From Oscillospiraceae bacterium (lineage in GTDB: Bacteria > Bacillota > Clostridia > Oscillospirales > Acutalibacteraceae): a stretch of DNA of 64,000 bases. Location of the stretch: the NCBI GenBank assembly GCA_015066465.1, contig SVOI01000004.1, positions 39,416-103,415 on the forward strand. Direction: 5' to 3'. The notes under the pieces are model-generated. The model did no database searches, had not been told where the DNA came from, and saw nothing but the letters and a program-made list of their open reading frames with translations. The position numbers and the translations under genes were made by a program. Within the stretch, counting starts at the first letter, position 1, and the number at the start of each line of letters is the position of its first letter. This document shows positions 1 to 64,000 of this stretch, piece by piece.

Positions 1-1440
1 GCCTACCACAAAGCAACCGGAAAATCTAAATTTTTAAGATGTATGGAAAAATACGTGCTTCATATTAAAGACGTATTTATGGATAAATATGAAGCAGCAT
101 TTGCAACACCAGGTCACGAAGAAATTGAGCTTGCTTTAATAAAGTTATGGGAATACACAGAAAAGTTAGAATATTTAAAGCTTGCACGTTACTTTGTTAA
201 TTTAAGAGGTAACAACGAAAAGGACAGGCCAATATATAACCATACTGATTTTGTATATGAACAAAGTCACGAGCCTGTAAGAGAGATGAGAGAAGCAGTA
301 GGTCACTCTGTAAGAGCTGAATACCTTTACTGTGCTATGGCTGACCTTGCAAGAATTGACAATGACGAAGAATTAAAAACTGCCTGCAAAGCGATTTTTA
401 ATGATATTGCAACTAAAAAGATGTATATCACAGGTGGCGTGGGCTCTGGTATCTTAGGCGAATGCTTTACTGAAGAGTATGATTTACCTAACCAGTTTGC
501 ATACTCTGAAAGCTGTGCGGGTATTGGTCTTGCATTACTTGCCAGAAGAATGAATTTACTAGACGTAAACTCAATTTATGACGACGTTGCAGAAAGAGTT
601 ATTTATAACAACGTTTTTGCTTCGTGCTCTATAAGTGGCAGAGAATTTTTCTACACAAATCCGCTTGAAATCAACTTAAAAGAGCGTAGACTCACCCACA
701 AATACAGAATGGAAAATCAGAATTACCCTGCTACTGAAAGACAGCCAGTTTTCGATTGCTCATGCTGTCCACCGAACTTCACAAGATTTATTGAGTCATT
801 TGGTGATTTTCTTTACACTACAGATGATAATACAATTTTCATTCACCACTATGCAAAATCTACTGCGGCGTTTGATGGGGTTAAAATTAAGCAGACAACC
901 GATTACCCATTAAATGGTAAAATTAAAATTACTGTTTCTGGTAAATGCACAGGCAAACAAATTGCTTTAAGAATTCCTGGCTGGTGTCAGAAATTCACTC
1001 TTAAAGCAGACGGCACCCAAGTTAAGCAAAAACCACAAAACGGATTTATTTATATTAAATGCGAAAACAAAAAACTCGTTGTAGAGTTAGATTTAGAAAT
1101 GAAAGCAGTTTTAAACGAAGCAAACCCATTAATTGACCAGAACTTTGGTAGGGTTGCCGTGTCTTACGGTCCGTTTATTTATTGCCTTGAAGATATTGAC
1201 ACAGATTACAGAATTTCAGAAATTTCACTTTCTAAAAATCTTAATGAAACTATTAAATACGTTGAATTCTTCAAAGCAAATATTATGGAAGTAGATGCCT
1301 TTATTGTGGAAAACTTTGAGGGACTTTACAGACCATTAGACAACAAAAAAACACCTATCCGCTTAATGCTTGTTCCATATTACACATTCGCAAACCGTGG
1401 CGAATCAGATATGGCGGTGTGGCTAAAACTTTCAAGATAA
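1..1440 (+). CDS. Glycoside hydrolase family 127 (beta-L-arabinofuranosidase-like), 5'-truncated by window
   Basis: Frame is open from base 1; GH127/DUF1680-like stretches (YNHTDFVYEQSHEPVREMREAVGHSVRAEYLYCAMADLA, YITGGVGSG, CSCCPPNFTR). Confidence 0.85.
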   Translation, partial: AYHKATGKSKFLRCMEKYVLHIKDVFMDKYEAAFATPGHEEIELALIKLWEYTEKLEYLKLARYFVNLRGNNEKDRPIYNHTDFVYEQSHEPVREMREAVGHSVRAEYLYCAMADLARIDNDEELKTACKAIFNDIATKKMYITGGVGSGILGECFTEEYDLPNQFAYSESCAGIGLALLARRMNLLDVNSIYDDVAERVIYNNVFASCSISGREFFYTNPLEINLKERRLTHKYRMENQNYPATERQPVFDCSCCPPNFTRFIESFGDFLYTTDDNTIFIHHYAKSTAAFDGVKIKQTTDYPLNGKIKITVSGKCTGKQIALRIPGWCQKFTLKADGTQVKQKPQNGFIYIKCENKKLVVELDLEMKAVLNEANPLIDQNFGRVAVSYGPFIYCLEDIDTDYRISEISLSKNLNETIKYVEFFKANIMEVDAFIVENFEGLYRPLDNKKTPIRLMLVPYYTFANRGESDMAVWLKLSR

Positions 1441-1443
1441 ATA

Positions 1444-1478
1444 AAACCTGGTATCAATGGTGATACCAGGTTTTATTT
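1444..1478 (+). terminator. Rho-independent terminator, possibly bidirectional
   Basis: AAACCTGGTATCA..TGATACCAGGTTT hairpin plus T-rich tail. Confidence 0.8.
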
Positions 1479-2418
1479 ATACATTCTTCATAATCCAATC
1501 TGCAATATCAGAAATAACTTCTTCGCCTATATGTCTTTCAGTATTATACTCCTGCTTAGCTTTTAAAATATCACTATATAAGTAATTCACAAAAGCGTGA
1601 TTAAGATTTTCATATAAACGGAATTCTACGTTAGTTTTATCGTTTAAAAGTCTTTTGTATTCGTTAAAATCTTTTTCTACCGAAGCTTGAAAATCTTTTT
1701 CGCCCTGTACAATAAGCATTGGTTTTTTTGTTGTCGCAAGGTAATCAGCAACAGAGTGCTCTCCCATTTCTTTAAAATAGTAGAGAGTAGTACCACCCAT
1801 AACTTTCTTTTTCTTTGCCTCTTCGTCTGAAAGTTCATATAACCCTGAAAACAAACCCGATAATTTTGCTACTTGTTTTCTCACAATCCAATTCACCAAG
1901 CCTTTAGTAGAGCTAAGAACGGCTTCGTTTTGTTCTAACATAACGTCTTCTAATTTACGTGGAGTTCCGGCCATAATAATAAACCCTTTGTATTTACCAC
2001 CCTCAGAATCAATACGTGGCGCTAACATTCCCCCCATACTATGACCTATAATGAATATATTATGAGAATCAATTCTTGAATCTTTCTTTAAAAGTTCTGT
2101 AGCAAGAACAGCATCGTCTATGGTTTCTTCTTTTACGGTTATTATCGTGCTTTTATCTCTCACCATTTTCAAGCCGTGAGCAAAACTTCTTTTGTCGTAT
2201 CTGATGGATGCAATCCCTTTATTTGCAAGACCTTCTGCTAAATCTTTGAAAGGCGTTAATTGACCAACTTTTTCATCCATATTGCTTGAACCCGAACCAT
2301 GAACAAACACAACTGCAGGTACTGGCTCGGTTATATTTTCCGGCAATGTCAACAATCCATTCAAAGGATATTTTGTATTTTCACCTATTATAATTTTTTC
2401 AATTTCCATTCGTTTCAC
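1477..2418 (-). CDS. Alpha/beta hydrolase
   Basis: VVFVHGSGSSN, GHSMGG nucleophile elbow, C-terminal NHAF. Confidence 0.8.
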   Translation of the reverse strand: MKRMEIEKIIIGENTKYPLNGLLTLPENITEPVPAVVFVHGSGSSNMDEKVGQLTPFKDLAEGLANKGIASIRYDKRSFAHGLKMVRDKSTIITVKEETIDDAVLATELLKKDSRIDSHNIFIIGHSMGGMLAPRIDSEGGKYKGFIIMAGTPRKLEDVMLEQNEAVLSSTKGLVNWIVRKQVAKLSGLFSGLYELSDEEAKKKKVMGGTTLYYFKEMGEHSVADYLATTKKPMLIVQGEKDFQASVEKDFNEYKRLLNDKTNVEFRLYENLNHAFVNYLYSDILKAKQEYNTERHIGEEVISDIADWIMKNV

Positions 2419-2439
2419 CTCACAGGGTAATACAATAAA

Positions 2440-3051
2440 TTAATCTTTACTAACAACCTTCTTCTGCCAGCTTCTTTTGTGACATTCAGGGCATTTCATA
2501 TAACGTGTTCTGCCAAAATGCATAGCCATATTTACCGCCTTATATGTTGGCACATAACAATGACCACACACTTTACATTTATAATAACCTGCAACCTGTT
2601 CAATTTTCATAGCAAAACACAAACCAATAACTCCAGGAATAAAGCCTGAGAATATAAGGACCAATCTGTGCCAATCTTCCATTGGTAACAACGCAGCTAT
2701 AAATATTGGCACAAACAAAATAATACAAGAAAGAATACCAATTACCCATTCGAGTGTTAAAAGTCTTCTGTCACTTTCTTCTTTTCCTTTTACCATTTCG
2801 AGTATAATTTTTTCTGAATTTTCGTTGTAGTTATTCACACTGACAACCTCCCCTGATAATAAATCGTTTACTGTGATTTTAAGTTCCTTGCATAAGTCGA
2901 GCATTAAAGAAGAATCTGGCATTGCCCTGCCATTTTCCCATTTGGAAACAGCCCTGTCGGTTATACCCAACTTTTCTGCTAACTGCATTTGTGTCAGATT
3001 ATTTTTGTTTCTGCACTCTTTAATGAACTTGCCAATTTTAATCTGGTCCAT
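2440..3051 (-). CDS. XRE-family HTH regulator with C-terminal TM/zinc-ribbon region
   Basis: MDQIKIGKFIKECRNKNNLTQMQLAEKLGITDRAVSKWENGRAMPD; start moved to RBS-preceded ATG. Confidence 0.8.
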   Translation of the reverse strand: MDQIKIGKFIKECRNKNNLTQMQLAEKLGITDRAVSKWENGRAMPDSSLMLDLCKELKITVNDLLSGEVVSVNNYNENSEKIILEMVKGKEESDRRLLTLEWVIGILSCIILFVPIFIAALLPMEDWHRLVLIFSGFIPGVIGLCFAMKIEQVAGYYKCKVCGHCYVPTYKAVNMAMHFGRTRYMKCPECHKRSWQKKVVSKD

Positions 3052-3337
3052 TCTGTGCCCTCCTTTCAACTTTATTGTAGCAAAGACTACATTAAAAGTA
3101 TACAAACCGCTGGTTGAGTGGGGAGTTTTTTGTTATTCTCAACCAAAAGTCGATGTTAGATGTTAGTTTATAGAACAGACCTTTAGTCGCCCATTTATTT
3201 GTTATTATAATTATATCACAGAATAAAAAGTTTTACTATTCAATTACGTTTTTCACAAAAAAACATATTAAAATACTTGATTTTATAAAATGTATAATGT
3301 ATAATTCTATTGCTCAACAAGAGAAACATTTTAATAT

Positions 3338-3470
3338 CGAGATGTGGCTCAGTTTGGTAGCTTGAGTGTGACCGCCGCCTGTGGTGGATGAAGGGAACAC
3401 GAAAGGCGCCAGTGGTCAAAATTGTGCGAAGCGAAAAGCGAGCAAACAATTTTGGGTACCACAAGGGGTC
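3338..3470 (+). repeat. tRNA-Pro-headed structured repeat unit 1
   Basis: Begins with tRNA 5' half CGAGATGTGGCTCAGTTTGGTAG, then stems TGACCGC/GTGGTCA, CGCC/GGTG, AAAATTGT/ACAATTTT; homologous to unit 2. Confidence 0.75.
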
Positions 3471-3534
3471 ATTAAAATAAACTTTCTCATTTTGTGCACT
3501 TTCAAGCGTGTAACATTAATTTACAATTTAACAT

Positions 3535-3666
3535 CGGGGTGTGGCTCAGTTTGGTAGCTTGAGTGTGACCGCCGCCTGTGGCGGATGAAGGGAACACGAA
3601 AGGCGTCAGCGGTCAAAATTGTGCGAAGTGAGCAACGAGCAAACAATTTTGGGCACCGCAAGGGGT
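3535..3666 (+). repeat. tRNA-Pro-headed structured repeat unit 2
   Basis: Begins with CGGGGTGTGGCTCAGTTTGGTAG (identical to tRNA at 3731), then TGACCGC/GCGGTCA, CGCC/GGCG, AAAATTGT/ACAATTTT stems. Confidence 0.75.
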
Positions 3667-3730
3667 ATTTAAATAAACTTTCTAATTTAATGCACTTTCA
3701 AGCGTGCAACTTAAAACTAAAATTTAACAT

Positions 3731-3807
3731 CGGGGTGTGGCTCAGTTTGGTAGAGCGTCTGGTTCGGGACCAGAAGGTCGGGTGTTCGAATCACCTCACT
3801 CCGACCA
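3731..3807 (+). tRNA. tRNA-Pro(CGG)
   Basis: 77 nt cloverleaf incl. CCA; acceptor CGGGGTG/CACTCCG; anticodon arm TCTGG-TTCGGGA-CCAGA. Confidence 0.9.
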
Positions 3808-3930
3808 CGAGAACCGTTGATACCATTGGGTTTCAGCGGTTTTTTCATTTTTTCAAAAACGTCCCAAAATGCCTTTGACCACTTATTTGCCCACACAGAG
3901 AATTATTTTTGAAACCAAAAAATTTAATAT

Positions 3931-3994
3931 CGAGATGTGGCTCAATTTGGTAGAGCGTTGCGTTCGGGAAAACGCAGTCCGGACGGTTCGAGTA
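3931..3994 (+). pseudogene. tRNA-Pro pseudogene
   Basis: CGAGATGTGGCTCAATTTGGTAGAGCG intact 5' half; anticodon loop enlarged to TTCGGGAAAA (10 nt); T-arm and 3' acceptor strand lost. Confidence 0.75.
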
Positions 3995-4121
3995 AAAAAC
4001 AAAAACCGCCATAAGCCTTGATACACTTGGGATTGTAGCATTTCAGAAATTTTGAAAAACACTTCAAAAAACCGAAATGACCACATAACATCCCACAAAC
4101 AGAAAAACAAAAAATTAATAA

Positions 4122-4198
<77 letters not shown>

Positions 4199-4203
4199 AA
4201 AAC

Positions 4204-4240
4204 AAAGCGGATAGCGACAGCTATCCGTTTTGCTTTTTAT
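4204..4240 (+). terminator. Terminator of second tRNA-Pro
   Basis: GGATAGC-GACA-GCTATCC hairpin, T-rich tail. Confidence 0.75.
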
Positions 4241-4257
4241 ATTCAATATGTTAAGGA

Positions 4258-5415
4258 TTAATTGGTTGATTCGTAAATTTCAATTGCTTTATCTAAAATT
4301 GGGTTAAGACAATTTTCTATATAATTGTGTGTTTTAAACGTCCAATCAGAGCCGTGCATTGTTCGAATGATTGAAATATGTTTTGAATTTACATAGCCTT
4401 CATATAAATTGGCTGCAGAACCATCTATATCTAATGTTTTTTTACAACTGAATTCTTGATATAATTTTGTGCGCATAGTTTCTGTAAAAACGCCATCATT
4501 GGAGGATTGTATTACTATAATATCAGGTTCAAGTATTTTGATTTCTTTTATCAACAAGTTTATACAATTAGATGACATTTCTCTTGTGTGGCACAAACCT
4601 TTCTCTTTATCCGGTTCATTTTCGGGAACAAAAGCACATTTATAGAGATTGCATAATGTGTACCTTTTTAGTGCATCATTGACCCACGGCACACCTTTTT
4701 TTGTGATTTTTGGCTGTGGCTTGTCCTTGCCCAAAAAATCTGCAAGTAAATATGCTAAAATATACTTAACTCCTCTGTAATGAGGATTAACAGCGCGATC
4801 AGTCAGCGCAGGATGAATCACCGTTGAGATAACTTGTTCACTCGAAAAGCCTTCAATGCCAACCATAACAATTTTCGGAATGTTGTTTTCAACGCCATAT
4901 AGTTCGCCTATTCTTGCACGGTCAAAAACAAATTTATCTATAATTTTATTACAATTACTGTATTTTACGTATTTTCTGCATTCGGCATAATGAGGGCAAG
5001 AGTTATTTGGACCAAACATTTCTTGGATTTTGTTTTTGTAAATTTCAAACATAGTAATTCCTCCGTTAGTTTTATTTTCTATAAACTTTTTGAGTTCTTT
5101 GTTTAGCCATAAAGAAATATCATTCAAGCCTGAATACGAACATTCGGCTTTGGATACAGATAAAAGCTCTTTTTGGTTTTGATTATTCCAAGGCTTTGAA
5201 ATATAACACTCTCCAACAATATGAGCGGTGTCTTTACCGACATCAACAACATGTACTTTGTAATTGAAGATTGTTGATGTCGCACAGCCATGTTGTTTAT
5301 CTGTACCATAAGAACCGGTGAATATATTGGATACAGGTTTGTTATCTTTTTTGTTAACGAACCATTCATATTGTGGTAGTACTATTTCTTTTTTTATCTC
5401 ATTATCATTTGTCAC
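4258..5415 (-). CDS. Two-domain protein: N-terminal domain paralogous to ORF 6088-6429, C-terminal uracil-DNA-glycosylase-fold-like domain
   Basis: GTG start at 5415 with AAAAGGAG RBS; internal ATG at 5052 preceded by GGAGG. Confidence 0.65.
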   Translation of the reverse strand: MTNDNEIKKEIVLPQYEWFVNKKDNKPVSNIFTGSYGTDKQHGCATSTIFNYKVHVVDVGKDTAHIVGECYISKPWNNQNQKELLSVSKAECSYSGLNDISLWLNKELKKFIENKTNGGITMFEIYKNKIQEMFGPNNSCPHYAECRKYVKYSNCNKIIDKFVFDRARIGELYGVENNIPKIVMVGIEGFSSEQVISTVIHPALTDRAVNPHYRGVKYILAYLLADFLGKDKPQPKITKKGVPWVNDALKRYTLCNLYKCAFVPENEPDKEKGLCHTREMSSNCINLLIKEIKILEPDIIVIQSSNDGVFTETMRTKLYQEFSCKKTLDIDGSAANLYEGYVNSKHISIIRTMHGSDWTFKTHNYIENCLNPILDKAIEIYESTN

Positions 5416-5493
5416 TTTTATTCTCCTTTTAATTATATATTTTTGTTTGAATACTGTCAAATTAATTGAATGTAGTTATACCTCCCATGCTTT

Positions 5494-5590
5494 TATAATC
5501 GTTTCAGTTTCGAAAGTTGGTCCGTTTTTGCGATATTTTTTCAAAATTTTTTCAAAAAGTGGACCAACTTTGAAGAATTAAACGATTATA
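5494..5590. repeat. Nested perfect inverted repeats in divergent intergenic region
   Basis: TATAATCGTTT (5494-5504)/AAACGATTATA (5580-5590) enclosing AAAGTTGGTCC (5513-5523)/GGACCAACTTT (5561-5571), 8-nt spacers both sides. Confidence 0.9.
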
Positions 5591-5628
5591 TATAATAGAA
5601 CTATAAAATTAATTTCAGGAGGAAGTTT

Positions 5629-6070
5629 ATGCGCAACTACAAAATGATTGCTATTAGCTACAATAAAGAGAATAAAAACATAGGAATGAGTGCCCTTGAC
5701 AAACTACTTCATGGCGAAAACGCTATTTTGCAAAAAGGCGATAAGATTATCTGGAGCAGAAAATCAAAACTGCTTGACGATTTAAAAAATTGTATTAAAA
5801 ACAATCCTGAACAAGACAGGTGTGTGTTTGTAACTAAAATAAAAGCAAATCAAGGTAAAAAATATCATAAGAATCTTTACAGACCTGTTTATGCCGCTGT
5901 TAAGAACACTAATATTTCAGTAATTCTTCTTTTTGAATATCAAGACCATCTATACAGCAACGCCACTAATGCTGGATTGGAAATGTCTGTTTGATTTGAT
6001 TGTTGTCGAAGAAAAAAATGATGAAAAAGTTATATTATCTCCAAATGAAGGTAAAAAATATTTTAAGTAA
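5629..6070 (+). pseudogene. Hypothetical gene with apparent frameshift
   Basis: Frame 1 stops at 5994; the alternative frame reads on as LMLDWKCLFDLIVVEEKNDEKVILSPNEGKKYFK* to 6070. Confidence 0.6.
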
Positions 6071-6087
6071 AGGTTGGCTAAAAAACA

Positions 6088-6429
6088 ATGACTACAATAA
6101 AAACACCTCCATATAACTGGTTTGTAAATAAAAGTGATAACAAGCCTGTTACTAATATTTATTCCGGCTCTTGCGGTACAGACCCCAAAAAAGGTGTCGC
6201 ACATTTAAAAACATTTAACTATAAAGTTTATGTTGTTGATATAGGTACAGAAAATGCAAAATTTGTTGCAGAGTGTTACTCTGTTGCCCCTTGGAATGCC
6301 GGATATAAAAAAGAAGATATTTCAAATAAAGAAGCTACTTGTTCAGTTAATGGTTTACTTGAGCTTAACGAGTGGTTAAACCAAGAACATAAAAAATTTA
6401 TCGAGAAAGCAACGAGCAGACTTCACTAA
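6088..6429 (+). CDS. 113-aa protein, paralog of N-terminal domain of 4258-5415
   Basis: Shared YxWFVNKxDNKPVxNIxxGSxGTD..FNYKVxVVD..AECY..PWN. Confidence 0.7.
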   Translation: MTTIKTPPYNWFVNKSDNKPVTNIYSGSCGTDPKKGVAHLKTFNYKVYVVDIGTENAKFVAECYSVAPWNAGYKKEDISNKEATCSVNGLLELNEWLNQEHKKFIEKATSRLH

Positions 6430-6453
6430 TGATGTCTGCTCGTTTCTTTTATT

Positions 6454-7650
6454 TCATCTATTTTTCAGTTCTGGAAAATTCAATTCATACCACGCTTTTT
6501 CACAAGCCAATTGCATTCGGGTTATACAAGCACACATCGGCCAGAGGTTTGTAGTATTTTTAAAATTCTCTATTAACTGCTCGGGTGCATTATGTTCTTT
6601 AAGCTTTTCTATATATTTTTCTTTTCTCTCGCCAAGACTCCACACACCGTGTTTCACAAAATCGAGGTAACTTTTAGCGCTGAAACCTATTGCTGCAAGT
6701 TGTGAAATCAATTCTTCCCTCGTTACAAAAAAGTCGGGATTATCAAGATTTTTTAAACTCTTACCATTTTTAAAAGAAGCACAGTGATAAGCAAATATTC
6801 TGCATAAAGTATGAAAATCGCAATTTTTGATATTTCGCAATTCGTCAGCAAATTTTAAAATGCCTTCTTCATCTTTCTCGTCTTCTTCAACCATTTCTTT
6901 CGCTTTTTCAGATAAGTTCTTTAATGCTCTAAGATAAACCTCATTAGTGTACTGTTCTGTTTCTGGCTTTACTCCAATCTGTTTATACATATTTCCAATA
7001 TCGCTACACTGACAAGAATCATTCATATTAAATTCAAGATAAGATTCTTCATCAGATTTAACTGACTTAAATTTCTGATTTAATCTGTCCTCTATAAAAG
7101 GTCTTATTTCAGGTGCAATTTCAATTGAAAAATCAGGAGCTTTGGGATGTCGTAATGGTCCCCATGCAATAAATTTCAAACTATATCCATCTTTAGTCAT
7201 TTTTCTTTTGCACTTCGGGCAGAGCTTATCTTCAGCATCTATTCCGAAAACGTTGTCTTTAATCTCTTCATAAATTTTTGAACACTCTTCGTTTTCGCAA
7301 TAATAATGTGCTTTTAAAGGGTTAACGTTTGTTATTCCAAGTAAGTATGCAATAAGTGAGCTTGACAAATTACCTTCAACTAATATAGGGTACCCTTTCT
7401 CGCGGGACAACTCTGCTATTTCTTTAAGAATCAGAAAATTGTGCGTAGTTTCAGTTACCTGAACATTATAAATTTCTGGTGCAAGCCACTCTAACCCAAG
7501 TTCAGTTACGCCATATAATTTTCCGAGTCTGTCACAACATAACTGCCAGATTTCTTTTGTTGCTTTTTCAATTTCTTCTTGTATTGGCGCAGAAAATCTT
7601 AATTTACCGCAAGTTTTACTTTCTTCTGGTGATATAATCTCAATATTCAT
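6454..7650 (-). CDS. PolC-derived (C-family DNA polymerase III) truncated protein
   Basis: [34 protein letters not shown] resembles PolC [57 protein letters not shown] resembles [23 protein letters not shown]. Confidence 0.75.
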   Translation of the reverse strand: [398 protein letters not shown]

Positions 7651-7679
7651 ATTAACAACTCCTGTTTCTTGTTTACTAT

Positions 7680-7713
7680 ATTATACAAAGCTCTATATCC
7701 CAAAAAGTGTACA
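7680..7713 (-). promoter_or_regulatory. Island promoter motif upstream of PolC-like gene
   Basis: TGTAC-ACTTTTTGGGA-N12-TATAAT. Confidence 0.75.
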
Positions 7714-7781
7714 TCAGACAATCCAAAATAGTTGAAAACGGATATTCTTGTATGATATAATGTAGCAAATGGGGTGGTTTT

Positions 7782-8978
7782 GTGCTTAAATATGAAAAAT
7801 TATCAAGTGAAATTACAGAAAAAATAGAAAATGACAGAGCGAATAACACTCTGCCGAAATTAGCTTTTGATGAAAGTAAGGTTCTGAGAAGAGATAATGA
7901 AAGGGACAAGGCAACAATTATAAGAACGCCATTTATCCGTGATATTGATAAAATAATACACTGCCCTTTTTACAATCGTTATGCAGACAAAACACAGGTT
8001 CTTTCATTTTATAAAAATGATGATATAACAAGACGTGCTTTGCACGTTCAGTTAGTTTCACGAATTGCAAGAACTATTGGTAAGGCACTCAACCTAAATC
8101 TTGATTTGATTGAGGCTATTGCTTTAGGACACGATATTGGTCACACACCTTTTGGTCACGCTGGTGAAGAGTTTTTAGATGACCTGTATTTTGAGCATAC
8201 CAAGAGACATTTCAGCCATAATATACATTCAGTTCGTGTACTTGATAAGATTTTTCCGTATAATATCAGTTTACAGACTCTCAACGGAATTGCCGCTCAC
8301 GATGGTGAAATGGAATTATGTGAATATCATCCAAAACCACTTGAGAATTTCAAAGACTTTGACGAACAGATTGAAGCTTGTTACATAGACAAAACAAATG
8401 TAAGAAAGCTTTTAGTTCCCGCAACACTTGAAGGCTGTGTAATGCGTATATCAGATATAATTGCATACTTGGGTAAGGACAGACAGGATGCTGACAGAGC
8501 AAAGATTATCAGCAACAGAGATTTTGATGACGGCACAATAGGAATTTATAATGCCCAGATTATAAATAATCTTATTGTAAATATTGTTGAAAACAGTTAT
8601 GGAAAGCCGTATATTAAAATGGACGAAGAGCATTTTGAAGCTTTGAAAAAGGCTAAAGCAGATAACTATGCTCTCATTTATAAACAAGAAGCTGTTGGTG
8701 AAGCCTACAAAACTGTAAAGCCGATGATGACTGAGCTCTACGAGAAGCTGCTTGAGGATTTAATAAGTAAAAACAAGACTTCACCTATCTTCACTCATCA
8801 TATAGACTATGTGAATGAAGCACATTATAAAAGAGAAATTCCATATGAAGAGACAGAACCAAACCAGATAGTTGTTGACTATATCGCGAGTATGACCGAC
8901 GATTATTTCGTTGATATTTACAACTATATTTTTCCGAATAGCACAAAGAAAATTGAGTATAAGGGGTATTTCGAATGA
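7782..8978 (+). CDS. HD-domain dGTPase-like triphosphohydrolase
   Basis: HVQLVSRIARTIGKAL...GHDIGHTPFGHAGE HD motif; GTG start. Confidence 0.85.
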   Translation: MLKYEKLSSEITEKIENDRANNTLPKLAFDESKVLRRDNERDKATIIRTPFIRDIDKIIHCPFYNRYADKTQVLSFYKNDDITRRALHVQLVSRIARTIGKALNLNLDLIEAIALGHDIGHTPFGHAGEEFLDDLYFEHTKRHFSHNIHSVRVLDKIFPYNISLQTLNGIAAHDGEMELCEYHPKPLENFKDFDEQIEACYIDKTNVRKLLVPATLEGCVMRISDIIAYLGKDRQDADRAKIISNRDFDDGTIGIYNAQIINNLIVNIVENSYGKPYIKMDEEHFEALKKAKADNYALIYKQEAVGEAYKTVKPMMTELYEKLLEDLISKNKTSPIFTHHIDYVNEAHYKREIPYEETEPNQIVVDYIASMTDDYFVDIYNYIFPNSTKKIEYKGYFE

Positions 8979-10480
8979 GTTTTAATTTTTCAAAATCAAA
9001 ATACTGCGGTCTCTGGCAATGTCCGAAAATTGCCTGGTTAAGAAAATATAAACCCGAAGAAATGACCATTGATGGTAGTGTAATAACACGAATGGAAGAA
9101 GGTAACGTTGTTGGTGACCTTGCTATGGGTCTTTTTGGTGATTTTGTAGAGGTCACTGCTTATAATGGCGACAAAATCGACCTTTCAAAAATGATTGAAA
9201 ACACCAAAGCAGAAATAGAAAAAGGCACACCTGTTATATGTGAAGCATCTTTTGATTATAACGGACTTTACTGTGCGGTTGATATCCTCAGAAAAGAAAA
9301 TGATGGCTGGGCAATTTACGAAGTAAAAAGCTCAACAAAAGAAAAAAAGGATGTTTATGCGGCAGACGTTGCATATCAGAAATACGTACTTGAAAATTGT
9401 GGCATAAACGTTACAGGTACATATCTTGTGTGCATAAATAATGAATATGTATTTGATGGCACACTCGACATTCACAAGCTTTTCAAAATTACCGATATAA
9501 GCGAAACTGTATTTTTTGAAAGTGCAAACGTCAAAACAAATCTTAATGTTGCCGAATTAATTTTAAAGTCAGAAGATGAACCGCCGATTGATTTGTCTAC
9601 CGCTTGTAAAAACCCATATATGTGTTCTTTCTGGAAATATTGCTCAAAACATATTCCTTCACCATCTGTTTTTGACCTTTATGGTAAAGCTTTACACTTT
9701 GATAAAAAAATAGATTACTATAAAAAAGGCAAAATAAGATATGAAGATTTAATAAATGAACCTAAAATCACAAACGAAAAGCTAATTCGTCAGATGTCAT
9801 ATTATCTTGAAGATAAAGGCACTTATGTTGATAAAGCTGGTTTAGGTGAGTTTTTAAACACACTCTCTTACCCGATTTATTTCCTTGATTTTGAAACTGT
9901 CAGACCAATTATTCCAGAATATATCGGCACAAAGCCTTATGCTCAGATTCCGTTCCAATATTCTTTACACTACATAGAAAAAGAGGGCGGCGAATTAAAG
10001 CACAAGGAATTTTTAGCAGAGTCTGGCACAGACCCAAGAAGAGCAATTGCAGAAAGACTTTGCGAAGATATACCAATGAATGTTTGTGTTACTGCATATA
10101 GCAAAAGTTTTGAATGTGACAGGCTTAAGGAACTTGCTGAAACATTCCCTGATTTAGCTGAGCATTTACTAAACATTGCAAGTAATATTATAGACCTCAT
10201 CGTACCTTTCAGAAGCGGATATTATTATAACAAAGCTATGGGCGGAAGCTTTTCTATTAAAAGTGTTTTACCTGCTATCTTCCCAGATGACCCTGCACTT
10301 AATTACAAAAATCTTGAACAGATACACAATGGCGGTGAAGCTATGAGCATATTCCCGAAAATCAAGGATATGCCAAAAGAAGAACAAGAATCCACCCGCC
10401 ACAATCTTCTCAAATATTGCGAATTAGATACATACGCAATGGTTAAGGTTTGGGAAGAGTTAAGACGAGTGATGGAATAG
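8975..10480 (+). CDS. DUF2779-type protein (PD-(D/E)XK-like plus DEDD-exonuclease-like)
   Basis: YFLDFETVRPIIP.., EVKSS; ATGA overlap with preceding dGTPase. Confidence 0.75.
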   Translation: MSFNFSKSKYCGLWQCPKIAWLRKYKPEEMTIDGSVITRMEEGNVVGDLAMGLFGDFVEVTAYNGDKIDLSKMIENTKAEIEKGTPVICEASFDYNGLYCAVDILRKENDGWAIYEVKSSTKEKKDVYAADVAYQKYVLENCGINVTGTYLVCINNEYVFDGTLDIHKLFKITDISETVFFESANVKTNLNVAELILKSEDEPPIDLSTACKNPYMCSFWKYCSKHIPSPSVFDLYGKALHFDKKIDYYKKGKIRYEDLINEPKITNEKLIRQMSYYLEDKGTYVDKAGLGEFLNTLSYPIYFLDFETVRPIIPEYIGTKPYAQIPFQYSLHYIEKEGGELKHKEFLAESGTDPRRAIAERLCEDIPMNVCVTAYSKSFECDRLKELAETFPDLAEHLLNIASNIIDLIVPFRSGYYYNKAMGGSFSIKSVLPAIFPDDPALNYKNLEQIHNGGEAMSIFPKIKDMPKEEQESTRHNLLKYCELDTYAMVKVWEELRRVME

Positions 10481-10535
10481 TTGATTATGCAAAATTATTT
10501 TGATGTAATAATGGAAAACAACCAGGAGACAAACA

Positions 10536-11414
10536 ATGGATATAAAATTATTTTATGAAAAAACATACGAGTACTTAGTCGAAAAAGCAAAGAACAATAA
10601 TGTTAATGAAGAAAAATTACAAGAATATTTTACACCAAAAACAGGTAATGGTGAAATTTTTAGAAAACGACCTGAAAAAACCTTAAATAATCTGCTTTTC
10701 AGACTTGCGTTTCACACTCAAAATAGCGGACAAAAAAAGAATGTAATAAAATTTCCAACTACAAATTCAGAATATGATACAACACGAGAAAATTTATTTT
10801 CTGAAATTTTCTGCAATTATGACCCTGCTAACATCTTAGAAACATATAAAAATGGAGATGAACTTTTTAATAGATTTATTTGTGATTTGGGTTACGAAAA
10901 ATTAAGTAAAAAAAGCAAAACGGGTGACCATAAAAAATCAATCCCTTACAAATATTGCAACAGTATATATTCTTCCGCTTCTTTTTTACTTCAATTTGAA
11001 AGTTATGATGAAGTCATATCTAAATTAAAGTCATTAGGTGAATTTTCTCCGATATATTTATCTTATGAATTACCTGAATTTGGAATTGCACTCGCTTGTG
11101 ATTTTATTAAAGAACTCGACGAAGATTTCAATGATTTTCCAAAACCAGATACTCATATACTTGAATTCCTTTTTGACCTTGGTCTTATTAATAAAAAATC
11201 TGGTGACGAAGCTAAATATAAAGCAATAAAGAAAATGAAAGAACTCGTTGATGATATTAAACAATTTGATAATTCTATGACATCTTACAAATTGGATAAA
11301 ATCATTTGGTTGATTTCCACTGAATATTTTTACAATGACAACGGCACCAAAAATAGCGGCAATGCTAAAAGAAACGCCTTCGTCAAATACATAAAAAACA
11401 TTTGTAAAATTTAA
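10536..11414 (+). CDS. Hypothetical, weakly HhH-GPD-glycosylase-like
   Basis: LPEFGIALACDFIKEL..KPDTHILEFLFDLGL stretch. Confidence 0.4.
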   Translation: MDIKLFYEKTYEYLVEKAKNNNVNEEKLQEYFTPKTGNGEIFRKRPEKTLNNLLFRLAFHTQNSGQKKNVIKFPTTNSEYDTTRENLFSEIFCNYDPANILETYKNGDELFNRFICDLGYEKLSKKSKTGDHKKSIPYKYCNSIYSSASFLLQFESYDEVISKLKSLGEFSPIYLSYELPEFGIALACDFIKELDEDFNDFPKPDTHILEFLFDLGLINKKSGDEAKYKAIKKMKELVDDIKQFDNSMTSYKLDKIIWLISTEYFYNDNGTKNSGNAKRNAFVKYIKNICKI

Positions 11415-11429
11415 TATAAAGTAAAACCA

Positions 11430-11466
11430 CCCGACTATTGAAAACAAATTCAATAGTCGGGGAGTT
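11430..11466. terminator. Bidirectional terminator
   Basis: CCCGACTATTGAA/TTCAATAGTCGGG 13-bp stem between convergent genes. Confidence 0.85.
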
Positions 11467-11472
11467 TTATAC

Positions 11473-12030
11473 TCACTTAACTTCAACCTTTTTTAAATCA
11501 ATATAAAGTTCTGATGAATAATCTTGTCCGAATAAATCGTCAATATAAATATAGTAATCTTTTTCTTCATCCATTGAAAAAGCGTTTGTGGCAATATAAG
11601 GGTCATAACCATTGCAAGGACCGTCATCCACACCATAAATCATAATCGAATTACCATCATAATTCAACCCTATCATACCATCCATATATTCGTTTTCATA
11701 TAAATCTAACACTACTTTTTCACCATTAAAAATGGAATAAAATGCTTTTTGGATTTTTAGTAACATAGTTCTTGTCAAAAAATCCTCACAACACTCTTCG
11801 TTCTCACCATCCTCATACATATAGCCTATGTATTTATCCAAAGCTGTTATTCTTCCGTCAGCCTCGAACATAGTATTTTTTGAAAATGCAAAATCTTTAA
11901 TTGTATCTCGCATAGCATTTTTAGCTTTTTCAAATGTTTCAAATGCAGAGACTGTTGTTTTCAAATCCGCCTTTGTGTCGCACTCATCCGGCAACGATGT
12001 CTTTACTGATAATACCCATAATTCTTTCAT
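11473..12030 (-). CDS. Hypothetical protein
   Basis: 185-aa ORF preceded by island promoter motif. Confidence 0.6.
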   Translation of the reverse strand: MKELWVLSVKTSLPDECDTKADLKTTVSAFETFEKAKNAMRDTIKDFAFSKNTMFEADGRITALDKYIGYMYEDGENEECCEDFLTRTMLLKIQKAFYSIFNGEKVVLDLYENEYMDGMIGLNYDGNSIMIYGVDDGPCNGYDPYIATNAFSMDEEKDYYIYIDDLFGQDYSSELYIDLKKVEVK

Positions 12031-12062
12031 AATATAAACCTCTTTTCTTATTTGGTAACTAT

Positions 12063-12096
12063 ATTATAAAACACCCAATGCACCAGTTTCGGTACA
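12063..12096 (-). promoter_or_regulatory. Island promoter motif
   Basis: TGTAC-CGAAACTGGTG-N12-TATAAT. Confidence 0.75.
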
Positions 12097-12108
12097 TCGG
12101 GTGAAAAA

Positions 12109-12564
12109 TTACTGTTCTTTCACAACAATCTTTTCAAGATATCTATTGAGCGAAAAGGCGTGTGTTGCAATTTCTTCTAAATCTTCGGGAATTGTAACTT
12201 CCTTAAGTCCTGTGTATGCAAAGGACATATAGCCTAACTCTGTTACGCAATCAGGAACTGTAATACTCTTTAATGCCTGACAACCATTAAAGGCACATTT
12301 GCCAATTTTAGTAACTGAACCATCATCTGGAATAACGCTGTTTTTGCAACCTAAAACAAGTGTTTTGGTAGCGGTTTCAATAAGGCAGTTACCTGCACTG
12401 TGGTAATAAGGATTCCCTTCTTCAACTTCAATAGTTTCAATATCATCGGTTATACCAAGAGCCATATAAAATTCATCATCAATATCTGTCATATCTTCCG
12501 GAAACACAAGATGGGGGCAATTTAATTCATCAATATACTTTAAAACACCATTTTCAATTTTCAT
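12109..12564 (-). CDS. BspA-type leucine-rich-repeat protein
   Basis: KIGKCAFNGCQALKSITVPDCVTELGYMSFAYTGLKEVTIPEDLEEIATHAF. Confidence 0.75.
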   Translation of the reverse strand: MKIENGVLKYIDELNCPHLVFPEDMTDIDDEFYMALGITDDIETIEVEEGNPYYHSAGNCLIETATKTLVLGCKNSVIPDDGSVTKIGKCAFNGCQALKSITVPDCVTELGYMSFAYTGLKEVTIPEDLEEIATHAFSLNRYLEKIVVKEQ

Positions 12565-12596
12565 AACACAAACCCCTTTTCTTAAGCTTTGAGTTT

Positions 12597-12630
12597 ATTA
12601 TATGAAACCTGATGCACTGAAATTGGTGCA
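12597..12630 (-). promoter_or_regulatory. Island promoter motif
   Basis: TGCAC-CAATTTCAGTG-N12-TATAAT. Confidence 0.8.
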
Positions 12631-12744
12631 TTAATTTTCATTTAATAATTTTCTAAACTATATAATTTTTGCAGATAAAGTCAGCTATTTTCGCTCTTTT
12701 TACAATATTATATAGCCTATAAAACCTGTCGTATTGTATCAATT

Positions 12745-12848
12745 TTATATGTAGCAGGTTCCCTCGTGAATCCTTAAAGTTTTTCTAATTTCTTTAAGAA
12801 TAACAGTTCTACCTAAATCATCAATTTTTCTGACAATCCCTGTCACTT
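12745..12848 (-). pseudogene. AbrB/SpoVT-like fragment, start codon lost, truncated
   Basis: KVTGIVRKIDDLGRTVILKEIRKTLRIHEGTCYI*. Confidence 0.75.
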
Positions 12849-12929
12849 TATATAAAAATCTCCTTTGTTTTACTTGATAACACTTCTATCACCTATAAAA
12901 CAAGGAGACTTATACTTGCATTTCTTCAA

Positions 12930-13274
12930 TTAATCGGAGGAATCAGTCCAACTATCAAACGATTTAAAAACAGAAACATCAAAATTAAAAATTTCATTTA
13001 CAGGGAGCCAAGGCTCATCTAAACAAAGGCGCTTACCTTCTAAGTAATGACCATCTAATTCCTCGTCAAAGAATAAATCGAAAGAATTACAGAAATCTTC
13101 TCCTATCTTCAATTCGAAGTACATTCCACTTGCTTCTCCGCTATCCAATGGTATGCAATAAACTAATGAACAATCAATTTTTGAAATAGTTACTTTTTTG
13201 CCTAAATAATTTGAAACTGCATGTTCAATATCTGCAATATCTAACAGGTTGATTTCTTTTATAATGGTTTTCAT
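12930..13274 (-). CDS. Hypothetical protein
   Basis: 114-aa ORF with RBS and island promoter motif. Confidence 0.55.
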   Translation of the reverse strand: MKTIIKEINLLDIADIEHAVSNYLGKKVTISKIDCSLVYCIPLDSGEASGMYFELKIGEDFCNSFDLFFDEELDGHYLEGKRLCLDEPWLPVNEIFNFDVSVFKSFDSWTDSSD

Positions 13275-13314
13275 ATGTTACCCTCCAAAAATATTTATAT
13301 CTTTCGACCTTTGC

Positions 13315-13348
13315 ATTGTACCATTGTGGTTGCACTAAATTTGGTGCG
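13315..13348 (-). promoter_or_regulatory. Island promoter motif
   Basis: CGCAC-CAAATTTAGTG-N12-TACAAT. Confidence 0.75.
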
Positions 13349-13357
13349 TATAGTATT

Positions 13358-14593
13358 TTACTCATTATTTTTTTCTATCTCATTTTTTATATATTCAGCA
13401 CAATCTAACATTAGATTTATTTCGTTTCCAGTGATTTGCTCACCATATTGACATGTCCACTTCACAATACAGTGTTTCCCCCTTATAGATAAAACATCTT
13501 TATATTTTGAAGTTTTCATTGATTCTTTTAGATCTTCTCTATATTTTTCATATTTAGTTTTTAGGTTTGAATGTGGAATATCTTTAAATGGCACATATCC
13601 ATGAACCTTTTCTAAATCAGCTATTAATGTATAATTCACTTGAAAAACAATCTTTTCATCATCAAAAGTTATTATTGCCAATACACAATAATTCTCCTTA
13701 ACTGAGTCAGCACTTTCAACACCTTTTTTGTATTTTAGACAATCCTTGCAAATAATACAACATTCATAACCTCTTTTACCGCCACCGACATTAGGTTTAG
13801 AAAAATGATACTTAACCACTTTATCTTTTTTGGAATCTAAAAATTTACACACATCATTATATCTATCATTATAATTAGCACAAAGATGTTTACTATTATC
13901 GTTAGTTAAAAACGACCAGTAATAATCAAGTATGTAATCAGCTTTAGATTTAGAGCGTTCAATATACTCTTTATATTTTTCTCCATTTACAATATTCTCA
14001 ACTACACATATCGTTCCTGCCTTATTCAAATAATTTCTTATTGAATTCAGTGTCTTATCCGCAAGTTTTTCATTTGATACTTTAATTTTAGGTTCACCAT
14101 TAATTTTCACCTCAAACTTATCTTCGATTTCTTGCAAAATTTTTTCGTTTTGTTTACCTTTTATGTTTTCCAGAAGTTGTTTTTCAAAAACGAATTCGCG
14201 TTTTTCAATTTCAGGTATGTCACCAGTTTTAACAAGAACGAAATGAATTTTATTATATTTAATTTTTCCTTTTTCTTTTTCTTCTGCAATTTTTCCGATG
14301 TATTTTAACATTTGAAAATCATGCAAGAATGTATCTGTTTTGTCTTCAATAATAATTGCTTCTTTTCCATCATCTTTTTCTATTTCAACGAAAACATCTA
14401 TACTTTTATATTGTCTTATAACATTTGTTATTTCAAAATTTTCTGAAGTTTTCCACCCCATTAAATTACAGAGGAAATTTCTCCCTGTTTCATCTGTTTC
14501 ATTCACACAACTTTTGTTAATTAGCCACGCAATAATTGCATCTTGTGAAAGTTCTTTTGTTGCAAAACTGAACAAATTATTCTCTATATTCAT
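13358..14593 (-). CDS. PD-(D/E)XK nuclease superfamily protein
   Basis: FSFATKELSQDAIIAWLINK and VEIEKDDGKEAIIIEDKTD. Confidence 0.7.
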   Translation of the reverse strand: MNIENNLFSFATKELSQDAIIAWLINKSCVNETDETGRNFLCNLMGWKTSENFEITNVIRQYKSIDVFVEIEKDDGKEAIIIEDKTDTFLHDFQMLKYIGKIAEEKEKGKIKYNKIHFVLVKTGDIPEIEKREFVFEKQLLENIKGKQNEKILQEIEDKFEVKINGEPKIKVSNEKLADKTLNSIRNYLNKAGTICVVENIVNGEKYKEYIERSKSKADYILDYYWSFLTNDNSKHLCANYNDRYNDVCKFLDSKKDKVVKYHFSKPNVGGGKRGYECCIICKDCLKYKKGVESADSVKENYCVLAIITFDDEKIVFQVNYTLIADLEKVHGYVPFKDIPHSNLKTKYEKYREDLKESMKTSKYKDVLSIRGKHCIVKWTCQYGEQITGNEINLMLDCAEYIKNEIEKNNE

Positions 14594-14706
14594 TTAACAC
14601 ACCTCACAAAAATATTACACTATTCAAATCACTTTTTCCATTGACAAAGAGCACAATTTTCTTTTAACGAAATTGGCACAAACAATTTTTCCACATATCT
14701 TTATTC

Positions 14707-15561
14707 TCATAATATACTGAATTTAGCATGTAAAAACGCATTAATAATATCTTTTTGTTTTTCAGGTATTTTTGAAAGGCAAAAAGATTTTATATATTCA
14801 GGCACACCGCCATAATAAGCTTCTGCAATAGAACCTGCCATTGCAGCTATGGTATCAGAATCACTGGCATAAGAAATAGCGTTTTTAATAGCACTTTCAT
14901 AATCTTCACTTTCTAAAAACGCAACAATAGCCATAGGTACCGTATCCTGACAAATATCACTCCAAAGACATTCTTCCCGGAGCTCATTGATGGTTTTGTT
15001 AAGCAAATCATAACCGAATTTTCGTAACAAATAATTTTTTATTTCTTCCTTTGTTTTTCCTTTCCGTGCTAAAAATACAGCACCAGCAATACACATTGCA
15101 CCTTTTTGACCTTCGGGATGATTATGTGTAACATCGGCAGAAAGTTTTGCAAAACGCAGAACTTCCTCCATTGTATTAAAGAACCAACCGATAGGACTAA
15201 CTCTCATAGCAGAACCATTACCAAAACTATTATATGGTGTGAATTCTTGAATCAAGTCAGCTTTTGCACACCATTGATAATAAGAAGTTCCAAAACTCAA
15301 ACTTCCTTCATTTTTTTGAAATGTATGAAACGAATATTTAACAAATTGTTTTCCGAGTGCCAATTTTAATGCATCATCATTATAATAATTCTTATCATTG
15401 ACATCGTTCAAAAGCCAATCTGCAACAGCAAGAGTTAAAGCTGTATCATCAGTAAATGTATCAGTTTCAAGACACAAGTTTATATTTAAGGGATCATTAT
15501 ATTTTACTTTTTTAAATTCATAAGAGGAGCCCAATACATCTCCACAAATAGCACCTAACAT
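14707..15561 (-). CDS. ADP-ribosylglycohydrolase family protein
   Basis: MLGAICGDVLGSSYEF, TDDTALTLA, DSDTIAAMAGSIAEAYYG. Confidence 0.85.
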   Translation of the reverse strand: MLGAICGDVLGSSYEFKKVKYNDPLNINLCLETDTFTDDTALTLAVADWLLNDVNDKNYYNDDALKLALGKQFVKYSFHTFQKNEGSLSFGTSYYQWCAKADLIQEFTPYNSFGNGSAMRVSPIGWFFNTMEEVLRFAKLSADVTHNHPEGQKGAMCIAGAVFLARKGKTKEEIKNYLLRKFGYDLLNKTINELREECLWSDICQDTVPMAIVAFLESEDYESAIKNAISYASDSDTIAAMAGSIAEAYYGGVPEYIKSFCLSKIPEKQKDIINAFLHAKFSIL

Positions 15562-15688
15562 AAAAATTTTCCTTTACTTTATTATTTTCTCTACAGTTCT
15601 CAAAATTAAATTTATACTTTTTTCATACTCAAATGCACTTGAATTTTTTTGACACAATAAACCTCACTAATCTATCTTTAGTGTTGTT

Positions 15689-16543
15689 TTAAATACATTC
15701 TTTAAAACTGACACTATTTTCATCAAATTGCATTTTAATGATATCGTATTTTTCACTATTATTTTTTACAACAATAATTTCTGCATTATTATCAACTGGT
15801 TCAATATCAAAATAACCCTTTCGCTTAATAAACAAAATCATAGCCGATTTATGCATTACATAATCACTTGAAAGAATATCTTCGAAAGAAAAACGTGGTT
15901 CTTTCAATCTCCTATGGACTTGCGCCACTACAAGCATAGGCACACAATACTTTTTCGCTTGTGCCAAAAGTTCTGCTTCTATTTCATAAACTTCCTGTTG
16001 GCGTAAGTTTTTCTTTTCATCCGCTTGAACAAGCCCGATATAGTCAAGCATAACCAATCCTGCATTTTTATGTTCTTGTAAACATTTTTCAATATATGCA
16101 GGTGGAACAAACCAAGTATCATCTATAAGAATATTAAGTTCCTGTAAAAATGCTATGGCAATTGATATTTTGTTTTGGTCTGCCTCATTTCTTTCTTCAA
16201 TATCGCATTTCCAGAAATCTCCACCAACACTACTAATTTTTTCTATCAAACGCACTAAAAGTTGTTTTGTTCCGAGTTCTAATGTAAATATCAGAATTTC
16301 TTTATCCGAATTTATAGCTGCATCAAGTACAATATCAAGAGCGAGAGATGTTTTTCCAGCGCCTGGTTGTGAAGCGATACAAATTAATTTATCTCGGTTA
16401 TCGGTTTTTAATTTCAGCACATTACGCAATCCAGGCAATTCATTAATCTGCACATCTTTTTTTATTGGAACAATTCCAAATTCATTTGAAAAATTTTCGC
16501 ATATTGTTTTAATATGTGTAAGCATTTTATTCTCACCTTTCAT
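15689..16543 (-). CDS. DnaB-like RecA-fold ATPase (helicase C-terminal domain only)
   Basis: LICIASQPGAGKTSLALDI Walker A; LVMLDYIGLV; VVAQVHRR. Confidence 0.75.
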   Translation of the reverse strand: MKGENKMLTHIKTICENFSNEFGIVPIKKDVQINELPGLRNVLKLKTDNRDKLICIASQPGAGKTSLALDIVLDAAINSDKEILIFTLELGTKQLLVRLIEKISSVGGDFWKCDIEERNEADQNKISIAIAFLQELNILIDDTWFVPPAYIEKCLQEHKNAGLVMLDYIGLVQADEKKNLRQQEVYEIEAELLAQAKKYCVPMLVVAQVHRRLKEPRFSFEDILSSDYVMHKSAMILFIKRKGYFDIEPVDNNAEIIVVKNNSEKYDIIKMQFDENSVSFKECI

Positions 16544-16594
16544 AACTTATTAATATAATAATACACAAATCGAATGCACCAAAATAAGGTCGTT

Positions 16595-17392
16595 CTACAA
16601 AAAAAGAATTTGTTTGTTCATTTCCCTTGTTCTTGCAATATAATAATCTAACGCAAAATCACAGCTGTCCGGTAGTTTTATAACAACAGGCGTTTTTATG
16701 GTATTGATATTCCGTATTTCATTGAATTCATCCCAAAACTCAACAAGATTCATAAAGCAAAGCAGGCTATATTTTAAAAAATCATCTTCTGAAAAGTCGG
16801 TTATTTCTTCTCCTGCTTTGCCTTTTGTTACAACAAACTCGCCAGTTTCTTTTAAACCCAACCACAAATTTTTTTCTTTGTTTATTTGTTCTGGTTCAAA
16901 GTCTTTTATAAAACTACTTAAAAAGGCTTGAAAAGAACGGGTTACACCTACTCCATTTGTCATTTCTGAAAAACGCCCTTTGAAGTAATATTTACAATCC
17001 TTATAAAAAGCCAGTCTTAATGGATAGTTCTGCTTACTTTTATATTCAAAGCTTGTTACAAAAGACTCTTCCACCGATTTTTTTACAAGTGAAAAATATT
17101 CATCTGTGTAATCACCATCACTGTTATTTTTACTTGCATATAAAACCCAGTTTTTAGAATTCTTTTTCTTATAACCAGTAATATAATAATTTTCAACAAG
17201 CTCCACTTCTGCGCTGAAACGAACTGTCACAAACGATTTTTCAGTTGCTTCAATACCCGTAAGCAATTTGATTATTTCAAGTATTATTTCGTTATCTGCA
17301 TTGTTGAGAACAGTGCAAAAACTCTCAAACGTTATATCGGCAGTTTTAACACCATTCTCTTCAACAGTCAATTTTTTTATTATAGTTTTCAT
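16595..17392 (-). CDS. Hypothetical protein coupled to upstream CbbX-like ATPase
   Basis: 4-nt start/stop overlap with 17389-19407. Confidence 0.6.
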   Translation of the reverse strand: MKTIIKKLTVEENGVKTADITFESFCTVLNNADNEIILEIIKLLTGIEATEKSFVTVRFSAEVELVENYYITGYKKKNSKNWVLYASKNNSDGDYTDEYFSLVKKSVEESFVTSFEYKSKQNYPLRLAFYKDCKYYFKGRFSEMTNGVGVTRSFQAFLSSFIKDFEPEQINKEKNLWLGLKETGEFVVTKGKAGEEITDFSEDDFLKYSLLCFMNLVEFWDEFNEIRNINTIKTPVVIKLPDSCDFALDYYIARTREMNKQILFL

Positions 17393-19407
17393 ACTGCAAA
17401 GCCTATTCTTTGTAATTGCTTATTTGGGTTTATTTCAGGTTCTTCAATATCAGTTTCACAGAGTGTGACAATATCTTCGTCAGTTATTTCACTTAAATCC
17501 ATTGACACGAGTCTGCCGGCTTGTGTCATTTTTGCTTTTTCAAGGATATTTCTTACATATCTTCCGTTGCCGAAATCTTCTGTAAAAACTACTGATTCAA
17601 ATATATTTTCCAACTTTTTCATAGCATCGTCTGATAATTTTACACCCTTGTCAGACGCTATGAGCCTTGCAATATCACAAAGCTCTTCTGAAGTATAATC
17701 TTCAAATGGTATGTGAAAAGCAATTCTTGAACGAAGTCCGGGATTTTTATTTAAAAAACCTTCCATTTTATCAGGGTAACCAGCAAAAATAACCACCATA
17801 TCTTCTCTGTTATTCTCCATCTCTTGAACAATGGTGTTAATCGCCTCGTCACCATAAAGGCCATCTCTTTCATCAACAAGAGAATACGCTTCATCTATAA
17901 ATAACACTCCGCCTTTTGCTTTTTTGAATGCCTTTTGCACGAGTGGTGCAGTTTGTCCGACATATTGCCCAACAATATCTGCTCTGCCAACTTCATATAA
18001 ATCGCCTTTACTTAATAAACCATTTTCTTTCATTATCTGAGCAAAAAGACGAGCTACTGTTGTCTTGGCAGTTCCTGGGTTACCTGTAAAAATCATATGC
18101 ATTGCAGGGTGGTCATCTGTAAAACCCCTGTCAGCAAATAATTTTTGTGCTTTATAGAAATTCAAAGCCTGATCCATCACTTTTTTCGCTTCACTCAAGC
18201 CAACAAGTGCCTGCAATCTTTCATAAGCACTACCTTTAGGCTTCTCATTTTTTACTTTTGCTTTAGCCGCTATTGCTTCTTTATATTCTGGGTAAACTGT
18301 GCTACGAAGCTTTTGGTTGTACCATTCATCAAATATCCTGTTTAATTCGGTAGCGGTGTAGCCTTTACCACTATCATCAGACAAACTGGTTAATTTTTTA
18401 TCGCTTTTAATTTTAACTTGCTTTGCTTTAAACTTTAAATATTCTTGCGCCTGATCTTTAAATACAACGTCTTCATAAAGCTCAATAAAAGCGGTAGAGC
18501 CAAAATGCAATAAAAACTCCTCTTTTATTTTAGTACTTGCAACAGGAAGACATATAACAGTTAAAACGTTGTTTTTGTATTTATTTGCGACCTCGCAGAT
18601 TTTTGAAATAACATCACATCCACGACTATTGTATTCACCTGTACAATCAACATCGGTCTCGTAACGGATTACAATAGCACCACCTACATTGATTTTATAA
18701 TGTGTTTCAAGCGACTTTGTATTAACACGGCTATCGGAATCAAAATCTATAAAGCAATATCTTTTATTTTGTATTCTGTTATTGTTATAAAGTGCCGCTA
18801 ATAAAGTTCTGTAAATTTCTTTTCTTGAATCGTTACTGTCATTTTTCACAATATAGTGCACAGGGTGACCTTTGAATTTTCTTGGTGAATTTTCAGAATA
18901 AATTCTATTGAGCTCTGGCGTTAACGTTCCACTGACAAGATTTTGCTCTGCAATTTTAAAAACGGCTTCTTTTGATAAAGCATCTTCAATTATATTTTCA
19001 CCATAAACAATACTGCCATAGCCTGATATATCGTTAATTTCAAAATCATCAAGAATATGCTCATCATCAAATATGTAAGATGAATGACATGCATTTTTGA
19101 GCGTGGATAATATATTTCTGAACGTCACTTCTTCAAACTCAATATTTTTAAGTTTAAATGGTAATAACTTTTCGTATTTTTCAAACCAGTTTTTTTCATC
19201 TCCGTTTACACGCATCAACATTCCAAAGCTGACTTTATCATCGCGTATATTAGTCACAAAAGCAAAACAGCTTCCTTTGCTTTTTCTGTAAAATGTTTCA
19301 CTTTTTTCTGCAAGCTCTTCCGCAAAATTCCTTTGAGCGCGTCTGTTTGATAACTCAAACTTTTCTTCAACATCTTCACTTACTGCATCAATCTTATAAA
19401 ATACCAT
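17389..19407 (-). CDS. CbbX/CfxQ-type AAA+ ATPase with ~390-aa N-terminal extension
   Basis: MIFTGNPGTAKTTVARLFA, GVLFIDEAYSL, PGLRSRIAFHIPFEDY; RBS before ATG at 19407. Confidence 0.8.
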   Translation of the reverse strand: MVFYKIDAVSEDVEEKFELSNRRAQRNFAEELAEKSETFYRKSKGSCFAFVTNIRDDKVSFGMLMRVNGDEKNWFEKYEKLLPFKLKNIEFEEVTFRNILSTLKNACHSSYIFDDEHILDDFEINDISGYGSIVYGENIIEDALSKEAVFKIAEQNLVSGTLTPELNRIYSENSPRKFKGHPVHYIVKNDSNDSRKEIYRTLLAALYNNNRIQNKRYCFIDFDSDSRVNTKSLETHYKINVGGAIVIRYETDVDCTGEYNSRGCDVISKICEVANKYKNNVLTVICLPVASTKIKEEFLLHFGSTAFIELYEDVVFKDQAQEYLKFKAKQVKIKSDKKLTSLSDDSGKGYTATELNRIFDEWYNQKLRSTVYPEYKEAIAAKAKVKNEKPKGSAYERLQALVGLSEAKKVMDQALNFYKAQKLFADRGFTDDHPAMHMIFTGNPGTAKTTVARLFAQIMKENGLLSKGDLYEVGRADIVGQYVGQTAPLVQKAFKKAKGGVLFIDEAYSLVDERDGLYGDEAINTIVQEMENNREDMVVIFAGYPDKMEGFLNKNPGLRSRIAFHIPFEDYTSEELCDIARLIASDKGVKLSDDAMKKLENIFESVVFTEDFGNGRYVRNILEKAKMTQAGRLVSMDLSEITDEDIVTLCETDIEEPEINPNKQLQRIGFAV

Positions 19408-19437
19408 ATCTTTACCTCCTGAATTTTTTACACTCAT

Positions 19438-19471
19438 ATAATACAAAATGTTATGTACTGTTTTTGGGATG
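19438..19471 (-). promoter_or_regulatory. Island promoter motif upstream of CbbX-like gene
   Basis: CATCC-CAAAAACAGTA-N12-TATTAT. Confidence 0.65.
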
Positions 19472-19532
19472 TACTGCTATTGATTTTTAAAAAAAGTTAT
19501 GTTAGAGTTATTACAAGTTAGTATTTGAGTAA

Positions 19533-19566
19533 TGCACCCGATTTGGTACAAGAAATATATTATAAT
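19533..19566 (+). promoter_or_regulatory. Island promoter motif
   Basis: TGCAC-CCGATTTGGTA-N12-TATAAT. Confidence 0.8.
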
Positions 19567-19599
19567 GTATTTATTCTAAAAAAAGGATGGTTGAAATTT

Positions 19600-20106
19600 A
19601 TGGATATTTTTGAACTCAGCCATAAATGGCAAAACGAAGTAGATAACAGAAACCCTTATGTCTTTGGTGAAGAGCCAATAGATACAGTTAAATTCGCTGA
19701 ACTATACAGGGAGACCTTTGAAGTAATCAAAAAACACAAAAATGATTTAATCAACGGGGTTTTACCTGAAGACAAGCTTGAAATTTTTGATTACACTCGA
19801 TTATTGTGTGCTTTATCTCAATATACTATGTATGATTGTCTGGAAGATGAAAGTGAGCACAAATTATTTACCGTCACTTGCGAAATAGCGCAAGAACTTG
19901 TACATTATGCAAACTCATTTGAAATTTTCGAGTACACTGAAAATGGTCGTATTTGTTCTGACTACGAGGAAACACAAAAAGGAATTTTAAGATTCCCGCT
20001 TATTGAAGGAGTTAAAGACGATATTGACACTGAAGATGGCTTTATATATGATATTTACAAAGGTGATTTCAAAGATATTATTGAGTATGTATTTTTCAAT
20101 AGCTGA
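19600..20106 (+). CDS. Hypothetical protein
   Basis: ORF with AAAAAAGGATGG-type RBS, start adjusted to MDIFELSHK. Confidence 0.6.
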   Translation: MDIFELSHKWQNEVDNRNPYVFGEEPIDTVKFAELYRETFEVIKKHKNDLINGVLPEDKLEIFDYTRLLCALSQYTMYDCLEDESEHKLFTVTCEIAQELVHYANSFEIFEYTENGRICSDYEETQKGILRFPLIEGVKDDIDTEDGFIYDIYKGDFKDIIEYVFFNS

Positions 20107-20122
20107 AAGGTGGATGTATTAA

Positions 20123-20683
20123 ATGAACGAGAAAAAAGTTGAAATAAAAGACGGTAAAGTAACGGAGAATTATAGCAATTCAGAAAACAAAATACTTTTT
20201 ATTTTGAAGGAATCTAATATCAGTAATAGCGATAACAAACCTGTTTTCTGGTTTAAAAAAGTTTATAATGCTAAAAAAAGTGGCGAAAAATATTACAATC
20301 ATAAAAATTGTAACCGCGTAGAAAAAGCTGCTCAAACAAAGTATTACAATTGTATTATGGGTATCGTAGAAAAACTTTATCCCAACAACCAAGATATCGG
20401 AATTGCATACATCAACATAAATAAAAACGGTGGCGGAAGCACATCCGATGGCAAAGGCATTGCGAAGTGGCTAAAAGAAAACTCTGATGAAAAAAAGTTT
20501 TTATTAGCTCAAATCAAAGAATTAAACCCTTCTAAAATTGTTATATTTTCTTGTAATAACACTAATAAACTGATTATGAAATTCGCAAAAGAATTAAAAA
20601 ATAAATATGAATATGAATGCGTTTATGGTGCAGACTTCCACCCGAGCAGATATTCTAAAGATTACGAGCTCAATAAACTATAA
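20123..20683 (+). CDS. Uracil-DNA-glycosylase-fold-like hypothetical protein
   Basis: KILFILKESN...IAYININKNGGGSTSD...LNPSKIVIFSCNN. Confidence 0.5.
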   Translation: MNEKKVEIKDGKVTENYSNSENKILFILKESNISNSDNKPVFWFKKVYNAKKSGEKYYNHKNCNRVEKAAQTKYYNCIMGIVEKLYPNNQDIGIAYININKNGGGSTSDGKGIAKWLKENSDEKKFLLAQIKELNPSKIVIFSCNNTNKLIMKFAKELKNKYEYECVYGADFHPSRYSKDYELNKL

Positions 20684-20690
20684 ACATACA

Positions 20691-20726
20691 CCCCAACTAT
20701 TTATTTCAATAGTCGGGGTTTTGTTT
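20691..20726. terminator. Bidirectional terminator
   Basis: CCCCAACTATT/AATAGTCGGGG (one mismatch) plus T-tail, convergent genes. Confidence 0.8.
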
Positions 20727-23700
20727 TACTCAAACTCTTCAAAAATATCCATTTTTTCTCTAATTTTTTCAATTTCTTCTTCACAGAGTCGTAATTTTTC
20801 AACATAAACATTGTTTTCAGTTTTTAAAAGTTCTTCAAGCTCGTCCTTTCTTTTTCTTGAACTACCGAGTTTTTCTTCAACCTCTGTCTGTACCCTGTTA
20901 AAACGCTTCAACAGATTTATCACTCGTTTAGCATTACCAATAGTTGATTCCCCCATCTCCACTAAAAATTGTTCTTTTTTACATTCAAGAAAAATATATG
21001 GTTTTTTCTCATTAACCACTTCGGGTAACACAATTTTAAATCCCAGAATAGTTACATTTTCTTCAAACGCAGTCTTTTTTATCACTACATCGTAAGTCAG
21101 AATATTTTCGATTTGGTGATAAGCATTTAAGAACTTTTCATTAGTAGTATTACGCAAAACTTTTACCAACTCTTTAACCTTAGCAAGACGATTTTCTGTT
21201 GAAATAATAGCTCCATCAAGCGAGTTAAACTCTTTTTCCATATCGTTTCTTACATCTTTTTCCTTTGCAATCAACACCCTTAAATTCTGTGCTTCATTTT
21301 CTTTTTCTGCAAGTTGCTTCATAAGAGGTTCTGACAATGCAAGTGCTTTTACTTCAGCATAGCTTAACACGCTATCTTCTAAATCAGATGCTGTACGCTG
21401 ATAAAGGCTGTCTGTTAAGAATTGTGAAATAAATCTTTGCTTTGTTTCTAATAACTGCCACGAATATGAATCAAAGCTACCCTCGGACACATATCTGTAA
21501 ATTAAAACATCTGTGTTTGTATTTCCCTTTCTTAAAATTCTACCTTCTCTCTGAACCATATCTGCAGGTCGCCACGGAACATCAAGATGGTGAATTGCCT
21601 TCAGCTTAACCTGAACATTAGCACCAACGCCAAGTTTAAATGTTGAGCCTAATAAAATACGAATTTCTCCATTATTGAATTTCTTGAACAACTCAACCTT
21701 ACGACTTTCAGTTTTGTAATTATGTATAAATGCAATCTCTTTTTTGGGAATGCCTTTTTCAACCAATTTATCGCGAAGTTCTGCATAAACACTAAAATCT
21801 TCTCCCTTAGGTGTAGAATAATCGCAAAATATCAATTGGGTTTCGTCAGAACTTTCTTTATATAGATTGTAAACATTCTCAACACATCTGAAAATTTTTG
21901 AATACTGGTTGTAAGGTTGTTCTTCACCCACAAGTTTAAGGTCAAGTGCAGCTTTTCTTCCATCAGTACTGACTTTAAGCATATTGTCGTGTTTTTTGTC
22001 AATTATCCCTGAGCGTATCAGTTCTGACCTTTCGCAAAGATTTTTCATATACCCTGCCAATTCAGGATATTTTTCAATAACCTCATCCTTATAACCACTG
22101 AATTCGGGTAATCCTTCAATGTTTGTATTCGCATAAAATATCGCTATTTGCGAGAATAATTTTGACAACTCTGGCAAATTAAAGAACTTGGCAAAACGAT
22201 AAACAAATCTGTATTGTGAAGCATTAACATCAATCTCACAAAATTGTTCAGGTAAAGCAAAGGTTTTAACCCAGTTATCAAACACATCTAACTTTCGTTC
22301 CTGTAATTGTTCATATTGTAAATACATCTGCATAGCATAAGCATCCGCAATTGAGTTACAAAGCGGTGTACCTGTGGCAAAAACAACTCCCCTGCCATCA
22401 TTTGCCTGCTGAACACATCTTACCTTATGCAATAAATCAAGGCATTTGTTTGAGCCCTTTGTATTTATTCCCCTCAAATTTCTCATCGAGGTTCTAATAG
22501 GCAAATTTTTATAATTGTGTGCCTCATCAAGAAACAATGTATTTATCTCAAGTTCATCAAATGATACTTCCGTATTATCAGTATTCATACAATTGATAAA
22601 ATCCTGTGTGAGTTTAACTATACGTTTTTTCTCCTGATTCAAAGGTGTATCCCAACCGTAAATATACCCCTGATGAGTTCGCATACTATTAAGTGTTGTT
22701 TCAATTCGCTTCAATTGAACATTCATATTGTCAAGAATAGAATCGACCGATAACGGAATCATCTCAAAACAACTGTAAGCTATAATTATTCCGTCATAAT
22801 CGCCATCACGAATCTGAGTAAGCACCTTAGTGCGCATTTCAGGTTTAAACATTTTGGGTTCAATTGCAAGAATCTTTGATGTTGGATATAATTCAGAAAA
22901 AATTTTTTCCCACTGACCAACAATGTGGTTCGGAACCACAAACATATTTTTTCTTGAAATCCCCTCCTGGCGCATTTTCATAGCGGCTGCTATCATAATA
23001 TAAGTTTTACCCGCACCTACATCAAATGCTAACAAAGTATTATTACCGCTAATTATTTTCTGCACCGCATCTTTTTGATAAGGATACAATGTAAATTTCT
23101 CTGACATATTTGGAAAAGATAATTTACTACCATCAAAGCTTGGTTTTTCAAGATTTGAAAACATTTTATTGTACGCTTCTTCTACCTCCCATATTCTGTC
23201 TTCATCTTGCCATATCCATTTTTTAAACTCATCTTTTATGAGTTTTTGTTTTTCTATAGCAGCAACAGTGTTTTTCTCATCATATTTATTGTTTTTATCG
23301 TGAAGCCTTATTTCTCTTAAATTCAATGTAGCTTCAATTATATAAAGAGCATTGTACTGTTTTATACCATATTTAACCTCTGCATTAGTATTATTATAAC
23401 CCAGAGCTCTTTTACTTGGTATCGACCAACTACCTGTAATTTCTTCATATTCTACATAACACGGCTTAAAAAAACGATTATCATTAACAGTTGGAGTTCT
23501 ATCTAAAATATGATAAATAAAATCATTGATTATATCTTTACTTACCCATGGAACGCCTAAAGAAACCTCAATATCTGTGTAAGGTATCTCATGCATTACT
23601 CGTTTTTCAACAGTTTTTTCAAATAGTTTGTTTTTATGTTCCTTTACTAACGTCGCTTTTTTATATATTTCTATCCATTTATCTAAAGTAAATTCAGAAA

Positions 23701-24322
23701 GGTCGTTTTCTGATAATACATCTACAATTTCCTCTGTTGGAAACTCATCTTCTTCACGGTTGTTTGAATAAATACTGTAATCCTTAGCATCGTACACTGA
23801 ATAATCTCTATGCATAAGTTGGTTTGCAATTTGTTTTCCTAACAATTCACCATCAACTATTGCGGCCAATCTGTCAGCTATATAACCTTTTTCTTTTTGC
23901 GCGTATACTGGCATATTATTTTGTATCAATAGGTTTTTCAATTCAAGTTTCCAAAGAATAGACAATTGCCTTCTTCTTGATACACTTTTATTTATTATAG
24001 CTTTGCGTATAATTTCCACATCAGTTTCTTTAATACAAATTATTCCCCAACTTGATGGTATTTTGCCTGCCGCAGACTCAGAATGCTTTTCACCCACAAC
24101 AATATAATTTTCATCAAAAAACAGATTATATGCCTTTACTTGCTCCTGTAACCTACTATAGTTATCTAAATCACTTTTTATCTCAAAGCCCATAAGCCTG
24201 TCCGTTACAGCCATAACATCACAAATAGATGAACCAATGCTTTTTTCCTGATATATTCTTACTTCAGAATAAGTCGCCTGTAAGTACGAAACAAGAATTG
24301 ACTTTATATTTTTTGCATTCAT
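20726..24322 (-). CDS. SNF2-type SF2 helicase with N-terminal PD-(D/E)XK-like domain
   Basis: N-term FEIKSDLDNYSRLQEQVKAYN; LLAFDVGAGKTYIMIAAAMKM; LFLDEAHNYKN; VQREGRILRKGN. Confidence 0.8.
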   Translation of the reverse strand: MNAKNIKSILVSYLQATYSEVRIYQEKSIGSSICDVMAVTDRLMGFEIKSDLDNYSRLQEQVKAYNLFFDENYIVVGEKHSESAAGKIPSSWGIICIKETDVEIIRKAIINKSVSRRRQLSILWKLELKNLLIQNNMPVYAQKEKGYIADRLAAIVDGELLGKQIANQLMHRDYSVYDAKDYSIYSNNREEDEFPTEEIVDVLSENDLSEFTLDKWIEIYKKATLVKEHKNKLFEKTVEKRVMHEIPYTDIEVSLGVPWVSKDIINDFIYHILDRTPTVNDNRFFKPCYVEYEEITGSWSIPSKRALGYNNTNAEVKYGIKQYNALYIIEATLNLREIRLHDKNNKYDEKNTVAAIEKQKLIKDEFKKWIWQDEDRIWEVEEAYNKMFSNLEKPSFDGSKLSFPNMSEKFTLYPYQKDAVQKIISGNNTLLAFDVGAGKTYIMIAAAMKMRQEGISRKNMFVVPNHIVGQWEKIFSELYPTSKILAIEPKMFKPEMRTKVLTQIRDGDYDGIIIAYSCFEMIPLSVDSILDNMNVQLKRIETTLNSMRTHQGYIYGWDTPLNQEKKRIVKLTQDFINCMNTDNTEVSFDELEINTLFLDEAHNYKNLPIRTSMRNLRGINTKGSNKCLDLLHKVRCVQQANDGRGVVFATGTPLCNSIADAYAMQMYLQYEQLQERKLDVFDNWVKTFALPEQFCEIDVNASQYRFVYRFAKFFNLPELSKLFSQIAIFYANTNIEGLPEFSGYKDEVIEKYPELAGYMKNLCERSELIRSGIIDKKHDNMLKVSTDGRKAALDLKLVGEEQPYNQYSKIFRCVENVYNLYKESSDETQLIFCDYSTPKGEDFSVYAELRDKLVEKGIPKKEIAFIHNYKTESRKVELFKKFNNGEIRILLGSTFKLGVGANVQVKLKAIHHLDVPWRPADMVQREGRILRKGNTNTDVLIYRYVSEGSFDSYSWQLLETKQRFISQFLTDSLYQRTASDLEDSVLSYAEVKALALSEPLMKQLAEKENEAQNLRVLIAKEKDVRNDMEKEFNSLDGAIISTENRLAKVKELVKVLRNTTNEKFLNAYHQIENILTYDVVIKKTAFEENVTILGFKIVLPEVVNEKKPYIFLECKKEQFLVEMGESTIGNAKRVINLLKRFNRVQTEVEEKLGSSRKRKDELEELLKTENNVYVEKLRLCEEEIEKIREKMDIFEEFE

Positions 24323-24353
24323 AAAAACACCCCTATAGACTTTTTACATACAA

Positions 24354-24387
24354 ATAATACAAAATGTTACGTACTGTTTTCAGGACA
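24354..24387 (-). promoter_or_regulatory. Island promoter motif upstream of helicase
   Basis: TGTCC-TGAAAACAGTA-N12-TATTAT. Confidence 0.75.
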
Positions 24388-24427
24388 TAAAAACGCCCCT
24401 TGCAAAATACAAGGGACAAAAAATTTA

Positions 24428-24461
24428 TGCACCAGATTTATCGCGTACTTTAGGTTATGAT
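24428..24461 (+). promoter_or_regulatory. Island promoter motif upstream of SLOG pseudogene
   Basis: TGCAC-CAGATTTATCG-N12-TATGAT. Confidence 0.65.
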
Positions 24462-24500
24462 AAAAAGCCATAAAAATATATAATACAGGAGATAGAAAAA

Positions 24501-24908
24501 ATGAAATATTTATATCTGGCAGTAAAGAAATAAGCAAACTACCACGAGAAGCGACAAACAAAATAATAGAGATTTGTTAAAAAAAAGCACGATATACTCA
24601 TAGGTGATTGCTATGGTATTGATACAACTGTTCAAGCTTTATTAAAACAGCTGAATTATAAAAAAAGTTACTATATTTACATCTTGTGAGAAAGAAAGAG
24701 TAAACCTTGGTAACTGGAAAGTGGTTAATATTAATAGTGATAAACACGGCATAGTACACACGCTGAAAAAGATAAAGCTATGATTAAAGCTTGTGATTAT
24801 GGCATAGCAATATGGAATGGAAAATCAAAAGGAACTGGAAATAATATAACAGGCTTAAAAAAAGAAGATAAAGAAGTTTGCATATTTTATGTTGATAAAC
24901 TTAAATAA
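24501..24908 (+). pseudogene. SLOG/DprA-like nucleotide-sensor family pseudogene
   Basis: Fragments in shifting frames: FISGSKEISKLPREATNKIIEI / KHDILIGDCYGIDTTVQALLKQLNYKK / KVTIFTSCEKERVNLGNWKVV / EKDKAMIKACDYGIAIWNGKSKGTGNNITGLKKEDKEVCIFYVDKLK*. Confidence 0.75.
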
Positions 24909-24994
24909 AAGCACCCCTTATCGACAAAAAATCGGTAAGGGGTACTCAAATCACAAATCTATAAGCATTGGTTTTGCAACTAACTCATAATGAA

Positions 24995-25234
24995 TTATGA
25001 TTTAATTTCTTTCTTCGTAACATAAATACCAGCTAAAATTGGGCACTCTGATAGTGTTGTGTCGATTGCAAGAGGGTACATTTGCCATTCAGCATATTCC
25101 CCTTCACACTCTTCATAACTCCATAAAACACACCTCACAAAAATATTACACCATTCAAAATACTTTTTCCATTGACAAAGAACACAAATTTCTTTTAACG
25201 AAATTGTGATGATAAATACTGCCGCCTGATACAA
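24995..25234 (-). pseudogene. Gene remnant fused to a copy of the 14.6 kb leader
   Basis: C-terminal-like EGEYAEWQMYPLAIDTTLSECPILAGIYVTKKEIKS preceded by ~80 bp repeat of 14597-14677. Confidence 0.45.
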
Positions 25235-25237
25235 CTT

Positions 25238-26302
25238 TCAATCAAATACAGCTTTCTCTGCAAGCTCTTTGGCTTTAGTTCTGAACCAGGCGTTATCTGG
25301 TTCAATCTGCAAAACATAATTCACACGACCTATGAGCGAATCCTGATATTTCATACTGTCTGCAATTTCAACACCATTTTCAACGGTGATAAAATTTTTG
25401 TTATCACTTTTAATTATTGCATCTTCAAACCCAAATTTCAAAGCATAATAAATTTCCTGACGGAGTTTTCGTTTGTAATCCTTTGAAACATTTACCTTTT
25501 CATTAACTGTAAGACCTGTAACACTCTGTCTGTTACCACTTGAAACAAATACTGTTTTATTTTCATTCAGGTCAAAACCATTTTTATCTAACACATTCTT
25601 CACTTTTTTATATACATCTAAAAGTGGTCTGTCCCCTGAAAAAGTCATATCATCACAATAACGGGTGTAGGTTACGCCTCTTTTTTTACACCACTCACCA
25701 ATGTAATCATCAAAGCTTTTCAATACAAGATTTGACAATGCCGGTGAGGTTGGTGCCCCTTGTGGCAAAAAACCATTTTTACAACAAAGTTTTGTAAGCA
25801 TATATGAAATCTGTTTTGGATAATACTTAATGAACACAAAGCGATAAACAGTTAAAAAGTCAATACTGTTAAAAAAATCTGTGATATCTAATTTCAACAA
25901 ATATTTTTTGTTTGTATGCGGTGAAGCATTACTGTAAAGTGTAGCACCTTTTTTATAAGCGGTTGCATACTCTGAAACGGGAATTTTATTAAGAATTCTT
26001 CTGAGAATTATTCGCTGAATTCGTTTCAGTTGCTTACCGGGAACAAGAAGCATTCTGTCGTTACCATTTTTCTTTTTTATTGTTACATAGCTATATGTTT
26101 TATCACAATTACGCACCGCTCTGTAAACCTGCTTATTGCTGATATCTAAAAATTGTGATAGCTGAAAAGTATCATAAATAAATGGTACAGAATTTTTCTT
26201 TTTATAATCCAGAATCATTTCTGTTGCCGCTATAAGACCGAACTTTTTCACAAAAGCCATATCAGAATTCTGGAATTTTATGCTTTGACCGTTGATAAAC
26301 AT
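25238..26302 (-). CDS. Retron-type reverse transcriptase
   Basis: NASPH (NAxxH), LLKLDITDFFNSI, QGAPTSPALSNL, YCDDMTFSG, SVTGLTVN (VTG). Confidence 0.92.
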   Translation of the reverse strand: MFINGQSIKFQNSDMAFVKKFGLIAATEMILDYKKKNSVPFIYDTFQLSQFLDISNKQVYRAVRNCDKTYSYVTIKKKNGNDRMLLVPGKQLKRIQRIILRRILNKIPVSEYATAYKKGATLYSNASPHTNKKYLLKLDITDFFNSIDFLTVYRFVFIKYYPKQISYMLTKLCCKNGFLPQGAPTSPALSNLVLKSFDDYIGEWCKKRGVTYTRYCDDMTFSGDRPLLDVYKKVKNVLDKNGFDLNENKTVFVSSGNRQSVTGLTVNEKVNVSKDYKRKLRQEIYYALKFGFEDAIIKSDNKNFITVENGVEIADSMKYQDSLIGRVNYVLQIEPDNAWFRTKAKELAEKAVFD

Positions 26303-26316
26303 ATATAGTCACCTCA

Positions 26317-27651
26317 CTAAGTCTCAGAAGAATAACGAACAACACGCCCGAATGGCAATTTTTCTTTACTGCTTACAAGCCAGAGTATAGGAATATTTAT
26401 CGGAGCAGTTTCAGGACACGAGCCAAAGCCATCGGTAAAAATTATTATGCACGACGGAAGATTATCTTGCATTTTGTTTTTTACATACCTGAAAATACAG
26501 TGGAAATCCGTACCGCCACCCCCACTGGGCGTTATGTTATAAACATCCGAACACTCAGAAAGGGGTTCAACCTTTGAAACCTCTGTATCAAAAAAACCGA
26601 TATAACCACTTATACAACCATTAAACATTTCTATTGCGCTACTAAGTTCAGAATAAACCCTTCCAAGTTCTCTGGCATCTACCGAGCCAGAAGTATCTAT
26701 CATAAAAAGTACATTTTTGATTTCGGCTGAATTCTCATTAAAATCAGGCAAGAAAAAATCTGTATCTGAGTACCTTCTGTCTGGTGGTGAAAAAGAATAA
26801 TCACTTATTGTCTCCTGCACAAAGTCGATTAAGAGCTTACGCCAATCAACTACTTTCTCGTCCGTTTTAAGTATTTCACATTCCAAATCTCCGGGCACAC
26901 TGCCAATTCCACAACCATATTGTTTCATTATATTACCAATTATCTTTGCACGCTCTCCCCACATTTCTTTCAAAGATATATCACTTACAATTTGATTATC
27001 TTCGGAAGTTTTCTCATCACCATTTTCGCCACTACCAGCTTTATCATCACCTGCACCGTTTGAAGCGTTCACTTGCATTTTTATAAGTGGATTGTTTTTA
27101 GCTATATCTAAAATCAGTGTTCCACCTGATGTTTCAGGATCAGAACCCCAGTAAAAATTGCTATCGGGCAAATAATCTTTCTGAATCCGTTCATCAAAAA
27201 CTTCCAGACTGAAACACATACTTCTAAAAAGTTCGTCTCTGCTCCACCCTGTCAGATTATCGGTTTTGACTAAAAACGGCTTTCTGAAATCGCCTAAATG
27301 TGCATATCTTTTTTTCAGGTAACCTGCTTGTCTTAATTCTTGATTTACAAATTCATCACAAGCAAGATGATAATCTTTGCTACCTGAAGCATTTAAATCC
27401 CAGATATCGCCAAAAACAATATGTAAAACCTGGTGACACAGAATATACTCTAATTCATCAGGATAAAGTTTTTCTAAAAAAGAAGGCGAAAAATAAATTG
27501 CAACGCCATCTGTTGATATACTTTTGATATCAGAAACAGCTACAAATTTAAGATACATAAGCATAATAGCGTAAAATGGATTAGTATTAAGCAGATTACT
27601 TCTTGCTTCTTCAATTCTGGTTTTTAGCTTATAAATTTTCTGTTTAGTCAT
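26317..27651 (-). CDS. VWA-like protein with N-terminal DUF2201-like metallopeptidase-like domain
   Basis: ILCHQVLHIVFGD; VLFMIDTSGSVDA MIDAS, IIFTDGFG; GGGAGG RBS, overlaps upstream ATPase by 8 nt. Confidence 0.8.
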   Translation of the reverse strand: MTKQKIYKLKTRIEEARSNLLNTNPFYAIMLMYLKFVAVSDIKSISTDGVAIYFSPSFLEKLYPDELEYILCHQVLHIVFGDIWDLNASGSKDYHLACDEFVNQELRQAGYLKKRYAHLGDFRKPFLVKTDNLTGWSRDELFRSMCFSLEVFDERIQKDYLPDSNFYWGSDPETSGGTLILDIAKNNPLIKMQVNASNGAGDDKAGSGENGDEKTSEDNQIVSDISLKEMWGERAKIIGNIMKQYGCGIGSVPGDLECEILKTDEKVVDWRKLLIDFVQETISDYSFSPPDRRYSDTDFFLPDFNENSAEIKNVLFMIDTSGSVDARELGRVYSELSSAIEMFNGCISGYIGFFDTEVSKVEPLSECSDVYNITPSGGGGTDFHCIFRYVKNKMQDNLPSCIIIFTDGFGSCPETAPINIPILWLVSSKEKLPFGRVVRYSSET

Positions 27652-28750
27652 AATCCTCCCAGAAGCGTCCGCTTCGCATAAACCAATCATTATAAATTTT
27701 ATTACTTTCTAAAATCTTTCTGATATTTTTAATCTTTAAAAACTCTTCAAAAATATTAGTTCTAAATTCCAACGGCATTTTATCCACAAAGTCAATTGCA
27801 TTATAAATTTCTTGCTCTGAACTATGTTTTTTTACATTTGAAGTAATCATTGTTGCAGTTGCCATCAAGGCTTCAGGTCTTCCTGGCACAATACATTTTC
27901 CTTTTACAAATACATCTTTAGCTGACGGAATTTTAGAATATATTTCACACCAATTTTTAAAATCATACGCCGCTTCTTCACCGACACAACCAGCTATTAA
28001 AGGAAAAACACTGTTAATATCAGATGAAACATCATTTAATATATTGCTTACCATTTCCCATGATCTCGGTGTAGGAAATGCAAGAGAGTTTTCCTCTGTA
28101 TTAAAGGCATTCAGAACATCGGGAGTATTTTTTATATAACCACACACTTTTTCGTTTATGCCATTTTTTACCGCCCATTCATACCACGCAGTCGCATTAC
28201 TCTTAATTTCAATATGACATAACCTGTTCGCCAACGCTTTCGGCATTGTGTAAGCCACTGATTTATCTGTAACTCTGTTACCTGCGGCAATAACAATGCA
28301 GTTTTCAGGTAATTTATGCTCACCGACTGTCCTGTCAAGCGTAATTTGATAAGCCGAAGCCTGTACAGATTGCGGTGCTGCTGAAATTTCATCTAAAAAC
28401 AAAATATTTATAACATCTTCACTGTCATCCATCTGAAAAATCTGTGGCTTCAACCAGACCGCAAGTGTTTTATCTGCATTCGCAGTCGGAATACCTCTTA
28501 AATCAACCGGATTTAAAAGTAAGAGTCGTACATCTGTAATTACAACCTTTTTACCAGTTGCAACACTCATTTCTTCCGCAATTTGTTTTACCCCCTGAGA
28601 CTTGCCGACACCGGGTTGTCCCCAGAGCATAACTGACGGAAAACGCTTTAAAGGAAGCTTATTTTTTATGAGTGTGGTATATGCAAATGATAATTGCCTT
28701 ACCATTTGTGCTACTGTCATTGTTGTAGCAAATGATTGATTTTCAAGCAT
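27644..28750 (-). CDS. MoxR-type AAA+ ATPase
   Basis: VMLWGQPGVGKSQGVKQIA, INILFLDEISAAPQSVQ, IVIAAGNR; AAAGGATGG RBS before ATG at 28750. Confidence 0.85.
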   Translation of the reverse strand: MLENQSFATTMTVAQMVRQLSFAYTTLIKNKLPLKRFPSVMLWGQPGVGKSQGVKQIAEEMSVATGKKVVITDVRLLLLNPVDLRGIPTANADKTLAVWLKPQIFQMDDSEDVINILFLDEISAAPQSVQASAYQITLDRTVGEHKLPENCIVIAAGNRVTDKSVAYTMPKALANRLCHIEIKSNATAWYEWAVKNGINEKVCGYIKNTPDVLNAFNTEENSLAFPTPRSWEMVSNILNDVSSDINSVFPLIAGCVGEEAAYDFKNWCEIYSKIPSAKDVFVKGKCIVPGRPEALMATATMITSNVKKHSSEQEIYNAIDFVDKMPLEFRTNIFEEFLKIKNIRKILESNKIYNDWFMRSGRFWEDYD

Positions 28751-28780
28751 ACACTTCCATCCTTTATGTGTTTCTTTTAT

Positions 28781-29016
28781 GTAAAACACCCACTCTACAG
28801 TACAATCTCACCTGATAAAAGCGGAGGCGAATTGCGTGTCACGAAGTGACATTTTATTCGTTGGAGCGTTATCAGGAGAACCGGCGGAGGCCGAAATTTC
28901 CAAGTTTTTAGTTCATCAGAGAGCGACTTCGCTCACTGTAGGCACCAAGACTATTCTTTTAAACCTTACTTAAAGATAACTTTAAGTATTTTACACTACT
29001 GTAGAGTGGTGTTTAC
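28781..29016 (-). ncRNA. Candidate retron msr-msd RNA
   Basis: a1 GTAAACACCACTCTACAGTA / a2 TACTGTAGAGTGGGTGTTTTAC; hairpins TACTTAAAG-TTAT-CTTTAAGTA, CAGTGAGCGA-AG-TCGCTCTCTG, long CTCCTGATAA..GTCAC-TTC-GTGAC..TTATCAGGTGAG; heads the RT operon. Confidence 0.85.
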
Positions 29017-29022
29017 AATTAC

Positions 29023-29056
29023 ATTATAGCAGGCAATGAGTCCCAAAAAGTGTACA
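29023..29056 (-). promoter_or_regulatory. Retron promoter, island motif
   Basis: TGTAC-ACTTTTTGGGA-N12-TATAAT, -10 ends 7 nt before a1. Confidence 0.8.
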
Positions 29057-29093
29057 TCCTCTTCAAACCCCACCATAAATTTGCTACAATTAT

Positions 29094-29127
29094 ATAATAC
29101 AACACTTTATGCACTGTTTTCAGGCTC
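29094..29127 (-). promoter_or_regulatory. Second island-type promoter upstream of retron
   Basis: GAGCC-TGAAAACAGTG-N12-TATTAT. Confidence 0.5.
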
Positions 29128-29143
29128 TATTCTATTTTAATAT
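29110..29143 (+). promoter_or_regulatory. Opposing island-type promoter
   Basis: TGCAC-TGTTTTCAGGC-N12-TAATAT. Confidence 0.45.
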
Positions 29144-29378
29144 GGATGGGAATTTATGCAAAAAAGTGTATATTTTCAAGGCTTTTTGGTGATTTTAATT
29201 CATGTTATATGCCACAATTTATTAACTAATTTTTTATCCACACGAACAATAAAATTAAACACAAAAACTAAAGGCTATGCGAATAAAAAATCGCATAGCC
29301 TAATATTTTTTTGATTTTTACTTACGTTTTAGTTTTTAGCAGACCCATAACAATAGTAGAGAGGAAAGAATATACTCG

Positions 29379-29831
29379 TTATTTCTCTACTCCAGTGTAT
29401 CTTGCATCTTTAGGATATGGTGCGTGTTTTGGTACAAACCATTTACCAGCTTTCTTTACTGCACCAGGAATTCTTTCTTCACGACACAACGCCTTAATTC
29501 TATTGTCGTTTTTGCCTTGGAGTTCAGCGTACTCGTGAAGAGTTATATATTCATCATCCACAAGATTTTGCATTAGTGATACAAAAGGATTTTCAATTAA
29601 ACAAAGGTGGTTGTCATCTGTTACATAAGCTAAAGTATGAGCTTCATATTTTTCGATGTTATTAACTTCTGTATTCCATTGTCCATCATTGCCTTTGATT
29701 TTGTCTACAGTTTGCCAGCAAATAAACAATTGTTTCAAAACAACATCATCAGCAAGCTTTATGCTGCCATCAGGACAAAGTAATTTTATTTGACCATCTT
29801 TTTTTACTAAACGAGCTTTCATAATTTTCAT
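29379..29831 (-). CDS. Hypothetical protein with C-terminal HTH-like segment
   Basis: YITLHEYAELQGKNDNRIKALCREERIPGAVKKAGKWFVPK. Confidence 0.6.
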   Translation of the reverse strand: MKIMKARLVKKDGQIKLLCPDGSIKLADDVVLKQLFICWQTVDKIKGNDGQWNTEVNNIEKYEAHTLAYVTDDNHLCLIENPFVSLMQNLVDDEYITLHEYAELQGKNDNRIKALCREERIPGAVKKAGKWFVPKHAPYPKDARYTGVEK

Positions 29832-29863
29832 TTCCTTTCAATTTTTATTGGGAGTTGTAATTT

Positions 29864-30388
29864 ATGTATTATAACCAAGAGCTTGTTGAGTATATAAAAG
29901 CAGCTTATACTGCTATCTATCAAATTAACGTACAAAGTGTCATTGATGAAATTCAAAAACTAAGCCCATATTCTGAGAAAATAACACCATATATTCGTAA
30001 TGTTGAAGAACTTCAAAAATATTTAGAATTAAACCTTAAAGAGGGATTTATAACACGACCAACTCTATTAATAGATATAGACATTAACTATCGTGTTAAT
30101 GGAGGTCTTACCAATTTGGAAAAAATGTTAAAAGGCTCTCCACCATATGATTACAGAACAGGACAAGTTATTGAATTACATCATATAGGCCAACATTATG
30201 ATTCACCATTTGCTGAATTACCACAGCTTATACATGGTGGAACAGGTATGTTTGGTATATTTCATAACTTGCAAATAGAAAGTTGGAGAGTAAACAAAGA
30301 TTGTGTTATTAAAACTCAAAACGAGACTTCTCAATATTGGATAAAACGAGGTGAACAACTGTATGAAATATCAGCCAAACGAGATTAA
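29864..30388 (+). CDS. LHH/HNH-type nuclease
   Basis: DYRTGQVIELHHIGQHYDSPFAELPQLIHGG..IFHN. Confidence 0.7.
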   Translation: MYYNQELVEYIKAAYTAIYQINVQSVIDEIQKLSPYSEKITPYIRNVEELQKYLELNLKEGFITRPTLLIDIDINYRVNGGLTNLEKMLKGSPPYDYRTGQVIELHHIGQHYDSPFAELPQLIHGGTGMFGIFHNLQIESWRVNKDCVIKTQNETSQYWIKRGEQLYEISAKRD

Positions 30389-32324
30389 TTCCAGTAACCT
30401 TGCTGATGTTGTCACCGATATTTTCAAACAACTAAACTATGAAGATGCTAAAAAATGCAAGGAAAACATAGTTAGTTATTTTGATTGTTTAGAAATCGGA
30501 GCTCAATCCTTTGACGATTTGTATAATAATACTCTTTCAAATGAAAGTTTTCAAGAGGTTTATTGTCCTAATGATGATGAGCACTTAATTCAAAAGAATG
30601 GGAAAAGCACCGATGGAAAACAACGTTATCGCTGTAAAACCTGTGGAAAAACCTTTTTTGCTATTCAAAATTCCTTGGTTTCTAATGTTAATCAGGATGT
30701 TTCTGTTTGGATTAAATTTATAAGAGGAATGATTACTCAAAACACCATGGAAGAACTTAGTGATATATGTGGGATTAGCAAATCAACTGCGTGTAATTGG
30801 CGATTAAGAGTTTTTCAAGCTCTTGAATTACTTTCTAATGATGTAAAGTTATCCGGAACAATAGTAGCTGATGATACACGATTAAATTACAATTTCAACG
30901 GAAATCACGGTGATAGTTTTATATATCAGAGAAACCCAAAAAAGAGAGGAAATTCAAATACAATACATAATTTTCAAAAAAATCAAATTTGTGTTATGTG
31001 TGCAATTGATGAATACGGTAATTCATTCTCAAGGACTGCTGGATTTGGAACCCCAACTAGTGCTCGTGTTGTAAACGCATTTAAAGATAAAATTGAAATC
31101 AACGACAACAACATACTTGTAACAGATGGAGCCAATTATTATAAAAAGACATATGAAACATATAATTTTGCAGAACTTAAGCTCAAAAAAACACTAATTA
31201 AAGGAAACAAACGTGTTCCTGACACATCTGATAAATACCATATCCAAAGAATAAACGCTTATCATAGCAAATTAAAACGCTTTATGCGTAAATATAACGG
31301 CGTTTCTTCACGATATTTGCCAGGGTATTTATTGCTTTTTGATTACTTACAAAACACGGCTAATATGGATAACACCAGACGATGTCAAAATATATTAAGT
31401 GCTATGATTATAGCCCCTAAGAAAACAAATAAAGAATTAGAAAATCTTTATGTTTTACCTGTTTCAAATATTCCAGAATTGGAACCTTGGGAAATAAAGA
31501 TATCTATGGAAGAGCAAAAGATTTATAGAGATTGGCAAAATCATATTCCAATAAAAGAAATAACACGAAAGTATAAAATCAACAGAAGAAAAATCTACTC
31601 AATTGCTGAAAAAGTAAAAAAGTACAATGTACATAATAAAATAATATCCAAAACCTCAGAAGAATTAAATAAAAAACCTTTAAAACCAATATCTGAACGT
31701 GATTGGGATGTATTTTTAAGGTGTTATCGCGATGGATATAAACAAGCTGATGTTGCTAAAGAGTTAAATTTATCTCCTGCAAGAATTGCTGTAATAATCA
31801 AAGAAATTAAAAATAGACCTGAAGCTATTGGCATAGAAAAATATAAACGCCCACAAAAGCTGCGAATTGAACGCACTGACACTAAAGAAAGAAACGAGAA
31901 GATTTACAAGGATTATTTATTTTTGAAAACTGCTTATAAAACCGATAAAGAAGTATATATACTTTTGTCACAAAAGTACAATTTATCTATAAGTCGGTGC
32001 AACAAAGCAATTTTTAAGTTGCGTAAAGAAAACAACAAACTCTTTAACGCTCGATGCTGGAAATTCGAAAAGCTAACATTATCAGAATATGAGTACTACG
32101 AATTTTTACAATCTCGCAACATTGCTCTCGTGGATGAAATCATTTTTTATAGAACCACTTATCCCAAAATGCGTAAGCAAGATATTTATAAAATAGTTGC
32201 TCCTAAATACAATGTTTCGGTTGACCACGCAGCCAAAATATTTACCCATCAAAAGAAGTATTTGAATATACATGATGATTTTGTTAAAAAGAAACTCAGG
32301 CTGCAGGAGCGAGTTCTGGTATAG
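30363..32324 (+). CDS. IS1595-like (ISXO2-type) transposase with long HTH-rich C-terminal extension
   Basis: Zinc ribbon CPND..YRCKTCGKTF; VADDTRLNYNFNGNHG, VTDGANYY, HIQRINAYHSKLKRFMRKYNGVSSRYL. Confidence 0.75.
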   Translation: MKYQPNEINSSNLADVVTDIFKQLNYEDAKKCKENIVSYFDCLEIGAQSFDDLYNNTLSNESFQEVYCPNDDEHLIQKNGKSTDGKQRYRCKTCGKTFFAIQNSLVSNVNQDVSVWIKFIRGMITQNTMEELSDICGISKSTACNWRLRVFQALELLSNDVKLSGTIVADDTRLNYNFNGNHGDSFIYQRNPKKRGNSNTIHNFQKNQICVMCAIDEYGNSFSRTAGFGTPTSARVVNAFKDKIEINDNNILVTDGANYYKKTYETYNFAELKLKKTLIKGNKRVPDTSDKYHIQRINAYHSKLKRFMRKYNGVSSRYLPGYLLLFDYLQNTANMDNTRRCQNILSAMIIAPKKTNKELENLYVLPVSNIPELEPWEIKISMEEQKIYRDWQNHIPIKEITRKYKINRRKIYSIAEKVKKYNVHNKIISKTSEELNKKPLKPISERDWDVFLRCYRDGYKQADVAKELNLSPARIAVIIKEIKNRPEAIGIEKYKRPQKLRIERTDTKERNEKIYKDYLFLKTAYKTDKEVYILLSQKYNLSISRCNKAIFKLRKENNKLFNARCWKFEKLTLSEYEYYEFLQSRNIALVDEIIFYRTTYPKMRKQDIYKIVAPKYNVSVDHAAKIFTHQKKYLNIHDDFVKKKLRLQERVLV

Positions 32325-33354
32325 GTGCAAATTCAGTTAAAGCACTACCGGAAATATACGAACCAACTTTAGTTAATTCTTCGTTTAAAATAGTTTCTTT
32401 ATCGTAGTATTTGTTATTTTCAAGCCATAAAAACAATGCAAGGTAATTATGCAAATACTTTGTAGAAACACCATTGTATTTCTCTAAAAACTTTCTGAAA
32501 CGATGATGTAAAGCATTAACATTGTTAATGTGATATACACCCTTTACAGTTGGCTTGTGGTTATTTGTAGGCAATACAATATGCTCAACATTCGTGGTTC
32601 TGAAATATTGATTGTAAGCCCAACAACCATCTGTTAAAATAACACTTTCTTCAGAAACCTTGTCTCCGAAAAGTTGCTCCAACAAAGGTTTATTAATAGC
32701 ACCGCGGCAAGGAATTATACCAGAAAATGATTTATCTCTTTGAACAACACAAAGAACGCAAGCCTTCGAATTGCTACTTGTACAAACGTTATCGGTTCCT
32801 CTTTTAAATGGTTTTCGTGGCATTGAAAACTTCTTACTGTTCTTATGATTACCTTTATAGCTAATTCTCATAAATAACTCATCCATTTCAACTAAGCCTG
32901 TATAACTTGTTGAGAAAGAATGCTCAGTTAAAGCGTTAAGAATTTTATGTCTCCAAGTAAATGCTGTTTGTATAGCAATGCCACAGGCTTCTGCGGTCTT
33001 TGCAATAGAAAGACCTTGAAGCATACACTTTATATATTCCTGCCAGGTATCAGCGTCTTTACGGGTACGAGATACGACAGATGAACTTAATGTACCAAAA
33101 GTTTTGCCGCAATCTCTGCACAAATAACGAATATGTCTGTGAGAATCTTTACCATTTTTAACTACATGAACAGAACCACATTTATTGCAGACTGGCAAAT
33201 CTTCTTTTACAAGACTGTACACAGAGTTATCATCATCTTTTATATTACTTGTTAACTTAGAATAAAGTTCGCCAACAATGGAATCTAATTCATTTTGGGG
33301 AAGCTTTTTAAGTAATTTTAAGATATCGTTTATCTGGGTATTTGTTTTCTCCAT
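32296..33354 (-). CDS. IS1595 family transposase
   Basis: CNKCGSVHVVKNGKD..CRDCGKTFG; LVEMDELFM..GNHKNSKK; LTDGCWAY; NNVNALHHRFRKFLEKYNGVSTKYL. Confidence 0.85.
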   Translation of the reverse strand: MEKTNTQINDILKLLKKLPQNELDSIVGELYSKLTSNIKDDDNSVYSLVKEDLPVCNKCGSVHVVKNGKDSHRHIRYLCRDCGKTFGTLSSSVVSRTRKDADTWQEYIKCMLQGLSIAKTAEACGIAIQTAFTWRHKILNALTEHSFSTSYTGLVEMDELFMRISYKGNHKNSKKFSMPRKPFKRGTDNVCTSSNSKACVLCVVQRDKSFSGIIPCRGAINKPLLEQLFGDKVSEESVILTDGCWAYNQYFRTTNVEHIVLPTNNHKPTVKGVYHINNVNALHHRFRKFLEKYNGVSTKYLHNYLALFLWLENNKYYDKETILNEELTKVGSYISGSALTEFAPIPELAPAA

Positions 33355-33465
33355 TAGTATCTCTCCTTTATCTATATTATATCGCAAACGACACAATATG
33401 TCAAGAAAAATCGTATTTTCTAAGGAAAAAAGCCGTCAAGATTTCTCTTGACGACCCGGTTTAAA

Positions 33466-34026
33466 TTAACCTATTTTTGATTGTTTGCGAATCTCTGTTT
33501 CGCGCTGTACTCTTTTTTTCTTAATTCTTTCGCATTCTGCAGCAAAGCTCTTTATATTCGATTTCTTTTGAGAATTCATTAAACAAGCCATAAGATAATC
33601 AGAACGCTTAATACCAGAACTTTTAATCATATTGTTAATCATTTCACCTTCATCTGCATAAACAGTGAACCTGATAGTTGTTTTGTTGTAAGGAGAAGGG
33701 GTTCTGGTAATAGGTTGATAGTTTCTGTTTCTCTTTGTTTCAATTTCAATTACTGGTTCTGTTGGAGCATCATCTTCAACATCAGGATTGCTATTACTAT
33801 TAGTTTTATCAATTACATAGAAATCTTCCTCTTTTATATCTTCGCCGTTATTAAGAAGAATATCAACCGTTTCAGCTTTTACAACATAAGTAATGTTGTC
33901 GTTATCAACTGGATGTAAATACGCTTTATCACGTCTTATTTCAGCAGATTTAAGGTCTAATACAAATCCTTTTCCAGCTATATTAAATATAGCTTTAATA
34001 GTTTTCACAAAATTTTTCATATCCAT
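33466..34026 (-). CDS. Hypothetical protein, possible RHH/MobC-like C-terminal region
   Basis: IRFTVYADEGEMINNMIKSSGIKRSDYLMACL. Confidence 0.45.
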   Translation of the reverse strand: MDMKNFVKTIKAIFNIAGKGFVLDLKSAEIRRDKAYLHPVDNDNITYVVKAETVDILLNNGEDIKEEDFYVIDKTNSNSNPDVEDDAPTEPVIEIETKRNRNYQPITRTPSPYNKTTIRFTVYADEGEMINNMIKSSGIKRSDYLMACLMNSQKKSNIKSFAAECERIKKKRVQRETEIRKQSKIG

Positions 34027-34059
34027 AATTGTTACCTCTTTTATATTTATTCGTTCTGT

Positions 34060-34084
34060 CTATCACGTAAAAAATTTGTGATAG
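34060..34084. promoter_or_regulatory. Palindromic operator candidate upstream of 33466-34026
   Basis: CTATCAC-N11-GTGATAG. Confidence 0.55.
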
Positions 34085-34350
34085 TAAAAAGTTGCAAAAA
34101 AATAATCACCTCCGTATAGCAACGAAGATGATTATGCATATTTTTATGGACATTTCAAATAAAAAAAGTCATACACAAAGTGTGTGACTTTTAACTGTTT
34201 CAAATTTTTTGTCAATACTTGGGATTACGAATTCAGTAAATCGATAACAGCAGTATAAAATCAATATTAAAACTTAATTCCAAATAATTAACACAATAAA
34301 ATAATAAAAAATGTATTGACTTTTTGAAAAAATCTGCATATAATATAATC

Positions 34351-34452
34351 ACAGACAAAAATTTGAACACTAAGTTTCGAATACAAATTTTTATTTTACA
34401 GACAAGCATTGATAAAGAGCAGAGTGATTTTAATCTTCTGCTCTTTATTTTT
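34351..34452 (+). ncRNA. Candidate small RNA
   Basis: TTGACT-N17-TATAAT (34316-34344) then AAAAATTTG..CAAATTTTT stem and terminator AAAGAGCAGA/TCTGCTCTTT plus T-run; no ORF. Confidence 0.6.
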
Positions 34453-35232
34453 TTATTCCATTAACCAATTAGATTCTGGTTTCATTAGTAATCTTGCTTT
34501 TTCGTATGCTATTTCTTTTGTAAAAATAGTATTTGCTCTATACTGTTCGGTATCAGTTTTTTCAACTGCCAACGCCATCGTCTCATAATTGCCATTGTTA
34601 TCGGGTATTTTTATAGGAACTAAATACATAATTTCATCTCTATAGAACTGAGGAACCACTAGTCGAAGATTTCTACAAATTCGTAATTTAGCATCTTCAA
34701 TAGCACCAAATAATAAAGATTTAACAACAATTTTATCAAAACTGATAACACTGCTTATACGCTCCCAGTTATCGTCTAAAATATGGTCAGTATTAACTAT
34801 AATATTATAATTTGGATTAAAATATAATTCGCGATAATCATCAGTATATGTTGCTAATTTAGGAACATCATAAAAAACATCTAAAAAGTCTCTATGACAT
34901 TTATCTTTGAATCCTTTTAGTATCCAAGGTTGAGCTTCTTCTAAGTCGTTTTTCTTAAATAAACCAACAATATCATTTCCGTTATTTGTTAATAATCCTG
35001 TATTAAAACAAGAGAAATTTCCATCGTTGGAAACTAATATTTTATCTTGCTTGTAGCATTGAGAAAAAGTTCCTATAATATATTTTTTCAATATGTTATT
35101 TGGAGTTTTTTCATCGAAAGTCCATTTTTCTTCCTCTGCCAGATTAGATAAATATAGTAACATTTTACTGAAACCTAATTCAGTACCGCAAAATGCATAA
35201 TTAAAAATATAACTCATATCTTTTTCTTCCAT
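34453..35232 (-). CDS. DUF3825-like protein
   Basis: CFNTGLLT, WILKGF, VNTDHILDDNWER, VVPQFYRDEIMYLVPI, ALAVEK..Y..NTIFTKEIAYEKARLL. Confidence 0.7.
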   Translation of the reverse strand: MEEKDMSYIFNYAFCGTELGFSKMLLYLSNLAEEEKWTFDEKTPNNILKKYIIGTFSQCYKQDKILVSNDGNFSCFNTGLLTNNGNDIVGLFKKNDLEEAQPWILKGFKDKCHRDFLDVFYDVPKLATYTDDYRELYFNPNYNIIVNTDHILDDNWERISSVISFDKIVVKSLLFGAIEDAKLRICRNLRLVVPQFYRDEIMYLVPIKIPDNNGNYETMALAVEKTDTEQYRANTIFTKEIAYEKARLLMKPESNWLME

Positions 35233-35396
35233 AAAGTAACTCCTGTGCACATTTTTTCGTATTATATCATAAAATAATGGATTTATCAACAAAAAGCGAC
35301 AAAAAACGAATATTATAAAAAACAAAAAGACCAACTTCGATATCAACTTCAATTGAAGCTGGTCTTTTTATTTATGTAGTTATATAAACTTGATTA

Positions 35397-36665
35397 TTAT
35401 TCCTCAAAATATGTAAACTTTTTATGCTTAAAAGATTTGTAAGTATGCTTTTTATAACCATCTGGTAAAAGTTCATAGTATACAATATCTGCACTACTCT
35501 TAAACTTATTAATTTTCGGTGTTTCAAGAATAATTTTATCGCACCATTTATCAAAGTTGTCTAAGAACCTTTTATCGTGTTGAACGTCTTTGATATTCTC
35601 TCTAATTGCCTTGCGCACAACATTTGAAACATCTCTGTAATATTCAATAACATTGTATAAAGCATAATAAACATCATCATTGCAATTTTTATTTTTAGCA
35701 TATGTTTCAAGTCTGGTTTGTAGATTTTTAATTGTTCGTGTGGACTTTTCACAACAAGGATAGACATTTCGCTTTTTGCTATTTCTTTTCTTCACAATGT
35801 CTATACATTCTTCCGAACAAGATTTAGCATTTTGATTTTGAGGAATAAAAAATTTATTACAACCATCGCATTTCTTTATTATCGCTCCGTTTTTATACAG
35901 TTGAACTATCGCTGTAGCAAAAACCTCTGCTAACGAATGCACAGAAAAATTTTTACAATTATCTTTGTAAATGGAAGATAGTTTTTGATATTCTAAATAC
36001 TCTTTCATTGAATATATATTTGCAGCATCAGGCACCATGTACTCTTTTGTAGAAAAAATAATATATGGAATTATTTTTTCGAGTAAATAATAGTGTTCCT
36101 CATTTTCAATGTGTGATTTAAGCCACTTTTTCAATTGGGAATATTCATATTTGAATGCGTTATGTTCTTCCCAAAAACGTTTCAAAAATTCTTCAGGATT
36201 GATTTTATAACAATACAAAATCGGATTACAAAGAGTCAGAATACGAGCATCGTTCATTGCTTCATCTTTATCCTGTAAATATTTATATTCAAAATAATTA
36301 ATTACGTCTGATTCGTTTATGTCTTTATATTCAGTAATATCTTGTAAATTTTTATAAATAGTAGACAAAAGATTAAAGGTTTCATAAAGAGATGATAAAC
36401 CTTGCGAACTTTCAATTTTTATAAATAAATTTAAAAGTTTTTTTGTATCACCACTTAAATTTGAATTGTTAATAGTTTCATAGGGGGTATGGCGAGAATG
36501 GGAACTATAGAATTTATTCCAGGATATGTTGGAGTTATATAGTTCAAGGATGATTTTCAATATATTAACCTTGATTTTTTTTACTTCACAACTATCTTCA
36601 TACTTGGTTATAGAAATTTCAAATTGTAAATAAGTTTTTCTTTCATCAACAATTCTAACTAACAT
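35397..36665 (-). CDS. Hypothetical protein with CGNR-like zinc ribbon
   Basis: IIKKCDGCNKFFIPQNQNAKSCSEECIDIVKKRNSKKR. Confidence 0.55.
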   Translation of the reverse strand: MLVRIVDERKTYLQFEISITKYEDSCEVKKIKVNILKIILELYNSNISWNKFYSSHSRHTPYETINNSNLSGDTKKLLNLFIKIESSQGLSSLYETFNLLSTIYKNLQDITEYKDINESDVINYFEYKYLQDKDEAMNDARILTLCNPILYCYKINPEEFLKRFWEEHNAFKYEYSQLKKWLKSHIENEEHYYLLEKIIPYIIFSTKEYMVPDAANIYSMKEYLEYQKLSSIYKDNCKNFSVHSLAEVFATAIVQLYKNGAIIKKCDGCNKFFIPQNQNAKSCSEECIDIVKKRNSKKRNVYPCCEKSTRTIKNLQTRLETYAKNKNCNDDVYYALYNVIEYYRDVSNVVRKAIRENIKDVQHDKRFLDNFDKWCDKIILETPKINKFKSSADIVYYELLPDGYKKHTYKSFKHKKFTYFEE

Positions 36666-36904
36666 ATCCTACACCTTTTTTTACGGAAACAAGAAATGGT
36701 AATAAAAATACCTTTTCTTGTTTTTCTTTATTACGCATTTTTCTTATGCTACAATCCTCTCGCAATACGGAAACAATGTGGAAAACATGCTGTTTCCGCA
36801 ACGCATACACGATATTACCAAATAATTACAATTCTGTCAAGGAATTTCCACTTTTCAGGGTATTTTCGTGAAAGTGCAAAGTATTTTTTGAAAGGATGAA
36901 AAAA

Positions 36905-37474
36905 ATGATTATTCCAACAGTACTCGAAAACACAGGTTATGGCGAAAGAGGTATGGACCTCTATTCACGACTTCTCGATGACAGAATTATATTCTTATCA
37001 GAAGAAGTAAACAATGCAACAGCTTCAATAATTGTTGCACAAATGCTTTACTTAGAAGCTCAAGACCCCGAAAAAGATATCAGCTTCTATATTAATAGTC
37101 CCGGTGGAAGTATCAGTGCCGGTATGGCTATTTACGATACTATGCAACACATTAAATGCGACGTTTCAACAATTGGTGTCGGCCTACAGGCTTCAATGGG
37201 TGCTTTTTTGCTCTCATCAGGAACTAAGGGTAAGCGCTTTATATTGCCAAATGCAGAAGTTATGATACATCAGCCTTTATCAGGCACACAAGGTCAGGCA
37301 AGCGATATTATAATTGCTGCAGAGCATATTCAACGATTAAAACAACGATTGAACAAAATTTTAGCAGAGCAAACCAGCAAATCTATTGAACAGATTGCTA
37401 TAGATACAGACCGTGACAACTGGCTCACTGCTGAAGAATCACTTGAATACGGCTTGGTTGACAAAATACTTTAA
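36905..37474 (+). CDS. ClpP-like serine protease subunit (accessory paralog)
   Basis: [40 protein letters not shown] catalytic S/H motifs. Confidence 0.9.
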
Positions 37475-37500
37475 AACAAATTATGAAAGGTATGGTCTTA

Positions 37501-37797
37501 ATGAAGAAAACCAATATATTCAAAAAAATATACGCTTTAGCAGGTGTCAGTTTTGTGTTACTTGCTAAAAAGTGTGTGTTGACCTTTAAAATTAAAAGTC
37601 AGTATAAAAATCTCGGCAAGCTCGACAACGCTATTGCGAAATATCACGGTATGCTCTTTAACCCTTATCGTATTTCAAACGGATTAAGACCTACCTTTGG
37701 CATACAGAAAAGCAACGCTACAAGCATTTCTCGTGAGAACTTAGAGAGATGCCACGAAATCATAAGCCAGAAACGACAAAACGAATCAAAAGAATAA
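37501..37797 (+). CDS. Hypothetical protein between ClpP- and ClpX-like genes
   Basis: ORF in operon context. Confidence 0.5.
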   Translation: MKKTNIFKKIYALAGVSFVLLAKKCVLTFKIKSQYKNLGKLDNAIAKYHGMLFNPYRISNGLRPTFGIQKSNATSISRENLERCHEIISQKRQNESKE

Positions 37798-37820
37798 TTA
37801 AAGAAAGAGGTTTTATAACT

Positions 37821-39362
37821 ATGAACGAAATTAACTACTTATCAACAAATCAATTAATCGAAAAAGCAAGAGAAAAAATCGTAAACCTCCCTACTCAGTC
37901 CCGTGCTCAGGAGAAGTTGGCAACGCTTCTCTCATTACATTTGAACAATATAAAGGCAATTGAAAACGGAGTGTCAGCAGATGAGTTACCTTCACTTTCA
38001 AGCTTTATCATTGGTGGTACAGGTTCAGGTAAAAGTCACATTACTCAAAATTTAGCGAAAGTTTGTGGATTAAATTTCGAAAGAGTTGATTCAAGTAACC
38101 TTACTTCTGCTGGATACCGTGGAAGGAATGTCAATAATGTTATACTTGGAATTTTAGAGAAAAATCCTGAATGGTTCGATGAAGGCGGTGTTATCCTCTT
38201 TGATGAAGCCGATAAATTGCGTACAGTCGGATATTTCGCCTACGATGTTTATTCTCCACAGAAAGATTTATTGTGTCTTTTAGAAAAAGGCGATTATACC
38301 TTGCTTTCAGAGGATAAGAAAACTGTAACAGTAAACCTTGATAAAACCTTAATTTTGTTTGCGGGTGCCTGCGCTCAGATTACACCTCTTCTTGAGAAAA
38401 AATATGCTAAGAAAAAAACACTCGGTTTCTCTACAGAGCTAACTGATACTCAGGAAGAAGCTGTTGAATTGCTTTCAAAGGCAACTCTTGAAGATATAAA
38501 AAATTATGGTTTTATGCCTGAAATTGTCGGAAGATTAAAACAAGTTATCTATATTCCACCTATTGACATTGAAGGCTATAAAATACTCGTTAATGATTCA
38601 GCTCGTACAAGTGCACTCAATAAGTATAAGCATGTCTTTGGAGCACGAGGTGTTAAGTTTAAAATCACAAGCCAGGCTCGTGATATTATCGCAGAAAAAG
38701 CCTTAAAAGAAGGCTTAGGTGCTCGTAGCATTGAGGGTGTATTAAATAAGATTATTGTTGATGCACATAACCATGTTGACAGAAATCCTGAATGTAACAA
38801 AGTTGTTCTTACATCCAATAAAAATGGTGAATTCAAGCTCAACTACTACAATGGTGAGCGCATTAAGAAAAAGACGGCTTCAGAAAAAACGGTTACTGTA
38901 ACGGATGCAGAGCTTGATATTAACATAAAAGAAGACCTTGAAAACAGGTTGTTGCTTCATATTTTCTGCCGTGATATATGTGACTTCGCAAGTCCCCCTA
39001 ACAAATTCCACGAAGCAGTTCTCTTCAGTTTTCTTCATACAGTTTGCTATTATCTTGCAAAAGAAGTAAGACCAAGCGAACGCACTTATTTAAACATCAT
39101 AAAACTTGCAAAGGCTACTGAACGTCAGGCGGGTGAAGGTTTGGATGCTATAACTCCGTTTGAGATTATCTGTAATGATTACCTCGCAAAACCACACGAA
39201 GGTAGAGAAAAGCTCGATTTAGAGGATGGTTTTCTTCCTTACTACCTACAATTTAAAAAGGTAAGCTGTGGTATGGATGTAACCGACATTATTGTTAAGT
39301 CTTTACACAAAGCGTTCGTGCCATATATGGAAACAAAAGCACTTAACAAAGAAACTGCATAA
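37821..39362 (+). CDS. ClpX-like AAA+ unfoldase without N-terminal zinc finger, extra C-terminal domain
   Basis: FIIGGTGSGKSHITQNLAKV, GGVILFDEADKL, GFMPEIVGRL, EGLGARSIEGVL. Confidence 0.85.
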   Translation: MNEINYLSTNQLIEKAREKIVNLPTQSRAQEKLATLLSLHLNNIKAIENGVSADELPSLSSFIIGGTGSGKSHITQNLAKVCGLNFERVDSSNLTSAGYRGRNVNNVILGILEKNPEWFDEGGVILFDEADKLRTVGYFAYDVYSPQKDLLCLLEKGDYTLLSEDKKTVTVNLDKTLILFAGACAQITPLLEKKYAKKKTLGFSTELTDTQEEAVELLSKATLEDIKNYGFMPEIVGRLKQVIYIPPIDIEGYKILVNDSARTSALNKYKHVFGARGVKFKITSQARDIIAEKALKEGLGARSIEGVLNKIIVDAHNHVDRNPECNKVVLTSNKNGEFKLNYYNGERIKKKTASEKTVTVTDAELDINIKEDLENRLLLHIFCRDICDFASPPNKFHEAVLFSFLHTVCYYLAKEVRPSERTYLNIIKLAKATERQAGEGLDAITPFEIICNDYLAKPHEGREKLDLEDGFLPYYLQFKKVSCGMDVTDIIVKSLHKAFVPYMETKALNKETA

Positions 39363-39394
39363 ATCTCTGCAGCTTAACTGTTGCTTGAGAATAG

Positions 39395-39454
39395 AAGCCC
39401 CCGATTCTAATTCTGTGTCATAAATTACTATGACTGGGAGCTAAGGGGGCTTCG
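39395..39454 (+). terminator. Large-loop terminator/structured element
   Basis: GAAGCCCCC ... GGGGGCTTC closing a ~42-nt loop. Confidence 0.55.
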
Positions 39455-39547
39455 AACTAAAAGAGATTAATGCGAACAATTAACCTACAAAACCTTTGAA
39501 CAACAAAATGTAGGTTAACTAAATAAAAAGCTAAGGAGTGTGTAACT

Positions 39548-40045
39548 ATGAAAGTTATATTTCTTGACGTGGACGGTGTTCTCAATACAACTTCAACAAC
39601 AGAAATGTTTGAAGAATACACATTTATTGAAGATGAAAAGGTTCAGTTATTAAAACAGCTTGTTACAAGAACAGGAGCTGAAATAGTTCTTTCATCATCT
39701 TGGCGTTACGGTTGGTGGGTGAAGCAAAAAGTTAATCCCACGCCATCCGATTTAAGCTCTATAAGGTTATTTGATGCTTTAGAGAAAAAACTGTCTGAAT
39801 ACGGTTTAGAGCTTTTAGACCACACAGATGAAACCAGTACTCGCGGACAAGAAATAGCTTGGTGGCTTGAAAGCTGGGATGGTGAACCCATAGAAAGTTT
39901 CGTCATACTAGATGATATGCATTTGTCATATCTCTTGCCACACACCAGCCATGTAGTTTCCACGTCGTTATCAAAAGGTTTAACCCAGTCTCTTGTTGAA
40001 AGAGCTGTGAGTATGTTGAAGGATAGTTCTCGTAAAATTAAATAA
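39548..40045 (+). CDS. HAD-like protein (HAD_SAK_2-like)
   Basis: VIFLDVDGVLNTTS...EIVLSSSWRYGW...VILDDM. Confidence 0.75.
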   Translation: MKVIFLDVDGVLNTTSTTEMFEEYTFIEDEKVQLLKQLVTRTGAEIVLSSSWRYGWWVKQKVNPTPSDLSSIRLFDALEKKLSEYGLELLDHTDETSTRGQEIAWWLESWDGEPIESFVILDDMHLSYLLPHTSHVVSTSLSKGLTQSLVERAVSMLKDSSRKIK

Positions 40046-40120
40046 GGAAAATTTGCGTGAAATTTTCAATGTCATTTTCATTGAAAATTATATTTGAAAA
40101 GTGTTATGAAAGGTGGTAGT

Positions 40121-40450
40121 ATGTCGCAGAACTTTGAATTCAATGAATTAAGTGAATTGGAGGCAACTGTAATGGATAGCGTAAAACAAGAAGCTTTAAA
40201 CGATGTGTATAAAGAAATAGCTTCCGAATTGGGCATAGATGCTGCGCACGCTATTTACAGATTGTATAGAGGTACACAAATAAACTTTCCAAAACAGTTT
40301 TTGTCACCTGATTACATAAAAGGCAGAATTGTATATGAATACACTTACGAAAACGTTTCAGTTGAACGTTTAGCTGTTAAATACAATTATACGCAGCGAA
40401 CAGTCAAACGAATTTTGCAGTCTCAAAATACTGTAAAATCAGGTAAATAA
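40121..40450 (+). CDS. Mor-type transcription activator-like HTH protein
   Basis: ASELGIDAAHAIYRLYRGTQINFPKQFLSPDYIKGRIVYEY..RLAVKYNYTQRTVKRIL. Confidence 0.6.
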   Translation: MSQNFEFNELSELEATVMDSVKQEALNDVYKEIASELGIDAAHAIYRLYRGTQINFPKQFLSPDYIKGRIVYEYTYENVSVERLAVKYNYTQRTVKRILQSQNTVKSGK

Positions 40451-40478
40451 ATTTAATATAAGGTTAGTGGTGAGAAAT

Positions 40479-41303
40479 ATGGGATTATTTAAGAAAAAAG
40501 ATTGTGCCATTTGTGGTGGAGAGGCAAAGCTATTAGGACGCACAGAATTAGCCGATGGTAATTATTTGTGTAAGGAATGTGGTTCGTGCATTCCTAAACA
40601 TATGTATAAAAGTGTTATAGAACGCTATACTCTTGATGATTTTAACGGATTTAAAAATTACTTACAAACTGAAAATAAAAGTTTGAAAAGTAGATTCAGA
40701 GAAACGGCGTCGTATTTTGAATTACATTTGGATAATGAAAACAAATTAATGTACATAGGTAAAAAGATTGATAATGAAACTGTATTTATTAAGCTTACGG
40801 ATATTGAAGAGTTTGAAATTGAATTTAATCCGAGTGAATTAAAAGAAGGAGTTTTCAACGATAAGATTACTGGAAAAATTGTATGTGTTGTTAAATGTTC
40901 TTATCCTTATTTTTACTATGAATCTGTTTTAGACCCATATGCGACAACAACTTCAAAAAAATCTCTATTAGGAAAGAATATATCATATAGTAACCCCACA
41001 AACATGGATGATTTTTTATCAGCGTTTAATAGGTCTTGGGTACGAGCATTAGAAGATGAAAATGATAGAATTGACCAAGAAATCAGAGAGATATATGAGA
41101 ATGCAGAAACTATTTCCGATGAATTGAGTCAGGCATTGGCTCTATTTATGTTTGATAGTTTAGAAGAAGTAACTTTAGAATCTCTGAAAAGTCAGCGAAA
41201 TCGTTTGATGAAAACGTATCATCCAGATACCGGTTCTGTAACAGACAATAAATTTGCACAAAAAATTAATAGTGCATATGAAATAATAAAAAGCAATATT
41301 TAA
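40479..41303 (+). CDS. DUF4428-like zinc-finger protein with C-terminal J-domain-like segment
   Basis: GLFKKKDCAICGGEAKLLGR..CKECGS; LKSQRNRLMKTYHPDTG..KFAQKINSAYEII. Confidence 0.65.
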   Translation: MGLFKKKDCAICGGEAKLLGRTELADGNYLCKECGSCIPKHMYKSVIERYTLDDFNGFKNYLQTENKSLKSRFRETASYFELHLDNENKLMYIGKKIDNETVFIKLTDIEEFEIEFNPSELKEGVFNDKITGKIVCVVKCSYPYFYYESVLDPYATTTSKKSLLGKNISYSNPTNMDDFLSAFNRSWVRALEDENDRIDQEIREIYENAETISDELSQALALFMFDSLEEVTLESLKSQRNRLMKTYHPDTGSVTDNKFAQKINSAYEIIKSNI

Positions 41304-41317
41304 TAACTTAGTAGAAA

Positions 41318-41380
41318 AACCCATCAAGCATTCCTCTATGGGCAATTGTAGCCCGACAGACTGAATGAGATGGGTTTTTT
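41318..41380 (+). terminator. Large-loop terminator/structured RNA
   Basis: AAAACCCATC..[GGGC-AATTGTA-GCCC]..GATGGGTTTT + T-run. Confidence 0.6.
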
Positions 41381-41402
41381 ATAAGAAAAGGATGAAAACA
41401 AT

Positions 41403-43130
41403 ATGAAGAAAAAGGCAATAGCAATAATAGCAGGTGTAGTAGTGGTTGCAATAGCAATAGGATTAATCTCGATGCTTGCTATCAATAATCAAGAAAATGA
41501 ATTAAGTACCGAAGAAGTTGTTTTAGAGAAAAATGTAAGCGTTATTACAAGCAAAACAACAGAAAATGAACAACCATATAAAGTAGATGAAAATCATTTA
41601 TATTATAAAAATAACCCTGATTTGAAAAAAGATGATGTTGTGGTTTCAGGTATTACAGAAGCAGCACCTACAGGGTTTATGCGAAAGATTGTAAGCATTG
41701 AAAAACTTAATGGTGAATATGTTGTAGAAACAATTCCTGCAAATTTCAACGAGGTTTTTAAAGCAGTTAATTTTGAAGATAGCATTGATTTAAACGAAAC
41801 AACAGCTTCTTCGGAAATAAAAACACAAAGCAAATTGCTAAGTCCAACAGTTATGCCATTATCTTATGACTCAGAATCAGCAGTTTTTATAAAAATAAAT
41901 GAAAAAACAATAGATGAAGATGGTATTTACGCACGAGTAAGTGGTAGCCTCGATTTAAAAATTCATCCAAAACTCCAAGTAGCAGATGATAACGTGATTT
42001 TTGATTTGTTATGGGAAAATGGAATTGAAAGCTGTATATATTTTTTCAACACTGAAGATATTAATGGAACCATAGAAAAAGAATTGCGTAAATATAAATT
42101 TATGCCAAGAGAATTTTATATCGGTGCAGTACCTGTTGTATTAACAAATGAGGTTAGTGCATATTTAAAGGTTGATGGCGAGATTACCGGTGAAATAAGT
42201 GCAGATTTAAAATTAAACGATGTAATTTCACAGGGGTTTCAATATGTTTCAAACGAGAAAGCTTATTATCAGAATGATAGTGCTGAGGCAATAGAAAATA
42301 ATGTAGATTTAGTTGTTCACGGGCCAGTTGATAGTGATGCAACAATAGGTGTGTTTGTAAAAAGTGCAACTACACTTTACGATGGTATAAGTGTAGAAAA
42401 CTACAGTGGGTTAAAGGCTGATATAACTGGTGATATAAGAATTGACGATACTTTAAAATCCACGAATGGCATTCGTTATGGTGTATTGGAAACCCTTGTT
42501 TCTGCAGATAATGTAGTTGAATTTATACCCGGAGAACCATTGTGTACCGACCTTTCAGAAGTGCCGATAACCTTCGACCGTGAAGATGAATTTCTTTGGG
42601 AAGATAAAAAGGCATTTAACGGCCCAGTGGCACCAGGAGAAGCGTGGATTGCCTCACACTTCTATAAAGCTTTGGATTTTTATGAGCATAGCCTTTATGG
42701 TAGAACTTATAGGGTGTCAGAACAAGAGCAACCAACACCACCTTTCGAAGATGCAATTATGTTTAACGGTGAATGGCTTGCTCCATATCCCCACAACGAC
42801 TTTCCAACTTATGAGGATTTTGTTGCACAATGTGGTGAATATTTTGATGCCGAAATGACTGAAGCAATCAGACATTCAATTGCGGGTGAAGATTATAAAG
42901 GTGCTTTTTACTCCCGTTTTCATTGGGGTATTGGAGATTGGCGACTTAGTGATTACAACTTGAGTGTAAAGGAAATTCAACTTGATGAATATACATATTA
43001 CTATGAAGTTTATGGTTCATTTGAAAATATCGGAGGCGAACAAGTAAACGTAGAAATGTCTTGCAACTACAAAAATGGTAAATGGCTTTTCGATAGATGT
43101 GCGTTTTACGGTGAAGATACATTTCAATAA
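41403..43130 (+). CDS. Membrane-anchored/exported hypothetical protein
   Basis: N-terminal MKKKAIAIIAGVVVVAIAIGLISMLAI. Confidence 0.65.
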   Translation: MKKKAIAIIAGVVVVAIAIGLISMLAINNQENELSTEEVVLEKNVSVITSKTTENEQPYKVDENHLYYKNNPDLKKDDVVVSGITEAAPTGFMRKIVSIEKLNGEYVVETIPANFNEVFKAVNFEDSIDLNETTASSEIKTQSKLLSPTVMPLSYDSESAVFIKINEKTIDEDGIYARVSGSLDLKIHPKLQVADDNVIFDLLWENGIESCIYFFNTEDINGTIEKELRKYKFMPREFYIGAVPVVLTNEVSAYLKVDGEITGEISADLKLNDVISQGFQYVSNEKAYYQNDSAEAIENNVDLVVHGPVDSDATIGVFVKSATTLYDGISVENYSGLKADITGDIRIDDTLKSTNGIRYGVLETLVSADNVVEFIPGEPLCTDLSEVPITFDREDEFLWEDKKAFNGPVAPGEAWIASHFYKALDFYEHSLYGRTYRVSEQEQPTPPFEDAIMFNGEWLAPYPHNDFPTYEDFVAQCGEYFDAEMTEAIRHSIAGEDYKGAFYSRFHWGIGDWRLSDYNLSVKEIQLDEYTYYYEVYGSFENIGGEQVNVEMSCNYKNGKWLFDRCAFYGEDTFQ

Positions 43131-43401
43131 AAAATTATATTTAAAGGCAGTCAGTTTATGGCTGCCTTTTTTGTATACTTAATTACATACTTTATTAATT
43201 TGAAAATTCATCAAAATTTTTCTGAAAAGCATTAGATTCGCTTTGCAATCGACATATAACATAAGTAGAAAAAGAAGATAAAAATTTATTTTATTGTATC
43301 TTGAACGATACAATACAAAAGATTTTCATGAATACTTTTTGCATGAATATACATCAAACCCCAATAATTTCAACGGTTTTACTAAAAATATCACTAAATC
43401 C

Positions 43402-43435
43402 ACATTAAATTAGAATAGAGCCTGTTTTCAGGACA
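43402..43435 (-). promoter_or_regulatory. Degenerate island promoter motif
   Basis: TGTCC-TGAAAACAGGC-N12-TAATGT; matches opposing motif at 29110-29143. Confidence 0.4.
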
Positions 43436-43471
43436 TTAAAAACAGCCCTACAAAATGTAGGACTGTAAATT

Positions 43472-44455
43472 TTATTTGTATTTCTCCTGTGCCTTTTCTA
43501 TATTTGTTTTTATTTTTTCTCTTAATTCAACAGGTTTTACCACTTCAACAAAATTCATATACTGCATAGCCCAGAATTCCATAGCGTTAGGGCTTGCGAC
43601 TAATTCAACTTTTACATATTCTTCGTCAAGTGGTGTGATTTTAATATCTTTACCAAACCAATCGACAATCTGGTCAACTATTCTTTCCTGTGCTTTAAGC
43701 TCAATTTTTTCGTGTTTATCGGTAAACATATACGGTAAAGCAGAAGAAAATTGTTTGTAATCAATTCCTCTTTCAAAACCCTCTACTGTGCGGATATCAG
43801 TAAGAGCCGCAGCCTCATTCAATCGCATATTACTGATTCTGTCTAATCTGTAATAGCCCATATTGTGCCATTTTTCGTTAAGTGCCATTAAGTAATAGCG
43901 TTGGTTATGTAAAATCAACTGGTATGGACTTGCCTTATGGAAAGCAGATTTATGAAGCTTTTTATCAGTTCCAAATTTATTATAATCAAATTCAATCTGA
44001 CATTTTCGTTCTATTGCTTCATCAATAAGCTCAATATTTAAAAACAACGCCTGGTTATCTGTTTTATTCCAGTCATTAACAGAATAAACATTTTTCACGT
44101 GTGAACGAAAATAAACATTTGACATATTGCAAAGCTTTTCTATAAGCTCTTTTGAATGCTTTGCGGTTATATGCTTACTTGAAAGCACACCGTCTATAAG
44201 CATACGAAGCTCACTGTCTTCAAAAGGTCTGTCGACTAAAAAACTGCCCTGTCTTGTAGATTCTATTTCATAACCTAATTCTTTTAAAAGTGAAATATTA
44301 CGGCTTATAGATTTTCGTTCAACTATAATTCCATAGTCACGCTCTAAAATTTCAATAATATCATTCTGCTTTAATGGATGATTGAAATCACTGTATTTCT
44401 CAAATATCTGCAATATTCTTATAAGTGCAGATTTTTTTGGTTCAAGGTCTGACAT
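43472..44455 (-). CDS. HTH-WYL domain transcriptional regulator
   Basis: HTH N-term; IEFDYNKFGTD..KASPYQLILHNQRYYLMALNEKWHNMGYYRLDRI. Confidence 0.85.
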   Translation of the reverse strand: MSDLEPKKSALIRILQIFEKYSDFNHPLKQNDIIEILERDYGIIVERKSISRNISLLKELGYEIESTRQGSFLVDRPFEDSELRMLIDGVLSSKHITAKHSKELIEKLCNMSNVYFRSHVKNVYSVNDWNKTDNQALFLNIELIDEAIERKCQIEFDYNKFGTDKKLHKSAFHKASPYQLILHNQRYYLMALNEKWHNMGYYRLDRISNMRLNEAAALTDIRTVEGFERGIDYKQFSSALPYMFTDKHEKIELKAQERIVDQIVDWFGKDIKITPLDEEYVKVELVASPNAMEFWAMQYMNFVEVVKPVELREKIKTNIEKAQEKYK

Positions 44456-44947
44456 TATATCACATCCTGTAAATATTGTAACAATACCATTGTACCATAT
44501 TTGCACCATAAAACAAGATGCAATATGCGACAAAAAGAGTGCATTGTTATTGTGCGAAATATTAAAAAATTCCACTCAATAATTATTTTCCACTATATGC
44601 CTTTAAGCATATTTAATACTTCTCTGTCACTTCGTTCGCAATTCCAGTGCTTAATAAGCAGTTCGTAATTATCTGAAATTCATTTTTTTATTTCGAAGTC
44701 CACATTTTCAGATATACTTATTTTTATATAACCCACTATCTTCAGTAGTAACCTTTACAACGTTATATCCGTTAAATACCATTTTTCCTAATATAGCCCC
44801 ATATCTTAACTTAATACAAATATACAAGAAAAGTTGGAATAAAAACGGTGCATTATTATAAAATCGTTTCTCCCTTTTCTTTGTTTTATGCGTATAAAAA
44901 AATTGCACCCTAAACAAATCAAATTTGATTCATTTAGGATGTTTAGA

Positions 44948-45227
44948 TTAGAGTGAGTGTATTCGAACCAAATATGCCTTAAATGTCCGATTTCACGCAC
45001 CTTTTGTATTTTTTTGCCTTGATATACACCAGTATAACTTCGTCAAAGAAAATCCAAAATGCACGTAAACTCGGACATTTCAGGTTCTGCGAAGTTTAAT
45101 ACTTGGCAATTTTTTCTGTAACAAGGCAAAACTCGCAGGAATACTGACGTATTTCAAGAGTTTTAACGATGTTACAGGGAAAAGTGACTGTATTAAACCA
45201 TATCTGGTTCGAACACACTCACTCTAA
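44948..45227. mobile_element. MITE-like element with 29-bp terminal inverted repeats
   Basis: TTAGAGTGAGTGTATTCGAACCAAATATG (44948-44976) vs CATATCTGGTTCGAACACACTCACTCTAA (45199-45227), 27/29 match; internal IRs AAATGTCCGA/TCGGACATTT, AACTTCG/CGAAGTT, TTTGCCTTG/CAAGGCAAA. Confidence 0.8.
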
Positions 45228-45409
45228 CCAAATTTTATCAATTTATAAAATTCAACTTAAAAACAACCCAATATTTTGACCACAATTTACTCCACATTTG
45301 GAACTGGAATATATGGAATTATCGGAATTTTTCTTGTGTTTTAGCATATATAATTAGAACAAAAACCACTATATGTAGTGGTTGGAATTATTGATAAATA
45401 AAAATCGGC

Positions 45410-45483
45410 GTTCGGGACCAGAAGGTCGGGTGTTCGCAAAGCGAACGCAAGGCAGAGCCTTGCGAATCACCTCACTCCGACCA
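45410..45483 (+). repeat. tRNA-Pro 3'-half (att-like copy) interrupted by 28-nt palindromic insert
   Basis: GTTCGGGACCAGAAGGTCGGGTGTTCG + [CAAAGCGAACGCAAGGCAGAGCCTTGCG] + AATCACCTCACTCCGACCA. Confidence 0.9.
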
Positions 45484-45487
45484 AAAT

Positions 45488-45526
45488 GCAGTTGAAAATC
45501 AAGCATTTTCGACTGCTTTTATTTTA
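45488..45526 (+). terminator. Probable original terminator of the tRNA-Pro
   Basis: GCAGTTGAAAAT-CAAGC-ATTTTCGACTGC then T-rich tail immediately after tRNA fragment. Confidence 0.8.
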
Positions 45527-45665
45527 TCTTAAAGTAACTTTAATATAATGTTTTTTCAATCGCTTCAAATATTTTTAGGTTGTTATAAGTATTCTTTTGT
45601 GATAGAATGAATTCACAACTCAATTTTATCAATCAAAACTCTGACTATAAAGCGAGATATTTATT

Positions 45666-47126
45666 ATGAAAGATAAAGCTTATTTTCTTACGAAAGCTCA
45701 GGAAAATTATCCTGAACTGAATTTTACAGTTCTCACTCCTGATATAACTGAATTCATCGCCACAAATGGTGACAGCGTACTTTTAGACCTGGGCGAGCAC
45801 GCAGTAGGACATTTCTCTTTCACCTTTGATAGAGTTAATATCTTCGTAGATTCACCCGTTCGTTTAAATATAAAATTTGGTGAAGATATCAGAGAGATTA
45901 ACGATGATTTTTCTCAATACAACGGTACACTTTCTAATACTTGGTTGCAAGAAGAAATAATTAACCTTGATTTTCCTCAAAATATAACTATGCCAAGAAG
46001 GTACGCTTGCAGATTCATTAAAATAACTGTAGAAAGAACCACAAGACCAATAAGACTTTCTGATTTTAGCTTCAAGGCTTCAACAAGCGCCGATATATCC
46101 GTGCTAAAACCTGCAAATACAACTGATGATTTATTAAAAAAAATTGACCGTGTTGCAACTAACACTCTTAAAGAATGTATGCAAACCTTCTTTGAAGATG
46201 GCCCTAAACGTGACCGCCGTCTTTGGATTGGTGACCTTCGTCTTGAGGCACTTACAAATTATTATACATTCAAAAACACAGATATTGTAAAAAGATGTTT
46301 ATATCTTTTTGCTGCCGGTGAATGTAATAATATCGGTTTTCTTCCATCTTTCGTTTACGAAACACCTTACTATCATTCAGGAGCAACACACATTGAAGAC
46401 TATGCACTTTTATATGTTGTTAGCGTATGCGATTATTATGAGCACACGGGCGATATTGATGTTTTAAATGACCTTTTAGAAATTTGCAAATCACAGCTTG
46501 AAAGCTTCAGCGCAACGCTGAATGAGAATTTGATTACAACAAAGCAGGATGGTTGGTTCGCTTTTATTGACTGGTGCCCCGGGCTCGAATGTCTTACTGC
46601 ATTACAAGGTGTATATCTTTACACTCTTGAGCGTTTTTCAGATGTTTTAAAAACAATCGGTGATAAAGACTACCAAAAATACTCTGCTCTCATTTCAAAG
46701 ATTCGCTCTGCTTGTAAAACGCTGTTTTATGATAAAAACGCCAATGCATTTATAAATGATTACGATAACAAACAGCTCAGCGTTCATTCTCAGGTCTGGA
46801 TGATTTTGGGCGGTGTAATAGAGGGAGAAGAAGCTAAAAAACTTCTTCTTTATTGCCTCCACAACAAAAATTTTAAACAACCTGTTACACCTTATATGCG
46901 CCACTATGTTATTGAAGCTATGCTAAAGCTTCAAATGAAAGCAGAAGCAATACAATATTTAAAAACATTCTGGGGCGGAATGGTAGAAATCGGTGTTGAT
47001 ACTTTCTGGGAGGCATATATTCCCAATGACCTTGAATTTTCACCATATAATGACAGAATGATAAACAGCCTATGTCATGCATGGAGCTGTACACCATCAT
47101 ATTTCATCCGAAAATATGGGTTATAA
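45666..47126 (+). CDS. GH78-like alpha-L-rhamnosidase family protein
   Basis: FFEDGPKRDRRLWIGDLRLEAL, FIDWCPG, CHAWSCTPSYF. Confidence 0.75.
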   Translation: MKDKAYFLTKAQENYPELNFTVLTPDITEFIATNGDSVLLDLGEHAVGHFSFTFDRVNIFVDSPVRLNIKFGEDIREINDDFSQYNGTLSNTWLQEEIINLDFPQNITMPRRYACRFIKITVERTTRPIRLSDFSFKASTSADISVLKPANTTDDLLKKIDRVATNTLKECMQTFFEDGPKRDRRLWIGDLRLEALTNYYTFKNTDIVKRCLYLFAAGECNNIGFLPSFVYETPYYHSGATHIEDYALLYVVSVCDYYEHTGDIDVLNDLLEICKSQLESFSATLNENLITTKQDGWFAFIDWCPGLECLTALQGVYLYTLERFSDVLKTIGDKDYQKYSALISKIRSACKTLFYDKNANAFINDYDNKQLSVHSQVWMILGGVIEGEEAKKLLLYCLHNKNFKQPVTPYMRHYVIEAMLKLQMKAEAIQYLKTFWGGMVEIGVDTFWEAYIPNDLEFSPYNDRMINSLCHAWSCTPSYFIRKYGL

Positions 47127-47226
47127 TGCCAAAAGCTTTTTAGTAACAAATCAAAACATAAACTGTTGAAAATATTTGATAAATATGATATAATTTTAAC
47201 AATATGTATTTTTAGGGGTGCGAAAA

Positions 47227-48072
47227 ATGGCAAAATGGATTGATAATAAAACCGTAATTCTTACAGGTGCTTCAAGTGGTATTGGTAAAATGCTTGCTGA
47301 ACGCCTTATGAAAGAGCACAACTGCAAGGTTATAGGCATTGCAAGAAGCGAAAAGAAAATGCTTAACTTTGTTGAAGAGCTTGGCGATTATGCAAAGTTA
47401 TTTTCTTACAAGCTTTTCGACGTTTCAAGCTACGACAACTGGCAAGATTTTCACTCTTGGCTTATTGAAAACAACGTAAAGCCAGACGTTCTTATAAATA
47501 ACGCAGGTGTTCTCCCTCGTTTTGACAGACTTATGAACTACACAAAAGAAGAAATTGATGAGTCAATTAACATTGACTTTTATTCTGCGGCTTATTCTTC
47601 AAAAATTATGCTTCCACTTCTTATGGAAAGTGAAACTCCTGCAATTATAAACGTTGCATCTTCTGCGGCTCTTATGGCTCTTGGTGGTACTTCAATGTAC
47701 TCTGCAAGTAAAGCGGCTGTTAAAGGTCTTACTGAAGCTATGAGAGAAGAGCTCCGTGGCGAAGCATATATTGGTCTTGTTTGCCCAGGCTTTACAAAAA
47801 CAGATATTTTCAGAAATCAGGGTGAAACTAATGGTATGGACCTTATTAATATGGTTTCAACACCTTGCGACAAAGCAGTTAACAGAATTCTTAAAGGTAT
47901 TCTTAAAAAGAAATCTTACATAGTTGTAGGCTTTGACGGTAACGCTATGGGCAGATTTAACAGACTTATGCCAGTTCAAGGCTCAAGACTTTTCAGTTCT
48001 GTTATTAAAATGTTTAAAATTGACCTTTTCGCTTCTACATTTGGATATGAAAAGAAGAGCGAGAAGAAGTAA
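47227..48072 (+). CDS. SDR-family oxidoreductase
   Basis: TGASSGIGKMLAERL, NNAGVLP, YSASKAAVKG. Confidence 0.9.
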   Translation: MAKWIDNKTVILTGASSGIGKMLAERLMKEHNCKVIGIARSEKKMLNFVEELGDYAKLFSYKLFDVSSYDNWQDFHSWLIENNVKPDVLINNAGVLPRFDRLMNYTKEEIDESINIDFYSAAYSSKIMLPLLMESETPAIINVASSAALMALGGTSMYSASKAAVKGLTEAMREELRGEAYIGLVCPGFTKTDIFRNQGETNGMDLINMVSTPCDKAVNRILKGILKKKSYIVVGFDGNAMGRFNRLMPVQGSRLFSSVIKMFKIDLFASTFGYEKKSEKK

Positions 48073-48108
48073 GTATTAAATTGCTAACACTACTTATGAG
48101 GTACAATT

Positions 48109-48363
48109 ATGGACTACTCGGAACTTTATGTAAACCGTATTTTAACTCTCTGTAAGCAAAGGGGAATTACTGTAAATAAACTTGCAACAATGAGTGGTAT
48201 AAATCAATCTACTCTTGATAATATTGTAAGAGGTTTGACAAAAGACCCAAGAGCCAAAACACTTCATAAAATTGCAATAGCCTTTAATATGACATTAGCT
48301 GAATTTCTTGACTTCGATGAATTGAACAACTTCTCATTTGAAGATAATGATGACGAAGAATAA
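48109..48363 (+). CDS. XRE-family HTH protein
   Basis: GITVNKLATMSGINQSTLDNIVRGLTKDP. Confidence 0.8.
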   Translation: MDYSELYVNRILTLCKQRGITVNKLATMSGINQSTLDNIVRGLTKDPRAKTLHKIAIAFNMTLAEFLDFDELNNFSFEDNDDEE

Positions 48364-48501
48364 ATAATATTACAAAACAAACCTTATCATTTCGCATTTT
48401 TTGAGTTTTACAGAATTTGCGAAATGAGTTTTTGTTTATCTTGACTCAATTAAATAATCTATGTATAATTAAAACTACACATCAAAAAGGACGGTGAGAT
48501 T

Positions 48502-50232
48502 TTGGAAAAGAAAAATTTATTTTTCGGCAAGGATTTTTTAGAGCTTGACAATGCCGCAAAGGTATTCCCCGCTCAGAATACTAAACAATGGTCGAACGTT
48601 ATTCGTTATTCCATAAATCTCACAGTAGAAATCGACCCCCAGATTTTAGAAAAGGCGTTAAAGGATATTTTGCCACGCTTCCCTTCTATGTGTGTAAAAA
48701 TACGTCGTGGCGTTTTCTGGTATTACTTTGAGCACAATGACAAATTGCCTGTTATTCAGGAAGATGATTTTAAAAATCACTGTTTACCAATAAAATATTC
48801 TGAAAGCAACGACTTTTTATTTAAAATTTTCTATTTTAAAAATCGTCTTACTATCGAAGCCTTTCACGCTCTTACAGATGGTTTTGGTTGTGAGGTTTTT
48901 ATTAATACTCTTGCTGCACAATATTTAAGACTTTTGGGGCACAAAATTTCTTCTGGCGGTTCTGTTTTTGATATTACAGAAAAGCCTAAGGATAGTGAAT
49001 TAGAGGATTCATTTTTAAAAAATGCAACAAAAGGTGCAAAAGCTTCAAGAAGCAAACCTAATATTTATCACAGAAAAGGCGAAAAGCTCCCCGCTTTATG
49101 CTCTCACGTAACTTACGGATATATGCCGTTAGATAAAATTAAAGAACTCTGCAAAAAATATGAAGTAACCATTACGGAATTTTTTACAGCAATTCTTACA
49201 GAAATTTATATTGATTTTCAAAAAAGAGAAGAAAAAAAGCAAAAAGAAATAAGCATTCAGGTACCTGTTAATGCGAGAAATCAATTTAATTCAGAGACCT
49301 TGAGAAACTTTTCGCTTTGCTACAGTGTAAGAACCAACCCTACTTTAGGTGACTACACGTTCGAAGAAATTTTAAAACAAGTTGCACTTTATTTAAGATA
49401 TATAAATAACAAAAAGACTCTTGGGGCTATGTTTGCTTCAAACATTAAGCTTGAGGCTTTACCTATAATGAGAATTATTCCTCTTGTTATTAAGGATTTA
49501 GCAATTGGCGTTTCTTACGCTCTCACAGCAGAAACAACTACAACAGCACTTTTTTCAAACGTTGGCAAGGTAGATTTGCCAGAAGAAATGCTCCCTTTTG
49601 TAGAAAGCTGTATTCTTATGCCGGCGGCTGGTCTTCTTAATGGTGGCAGACTCGGTGCTGTTTCAGTTAAAAACATTTTAACTGTTGGTGTTGCTAACTG
49701 TTATGATGACACAGATTTTGAAAGAGCATTTTTCACAAAGCTTCAGAAAATGGGAATTCCAATTCAGTTTGAAACTAACTACGCTACAAAAAACAGTGAT
49801 GAGTTACTCGAACCACTCCCAGAACAAGAAATTATTGAATATCAGAAGAAAAAGCATTTAAAAACAATTTCTTCTTCAATACTTGCAGTTTTAAGTATTA
49901 TTTCTGTCATTCTTAATATTTTACTCACTCCAGAAACGCCGTGGTCGAGTTACGTTGTTACCACCTGTGGTGTTTTGTGGCTTCTTTCAATACAACCATT
50001 CATTTTAAGAATGTATTTGACAAAATTCCACAGCGTTATGGCTACGTTTGGTAGCATAACCCTCTTTACACTTTTAGCAGAAATAATAATGCAATTTTTA
50101 CCTCACAGCATAATTTTCGACTGCCTCAACACAACCATTGGCATTACGGCATTTATTTTATTCACAATGTCACTGGTGGCGAGTAAAAATAAAAGGTTCA
50201 GAGAATGGTGCAGGAAGAAATTTTATTTCTAA
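48502..50232 (+). CDS. Condensation/alcohol-acetyltransferase-like protein with C-terminal TM helices
   Basis: EAFHALTDGFGCEVFINTL (HxxxDG), hydrophobic C-terminus; TTG start. Confidence 0.65.
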   Translation: MEKKNLFFGKDFLELDNAAKVFPAQNTKQWSNVIRYSINLTVEIDPQILEKALKDILPRFPSMCVKIRRGVFWYYFEHNDKLPVIQEDDFKNHCLPIKYSESNDFLFKIFYFKNRLTIEAFHALTDGFGCEVFINTLAAQYLRLLGHKISSGGSVFDITEKPKDSELEDSFLKNATKGAKASRSKPNIYHRKGEKLPALCSHVTYGYMPLDKIKELCKKYEVTITEFFTAILTEIYIDFQKREEKKQKEISIQVPVNARNQFNSETLRNFSLCYSVRTNPTLGDYTFEEILKQVALYLRYINNKKTLGAMFASNIKLEALPIMRIIPLVIKDLAIGVSYALTAETTTTALFSNVGKVDLPEEMLPFVESCILMPAAGLLNGGRLGAVSVKNILTVGVANCYDDTDFERAFFTKLQKMGIPIQFETNYATKNSDELLEPLPEQEIIEYQKKKHLKTISSSILAVLSIISVILNILLTPETPWSSYVVTTCGVLWLLSIQPFILRMYLTKFHSVMATFGSITLFTLLAEIIMQFLPHSIIFDCLNTTIGITAFILFTMSLVASKNKRFREWCRKKFYF

Positions 50233-50239
50233 AGTGCTG

Positions 50240-50433
50240 AGTGCTGAGTGCAAAGTGCTGAGTTAATGGTCTGCGACGCTATTGTATTAAATATCAACAC
50301 AAACAAATATATCCTATCATTTTTAGTTGATACCAAAACCAACTTTAAATGATAGGATAAACTATTTTTTATTCACCAATAATTATAATCAAGCCGTAAG
50401 GCTTCCGAAACTCAGCACTTTGCACTCAGCACT
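50240..50433. mobile_element. MITE-like palindromic element
   Basis: Perfect 23-bp TIR AGTGCTGAGTGCAAAGTGCTGAG / CTCAGCACTTTGCACTCAGCACT; internal IR TATCCTATCATTT/AAATGATAGGATA. Confidence 0.8.
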
Positions 50434-50474
50434 AAAAAATCCCCGACAGTCTTTCGACTATCGGGAAATTTTTA

Positions 50475-53400
50475 TTATAACTTAACTTTATAGCACTTAA
50501 TCTCAAATGGATTAATTGTGAAAGAAAGCTTGTTGCCGTTTGCAATAGAAACTGCAACGTCATTTCTTTCAAGTAAGTCACATTCTGCAACAGATTTAAT
50601 TTCAGAGAAGAGCTCTGCAGTTACGTCAGTTCTTGAGCCTGCTTTTTCAACAAAACGGATAATGTAAGCATCTTCATCTTCACATTTTTTAACTGCTTCA
50701 AGAGTAACGTTTTTGCCGTCAACCTTAATGAATGAACCAGCTGTGTCGCCCTTAGCATCAGCCTTAATGTCAACTGCAACTGCAGGGTTATTCATTTCAA
50801 GACCACGAACTAATGTCTCTGCATTCTTCCAGTTACCACTATGTGGATAAATTGAATATGTGAAGTAGTGGTCACCACGGTCAGACATTGGGTCTGGATT
50901 CATAGGTGCTTTAAGAAGTGTGATAATCATTCTCTGCTTATCTACTTCGTAACCATACTTACAATCGTTAAGAATTGTGACACCGTAGTTGTCTTCTGAC
51001 ATATCAATAAAGTTATGAGCAGAAACCTCAAACTTAGCCTTGTCATAAGGGTTATGACGATAGTTAGAGCTTTCAATAGTTGCATAAGCAATATCTCTTG
51101 TAAACTTCTGTGCTTTAACGTCAACGTCGAAGCCAACCTTAAGAAGCTTTTCTTGCTCGTGCCAGCTAATGAATGTATCAAAGTCAATCTTGTCAAGCTC
51201 ATTATAAAGAATGATATTCTGCTTAAGGAGTGACTTATTGATATTCTTTTCAATAGAAACTACTGTGAACACATCGCCTTCTGAAACTGCAACAACTTTA
51301 CCCGCTTCTGTGTCAAATTCTCTGTCAACGTAAGAAGCAACAATATCCCAAGCGTCATACTTACCTGGAAGGTCTTCATAAAGGCGGAATACGTTACCTT
51401 TGCCACTGAGAACTTCACGATTGTTTTTCTTATCGAAAATAGATGTAAGCTCTGCTGAACTGTCAAGAACTACCTTGAAGTTATCATTTTGGACTGCACC
51501 GCTGAATGCAACTGTTTTTGCTTCTGCAACCTTTGCATCTTTTGTATAGAATACCTTGTAGCCTACTGCAGGAATATCCTTTGCAATAAATACAAGTACC
51601 TTTGTACCATCAAGCTTTGTGTAGCTTTGAGTTGGAACCTTGTTGCCGTCTGCATCATAAATTTCAACGTCTTTATATGGAAGCTCAATCTTGCTTGTTG
51701 CAGCTGTGCCGAGTGAATTGAAGAGTGCAAATGGCTTACCATATTTTTCGCTACCGTCAACGTTACCAGCTAATACGTCTAATGCTTCGCTTCTTACGCT
51801 TTCACCGATTTTAATAATATCTTCATAAATAGCGCAGAGGTCACCGAATACTTCTGTAATATGTGAGCCAGGAAGTGAATCGTGGAACTGATTTGTTAAA
51901 ATCATCTGCCAGCCTTCGTTGAGCTTTTCGAGTGGATATTTGTAACCGTATTTCATAGCGATACTTGCGAACATCTCTGCTTGTCTGTAAAGGTTTTCGC
52001 AATATCTGTTATATTTTTTAAGAAGTGCTTTAGTTGTGTGAACACCACGGTGCTCTTCTAAGTAAAGCTCATCCTTCCATGTAGGAATGTTAGTTTCAGT
52101 AGCATTCGCTTTCATACGAGCTAAAGAATCTTCAATTTTACTTACTTGTGTCTTTGGAAGACCTGGGAAGTTTTTATAACGTTTTACGTATTCGAGCATT
52201 TCGGTATCAACACCGCCACCGCCGTCACCCCAGCCGTAGCAATACATTGATTCGCCGATTGTTTCTTTATCTGTATATTTTTTCCAGTTAACTTTGAGTG
52301 AGTCTGCTTCAACAGTACCAATAAAGTGTGTTGGTGGAACAATTGAGAATACCTTTGAGCCGTCTGGGCCTTCCCACCAGAATGTGTTGTACTGCCAAGG
52401 GTTTGTATCATTCCAGATACCCATTTTATGAGTAACGAAATATTCAACGCCAGCTTTTTTGAGAATCTGTGGCATAGCGTAGCCGTTACCAAATACGTCT
52501 GGTACCCAGCAGGTTTTTGGTGTGATGCCAAATTCTTTTTCAGCAAAGCGTACACCGTGAAGAAGCTGACGAACGAAAGATTCACCAGAAACCAAGTTAC
52601 AGTCTGGTTCAACCCACATAGCGCCGATGTATTCCCATCTTCCCTCTTTAATTCTGTCTTGAACCTGTCTGTAAAGAGATGGGTATCTCTTTGCCATTTC
52701 AATATATGTAGGTGCTGTACTCTGTGAGAAAATGAAGTCAGGATATTGCTCCATAAGACGAAGCATTGTAGCGTGAGTTCTGCCTAACTTTCTTATATAT
52801 TCTTTATAAGCCCACATAAATACAATATCAAGGTGAGAGTTACCAACTAAAGCTAAGTTACCCTCTGATTTGTAGTTAGGGTTATTATAAACCTTATCTT
52901 TAAGAACCTTTTGTGCTTTTAAAAGACCCGCCTTGAATTCTTCACCATCAAGGTCAAAGTTAACAAAAGTAAATGCTTCTTTTAATGCTGCTCTTATGAG
53001 CTCTTGTAAACCAGTATCGTGAACAGGCATAAAGAGTGCATTGAACACTGCTTTAAAATCCCAATAAATTTCTTCAATAACAGGGTCAACAACACCAATA
53101 AATGAGCAAGAAAGTGTTTTAACTGTTGATTCGTTTGAGTGCCATACATAGTAAGACTCAATATCAACATCGTAGTGCTCGTCACCCTTTGCGCAATCTG
53201 TAAGTAAAACAGAGTTTCTGAATGGGTCAAGACCCTGATAAGGCTCACCATTAAGAGTTAAAAGTGAGTCACCGCCGAAATATACATTAAGAGTAACCTT
53301 TTTACCCTTGAAACGAGCTGGCATATCAAATGAATTTTTAAAGAATGCGCTCCAACCGTTATTACCCCAACGGTCACCAACGTTTAATTCTTTCCATTCA

Positions 53401-53639
53401 TCGTAAAGATATTCGTAATCATCAACGCCCTTGTAGATGCATTCTTTCATCTTCCAAGCAGGAATTGACTCGATATCAGTATAAATTCTCTTTTTAAGAT
53501 TTTTAATTTTGAGTGCCGCAACATCATCAAATGAGAAAATACCTCTTTGCTTACCTTTTGTAGCGTCACGCCAATCATCAACGTGAGCATCCATAGCATC
53601 GAGTGCTGCAACAGCATCCATATTTTTGATTTCTGCCAA
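50475..53639 (-). CDS. GH38 alpha-mannosidase
   Basis: LVGNSHLDIVFMWAYKE, WVPDVFGNGYAMPQILKKAG, NQFHDSLPGSHI. Confidence 0.9.
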   Translation of the reverse strand: MAEIKNMDAVAALDAMDAHVDDWRDATKGKQRGIFSFDDVAALKIKNLKKRIYTDIESIPAWKMKECIYKGVDDYEYLYDEWKELNVGDRWGNNGWSAFFKNSFDMPARFKGKKVTLNVYFGGDSLLTLNGEPYQGLDPFRNSVLLTDCAKGDEHYDVDIESYYVWHSNESTVKTLSCSFIGVVDPVIEEIYWDFKAVFNALFMPVHDTGLQELIRAALKEAFTFVNFDLDGEEFKAGLLKAQKVLKDKVYNNPNYKSEGNLALVGNSHLDIVFMWAYKEYIRKLGRTHATMLRLMEQYPDFIFSQSTAPTYIEMAKRYPSLYRQVQDRIKEGRWEYIGAMWVEPDCNLVSGESFVRQLLHGVRFAEKEFGITPKTCWVPDVFGNGYAMPQILKKAGVEYFVTHKMGIWNDTNPWQYNTFWWEGPDGSKVFSIVPPTHFIGTVEADSLKVNWKKYTDKETIGESMYCYGWGDGGGGVDTEMLEYVKRYKNFPGLPKTQVSKIEDSLARMKANATETNIPTWKDELYLEEHRGVHTTKALLKKYNRYCENLYRQAEMFASIAMKYGYKYPLEKLNEGWQMILTNQFHDSLPGSHITEVFGDLCAIYEDIIKIGESVRSEALDVLAGNVDGSEKYGKPFALFNSLGTAATSKIELPYKDVEIYDADGNKVPTQSYTKLDGTKVLVFIAKDIPAVGYKVFYTKDAKVAEAKTVAFSGAVQNDNFKVVLDSSAELTSIFDKKNNREVLSGKGNVFRLYEDLPGKYDAWDIVASYVDREFDTEAGKVVAVSEGDVFTVVSIEKNINKSLLKQNIILYNELDKIDFDTFISWHEQEKLLKVGFDVDVKAQKFTRDIAYATIESSNYRHNPYDKAKFEVSAHNFIDMSEDNYGVTILNDCKYGYEVDKQRMIITLLKAPMNPDPMSDRGDHYFTYSIYPHSGNWKNAETLVRGLEMNNPAVAVDIKADAKGDTAGSFIKVDGKNVTLEAVKKCEDEDAYIIRFVEKAGSRTDVTAELFSEIKSVAECDLLERNDVAVSIANGNKLSFTINPFEIKCYKVKL

Positions 53640-53815
53640 AAAAATCTTCCTTCCTTAAACTGCAAAACAGTTTTATTTCGTACATAGATTAGTATATCAT
53701 TATTGGTATTTATTTTCAATATGAAAACATGTGTTTTTTGAAATATTTTATAGTTGATTTAATAGTGTAAGATACTGTATAATGAAAGTATAGATTTATA
53801 AAAGGTGGTGCGCTT

Positions 53816-55252
53816 ATGAAATACGTTTCAAGAAAAGAACAAGTAAACTACTTGGCTGGTCTTTCGGGTCAGAATTTAGTTTACTCCCTTATTGGTGGCT
53901 CATTCTTTACATACTTTATGACAGATATTGCAATGTTTCCTGCGGCAATAGTTTCTGTTATTCTCATTTTAATGAAAGTCTGGGACGGCATAAATGACCC
54001 GATTGTCGGCTCCTTTGTTGACAGGCACAGTTTTAAAAACGGCGAAAAGCTAAGACCATTTTTACGCTACACTCCTCTGCCAGTTGGTGTGTTCACAGTT
54101 TTAATATTCCTTGTTTTTTCAACTGAAGAAAGTTTATTGTGGCTCAGGGTTTCATACTTTATAATTATGTATATCGCGTGGGACATAGCCTACACTTTAC
54201 AAGATGTTTCTATTTGGGGAATTACCGCATCTGTTTCGCCTGACAGTAATGAACGTGATAATTTCATTAAATGGGCAAGAACAATAGGTTCATTAGTTTA
54301 TGGCATTTTCAATATGTTAATACCTATGTTTATTGAAATGATTGCTTTAAGAACACAGAATAAAATGTCTCTCGTTACTCTTGTCTTTGCAGTTATATTT
54401 GGTCTTGGTGGCGGTATGCTCAGTTACCGTTCATATAAGGCACAGGAAAGAATTAAAACAAACCCACAAACTCAGCAAAGCTCTTTAAAGGAAAGCTTCT
54501 CGCTCCTCTTTAAAAACAAGATGATGCTTCTTGTGACACTTGCTAACCTCTTTGGTTCTTTAGGCTTCGGCACACAGCTTGTTACTTATTTCTTTAAGTA
54601 CAAATTGCCCGTTGACTTCCCTGGTGCTGACGGATTTATAGGTGCTTTAGGTCTTACAACAATCTATTTTGCAATCACAAATGTGCCACAGTTTATAGGT
54701 ATGATTTTCGCCGATAAATTAAAGAAGCTATTTAAAGGCTACGTTAACGTTCTTATATTCATCCAAGCTACAAATGCAGTTGTAAGAACGGTTGCTTTCT
54801 TAATAGGCTTTGAGGGAGCTAACTTCTGGATTGGTATGGCTCTTTTAGCAATAGGCTCAATTCCTATGGGTGCATTAAGCATTGCACAAACCTCTGTTTT
54901 CTGCGATAGTGTTGACTATATGGAATGGGAAACAGGCAAACGAACCGAGGGCGTTACCTTCTCAATGCAGACCTTCTTCACAAAGGTTTCAAGTGGTATA
55001 ACTGGCGGTCTTGCTACACTTTCATTATCGCTCTTAGGCTACAAGGCTATTGACGACACTGCTACCTCTTTTATAGGTACACAAACTGCTGAATTTGACG
55101 CATGGATATGGCCACTTGTAATGCTCACCCCAGTTATTGCAAGCGTTCTTTATATAGTTCCTTTATTCTTTATAAGATACTCCCCTGAAAAGAGAGCACA
55201 GGTTGAAAAGGATTTAGAAGAAAGAAGAAAATTGCAAGAAGTTACTGAATAA
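53816..55252 (+). CDS. GPH-type sodium/sugar symporter (MFS-like)
   Basis: Multi-TM; KVWDGINDPIVGSFVDR, VDYMEWETGKRTEGVTFSMQTFFTK. Confidence 0.9.
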   Translation: MKYVSRKEQVNYLAGLSGQNLVYSLIGGSFFTYFMTDIAMFPAAIVSVILILMKVWDGINDPIVGSFVDRHSFKNGEKLRPFLRYTPLPVGVFTVLIFLVFSTEESLLWLRVSYFIIMYIAWDIAYTLQDVSIWGITASVSPDSNERDNFIKWARTIGSLVYGIFNMLIPMFIEMIALRTQNKMSLVTLVFAVIFGLGGGMLSYRSYKAQERIKTNPQTQQSSLKESFSLLFKNKMMLLVTLANLFGSLGFGTQLVTYFFKYKLPVDFPGADGFIGALGLTTIYFAITNVPQFIGMIFADKLKKLFKGYVNVLIFIQATNAVVRTVAFLIGFEGANFWIGMALLAIGSIPMGALSIAQTSVFCDSVDYMEWETGKRTEGVTFSMQTFFTKVSSGITGGLATLSLSLLGYKAIDDTATSFIGTQTAEFDAWIWPLVMLTPVIASVLYIVPLFFIRYSPEKRAQVEKDLEERRKLQEVTE

Positions 55253-55257
55253 AACAA

Positions 55258-55303
55258 AACAACACCCCAACGAATTATGAAATTCGTTGGGGTGTTGTTT
55301 TAA
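55258..55303. terminator. Bidirectional terminator
   Basis: CACCCCAACGAATT..AATTCGTTGGGGTG. Confidence 0.85.
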
Positions 55304-55318
55304 CTACTATTTCGTTTC

Positions 55319-57616
55319 TCAGAAAACGTATCTTGTCTTTATGTAAACAAGCTTATTTGAAACTTTGTAATAACTCTTATATTCGCCCTTCTGAGCTTTT
55401 ACGGCATATTTATAATTAGTATCGGTTTCTACTGTTTCGTCTACCCAATATTCTGTAGAAGCCTTTACAGTTTTAACCTTTTTCCACTTAGTCCATTTAC
55501 CGTTATTTTCAACTGAACGATAAATAATATACTTCTCAGCACCATCAACCTTTGACCAATTAACTACCATACCGGTTTCGCCATTAACAATACTTGTGTC
55601 AGGTGAATTAAGATATAAAAGCTTATCTGAAGAAGCTCTTGCACCTAATGAACTACCATTAACAGCTTTAACTGAATATTTGTAAGTCACACCTGGTTTT
55701 ACAGTGTTATCTACAAAAGTAGTATTAGCTGCTTCAACCTTAGTAAGAGTTGACCATGAACTCCATTTACCATTTTGAAGCTCTGAGCGATAGAGTTTGT
55801 ACTGAGTTGCACCTGCTACCTTTGACCAACTGAGCTTAATACCATTTGCTCTTGCTGCAACTTTTAACGTAGTTGTTTTGAGACGAACAAGTGAATCTGT
55901 AGATTTGATAGAACTCTTAACCTTACCATTTATTGCTTTTACAGTGTATTTATATTTAACACCAGATTCTGCTTTTTTATCTGTGTATGAGGTTGCATCC
56001 TTTTTAGCTGTGGTTACCTTTTTCCACTTAGTCCACTTGCCATCAGTATATTGTGATCTGTAAACAGCATAGCTTGCAGCTGAATCTACTTTATTCCATT
56101 TAATTTTAATACCTGAGCTTGTGTTAGAAATTGTTGCTTTTGGTGTTGCAAGATATGTAACACTTACACCAGGCTTCTGACAACTACCTGTACCAGCAAT
56201 ATTTTTTGCTTTTACAGTGTATTCATATTTAACGCCACTCTTTGCTGTTTTATCTACATAAGAGTTAGTTTCAGAAGTACCGATTTTTTTGAAGCTCTTA
56301 GCACCACTTACTTTTCTGTAAATAATGTAAGTATCAGCAGTTTTCTGTGCTTCCCAGGTAACTTTAACGCCACTTACCGAGTTTACTGCTTTTGTTAATT
56401 TTACTTTACCAGGTGCTTTTTCAACAATAGTATTTGTTGTAATAACCTGACTCTCGTTTATGCAATCGTAATATGTTTCTGTGCCCTTTACGTTTAATTC
56501 TTTATAGGTATCTTTAGGATTATATATGAGTACTAATTTACCATATTTTGAATGCTCAACAATCTCATAAACTTCATAATATGGTTTATCTTCATCGTCA
56601 TAATATTCTTCAAAAGCACATAACTTATCATTTTCATCTATGCAAGTATTCATATCCATTGGCTCTGGCCAGATATCTAAAATCACAGCCGGAACTGAGG
56701 TTGCGCCTGTTGCTGGTTTAAAGCCGTAATCATCCAATTTTATTTCATAAAATTCTTCTGAATAAACAATAACGTAATTTTCTAATTCTTCATCATAAAC
56801 AACTTCATCTAAGTAATAAAGCTCGCCATCGTATGTATCACCAACGAATAATCTACCTTTAAACTCTTCTTTATCGCTTATATAATAGTCACTTGCGCCC
56901 CAATATTTGTCAACCCAATAGCCCTCAATCTGCTCATAAGTTGTAACTTCAAAAGGTTCAGCTTTAAGCTCTTTATCTGCTTTAAGCTCACCTTCAAGCA
57001 TAATAACCTTAGATGGGTCTGCTTCTTTTGTACCATACACAGAAATTGTAGGAAGAGCTTCGCTTATTTCAGTATCAATATTTCCAAAAAACTTTGTTGC
57101 TACAGTTTTTTCTGTTTTAAAGAAACCATAACCAGTACCAGAAACATCCATTTCAACTGCTGATGGATAAGTTTTATTTTTGTTAACCACGAGCGCACCA
57201 TTACCTGTAACAGTAATTGAGCAACCCCAACTCATAGTTGATGATATAATGCTACCAACTTCGTTATAACCTTTTACGTTAATTTTAAAATCGTCGCCCA
57301 TAGACGTTATAGTGAGAATTTTTTCTGTTTTGAAATTATCGAGTGTAAGAGTGTTACTTTTTTCATCGTAACTCATACCTTTTTCCTGAACAGGCATAGC
57401 TTCTGCCATAAACTCAGGATAAACGTAACCCATATCAAAGGTATCATAATCAACAACACCTATTGCAGCAATATTAGTAATATCGCCTATGTCTTCTTCA
57501 TCCGTATTTTCCCACCAATCCATAGGATACGGTCCATTTTCTGCGAATACACTTAATGGCATAAGTAATGTTAAAAACATCAAGGTTGCCATAAGCACTG
57601 ATAAGATTTTTTTCAT
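55319..57616 (-). CDS. Secreted fibronectin type III repeat protein
   Basis: Signal peptide; four FnIII-like repeats (GVKVTWE..YIIYRK..YVDKTAKSGVKYEYTVKA). Confidence 0.8.
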   Translation of the reverse strand: MKKILSVLMATLMFLTLLMPLSVFAENGPYPMDWWENTDEEDIGDITNIAAIGVVDYDTFDMGYVYPEFMAEAMPVQEKGMSYDEKSNTLTLDNFKTEKILTITSMGDDFKINVKGYNEVGSIISSTMSWGCSITVTGNGALVVNKNKTYPSAVEMDVSGTGYGFFKTEKTVATKFFGNIDTEISEALPTISVYGTKEADPSKVIMLEGELKADKELKAEPFEVTTYEQIEGYWVDKYWGASDYYISDKEEFKGRLFVGDTYDGELYYLDEVVYDEELENYVIVYSEEFYEIKLDDYGFKPATGATSVPAVILDIWPEPMDMNTCIDENDKLCAFEEYYDDEDKPYYEVYEIVEHSKYGKLVLIYNPKDTYKELNVKGTETYYDCINESQVITTNTIVEKAPGKVKLTKAVNSVSGVKVTWEAQKTADTYIIYRKVSGAKSFKKIGTSETNSYVDKTAKSGVKYEYTVKAKNIAGTGSCQKPGVSVTYLATPKATISNTSSGIKIKWNKVDSAASYAVYRSQYTDGKWTKWKKVTTAKKDATSYTDKKAESGVKYKYTVKAINGKVKSSIKSTDSLVRLKTTTLKVAARANGIKLSWSKVAGATQYKLYRSELQNGKWSSWSTLTKVEAANTTFVDNTVKPGVTYKYSVKAVNGSSLGARASSDKLLYLNSPDTSIVNGETGMVVNWSKVDGAEKYIIYRSVENNGKWTKWKKVKTVKASTEYWVDETVETDTNYKYAVKAQKGEYKSYYKVSNKLVYIKTRYVF

Positions 57617-57819
57617 TTTAATTCCTCCAAAAATAATTTTGTTATTTTATATAACGTAACAAATTTTACTATATACGCAACATTTTGTCAATTACAATTC
57701 GTAATATAAAAATTAAGAAATAATTACAAAAAATACTTTTAAAAAATCAAAATTTAAGTTTACATATTAAAACAGTTGTGATACAATAAATTTATCTATG
57801 TTGAAAGGAAAATTTTGTT

Positions 57820-58815
57820 ATGTTACTCGATAAAAAGCTTTACATTCCAGACCTTGGTGAAGTTGATGCAACAAGCGGTTTTCATCTTCTTGAAAAGACA
57901 GAAGATGGTAAATTCATAGCTGGTAAAAACGGCGTTGAATTTGTTGTTACAACTGGCGACCAGAAGGTTGAATTTGTGTCTTTCGGCACACACTCATTGG
58001 CTTGTGTAAAATCTGCTATTGCTTACCCTGTTTATTACCCTGTTTACCCTGTAAAAACAGAGTACCCATTAAATGCAGTTTTAATGGATTTAGACGGCAC
58101 AACAGTAAGAAGTGAAGAATTCTGGATTTGGATTATTGAAATGACAACTGCGAGTATGTTAGGTAATCCTAAATTCCAGCTTGAAGAAAGTGATATTCCA
58201 TTTGTTTCAGGTCACAGTGTATCTGAACACTTACAATATTGTATTGATAAATATTGCCCAGGTGAATCTTTAGAAAAAGCAAGAAGCTTCTATTTCGAAC
58301 ACACTCACAGAGAAATGGAAGAAATTATGGCTGGTCGTGGTAAAGACGGTGCATTCACACCAACAGAGGGCGTTAAAGATTTCTTACTCGAATTAAAAGA
58401 TATGGGTATTAAAATCGGTCTTGTTACTTCTGGTCTTTACGAAAAAGCTTGGCCAGAAATTCTTTCTGCATTTAAAACTCTTGGTATGGGCGACCCTAAA
58501 GATTTTTACGATGCAATTATCTCTGCTGGCTTCCCTTTGAGAAAAGGCTCTGTTGGTACATTAGGTGAGCTTTCCCCTAAACCACACCCTTGGCTTTATT
58601 CAGAAACCTCTATTGTAGGTCTTGGGGAAGCATTCGCTGACAGAAGCAAAGTAATCGGTATTGAAGATAGCGGTGCTGGTGCTTGCTCTGTAAGACTTGC
58701 CGGTTACACAACAATCGGTATTGCTGGTGGTAACATTGAATCAAGTGGTACTAAAGCAGTTTGCACTCACTTCTGTGATACATTCGCTGATATTATGAAA
58801 ATTATTAAAGGATAA
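57820..58815 (+). CDS. HAD-family hydrolase
   Basis: AVLMDLDGTTVRSEEFW, GLVTSGLYEKAWPEI, VIGIEDSGAGACSVRLAG. Confidence 0.85.
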   Translation: MLLDKKLYIPDLGEVDATSGFHLLEKTEDGKFIAGKNGVEFVVTTGDQKVEFVSFGTHSLACVKSAIAYPVYYPVYPVKTEYPLNAVLMDLDGTTVRSEEFWIWIIEMTTASMLGNPKFQLEESDIPFVSGHSVSEHLQYCIDKYCPGESLEKARSFYFEHTHREMEEIMAGRGKDGAFTPTEGVKDFLLELKDMGIKIGLVTSGLYEKAWPEILSAFKTLGMGDPKDFYDAIISAGFPLRKGSVGTLGELSPKPHPWLYSETSIVGLGEAFADRSKVIGIEDSGAGACSVRLAGYTTIGIAGGNIESSGTKAVCTHFCDTFADIMKIIKG

Positions 58816-58825
58816 GGAGATAGTT

Positions 58826-61687
58826 ATGGATAACAAAAAGAACGACCAAGTACAGTGCCATTTTATATCTAACACCCACTGGGACAGAGAATGGCGCTTC
58901 AGTGCAAGAAGAACACAGTATATGCTCGGCTATATGCTCGATATGCTTCTTGATATTTTAGACAAAAACCCTGACTACAAGCATTTCCACTTAGACTCAC
59001 AGACAATGCCTGTTCAGGATTACCTTGAAGTGTACCCAGAAAAGAAAGAAAAACTTCAGAAATACATAAAAGAAGGCAGAATTGCAGTTGGTCCTTGGTT
59101 CTGTCTTCCTGATGAATTTACAGTTGGTAGCGAAGCACTTATCAGAAACCTTCTTTTAGGTCACAAAATCGGTAAAGAAATGGGCGGTATCAGTAAAACT
59201 GGTTACTCACCATTCGGTTGGGGTCAGATTTCTCAGCTTCCACAGATTTACTCAGGCTTCGGTATTAACTTTGCATCATTCTACCGTGGTATAAACGAAT
59301 ACAAAGCTCCTAAATCAGAGTTCTTCTGGGAAAGCCCTGACGGAACTCGTATTTACGCTTCTCGTCTTGCAAAAAGACCAAGATATAACATCTGGTACGT
59401 TGTTCAGAGACCTGTTTACTTTAATCAGACAGATGAAAACAACAGAGATATGGTCTGGAACGACAACAACGGTGTATTCAAATTCATTGATGGTGACTGG
59501 AAGTTAGACTATCAATACGCTCACCCATTCTATGAATACCACAAGGAAAATGTAAAAGCTCGTGCAGAACAGGCTATGAAAGAACAAGACAACGACTGGA
59601 CAACAAATCATCGTTTCTGGTCAATCGGCCACGACTCCTCTTGCCCAGACGAAAGAGAAGTTCAACTTGTTAAAGACCTTAATGATGCACTTCCAGAAGC
59701 AAATGTATTCCACAGCACATTAAAAGAAATGGAACAAGGCATTATTGATAACTTCAAAGAAGACTGCCCTGTATTAAAAGGCGAAATGCGTGACCCATAC
59801 ACAAAGGGTAGCGTTAGTGAGCTTTGCGGTTGGATTCTTTCTGCAAGAACATACATCAAACAAGAAAACTTCGACACAGAAAGAAGACTTATAAACTACG
59901 CTGAACCACTCGCAGTATTCTCTGCTCTTTGTGGTGCACCTTACCAACAGAACTTTATTGACCTTTCATATAACTATCTTCTTCAGAACCACGGTCACGA
60001 TAGTATCGGCGCTTGTGGACGTGACGTTGTTTACGAAGACGTTATGTCACGTTACAGACAGTCTCGTGAGCTTTCAATGTGCGTTTACGAAAGAGCATTT
60101 ATGGACGTTGCTGGTGACATTGACCTTTCAAAATGGGATAGGAACGACGTTGCAGTTGTTCTCTTTAACCCTGCACCATTCAAACGTAACGAAACAATTA
60201 ATTTAAGAGTTGAAATTCCTGCTGAATGGAAAGCAGACTCTTTCCAGATTCTTGATGATGAAAACAATGTTCTCAAATATCAGGTTATTTCTACAAACAA
60301 AGCAAATGCACAAATCATTCAGAATCCTAACGATACTGCTAACGTTCTTCACACAGAACAATATTATATTGCTGTTGAAGTTAAAAATGTTCCGGGTATG
60401 GGTTACACAACACTTAAAATCCGCCCACTTTACAATGTTCGTGCTACAACTCCTGTAACACTTGTTAAAACAACAAATGTTATGGAAAATGAATTCTTAA
60501 AGGTTTCATTTAACCACAATGGTACTTACAATGTAATTGACAAAGAAACAGGTAAAGAATACAAGAATTTAGGCTACTTCAAAGACAGCGGTGAAATCGG
60601 TAACCCTTGGCAACACATTGCTCCTGAAATTGATGAAGTATTCACAACTCTCGGCGAACAAGCAACTGTTTCTCGTATTTATGAAGGCGAATTTGAAACA
60701 AGCTACAGAATTAAAATGCGTTGGCTTCTTCCTGAAAAGAAAGCAGACGATGAAAAAACAAGAAGCGAACACAAGCTTCCTGTTGATATTGAATCAATTG
60801 TTACATTAAGAAAAGGTTCAAGATATTTAGAAATTGAAACAACAATCAACAACCGTTGCGAAGACCACTACTTACAGGTTGCATTCCCAACAGGAATTAA
60901 AGCAACTCACGCAGATTCACAAGGTCAGTTTGATGTTGTTAGTAGACCAATTGCTGCTCCTGACTACTCACTTTATGACGAGCCACCAATGACAGAGCAT
61001 CCAATGAATTCATTTGTAAGCATTACAGATGGCAAAAACGGTGTTGCACTTCTTAACACCGGTCTTAAAGCTTATGAAGCAGCAGACGATGAAGAAAACA
61101 CAGTATTCCTTTCACTTCTTCGTGCTTACCCACTTCGTATCTGCGTTACTAAAGATATGCAGAACTACAACGATTGGGATAAAGGCTCACAATGCATTGG
61201 TAAAAACACATTCCGTTATGCATTTATGCCACATAAGGGCAACTGGGAAGAAGGCAATGTATGGCAAGAAAGCGAACGTTTCAACCTCTACCTTGCAGCA
61301 GGTCAGATTGCTCCTACTGCTCACGGTAAAAATGCTACAACTCACTCATTCATTGAATTAAAAACAGAAAACCTTAACATTTCTGCAGTTAAGAAGAGTG
61401 AAGATGGCGAAGGTTACATTGTTCGTCTTTTCAACCCATCTGATAAAACAGTTAAAAATGCTATTCGTCTTAACGGTGGTATTGCACCAATTACTGATGT
61501 TCAGTCACCAGTAGAAAGACAAAAAGCAGAGTTTGAATTACCACAGTATTCAGGCAAAAAGTGGTCACAGGTTAAGCTTGTTACACTCGAAGAGCTTGAT
61601 GAAAAAGAACTCACAATGTCAAACGATGGCTTTGTTGATTTTGAAATCACGGGCAAGAAAATTCTTACATTAAAGTTTATAGGCTAA
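58826..61687 (+). CDS. GH38 alpha-mannosidase family protein
   Basis: FISNTHWDREWRFSARRTQ, LDSQTMPVQDYLE, NHGHDSIGACGRDVV. Confidence 0.9.
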   Translation: MDNKKNDQVQCHFISNTHWDREWRFSARRTQYMLGYMLDMLLDILDKNPDYKHFHLDSQTMPVQDYLEVYPEKKEKLQKYIKEGRIAVGPWFCLPDEFTVGSEALIRNLLLGHKIGKEMGGISKTGYSPFGWGQISQLPQIYSGFGINFASFYRGINEYKAPKSEFFWESPDGTRIYASRLAKRPRYNIWYVVQRPVYFNQTDENNRDMVWNDNNGVFKFIDGDWKLDYQYAHPFYEYHKENVKARAEQAMKEQDNDWTTNHRFWSIGHDSSCPDEREVQLVKDLNDALPEANVFHSTLKEMEQGIIDNFKEDCPVLKGEMRDPYTKGSVSELCGWILSARTYIKQENFDTERRLINYAEPLAVFSALCGAPYQQNFIDLSYNYLLQNHGHDSIGACGRDVVYEDVMSRYRQSRELSMCVYERAFMDVAGDIDLSKWDRNDVAVVLFNPAPFKRNETINLRVEIPAEWKADSFQILDDENNVLKYQVISTNKANAQIIQNPNDTANVLHTEQYYIAVEVKNVPGMGYTTLKIRPLYNVRATTPVTLVKTTNVMENEFLKVSFNHNGTYNVIDKETGKEYKNLGYFKDSGEIGNPWQHIAPEIDEVFTTLGEQATVSRIYEGEFETSYRIKMRWLLPEKKADDEKTRSEHKLPVDIESIVTLRKGSRYLEIETTINNRCEDHYLQVAFPTGIKATHADSQGQFDVVSRPIAAPDYSLYDEPPMTEHPMNSFVSITDGKNGVALLNTGLKAYEAADDEENTVFLSLLRAYPLRICVTKDMQNYNDWDKGSQCIGKNTFRYAFMPHKGNWEEGNVWQESERFNLYLAAGQIAPTAHGKNATTHSFIELKTENLNISAVKKSEDGEGYIVRLFNPSDKTVKNAIRLNGGIAPITDVQSPVERQKAEFELPQYSGKKWSQVKLVTLEELDEKELTMSNDGFVDFEITGKKILTLKFIG

Positions 61688-61692
61688 GTAAG

Positions 61693-61737
61693 TTGCCCCC
61701 ACAACATTTCAGAAATGTTGTGGGGACACTTGTTTTA
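61693..61737. terminator. Bidirectional terminator
   Basis: CCCCACAACATTTC/GAAATGTTGTGGGG. Confidence 0.85.
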
Positions 61738-62718
61738 TTTTATAACTGCATATTTAAAAATCTCTTGTGCTTCTTCTTTTGTGAAGCCGTAAACACTTAT
61801 CGTAGGGCTTTTTCTTAAATCCTTCTTTGATTGAAATTCCAACTGATAAGTATTAAAATCCTCGGTAAATCTCGTCCAACCCCACGCAGAAAACTCATCA
61901 TTTTCAGCTAAAAGATAATATTCTGAATTAGTTGCATAAGGCATAATGAGATTGAAGCAACCATAGTAAGCACAAGCTGTTGCGTAAGAATCATAAGAGT
62001 AGAAAAACTTTACTTCCGGTGGTGCTGTTTTTATTAAAGTTTTGCATACGTTTCTGTCGTAACCTAAAGCAACCTCGGTATTTACACCTAAATTCTCCAG
62101 ACCTCGTTTTATAACCGACGGCAACATATGGTATGACTCATACATATCCTTTAACACATTTTCATCTTCATCCCACGAAGGAATACTTTCAAGTCCTGTA
62201 TAATACACAATAATTTTCTTGCCATCTTCATACTTAAACACTAAACTCTGTCCGTTATCACTCACTTCGTATTTACCAAAGTTTTCGTTAATATACATAT
62301 CAACCGCCTTGTGTGAGAAATTCTTTTTTTCTTTACTACCAATTTCCCAGGTTTCATAATTTTCGGGATAACTAATACCTGAATCTTGAAACGCCTCTTT
62401 TGCTACGTAAAGTGGCACTTTAAAAAACGCAACTACCCCAGCAACAATAATTATCGCAAGAATAATCGAAATAGTTTTTATTATTGCTTTCTTTTTATCC
62501 TTACCGAACTTTTTATTCACCTTTTTTATTAACTCTTGCGAATTATCCTGTTGTGGTTTTACTTTTGGTTCGGTTTTAAGTGTTTCATATTCTTTGTTAC
62601 AATCCTCACAGATTTCAAGGTGGTTACCTACAATTTCTGTTGTTTCCTTACTGCAAAGGTCATCAATATAAAGTGGTAATAAATCTTTTATTAAAGAACA
62701 ATTTATTTTACTCATCAC
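61735..62718 (-). CDS. Anti-sigma-factor-like zinc-finger membrane protein
   Basis: CSLIKDLLPLYIDDLCSKETTEIVGNHLEICEDC, one TM helix; downstream of and overlapping sigma gene. Confidence 0.75.
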   Translation of the reverse strand: MMSKINCSLIKDLLPLYIDDLCSKETTEIVGNHLEICEDCNKEYETLKTEPKVKPQQDNSQELIKKVNKKFGKDKKKAIIKTISIILAIIIVAGVVAFFKVPLYVAKEAFQDSGISYPENYETWEIGSKEKKNFSHKAVDMYINENFGKYEVSDNGQSLVFKYEDGKKIIVYYTGLESIPSWDEDENVLKDMYESYHMLPSVIKRGLENLGVNTEVALGYDRNVCKTLIKTAPPEVKFFYSYDSYATACAYYGCFNLIMPYATNSEYYLLAENDEFSAWGWTRFTEDFNTYQLEFQSKKDLRKSPTISVYGFTKEEAQEIFKYAVIK

Positions 62719-63208
62719 TACTCATCCTTTCTTCTATTTGTTTTTTTGCTCTGAAGTAAGTAACTCTCGCCCAGTTTTCACTTTTGGCAAAAACGTCTGC
62801 AATAGTGCTGTATGGCATATCACCCAAAGACTTCATATAAAAAACTTCTTTGTAGGGTGTGTCTAATTTCACGGCTTCGGTTAAAATTCTTTTAACGTTT
62901 TCGTCTTTAATGACGTTTTCTTCTATGTCACTGTCTGCTATTAAATTGGGGTAGTCTAAAATATTTTCTGTAGTCTTTTTCCGTTTTAAATTTAAGAAAA
63001 TATTTTTTGCAATACTACAAAGCCACGTTTCAATTTTGCAGTCGTTTTTAAATGTGTCTATCTTCTTAATTGCATTATAAAATGTTTCTTGAGTAATATC
63101 TTCTGCCAGCGTTTCATTTAAGCACAAAGACAATGCGTAGCTTTTTACATATTTATAATGCAGATTACACATTTTTTCCAAGTCATCCAAAGCCGTCACC
63201 CCTTTCAA
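62708..63208 (-). CDS. ECF-type sigma-70 factor
   Basis: ALSLCLNETLAEDITQETFYNAIKKIDTFKNDCKIETWLCSIAKNIFLN. Confidence 0.85.
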   Translation of the reverse strand: MKGVTALDDLEKMCNLHYKYVKSYALSLCLNETLAEDITQETFYNAIKKIDTFKNDCKIETWLCSIAKNIFLNLKRKKTTENILDYPNLIADSDIEENVIKDENVKRILTEAVKLDTPYKEVFYMKSLGDMPYSTIADVFAKSENWARVTYFRAKKQIEERMSSDE

Positions 63209-63374
63209 AATTTATTCTATATTTCACATTCTCCCGCCCCCTTTTTGTGTTTTCAACTATTAGACACACAAAAAAGGGATTTATTACAAGTTTTTTAAAA
63301 ATAAAATATCAACCTTTCAGAGCAATTCTACTCTACACGGTTGACTTTTTAAGAGTTTGTGTTATAATAAAGAT

Positions 63375-63471
63375 GAAATAAGGCAAACCTAATGATAAAC
63401 GGCTTGTCTTTAAAAAGTTTGATTAAAGAAATAACCGCACAGTTTGCAGACGGGCGGTTATTTCTTTTTTG
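63375..63471 (+). ncRNA. Candidate type I antitoxin RNA
   Basis: TTGACT-N16-TATAAT (63341-63368); ends in AAATAACCGC..GCGGTTATTT terminator overlapping 3' end of the opposing toxin gene. Confidence 0.55.
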
Positions 63472-63556
63472 TTAATTGAATTATTACATCAACTACAAGT
63501 GCTATAATCGCAACAATAAGATTGAGAAGTAAAAACAACTCACTATATGTAACCAT
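63458..63556 (-). CDS. Holin-like type I toxin peptide (not in ORF track)
   Basis: MVTYSELFLLLNLIVAIIALVVDVIIQLTKKK*; GAAAGGGGGCGGTGCA-ATG strong SD. Confidence 0.75.
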   Translation of the reverse strand: MVTYSELFLLLNLIVAIIALVVDVIIQLTKKK

Positions 63557-63774
63557 TGCACCGCCCCCTTTCTCAAGAGGACGAAAGAGCCCTCTTATAA
63601 GAGGACAAACCGCCTACCGCTGTAGATTCACCTTATTTCTTCTACATATTACCACAAACTTAAATAAATTTCAACAAAATTCAATATTTACTTGCTTTTT
63701 CCTATTGTATTTTTATAAAAAAAAGAGTATATTTATAAGGTATATAATATTTTTTGTAAATTGGTGGTGACGAA

Positions 63775-64000
63775 ATGACTAAAAGGCAGAAAGCAGAAGA
63801 AATTTGTAAGCTTTTAAAGGTAGATTACCCCGAAGCAATTTGTCAGTTAAATGCCGAAACGCCTTTTCAGTTACTCGTTGCAACACGTCTTTCTGCACAG
63901 TGTACTGACGCAAGAGTAAACCTTGTAACTCCTGCACTTTTCAAGAAATACCCAACAGAAAACGAACTGTCTGAAGCAGACATTAAAGATGTTGAAGGTT
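63775..64000 (+). CDS. nth: Endonuclease III, 3'-truncated by window
   Basis: MTKRQKAEEICKLLKVDYPEAICQLNAETPFQLLVATRLSAQCTDARVNLVTPALF. Confidence 0.9.
   Translation, partial: MTKRQKAEEICKLLKVDYPEAICQLNAETPFQLLVATRLSAQCTDARVNLVTPALFKKYPTENELSEADIKDVEG

Follow-up and report, generated by a model that had tools for sequence, protein, structure and literature searches.

The window, a 64,000-nucleotide stretch of a contig from an Oscillospiraceae bacterium, holds two tandem units (3338-3534 and 3535-3730; period 197, 90% identity) preceded by a promoter-like site and followed by an intact tRNA-Pro(CGG) gene, a degraded tRNA-Pro copy, a second tRNA-Pro(CGG) gene and a terminator-like hairpin (Table 1). 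A preliminary description of this DNA had reported a pair of repeats headed by a tRNA-Pro 5′ half, and this layout is confirmed: each unit starts with 23 nt of the tRNA-Pro 5′ half, continues into a structured core of ~108 nt and ends in an AT-rich tail. The tail motif that it had described as shared, TTTCAAGCG, was also found again in copies of the genus. The first intact tRNA-Pro carries a third head, identical to that of unit 2 over 32 nt. Neither unit was called as a tRNA with a complete cloverleaf by ARAGORN or Rfam. A pattern for the 3′ domain of the core matched the window twice and gave no match in 100 shuffles. At the tRNA-Pro loci of related genomes, promoter-like sites resembling that of the window occur whether units are present or absent.

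Table 1. Features of the tRNA-Pro locus, in window coordinates
Feature	Position	Strand	Remark
Sigma-70-type promoter-like site, TTGATT-17-TATAAT	3277..3305	+	consensus match; count not above shuffle expectation
Unit 1 head, tRNA-Pro nt 1-23, CGAGATG type	3338..3360	+	
Core copy 1 (type 1, end CACAAGGGG)	3361..3468	+	model R1 match 3354-3471
Unit 1 tail, AT-rich, with GCACTTTCAAGCGTG motif	3469..3534	+	
Unit 2 head, tRNA-Pro nt 1-23, CGGGGTG type	3535..3557	+	same as downstream tRNA-Pro head
Core copy 2	3558..3665	+	model R1 match 3551-3668
Unit 2 tail, with TTTCAAGCGTG motif	3666..3730	+	
tRNA-Pro(CGG), intact	3731..3807	+	read as the "empty site" of unit 2
Degraded tRNA-Pro copy without core	3931..3993	+	similar degraded copies in related genomes
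Second tRNA-Pro(CGG), intact	4122..4198	+	CGAGATG type, like unit 1 head
Intrinsic-terminator-like hairpin	4203..4232	+	end of presumed transcription unit

Two further features of the window were recorded. The degraded tRNA-Pro copy and its counterparts in several species (L184, L185, L188, L191) lie between promoter and intact tRNA and have a conserved tail, GTTCGGGAAAACGCAGT..GGTTCGAGTAAAAAAC; they are perhaps the mark of a different tRNA-targeting element. At a distance from the locus, positions 25238-26302 of the minus strand encode a 354-aa protein with a reverse transcriptase (RT) domain (RVT_1 match in the genome search), adjoining VWA/MoxR-ATPase-like ORFs and a large helicase-like ORF (20726-24322), a region that is possibly a mobile or defence island.

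Size and spread of the family

Using unit 2 as a query against 40 related genomes, we obtained matches in 26, several of them multicopy. Many of these copies lie at contig ends, in keeping with a dispersed multicopy family. All genomes were drafts, mostly metagenome-derived. A strict pattern for the 3′ domain identified at least 117 loci in named genomes, and the matches listed were all labelled Clostridia, Oscillospiraceae, Ruminococcus, Lachnospiraceae and similar, mostly from animal guts; in a viral collection, three contigs were among the matches listed. The 145 distinct copies that we extracted and analyzed over-represent one form of the 3′ domain, those outside the strict pattern being partially sampled. 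With a covariance model built from 93 copies, the family was detected in 26 of the 40 relatives, with 0 to 17 copies per genome, and in 19 of 147 genomes across the class (E 1e-12).

For the sequences searched against Rfam 15 (4227 families, both thresholds), only tRNA reached the gathering score, all other matches being of chance level, and annotated phage and plasmid record collections contained no match to the family. The open literature yielded no equivalent at the level of named families, beside which PMC8040213 has thousands of unnamed candidate RNA motifs, and known cellular self-cleaving ribozymes were judged by eye. The family is a structured element, abundant and class-wide, that has escaped both RNA databases and gene annotation. 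Its genomes are common in animal guts, its copies break assemblies, and it accounts for the recurrent "pseudo-tRNA" units that precede tRNA genes. It also raises the question of what puts a folded sequence of 108 nt into tRNA loops while leaving the tRNA unharmed, and whether this happens as RNA or as single-stranded DNA.

Core structure

Folding of the single units against shuffled sequences revealed no unusual stability (z = -0.47 and -1.13), so that the structure rests on comparison, where the evidence is very strong. Over the 93 aligned copies, 95.9% of the cells at 25 pairs are paired and double changes occur at 14 of the 25; the covariation score is 0.425, against 0.114 for shuffled alignments (0 of 500 as high) and at most 0.100 for slid versions. 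Given that part of the 3′ domain was preset by the search pattern, the independent evidence comes from the 5′ arm, the apical pairs and two further pairs. One of these, a purine-pyrimidine pair at columns 69/111, is A-U in 53 copies and G-C in 40, with no mismatch; the other, at columns 59/123 and outside the search pattern, is C-G in 48, G-C in 34, U-A in 7 and A-U in 1, with 3 exceptions.

In the 5′ arm, a helix with hardly any sequence constraint leads through a 5′GA/GA3′ step to two pairs (CC/GG or GC/GC) and a hairpin, after which comes ATNAA; the 3′ arm is a hairpin with a C/GGGN internal loop. A further pair that joins the arms occurs in all four Watson-Crick forms, and the non-helical positions GA/GA, ATNAA and GGGN are conserved. 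The ends of the core, GGGG... and ...CAA[G/C]AGG, show no complementarity to each other in alignment A1. Three stems had been proposed from the two units of the window, of which CGCC/GGYG and AAAATTGT/ACAATTTT are supported by the alignment. The third, TGACCGC/GYGGTCA, had to be replaced, and a pseudoknot built on it was rejected as well, since the same bases covary with other partners: GYGGT pairs with a downstream ACCRC (columns 64/119: 87 C-G, 5 U-A), and the bases that follow the first GA have their partners in the G[G/C] before the second GA (columns 20/43: 57 G-C, 28 C-G, 5 A-U).

Direct comparison of units 1 and 2 shows two compensatory Watson-Crick changes, in GYGGT/ACCRC and in the apical stem, together with one change from G-C to G.U at columns 25/34 and loop changes; the G.U of the window is the only one at this position among the 93 copies. 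Changes from G-C to G.U had been taken to preserve pairing and to hint at selection on RNA. Maintenance of pairing has strong support, as further copies with broken stems were sought and 93 copies withstood this search, but the argument from wobble is weak, G.U making up 19 of about 2230 cells (<1%) in core pairs, compared with 101 of 1167 (8.7%) in the acceptor and T stems of tRNAs at the same loci. Watson-Crick covariation, not wobble, is the rule for core pairs. Such a rarity of G.U is unusual for an RNA and suggestive enough to leave room for a single-stranded DNA form; a constraint on single-stranded DNA or DNA hairpins would explain equally well what had been ascribed to selection on RNA.

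Insertion sites and duplicated heads

An intact tRNA lies within 400 bp of 76 of the 145 copies, and 75 of these 76 stand in tRNA sense. Among labelled copies in the D-loop (Ser, Leu, Pro), 44 lie upstream of the intact tRNA and 2 downstream of it, while all 10 labelled 3′-half copies lie downstream. The heads of D-loop copies run from tRNA nt 1 to nt 18 in Ser, nt 22 in Leu and nt 23 in Pro, and the copies repeat with a period near 150-206. Tandem tRNA-headed units are not peculiar to the window and recur in many other genomes, but the name suits only part of the family: about half of the copies are tRNA-distant, and the idea that every copy sits beside a tRNA does not hold. The tRNA-distant copies occupy hairpins or the ends of genes and are rarely found ahead of a gene.

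The tRNA-sense orientation would suit a functional small RNA co-transcribed with the tRNA genes, with a 5′ half that sets the position of the promoter and supplies signals for processing, and a core that is active as a regulator, a decoy or a protein-binding RNA. The promoter-like site before unit 1, the terminator-like hairpin after the second tRNA-Pro, the conserved non-helical positions and the existence of context-specific lineages are all in line with such a role. However, the tRNA-distant half shows no preferred orientation relative to the gene upstream (20 against 18) and keeps away from gene-upstream sites, genomes of one genus carry anywhere from 0 to 17 copies, and G.U pairs are rare for an RNA, which makes this explanation an unlikely one, though the best placed of those that we weigh against mobility.

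In the window's genus, cores are also hosted by a second hairpin repeat, with the layout head-core-tail-head-rest and the head duplicated. Within the same genome, what comes after this hairpin repeat is either GGGGGACC (empty) or GGGG-core with a duplicated head (filled). This second repeat (L203-L220, e.g., L204, L205, L212) consists of a hairpin and then GGGGACC ... AAGCGTG ... GGTGGAGGGTCCC. The tRNA-derived head comes from the insertion site and not from the element.

tRNA genes are classical att sites, where integration usually takes place at the 3′ end of the tRNA. One could accordingly see the loci as scars of tRNA-targeting integrative elements or prophages, the heads being att duplications and the cores leftover att or end sequences, a view to which the degraded tRNA copies, the displaced heads that match another tRNA (unit 1 of the window compared with tRNA 1; L187-L189) and the presence of the element on phage contigs lend some weight. 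It is weakened by the non-tRNA hairpins, which hold the same core with the same head-duplication layout. Moreover, four-way covariation of a paired structure is unexpected for the arm sites of tyrosine recombinases, and D-loop copies duplicate the 5′ side, unlike the usual 3′-end integrations, so that we regard such scars as improbable. The inverted anticodon-arm sequence in the left flank of several 3′-half copies (L019, L103, L105, L133, L138), the foldback right flanks of Ser D-loop copies (e.g., L040, L059) and the very low G.U would agree with template switching in replication and gene conversion, which, with no dedicated mobility, would spread hairpin-rich repeats and keep palindromes (tandem heads, foldbacks, perfect stems), but neither the conservation of one architecture, with its conserved unpaired motifs, in many families of the class nor the dispersal to unrelated sites is explained, and we give this account an equally slim chance.

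A general closing helix between the flanks was not found, mean complementarity being no different from that of mispaired flanks; at -20 kcal/mol or below there are 13 copies against 5.7 expected, an excess confined to the strongest tail. Some copies depart from the common form. In one subfamily (L183 (G008:C6), L184, L186-L190), the 5′ arm and the closing pair are kept and the 3′ hairpin is unrelated (GGCGCAACAA..TGTTGCAACAGG), with up to 4 tandem units preceding tRNA-Pro(TGG). Two copies, L144 near 7044 and L135 near 4476, are exceptional, one lying between direct repeats of antisense tRNA-Arg sequence and the other having part of its 5′ end repeated after it.

Proposed mobility and known systems

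Heads are 92-96% identical to the resident tRNA (27 of 44 exact) and 76-85% identical to tRNAs of other loci, and cores of the same class share only 62-78% identity. Heads thus match the resident tRNA better than cores match each other, which favors repeated insertion. They would be copied anew from the target with every insertion, or converted later; renewal is the simpler of the two because the homology spans just ~20-30 nt. Genome G005 has a plain promoter-tRNA-Pro arrangement, and several other species of the genus carry 1-4 units at tRNA-Pro loci. Nearest neighbors share their context in 52 of 82 cases, against 20 by chance, and related elements tend toward the same kind of site; in addition, L002 and L031 have near-identical flanks in two species, so that vertical descent accounts for part of the distribution. 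Between strains, neither transposition nor insertion polymorphism was seen in the draft-genome set.

Based on the family, its structure, its sites and the duplications described above, with the excess of strongly complementary flanks and the occurrence on two phage contigs also in favor, we infer mobility, and consider it probable that these copies constitute a new family of small, non-autonomous, mobile structured element. According to this model, a core of ~108-118 nt would fold into two arms, the GA/GA-step helix and hairpin and the C/GGGN hairpin, and would insert next to GG within the loops of DNA or RNA that forms hairpins, namely the D-loop, anticodon/variable region and T-loop of tRNA and the second, genus-specific hairpin repeat. 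In tRNA genes, only duplication of the short side of the gene would leave a working tRNA. Such a selection filter, by which an insertion would be kept only where the duplicated segment makes the gene whole again, would yield head-core-tail-intact tRNA in the D-loop and intact tRNA-core-3′ half elsewhere. Tandem units, as in the window, may have arisen by repeated insertion or by unequal recombination between heads.

We then looked for candidate mobilizers. RT, Y1 transposase, TnpB and IS110 recombinase genes were not detected in the copy-rich genomes G002, G008 and G017 (76%, 95% and 84% complete, respectively), nor did these genes correlate with copy number. RT genes occur in 9 of the 40 genomes, including G000 and G005 and excluding G002, G008, G017 and G020. 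In a test for IS200/IS605, no Y1 transposase was found in G002, G005, G008 or G017, past supply in trans being possible; in a test for bridge or seek RNA, the IS110 DEDD recombinase was absent from G002, G005, G006, G008 and G017; and PF07282 (TnpB-type) matched 3 of the 40 genomes, none of them copy-rich. No recurrent neighbor that could be an autonomous partner was found among 643 ORFs around copies, the largest clusters overlapping the element itself and the others being few and mixed, including serine recombinases at 5 loci. No split element with an internal gene was present in 15 genomes. A bolder proposal, which we advance tentatively and hold to be doubtful, is that of a structure-guided bacterial element with a new mode of movement, which would recognize folded loops (tRNA D-, anticodon- and T-loops), insert beside GG in one orientation and duplicate the tRNA end beyond the insertion point, without RT, Y1, TnpB or IS110.

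Among known systems, the element would work most like the double-hairpin elements (DHE) of fungal and other mitochondrial genomes, which we propose as an analogy and not as a homology. DHE (Paquin et al. 2000, cited in PMC4618339; PMC2800124) are short, dispersed pairs of adjacent hairpins with no encoded enzyme, regarded as mobile and reported inside structured-RNA genes. Our element likewise has two adjacent hairpins and is multicopy and dispersed; it differs in being bacterial and longer, with a fixed architecture, conserved unpaired motifs and head duplications at tRNA genes.

Three other comparisons were rejected. Like the IscB omega RNA HEARO (RF02033; PMC9755519), the element would be a structured RNA in dispersed copies, with a 5′ flank that derives from the target, as does the IscB guide; however, the windows searched contained no RF02033 match, no nuclease gene such as a linked RuvC-HNH ORF stood beside its copies, and TnpB-type genes were absent from copy-rich genomes, in a search that covered the family PF07282. 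REP sequences, stem-loop families and MITEs (PMC2267715, PMC2229807) are similarly small, non-coding, intergenic, multicopy and able to form stem-loops, but our element resides in tRNA-gene loops and lacks terminal inverted repeats; with ends that are not complementary and clear duplications that are heads of 18-32 bp instead of short fixed ones, it is not a DDE-type MITE. As in a SINE, a tRNA 5′ half is fused to a structured body in many copies; a SINE-like retroelement is nevertheless set aside, as the tRNA part comes from each target site and is absent in dispersed copies, and the mobile unit does not carry it. RT presence among the genomes, for its part, does not follow copy number.

On two viral contigs, the element lies just upstream of a phage terminase large-subunit gene (L150, 6297-6351; L151, 1911-1965), and carriage on these phage contigs is a possible route between cells.

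Follow-up and report, generated by a model that had tools for sequence, protein, structure and literature searches.

Introduction

Retrons are bacterial immune elements built around a reverse transcriptase. Sixteen subtypes are told apart by their effectors (PMC13405049). In Retron-Sda1, the ncRNA and reverse transcriptase (RT) are of type III, and the PRTase effector is replaced by a HipA kinase and DUF3037 (PLoS Biol 2025, PMC12548924). HipA/DUF3037 defends without the ncRNA or RT against the phage tested (PMC12548924). A second body of conflict systems, the MoxR-vWA ternary systems, has been proposed to act through invader-triggered remodelling (PMC7159879); DUF2201 is not named in that report (Kaur et al. 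2020).

In this study, we analysed a stretch of 64,000 nucleotides of a bacterial genome (the window), in which a preliminary description had proposed a retron msr-msd RNA at 28781..29016 on the minus strand (-). The RNA lies upstream of a MoxR gene, a DUF2201 gene and an RT gene. To our knowledge, a AAA+ machine of the MoxR-DUF2201 type is not known as a retron partner. The literature searched, with the main retron surveys outside its scope, did not pair retrons with MoxR or DUF2201 in any paper, and nowhere described an AAA+ remodeller of the MoxR-vWA kind as a retron effector. The novelty of a MoxR-linked retron is therefore provisional, and it lies in the two intervening genes and not in the RNA itself.

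A conserved msr-msd RNA

The structural elements named in the preliminary description were all located in the sequence. A TATAAT -10-like element, recognised by its letters, lies at 29023..29028 (-), 6 nt ahead of the a1 arm (20 nt; 28997..29016, -). The a2 arm (22 nt; 28781..28802, -) is complementary to a1 with two 1-nt bulges. Between the arms are a 9-bp msr hairpin (28968..28987, -), a second msr hairpin (28917..28938, -) with GAGCGA-AG-TCGCTC inside it, and a 66-nt msd stem-loop with approximate ends (28811..28876, -), which is the probable template of the RT-DNA. A 29-nt segment between the two msr hairpins (28939..28967, -) is an insertion missing in 13 of 13 relatives. The fold check proposed earlier was run on 28781..29016 (-) and gave a minimum free energy of -82.2 kcal/mol, compared with -51.0 +/- 4.4 kcal/mol in shuffled sequences (z -7.1); none of the 200 shuffles folded as well.

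RT relatives were collected from 398 genomes of the same family, and an RNA of the same plan was found directly upstream of 13 retron RTs. Typically, the end of a1 is marked by CAGTA|G(C/T)GTA; next come one hairpin, a second one that is invariant (GCGA(A)GTCGC) and a stem-loop, before ATTTTGTAC and a2. The tip of the stem-loop reads TCAC..GTGA in the relatives, with a different tip in a subgroup of three (L047, L077, L079). The preliminary description had held that a lack of compensatory changes in homologs would speak against its reading. In a 14-sequence alignment, double-sided compensatory changes occurred at 32 of the 41 predicted consensus pairs. They affected 14 of the 15 consensus pairs of the a1/a2 helix, the remaining one being invariant, and all 6 consensus pairs of the first hairpin; AGTCGC of the second hairpin was invariant. 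Paired cells made up 94.4% of this alignment; sliding the partners by 1-3 columns lowered this share to 40-47%. The covariation score was 0.69, compared with 0.27 in shuffles. A covariance model built from 10 relatives with the window sequence left out matched 28780-29016 at 100.7 bits (E 4.9e-27). The msr-msd reading thus gains support from strong covariation among the RNAs of RT homologs and from an independent model, and it is nearly certain that 28781..29016 (-) is a true retron msr-msd RNA and the locus a retron.

One earlier doubt was resolved. The context of the branching G had seemed not obvious; a canonical A|G stands straight after a1, and its G (28996, -) is invariant in the 14 aligned sequences. 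The sequence around it is CAGTA|GTGTA in the window RNA and CAGTA|GCGTA or CAACA|GCGAA in relatives. By analogy with known retrons, G28996 is the predicted branching, or priming, guanosine.

No Rfam family matched the window RNA, and even at E up to 5 only noise was returned. The GCGA..TCGC hairpin motif (GCGAGTCGC) is also visible in a canonical type III-A plasmid retron of Bacillus mycoides. The ncRNAs of plasmid type III retrons were not found by the covariance model, so the group-level kinship of the RNA with these retrons is indicated by the shared hairpin motif only. With its covariance support, the RNA defines an ncRNA family that Rfam lacks and that is usable for RT-DNA tools.

A retron RT of the type III/Ec107 clade

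The RT gene (25238..26302, -) encodes the motifs typical of retron RTs (NAxxH, YxDD and VTG), here NASPH, YCDD and VTGLTV. Against PADLOC models it scored 3e-116 for Ec107-like and 1e-98 for RT_III-A, which places it in the type III/Ec107 clade, and it exceeded the family cut-off of NCBIfam retron_St85_RT. Its best PDB matches include the solved retron RTs Ec86, Ec67, Ec78, Ec83, Kva2 and Eco8. Judged by its sequence, this protein is a bona fide retron RT.

The relatives collected from the 398 genomes are about 46-57% identical to it. Its two nearest annotated relatives on plasmids have the canonical type III layout, with PRTase plus wHTH (or a small hypothetical protein). Among the adjacent window genes scanned with Pfam, no PRTase or wHTH accessory gene was found; the neighbours are MoxR, DUF2201 and the helicase. 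MoxR-DUF2201 was also absent beside the 13 nearest ncRNA-RT relatives. The neighbourhoods of the sibling RTs exclude a shared MoxR-DUF2201, and no conserved effector was found in the sibling clade, the neighbours being unrelated to one another. Examples among these metabolic neighbours are GH3, rhamnosidase and PFL, and these same-ncRNA relatives look like solo retrons. In one sibling locus (L077:1179-7240), the RT is followed by a WYL regulator and a McrBC-like pair (AAA_5, McrBC-family), a possible retron-defence pairing.

MoxR and DUF2201 between the RNA and the RT

The preliminary description had noted that two genes separate the RNA from its RT, and this was confirmed: MoxR spans 28750-27644, DUF2201 27690-26317 and RT 26302-25238. 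The three genes are co-directional; DUF2201 (likely start 27651, -) overlaps MoxR, and the RT starts 14 nt past DUF2201. The locus holds a conserved msr-msd RNA and an RT with all motifs, with co-directional MoxR and DUF2201 between them. The MoxR start (ATG 28750) lies about 30 nt past a2, the position of the RT start in relatives.

The MoxR-type AAA+ ATPase (27644..28750, -; Pfam AAA_3/AAA) has intact Walker A (GQPGVGKS) and Walker B (NILFLDE) motifs. The DUF2201 protein (26317..27690, -) matched Pfam DUF2201_N/DUF2201 with E-values of 1e-26 and 9e-16 and has a metallopeptidase-like domain and a vWA domain. The former weakly matched MJ1213 (PDB 4qhf; E 0.01). The latter was recognised by Foldseek matches from an AF2 model, and its MIDAS motif, DTSGS, is intact. 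The HExxH site reads HQVLH, so that the catalytic Glu is changed to Gln and the motif of an active metallopeptidase is not present. In a motif survey, many members of the clade without helicase also carried Gln in place of the catalytic Glu, and HExxH was mostly kept in the helicase-linked clade. The idea of a protease effector is weakened by HQxxH. Both motif histidines and a third (H108) are invariant in the DUF2201 alignment, and this pseudo-metallopeptidase domain may therefore retain metal binding without catalysis.

Distribution of MoxR-DUF2201 and its recurrence with retrons

In a tree of 91 MoxR proteins, the MoxR-DUF2201 pairs fell in two clades. In the larger clade, the pair follows an SNF2-like helicase. 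In the other clade (31 proteins, window included), the two genes form a unit with unrelated genes around it. The window MoxR lies within this clade with 100% support, and the other members have no adjacent helicase. Since most of the examined pairs occur without a retron, MoxR-DUF2201 does not need one. The possibility of a hidden ncRNA of this family at every MoxR-DUF2201 locus was excluded by cmsearch of 81 loci, which found it in L092, L105 and L100 only; among 11 further loci, it was found in L033 only.

Retrons of this RT family adjoin MoxR-DUF2201 at five loci: the window, L092, L100, L105 and L033. L092, from a goat rectum MAG, is 98.6% identical in DNA to the window locus and likewise has ncRNA-MoxR-DUF2201 in this order; its contig ends inside DUF2201 before the RT, so that its retron evidence is the ncRNA only. 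In L100 (Lachnospiraceae) and L105 (Butyrivibrio proteoclasticus), the order is MoxR-DUF2201-ncRNA-RT on one strand, and a1 begins roughly 15-35 nt past the DUF2201 stop. MoxR-DUF2201 here occupies exactly the place of PRTase-wHTH in canonical type III retrons; the effector appears to have been exchanged, as published for Retron-Sda1. In L033, helicase-MoxR-DUF2201 is convergent with the retron. The nested order with RT adjacency (ncRNA-MoxR-DUF2201-RT) was seen in one genome only.

To explain the association, the MoxR tree needs four independent gains and the RT tree three. With random gene placement at the measured densities, 0.02-0.03 such retron-MoxR neighbours are expected. The P value for four associations is about 0.0004-0.005 with 20-fold island clustering and up to 0.09 with 50-fold; if defence islands cluster 50-fold, four associations cease to be improbable. 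In a class sample of 392 genomes, MoxR was present in 9 and the RT in 20; the window was the one place where they were neighbours, which makes the pairing a rare one. These results suggest that the retron-MoxR partnership arose several times.

Further genes were seen around the related loci. A Tpt1/KptA RNA 2'-phosphotransferase gene lies just upstream of MoxR in the Butyrivibrio locus (L105:9255-9839). In L100, MoxR is directly preceded by genes for a 366-aa AAA/STAND-like ATPase and for a protein of 620 aa that has no match in Pfam (L100:7117-9973), and a similar pair occurs near MoxR in L135. A scan of IMG/VR with a single DUF2201 or RT protein gave no match, and queries with alignments gave distant relatives only. 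The IMG/VR loci L173-L186 carry MoxR homologs (32-41%), often beside DUF2201 proteins, and Bacillus phage G encodes one at 418938-419903 (45%).

Helicase, WYL regulator and an operator-like motif

Downstream of the RT lies a sce7726 domain fused to an SNF2-like helicase (20726..24322, -), a possible functional partner. It is a homolog of the helicase beside most other MoxR-DUF2201 pairs (36-44% over residues about 236-1196). The sce7726-family domain is restriction-nuclease-like by its motifs. A degenerate antisense gene remnant was observed between the RT and the helicase, at about 24590-24930.

Allowing up to 2 mismatches, three matches to a 19-nt motif, TCCTGAAAACAGTAC(A/G)TAA, were found in the window, compared with 0.05 expected. 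These operator-like matches lie upstream of the retron (29107..29125, -), the sce7726-helicase (24367-24385, -) and an AAA gene or operon (19451-19469, -). In L092, an exact copy is found at 4326, between a WYL gene and the ncRNA. The WYL-domain regulator (43472..44575, -) is directly upstream of the retron in L092 and is displaced in the window by a 14.3-kb insertion (about 29125-43421), which is absent from the near-identical L092 locus. The insertion ends in terminal inverted repeats, GGCTCTATTCTA[A/T]TTTAAT[G/A]TGGAT, and is flanked by an 11-bp direct repeat, CCTGAAAACAG. Its cargo includes IS1595-type transposase genes, an LHH nuclease and ClpP-like and ClpX-like genes.

WYL regulators are known neighbours of phage defence systems (PMC9122601). 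Several helicase-MoxR-DUF2201 loci have a homologous WYL gene next to them, as has the sibling retron next to McrBC (L077). From the sequences, it is plausible that the 19-nt motif is a WYL operator. We count the WYL regulator and the shared operator-like motif in favour of a tie between the locus and defence-type regulation.

Proposed mechanism and alternative explanations

We consider it rather probable, from gene order and homology, that the locus is a type III/Ec107-like retron with a MoxR-vWA machine in the effector slot, in which RT-msDNA would control MoxR-DUF2201. Transcription, msDNA synthesis, restraint and triggering are proposed by extension from other retrons. A single transcript from near 29016 would supply the RNA and all three proteins. 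Priming from the 2'-OH of G28996, the RT would make msDNA on the msd stem-loop as template and, in complex with this msDNA, would bind and restrain the MoxR-DUF2201 complex. The trigger would be a phage activity that either acts on the msDNA, by damage or modification, or dislodges the RT, and so sets MoxR-DUF2201 free. The freed MoxR ring, powered by ATP and using the MIDAS-bearing vWA domain to clamp its substrate, would then remodel an essential or phage target and stop the infection. The effect would probably be remodelling and not proteolysis, because the glutamate of HExxH is Gln in the window DUF2201.

Functional coupling of the retron and MoxR-DUF2201 appears likely from their arrangement. 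It is unproven, because the captured defence genes of Retron-Sda1 can work without the retron (PMC12548924). This precedent, in which RT and ncRNA were dispensable for defence, also serves a possible but distinctly less probable explanation: a solo Ec107-like retron of ncRNA and RT, between whose parts a self-sufficient, possibly defence-related, MoxR-DUF2201 module landed by chance. The metabolic genes beside the same-ncRNA relatives fit such an event, as does the occurrence of MoxR-DUF2201 alone, next to unrelated genes, in about 27 loci without helicase. However, the association recurs in four lineages on the MoxR tree, three of the retron-MoxR loci have a tight same-strand operon layout, and the window MoxR start takes the place of the RT start past a2.

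The helicase could instead be the centre of the system, with sce7726-helicase, MoxR and DUF2201 as the usual trio, to which the retron was added as a sensor or regulator. Among the 57 sampled loci with the helicase, the majority show the helicase-MoxR-DUF2201 arrangement; the window helicase is homologous to the trio helicases, its promoter and that of the retron have the 19-nt motif in common, and L117 and L129 have separate sce7726-like ORFs close to the trio. However, the well-supported clade of the window MoxR is otherwise without an adjacent helicase, and the window helicase forms its own transcription unit, about 0.9 kb from the retron operon, with the degenerate stretch between. We regard this explanation as improbable.

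In its wider form, the preferred reading of a retron with MoxR-DUF2201 in the effector slot describes a new retron type, a RT-msDNA-restrained MoxR-vWA remodeller with a pseudo-metallopeptidase domain, gained independently about four times by Ec107/type III-like retrons acting as plug-in sensors. We hold the chances of this wider form to be about even. If true, it would connect retrons with MoxR-vWA conflict systems, each a large area of bacterial immunity, and would give a testable role to the widespread MoxR-DUF2201 pair. It would also suggest that Ec107-like retrons, which have no recognised partner in most relatives examined, are portable sensors.

Comparison with known systems

NorQ/NorD and RavA/ViaA likewise join a MoxR AAA+ ring with a vWA co-factor; they have house-keeping metalloenzyme or respiratory functions and are not known to include a retron. 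A jumbo-phage pair of MoxR and a metallopeptidase-vWA protein (PMC7824862) has the same two-domain vWA partner, and DUF2201 matched viral VWA-like/metallopeptidase proteins in Foldseek with E down to 8e-20. That pair differs in being phage-encoded, in its proposed role as a virion assembly chaperone and in having no retron. The MoxR-vWA ternary conflict systems (Kaur et al. 2020, PMC7159879; iSTAND version, PMC12839542) also combine a MoxR AAA+ protein with a peptidase-domain vWA protein. In the window, Pfam recognised no VMAP/STAND-type third component among eight neighbouring proteins, and a retron RT and ncRNA appear in its place.

The type III-A/Ec107-like retrons (PRTase-wHTH-ncRNA-RT; Retron-Bpu1, Retron-Ppe1 and Ec107) share the RT family and the GCGAGTCGC hairpin with the window; unlike them, the window has MoxR-DUF2201 in place of PRTase/wHTH, set between the ncRNA and the RT. 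In Retron-Sda1, as apparently here, the PRTase effector is swapped for another two-gene defence system, with several independent cases (PMC12548924); the two genes are HipA kinase and DUF3037 there, and MoxR and DUF2201 in the window.
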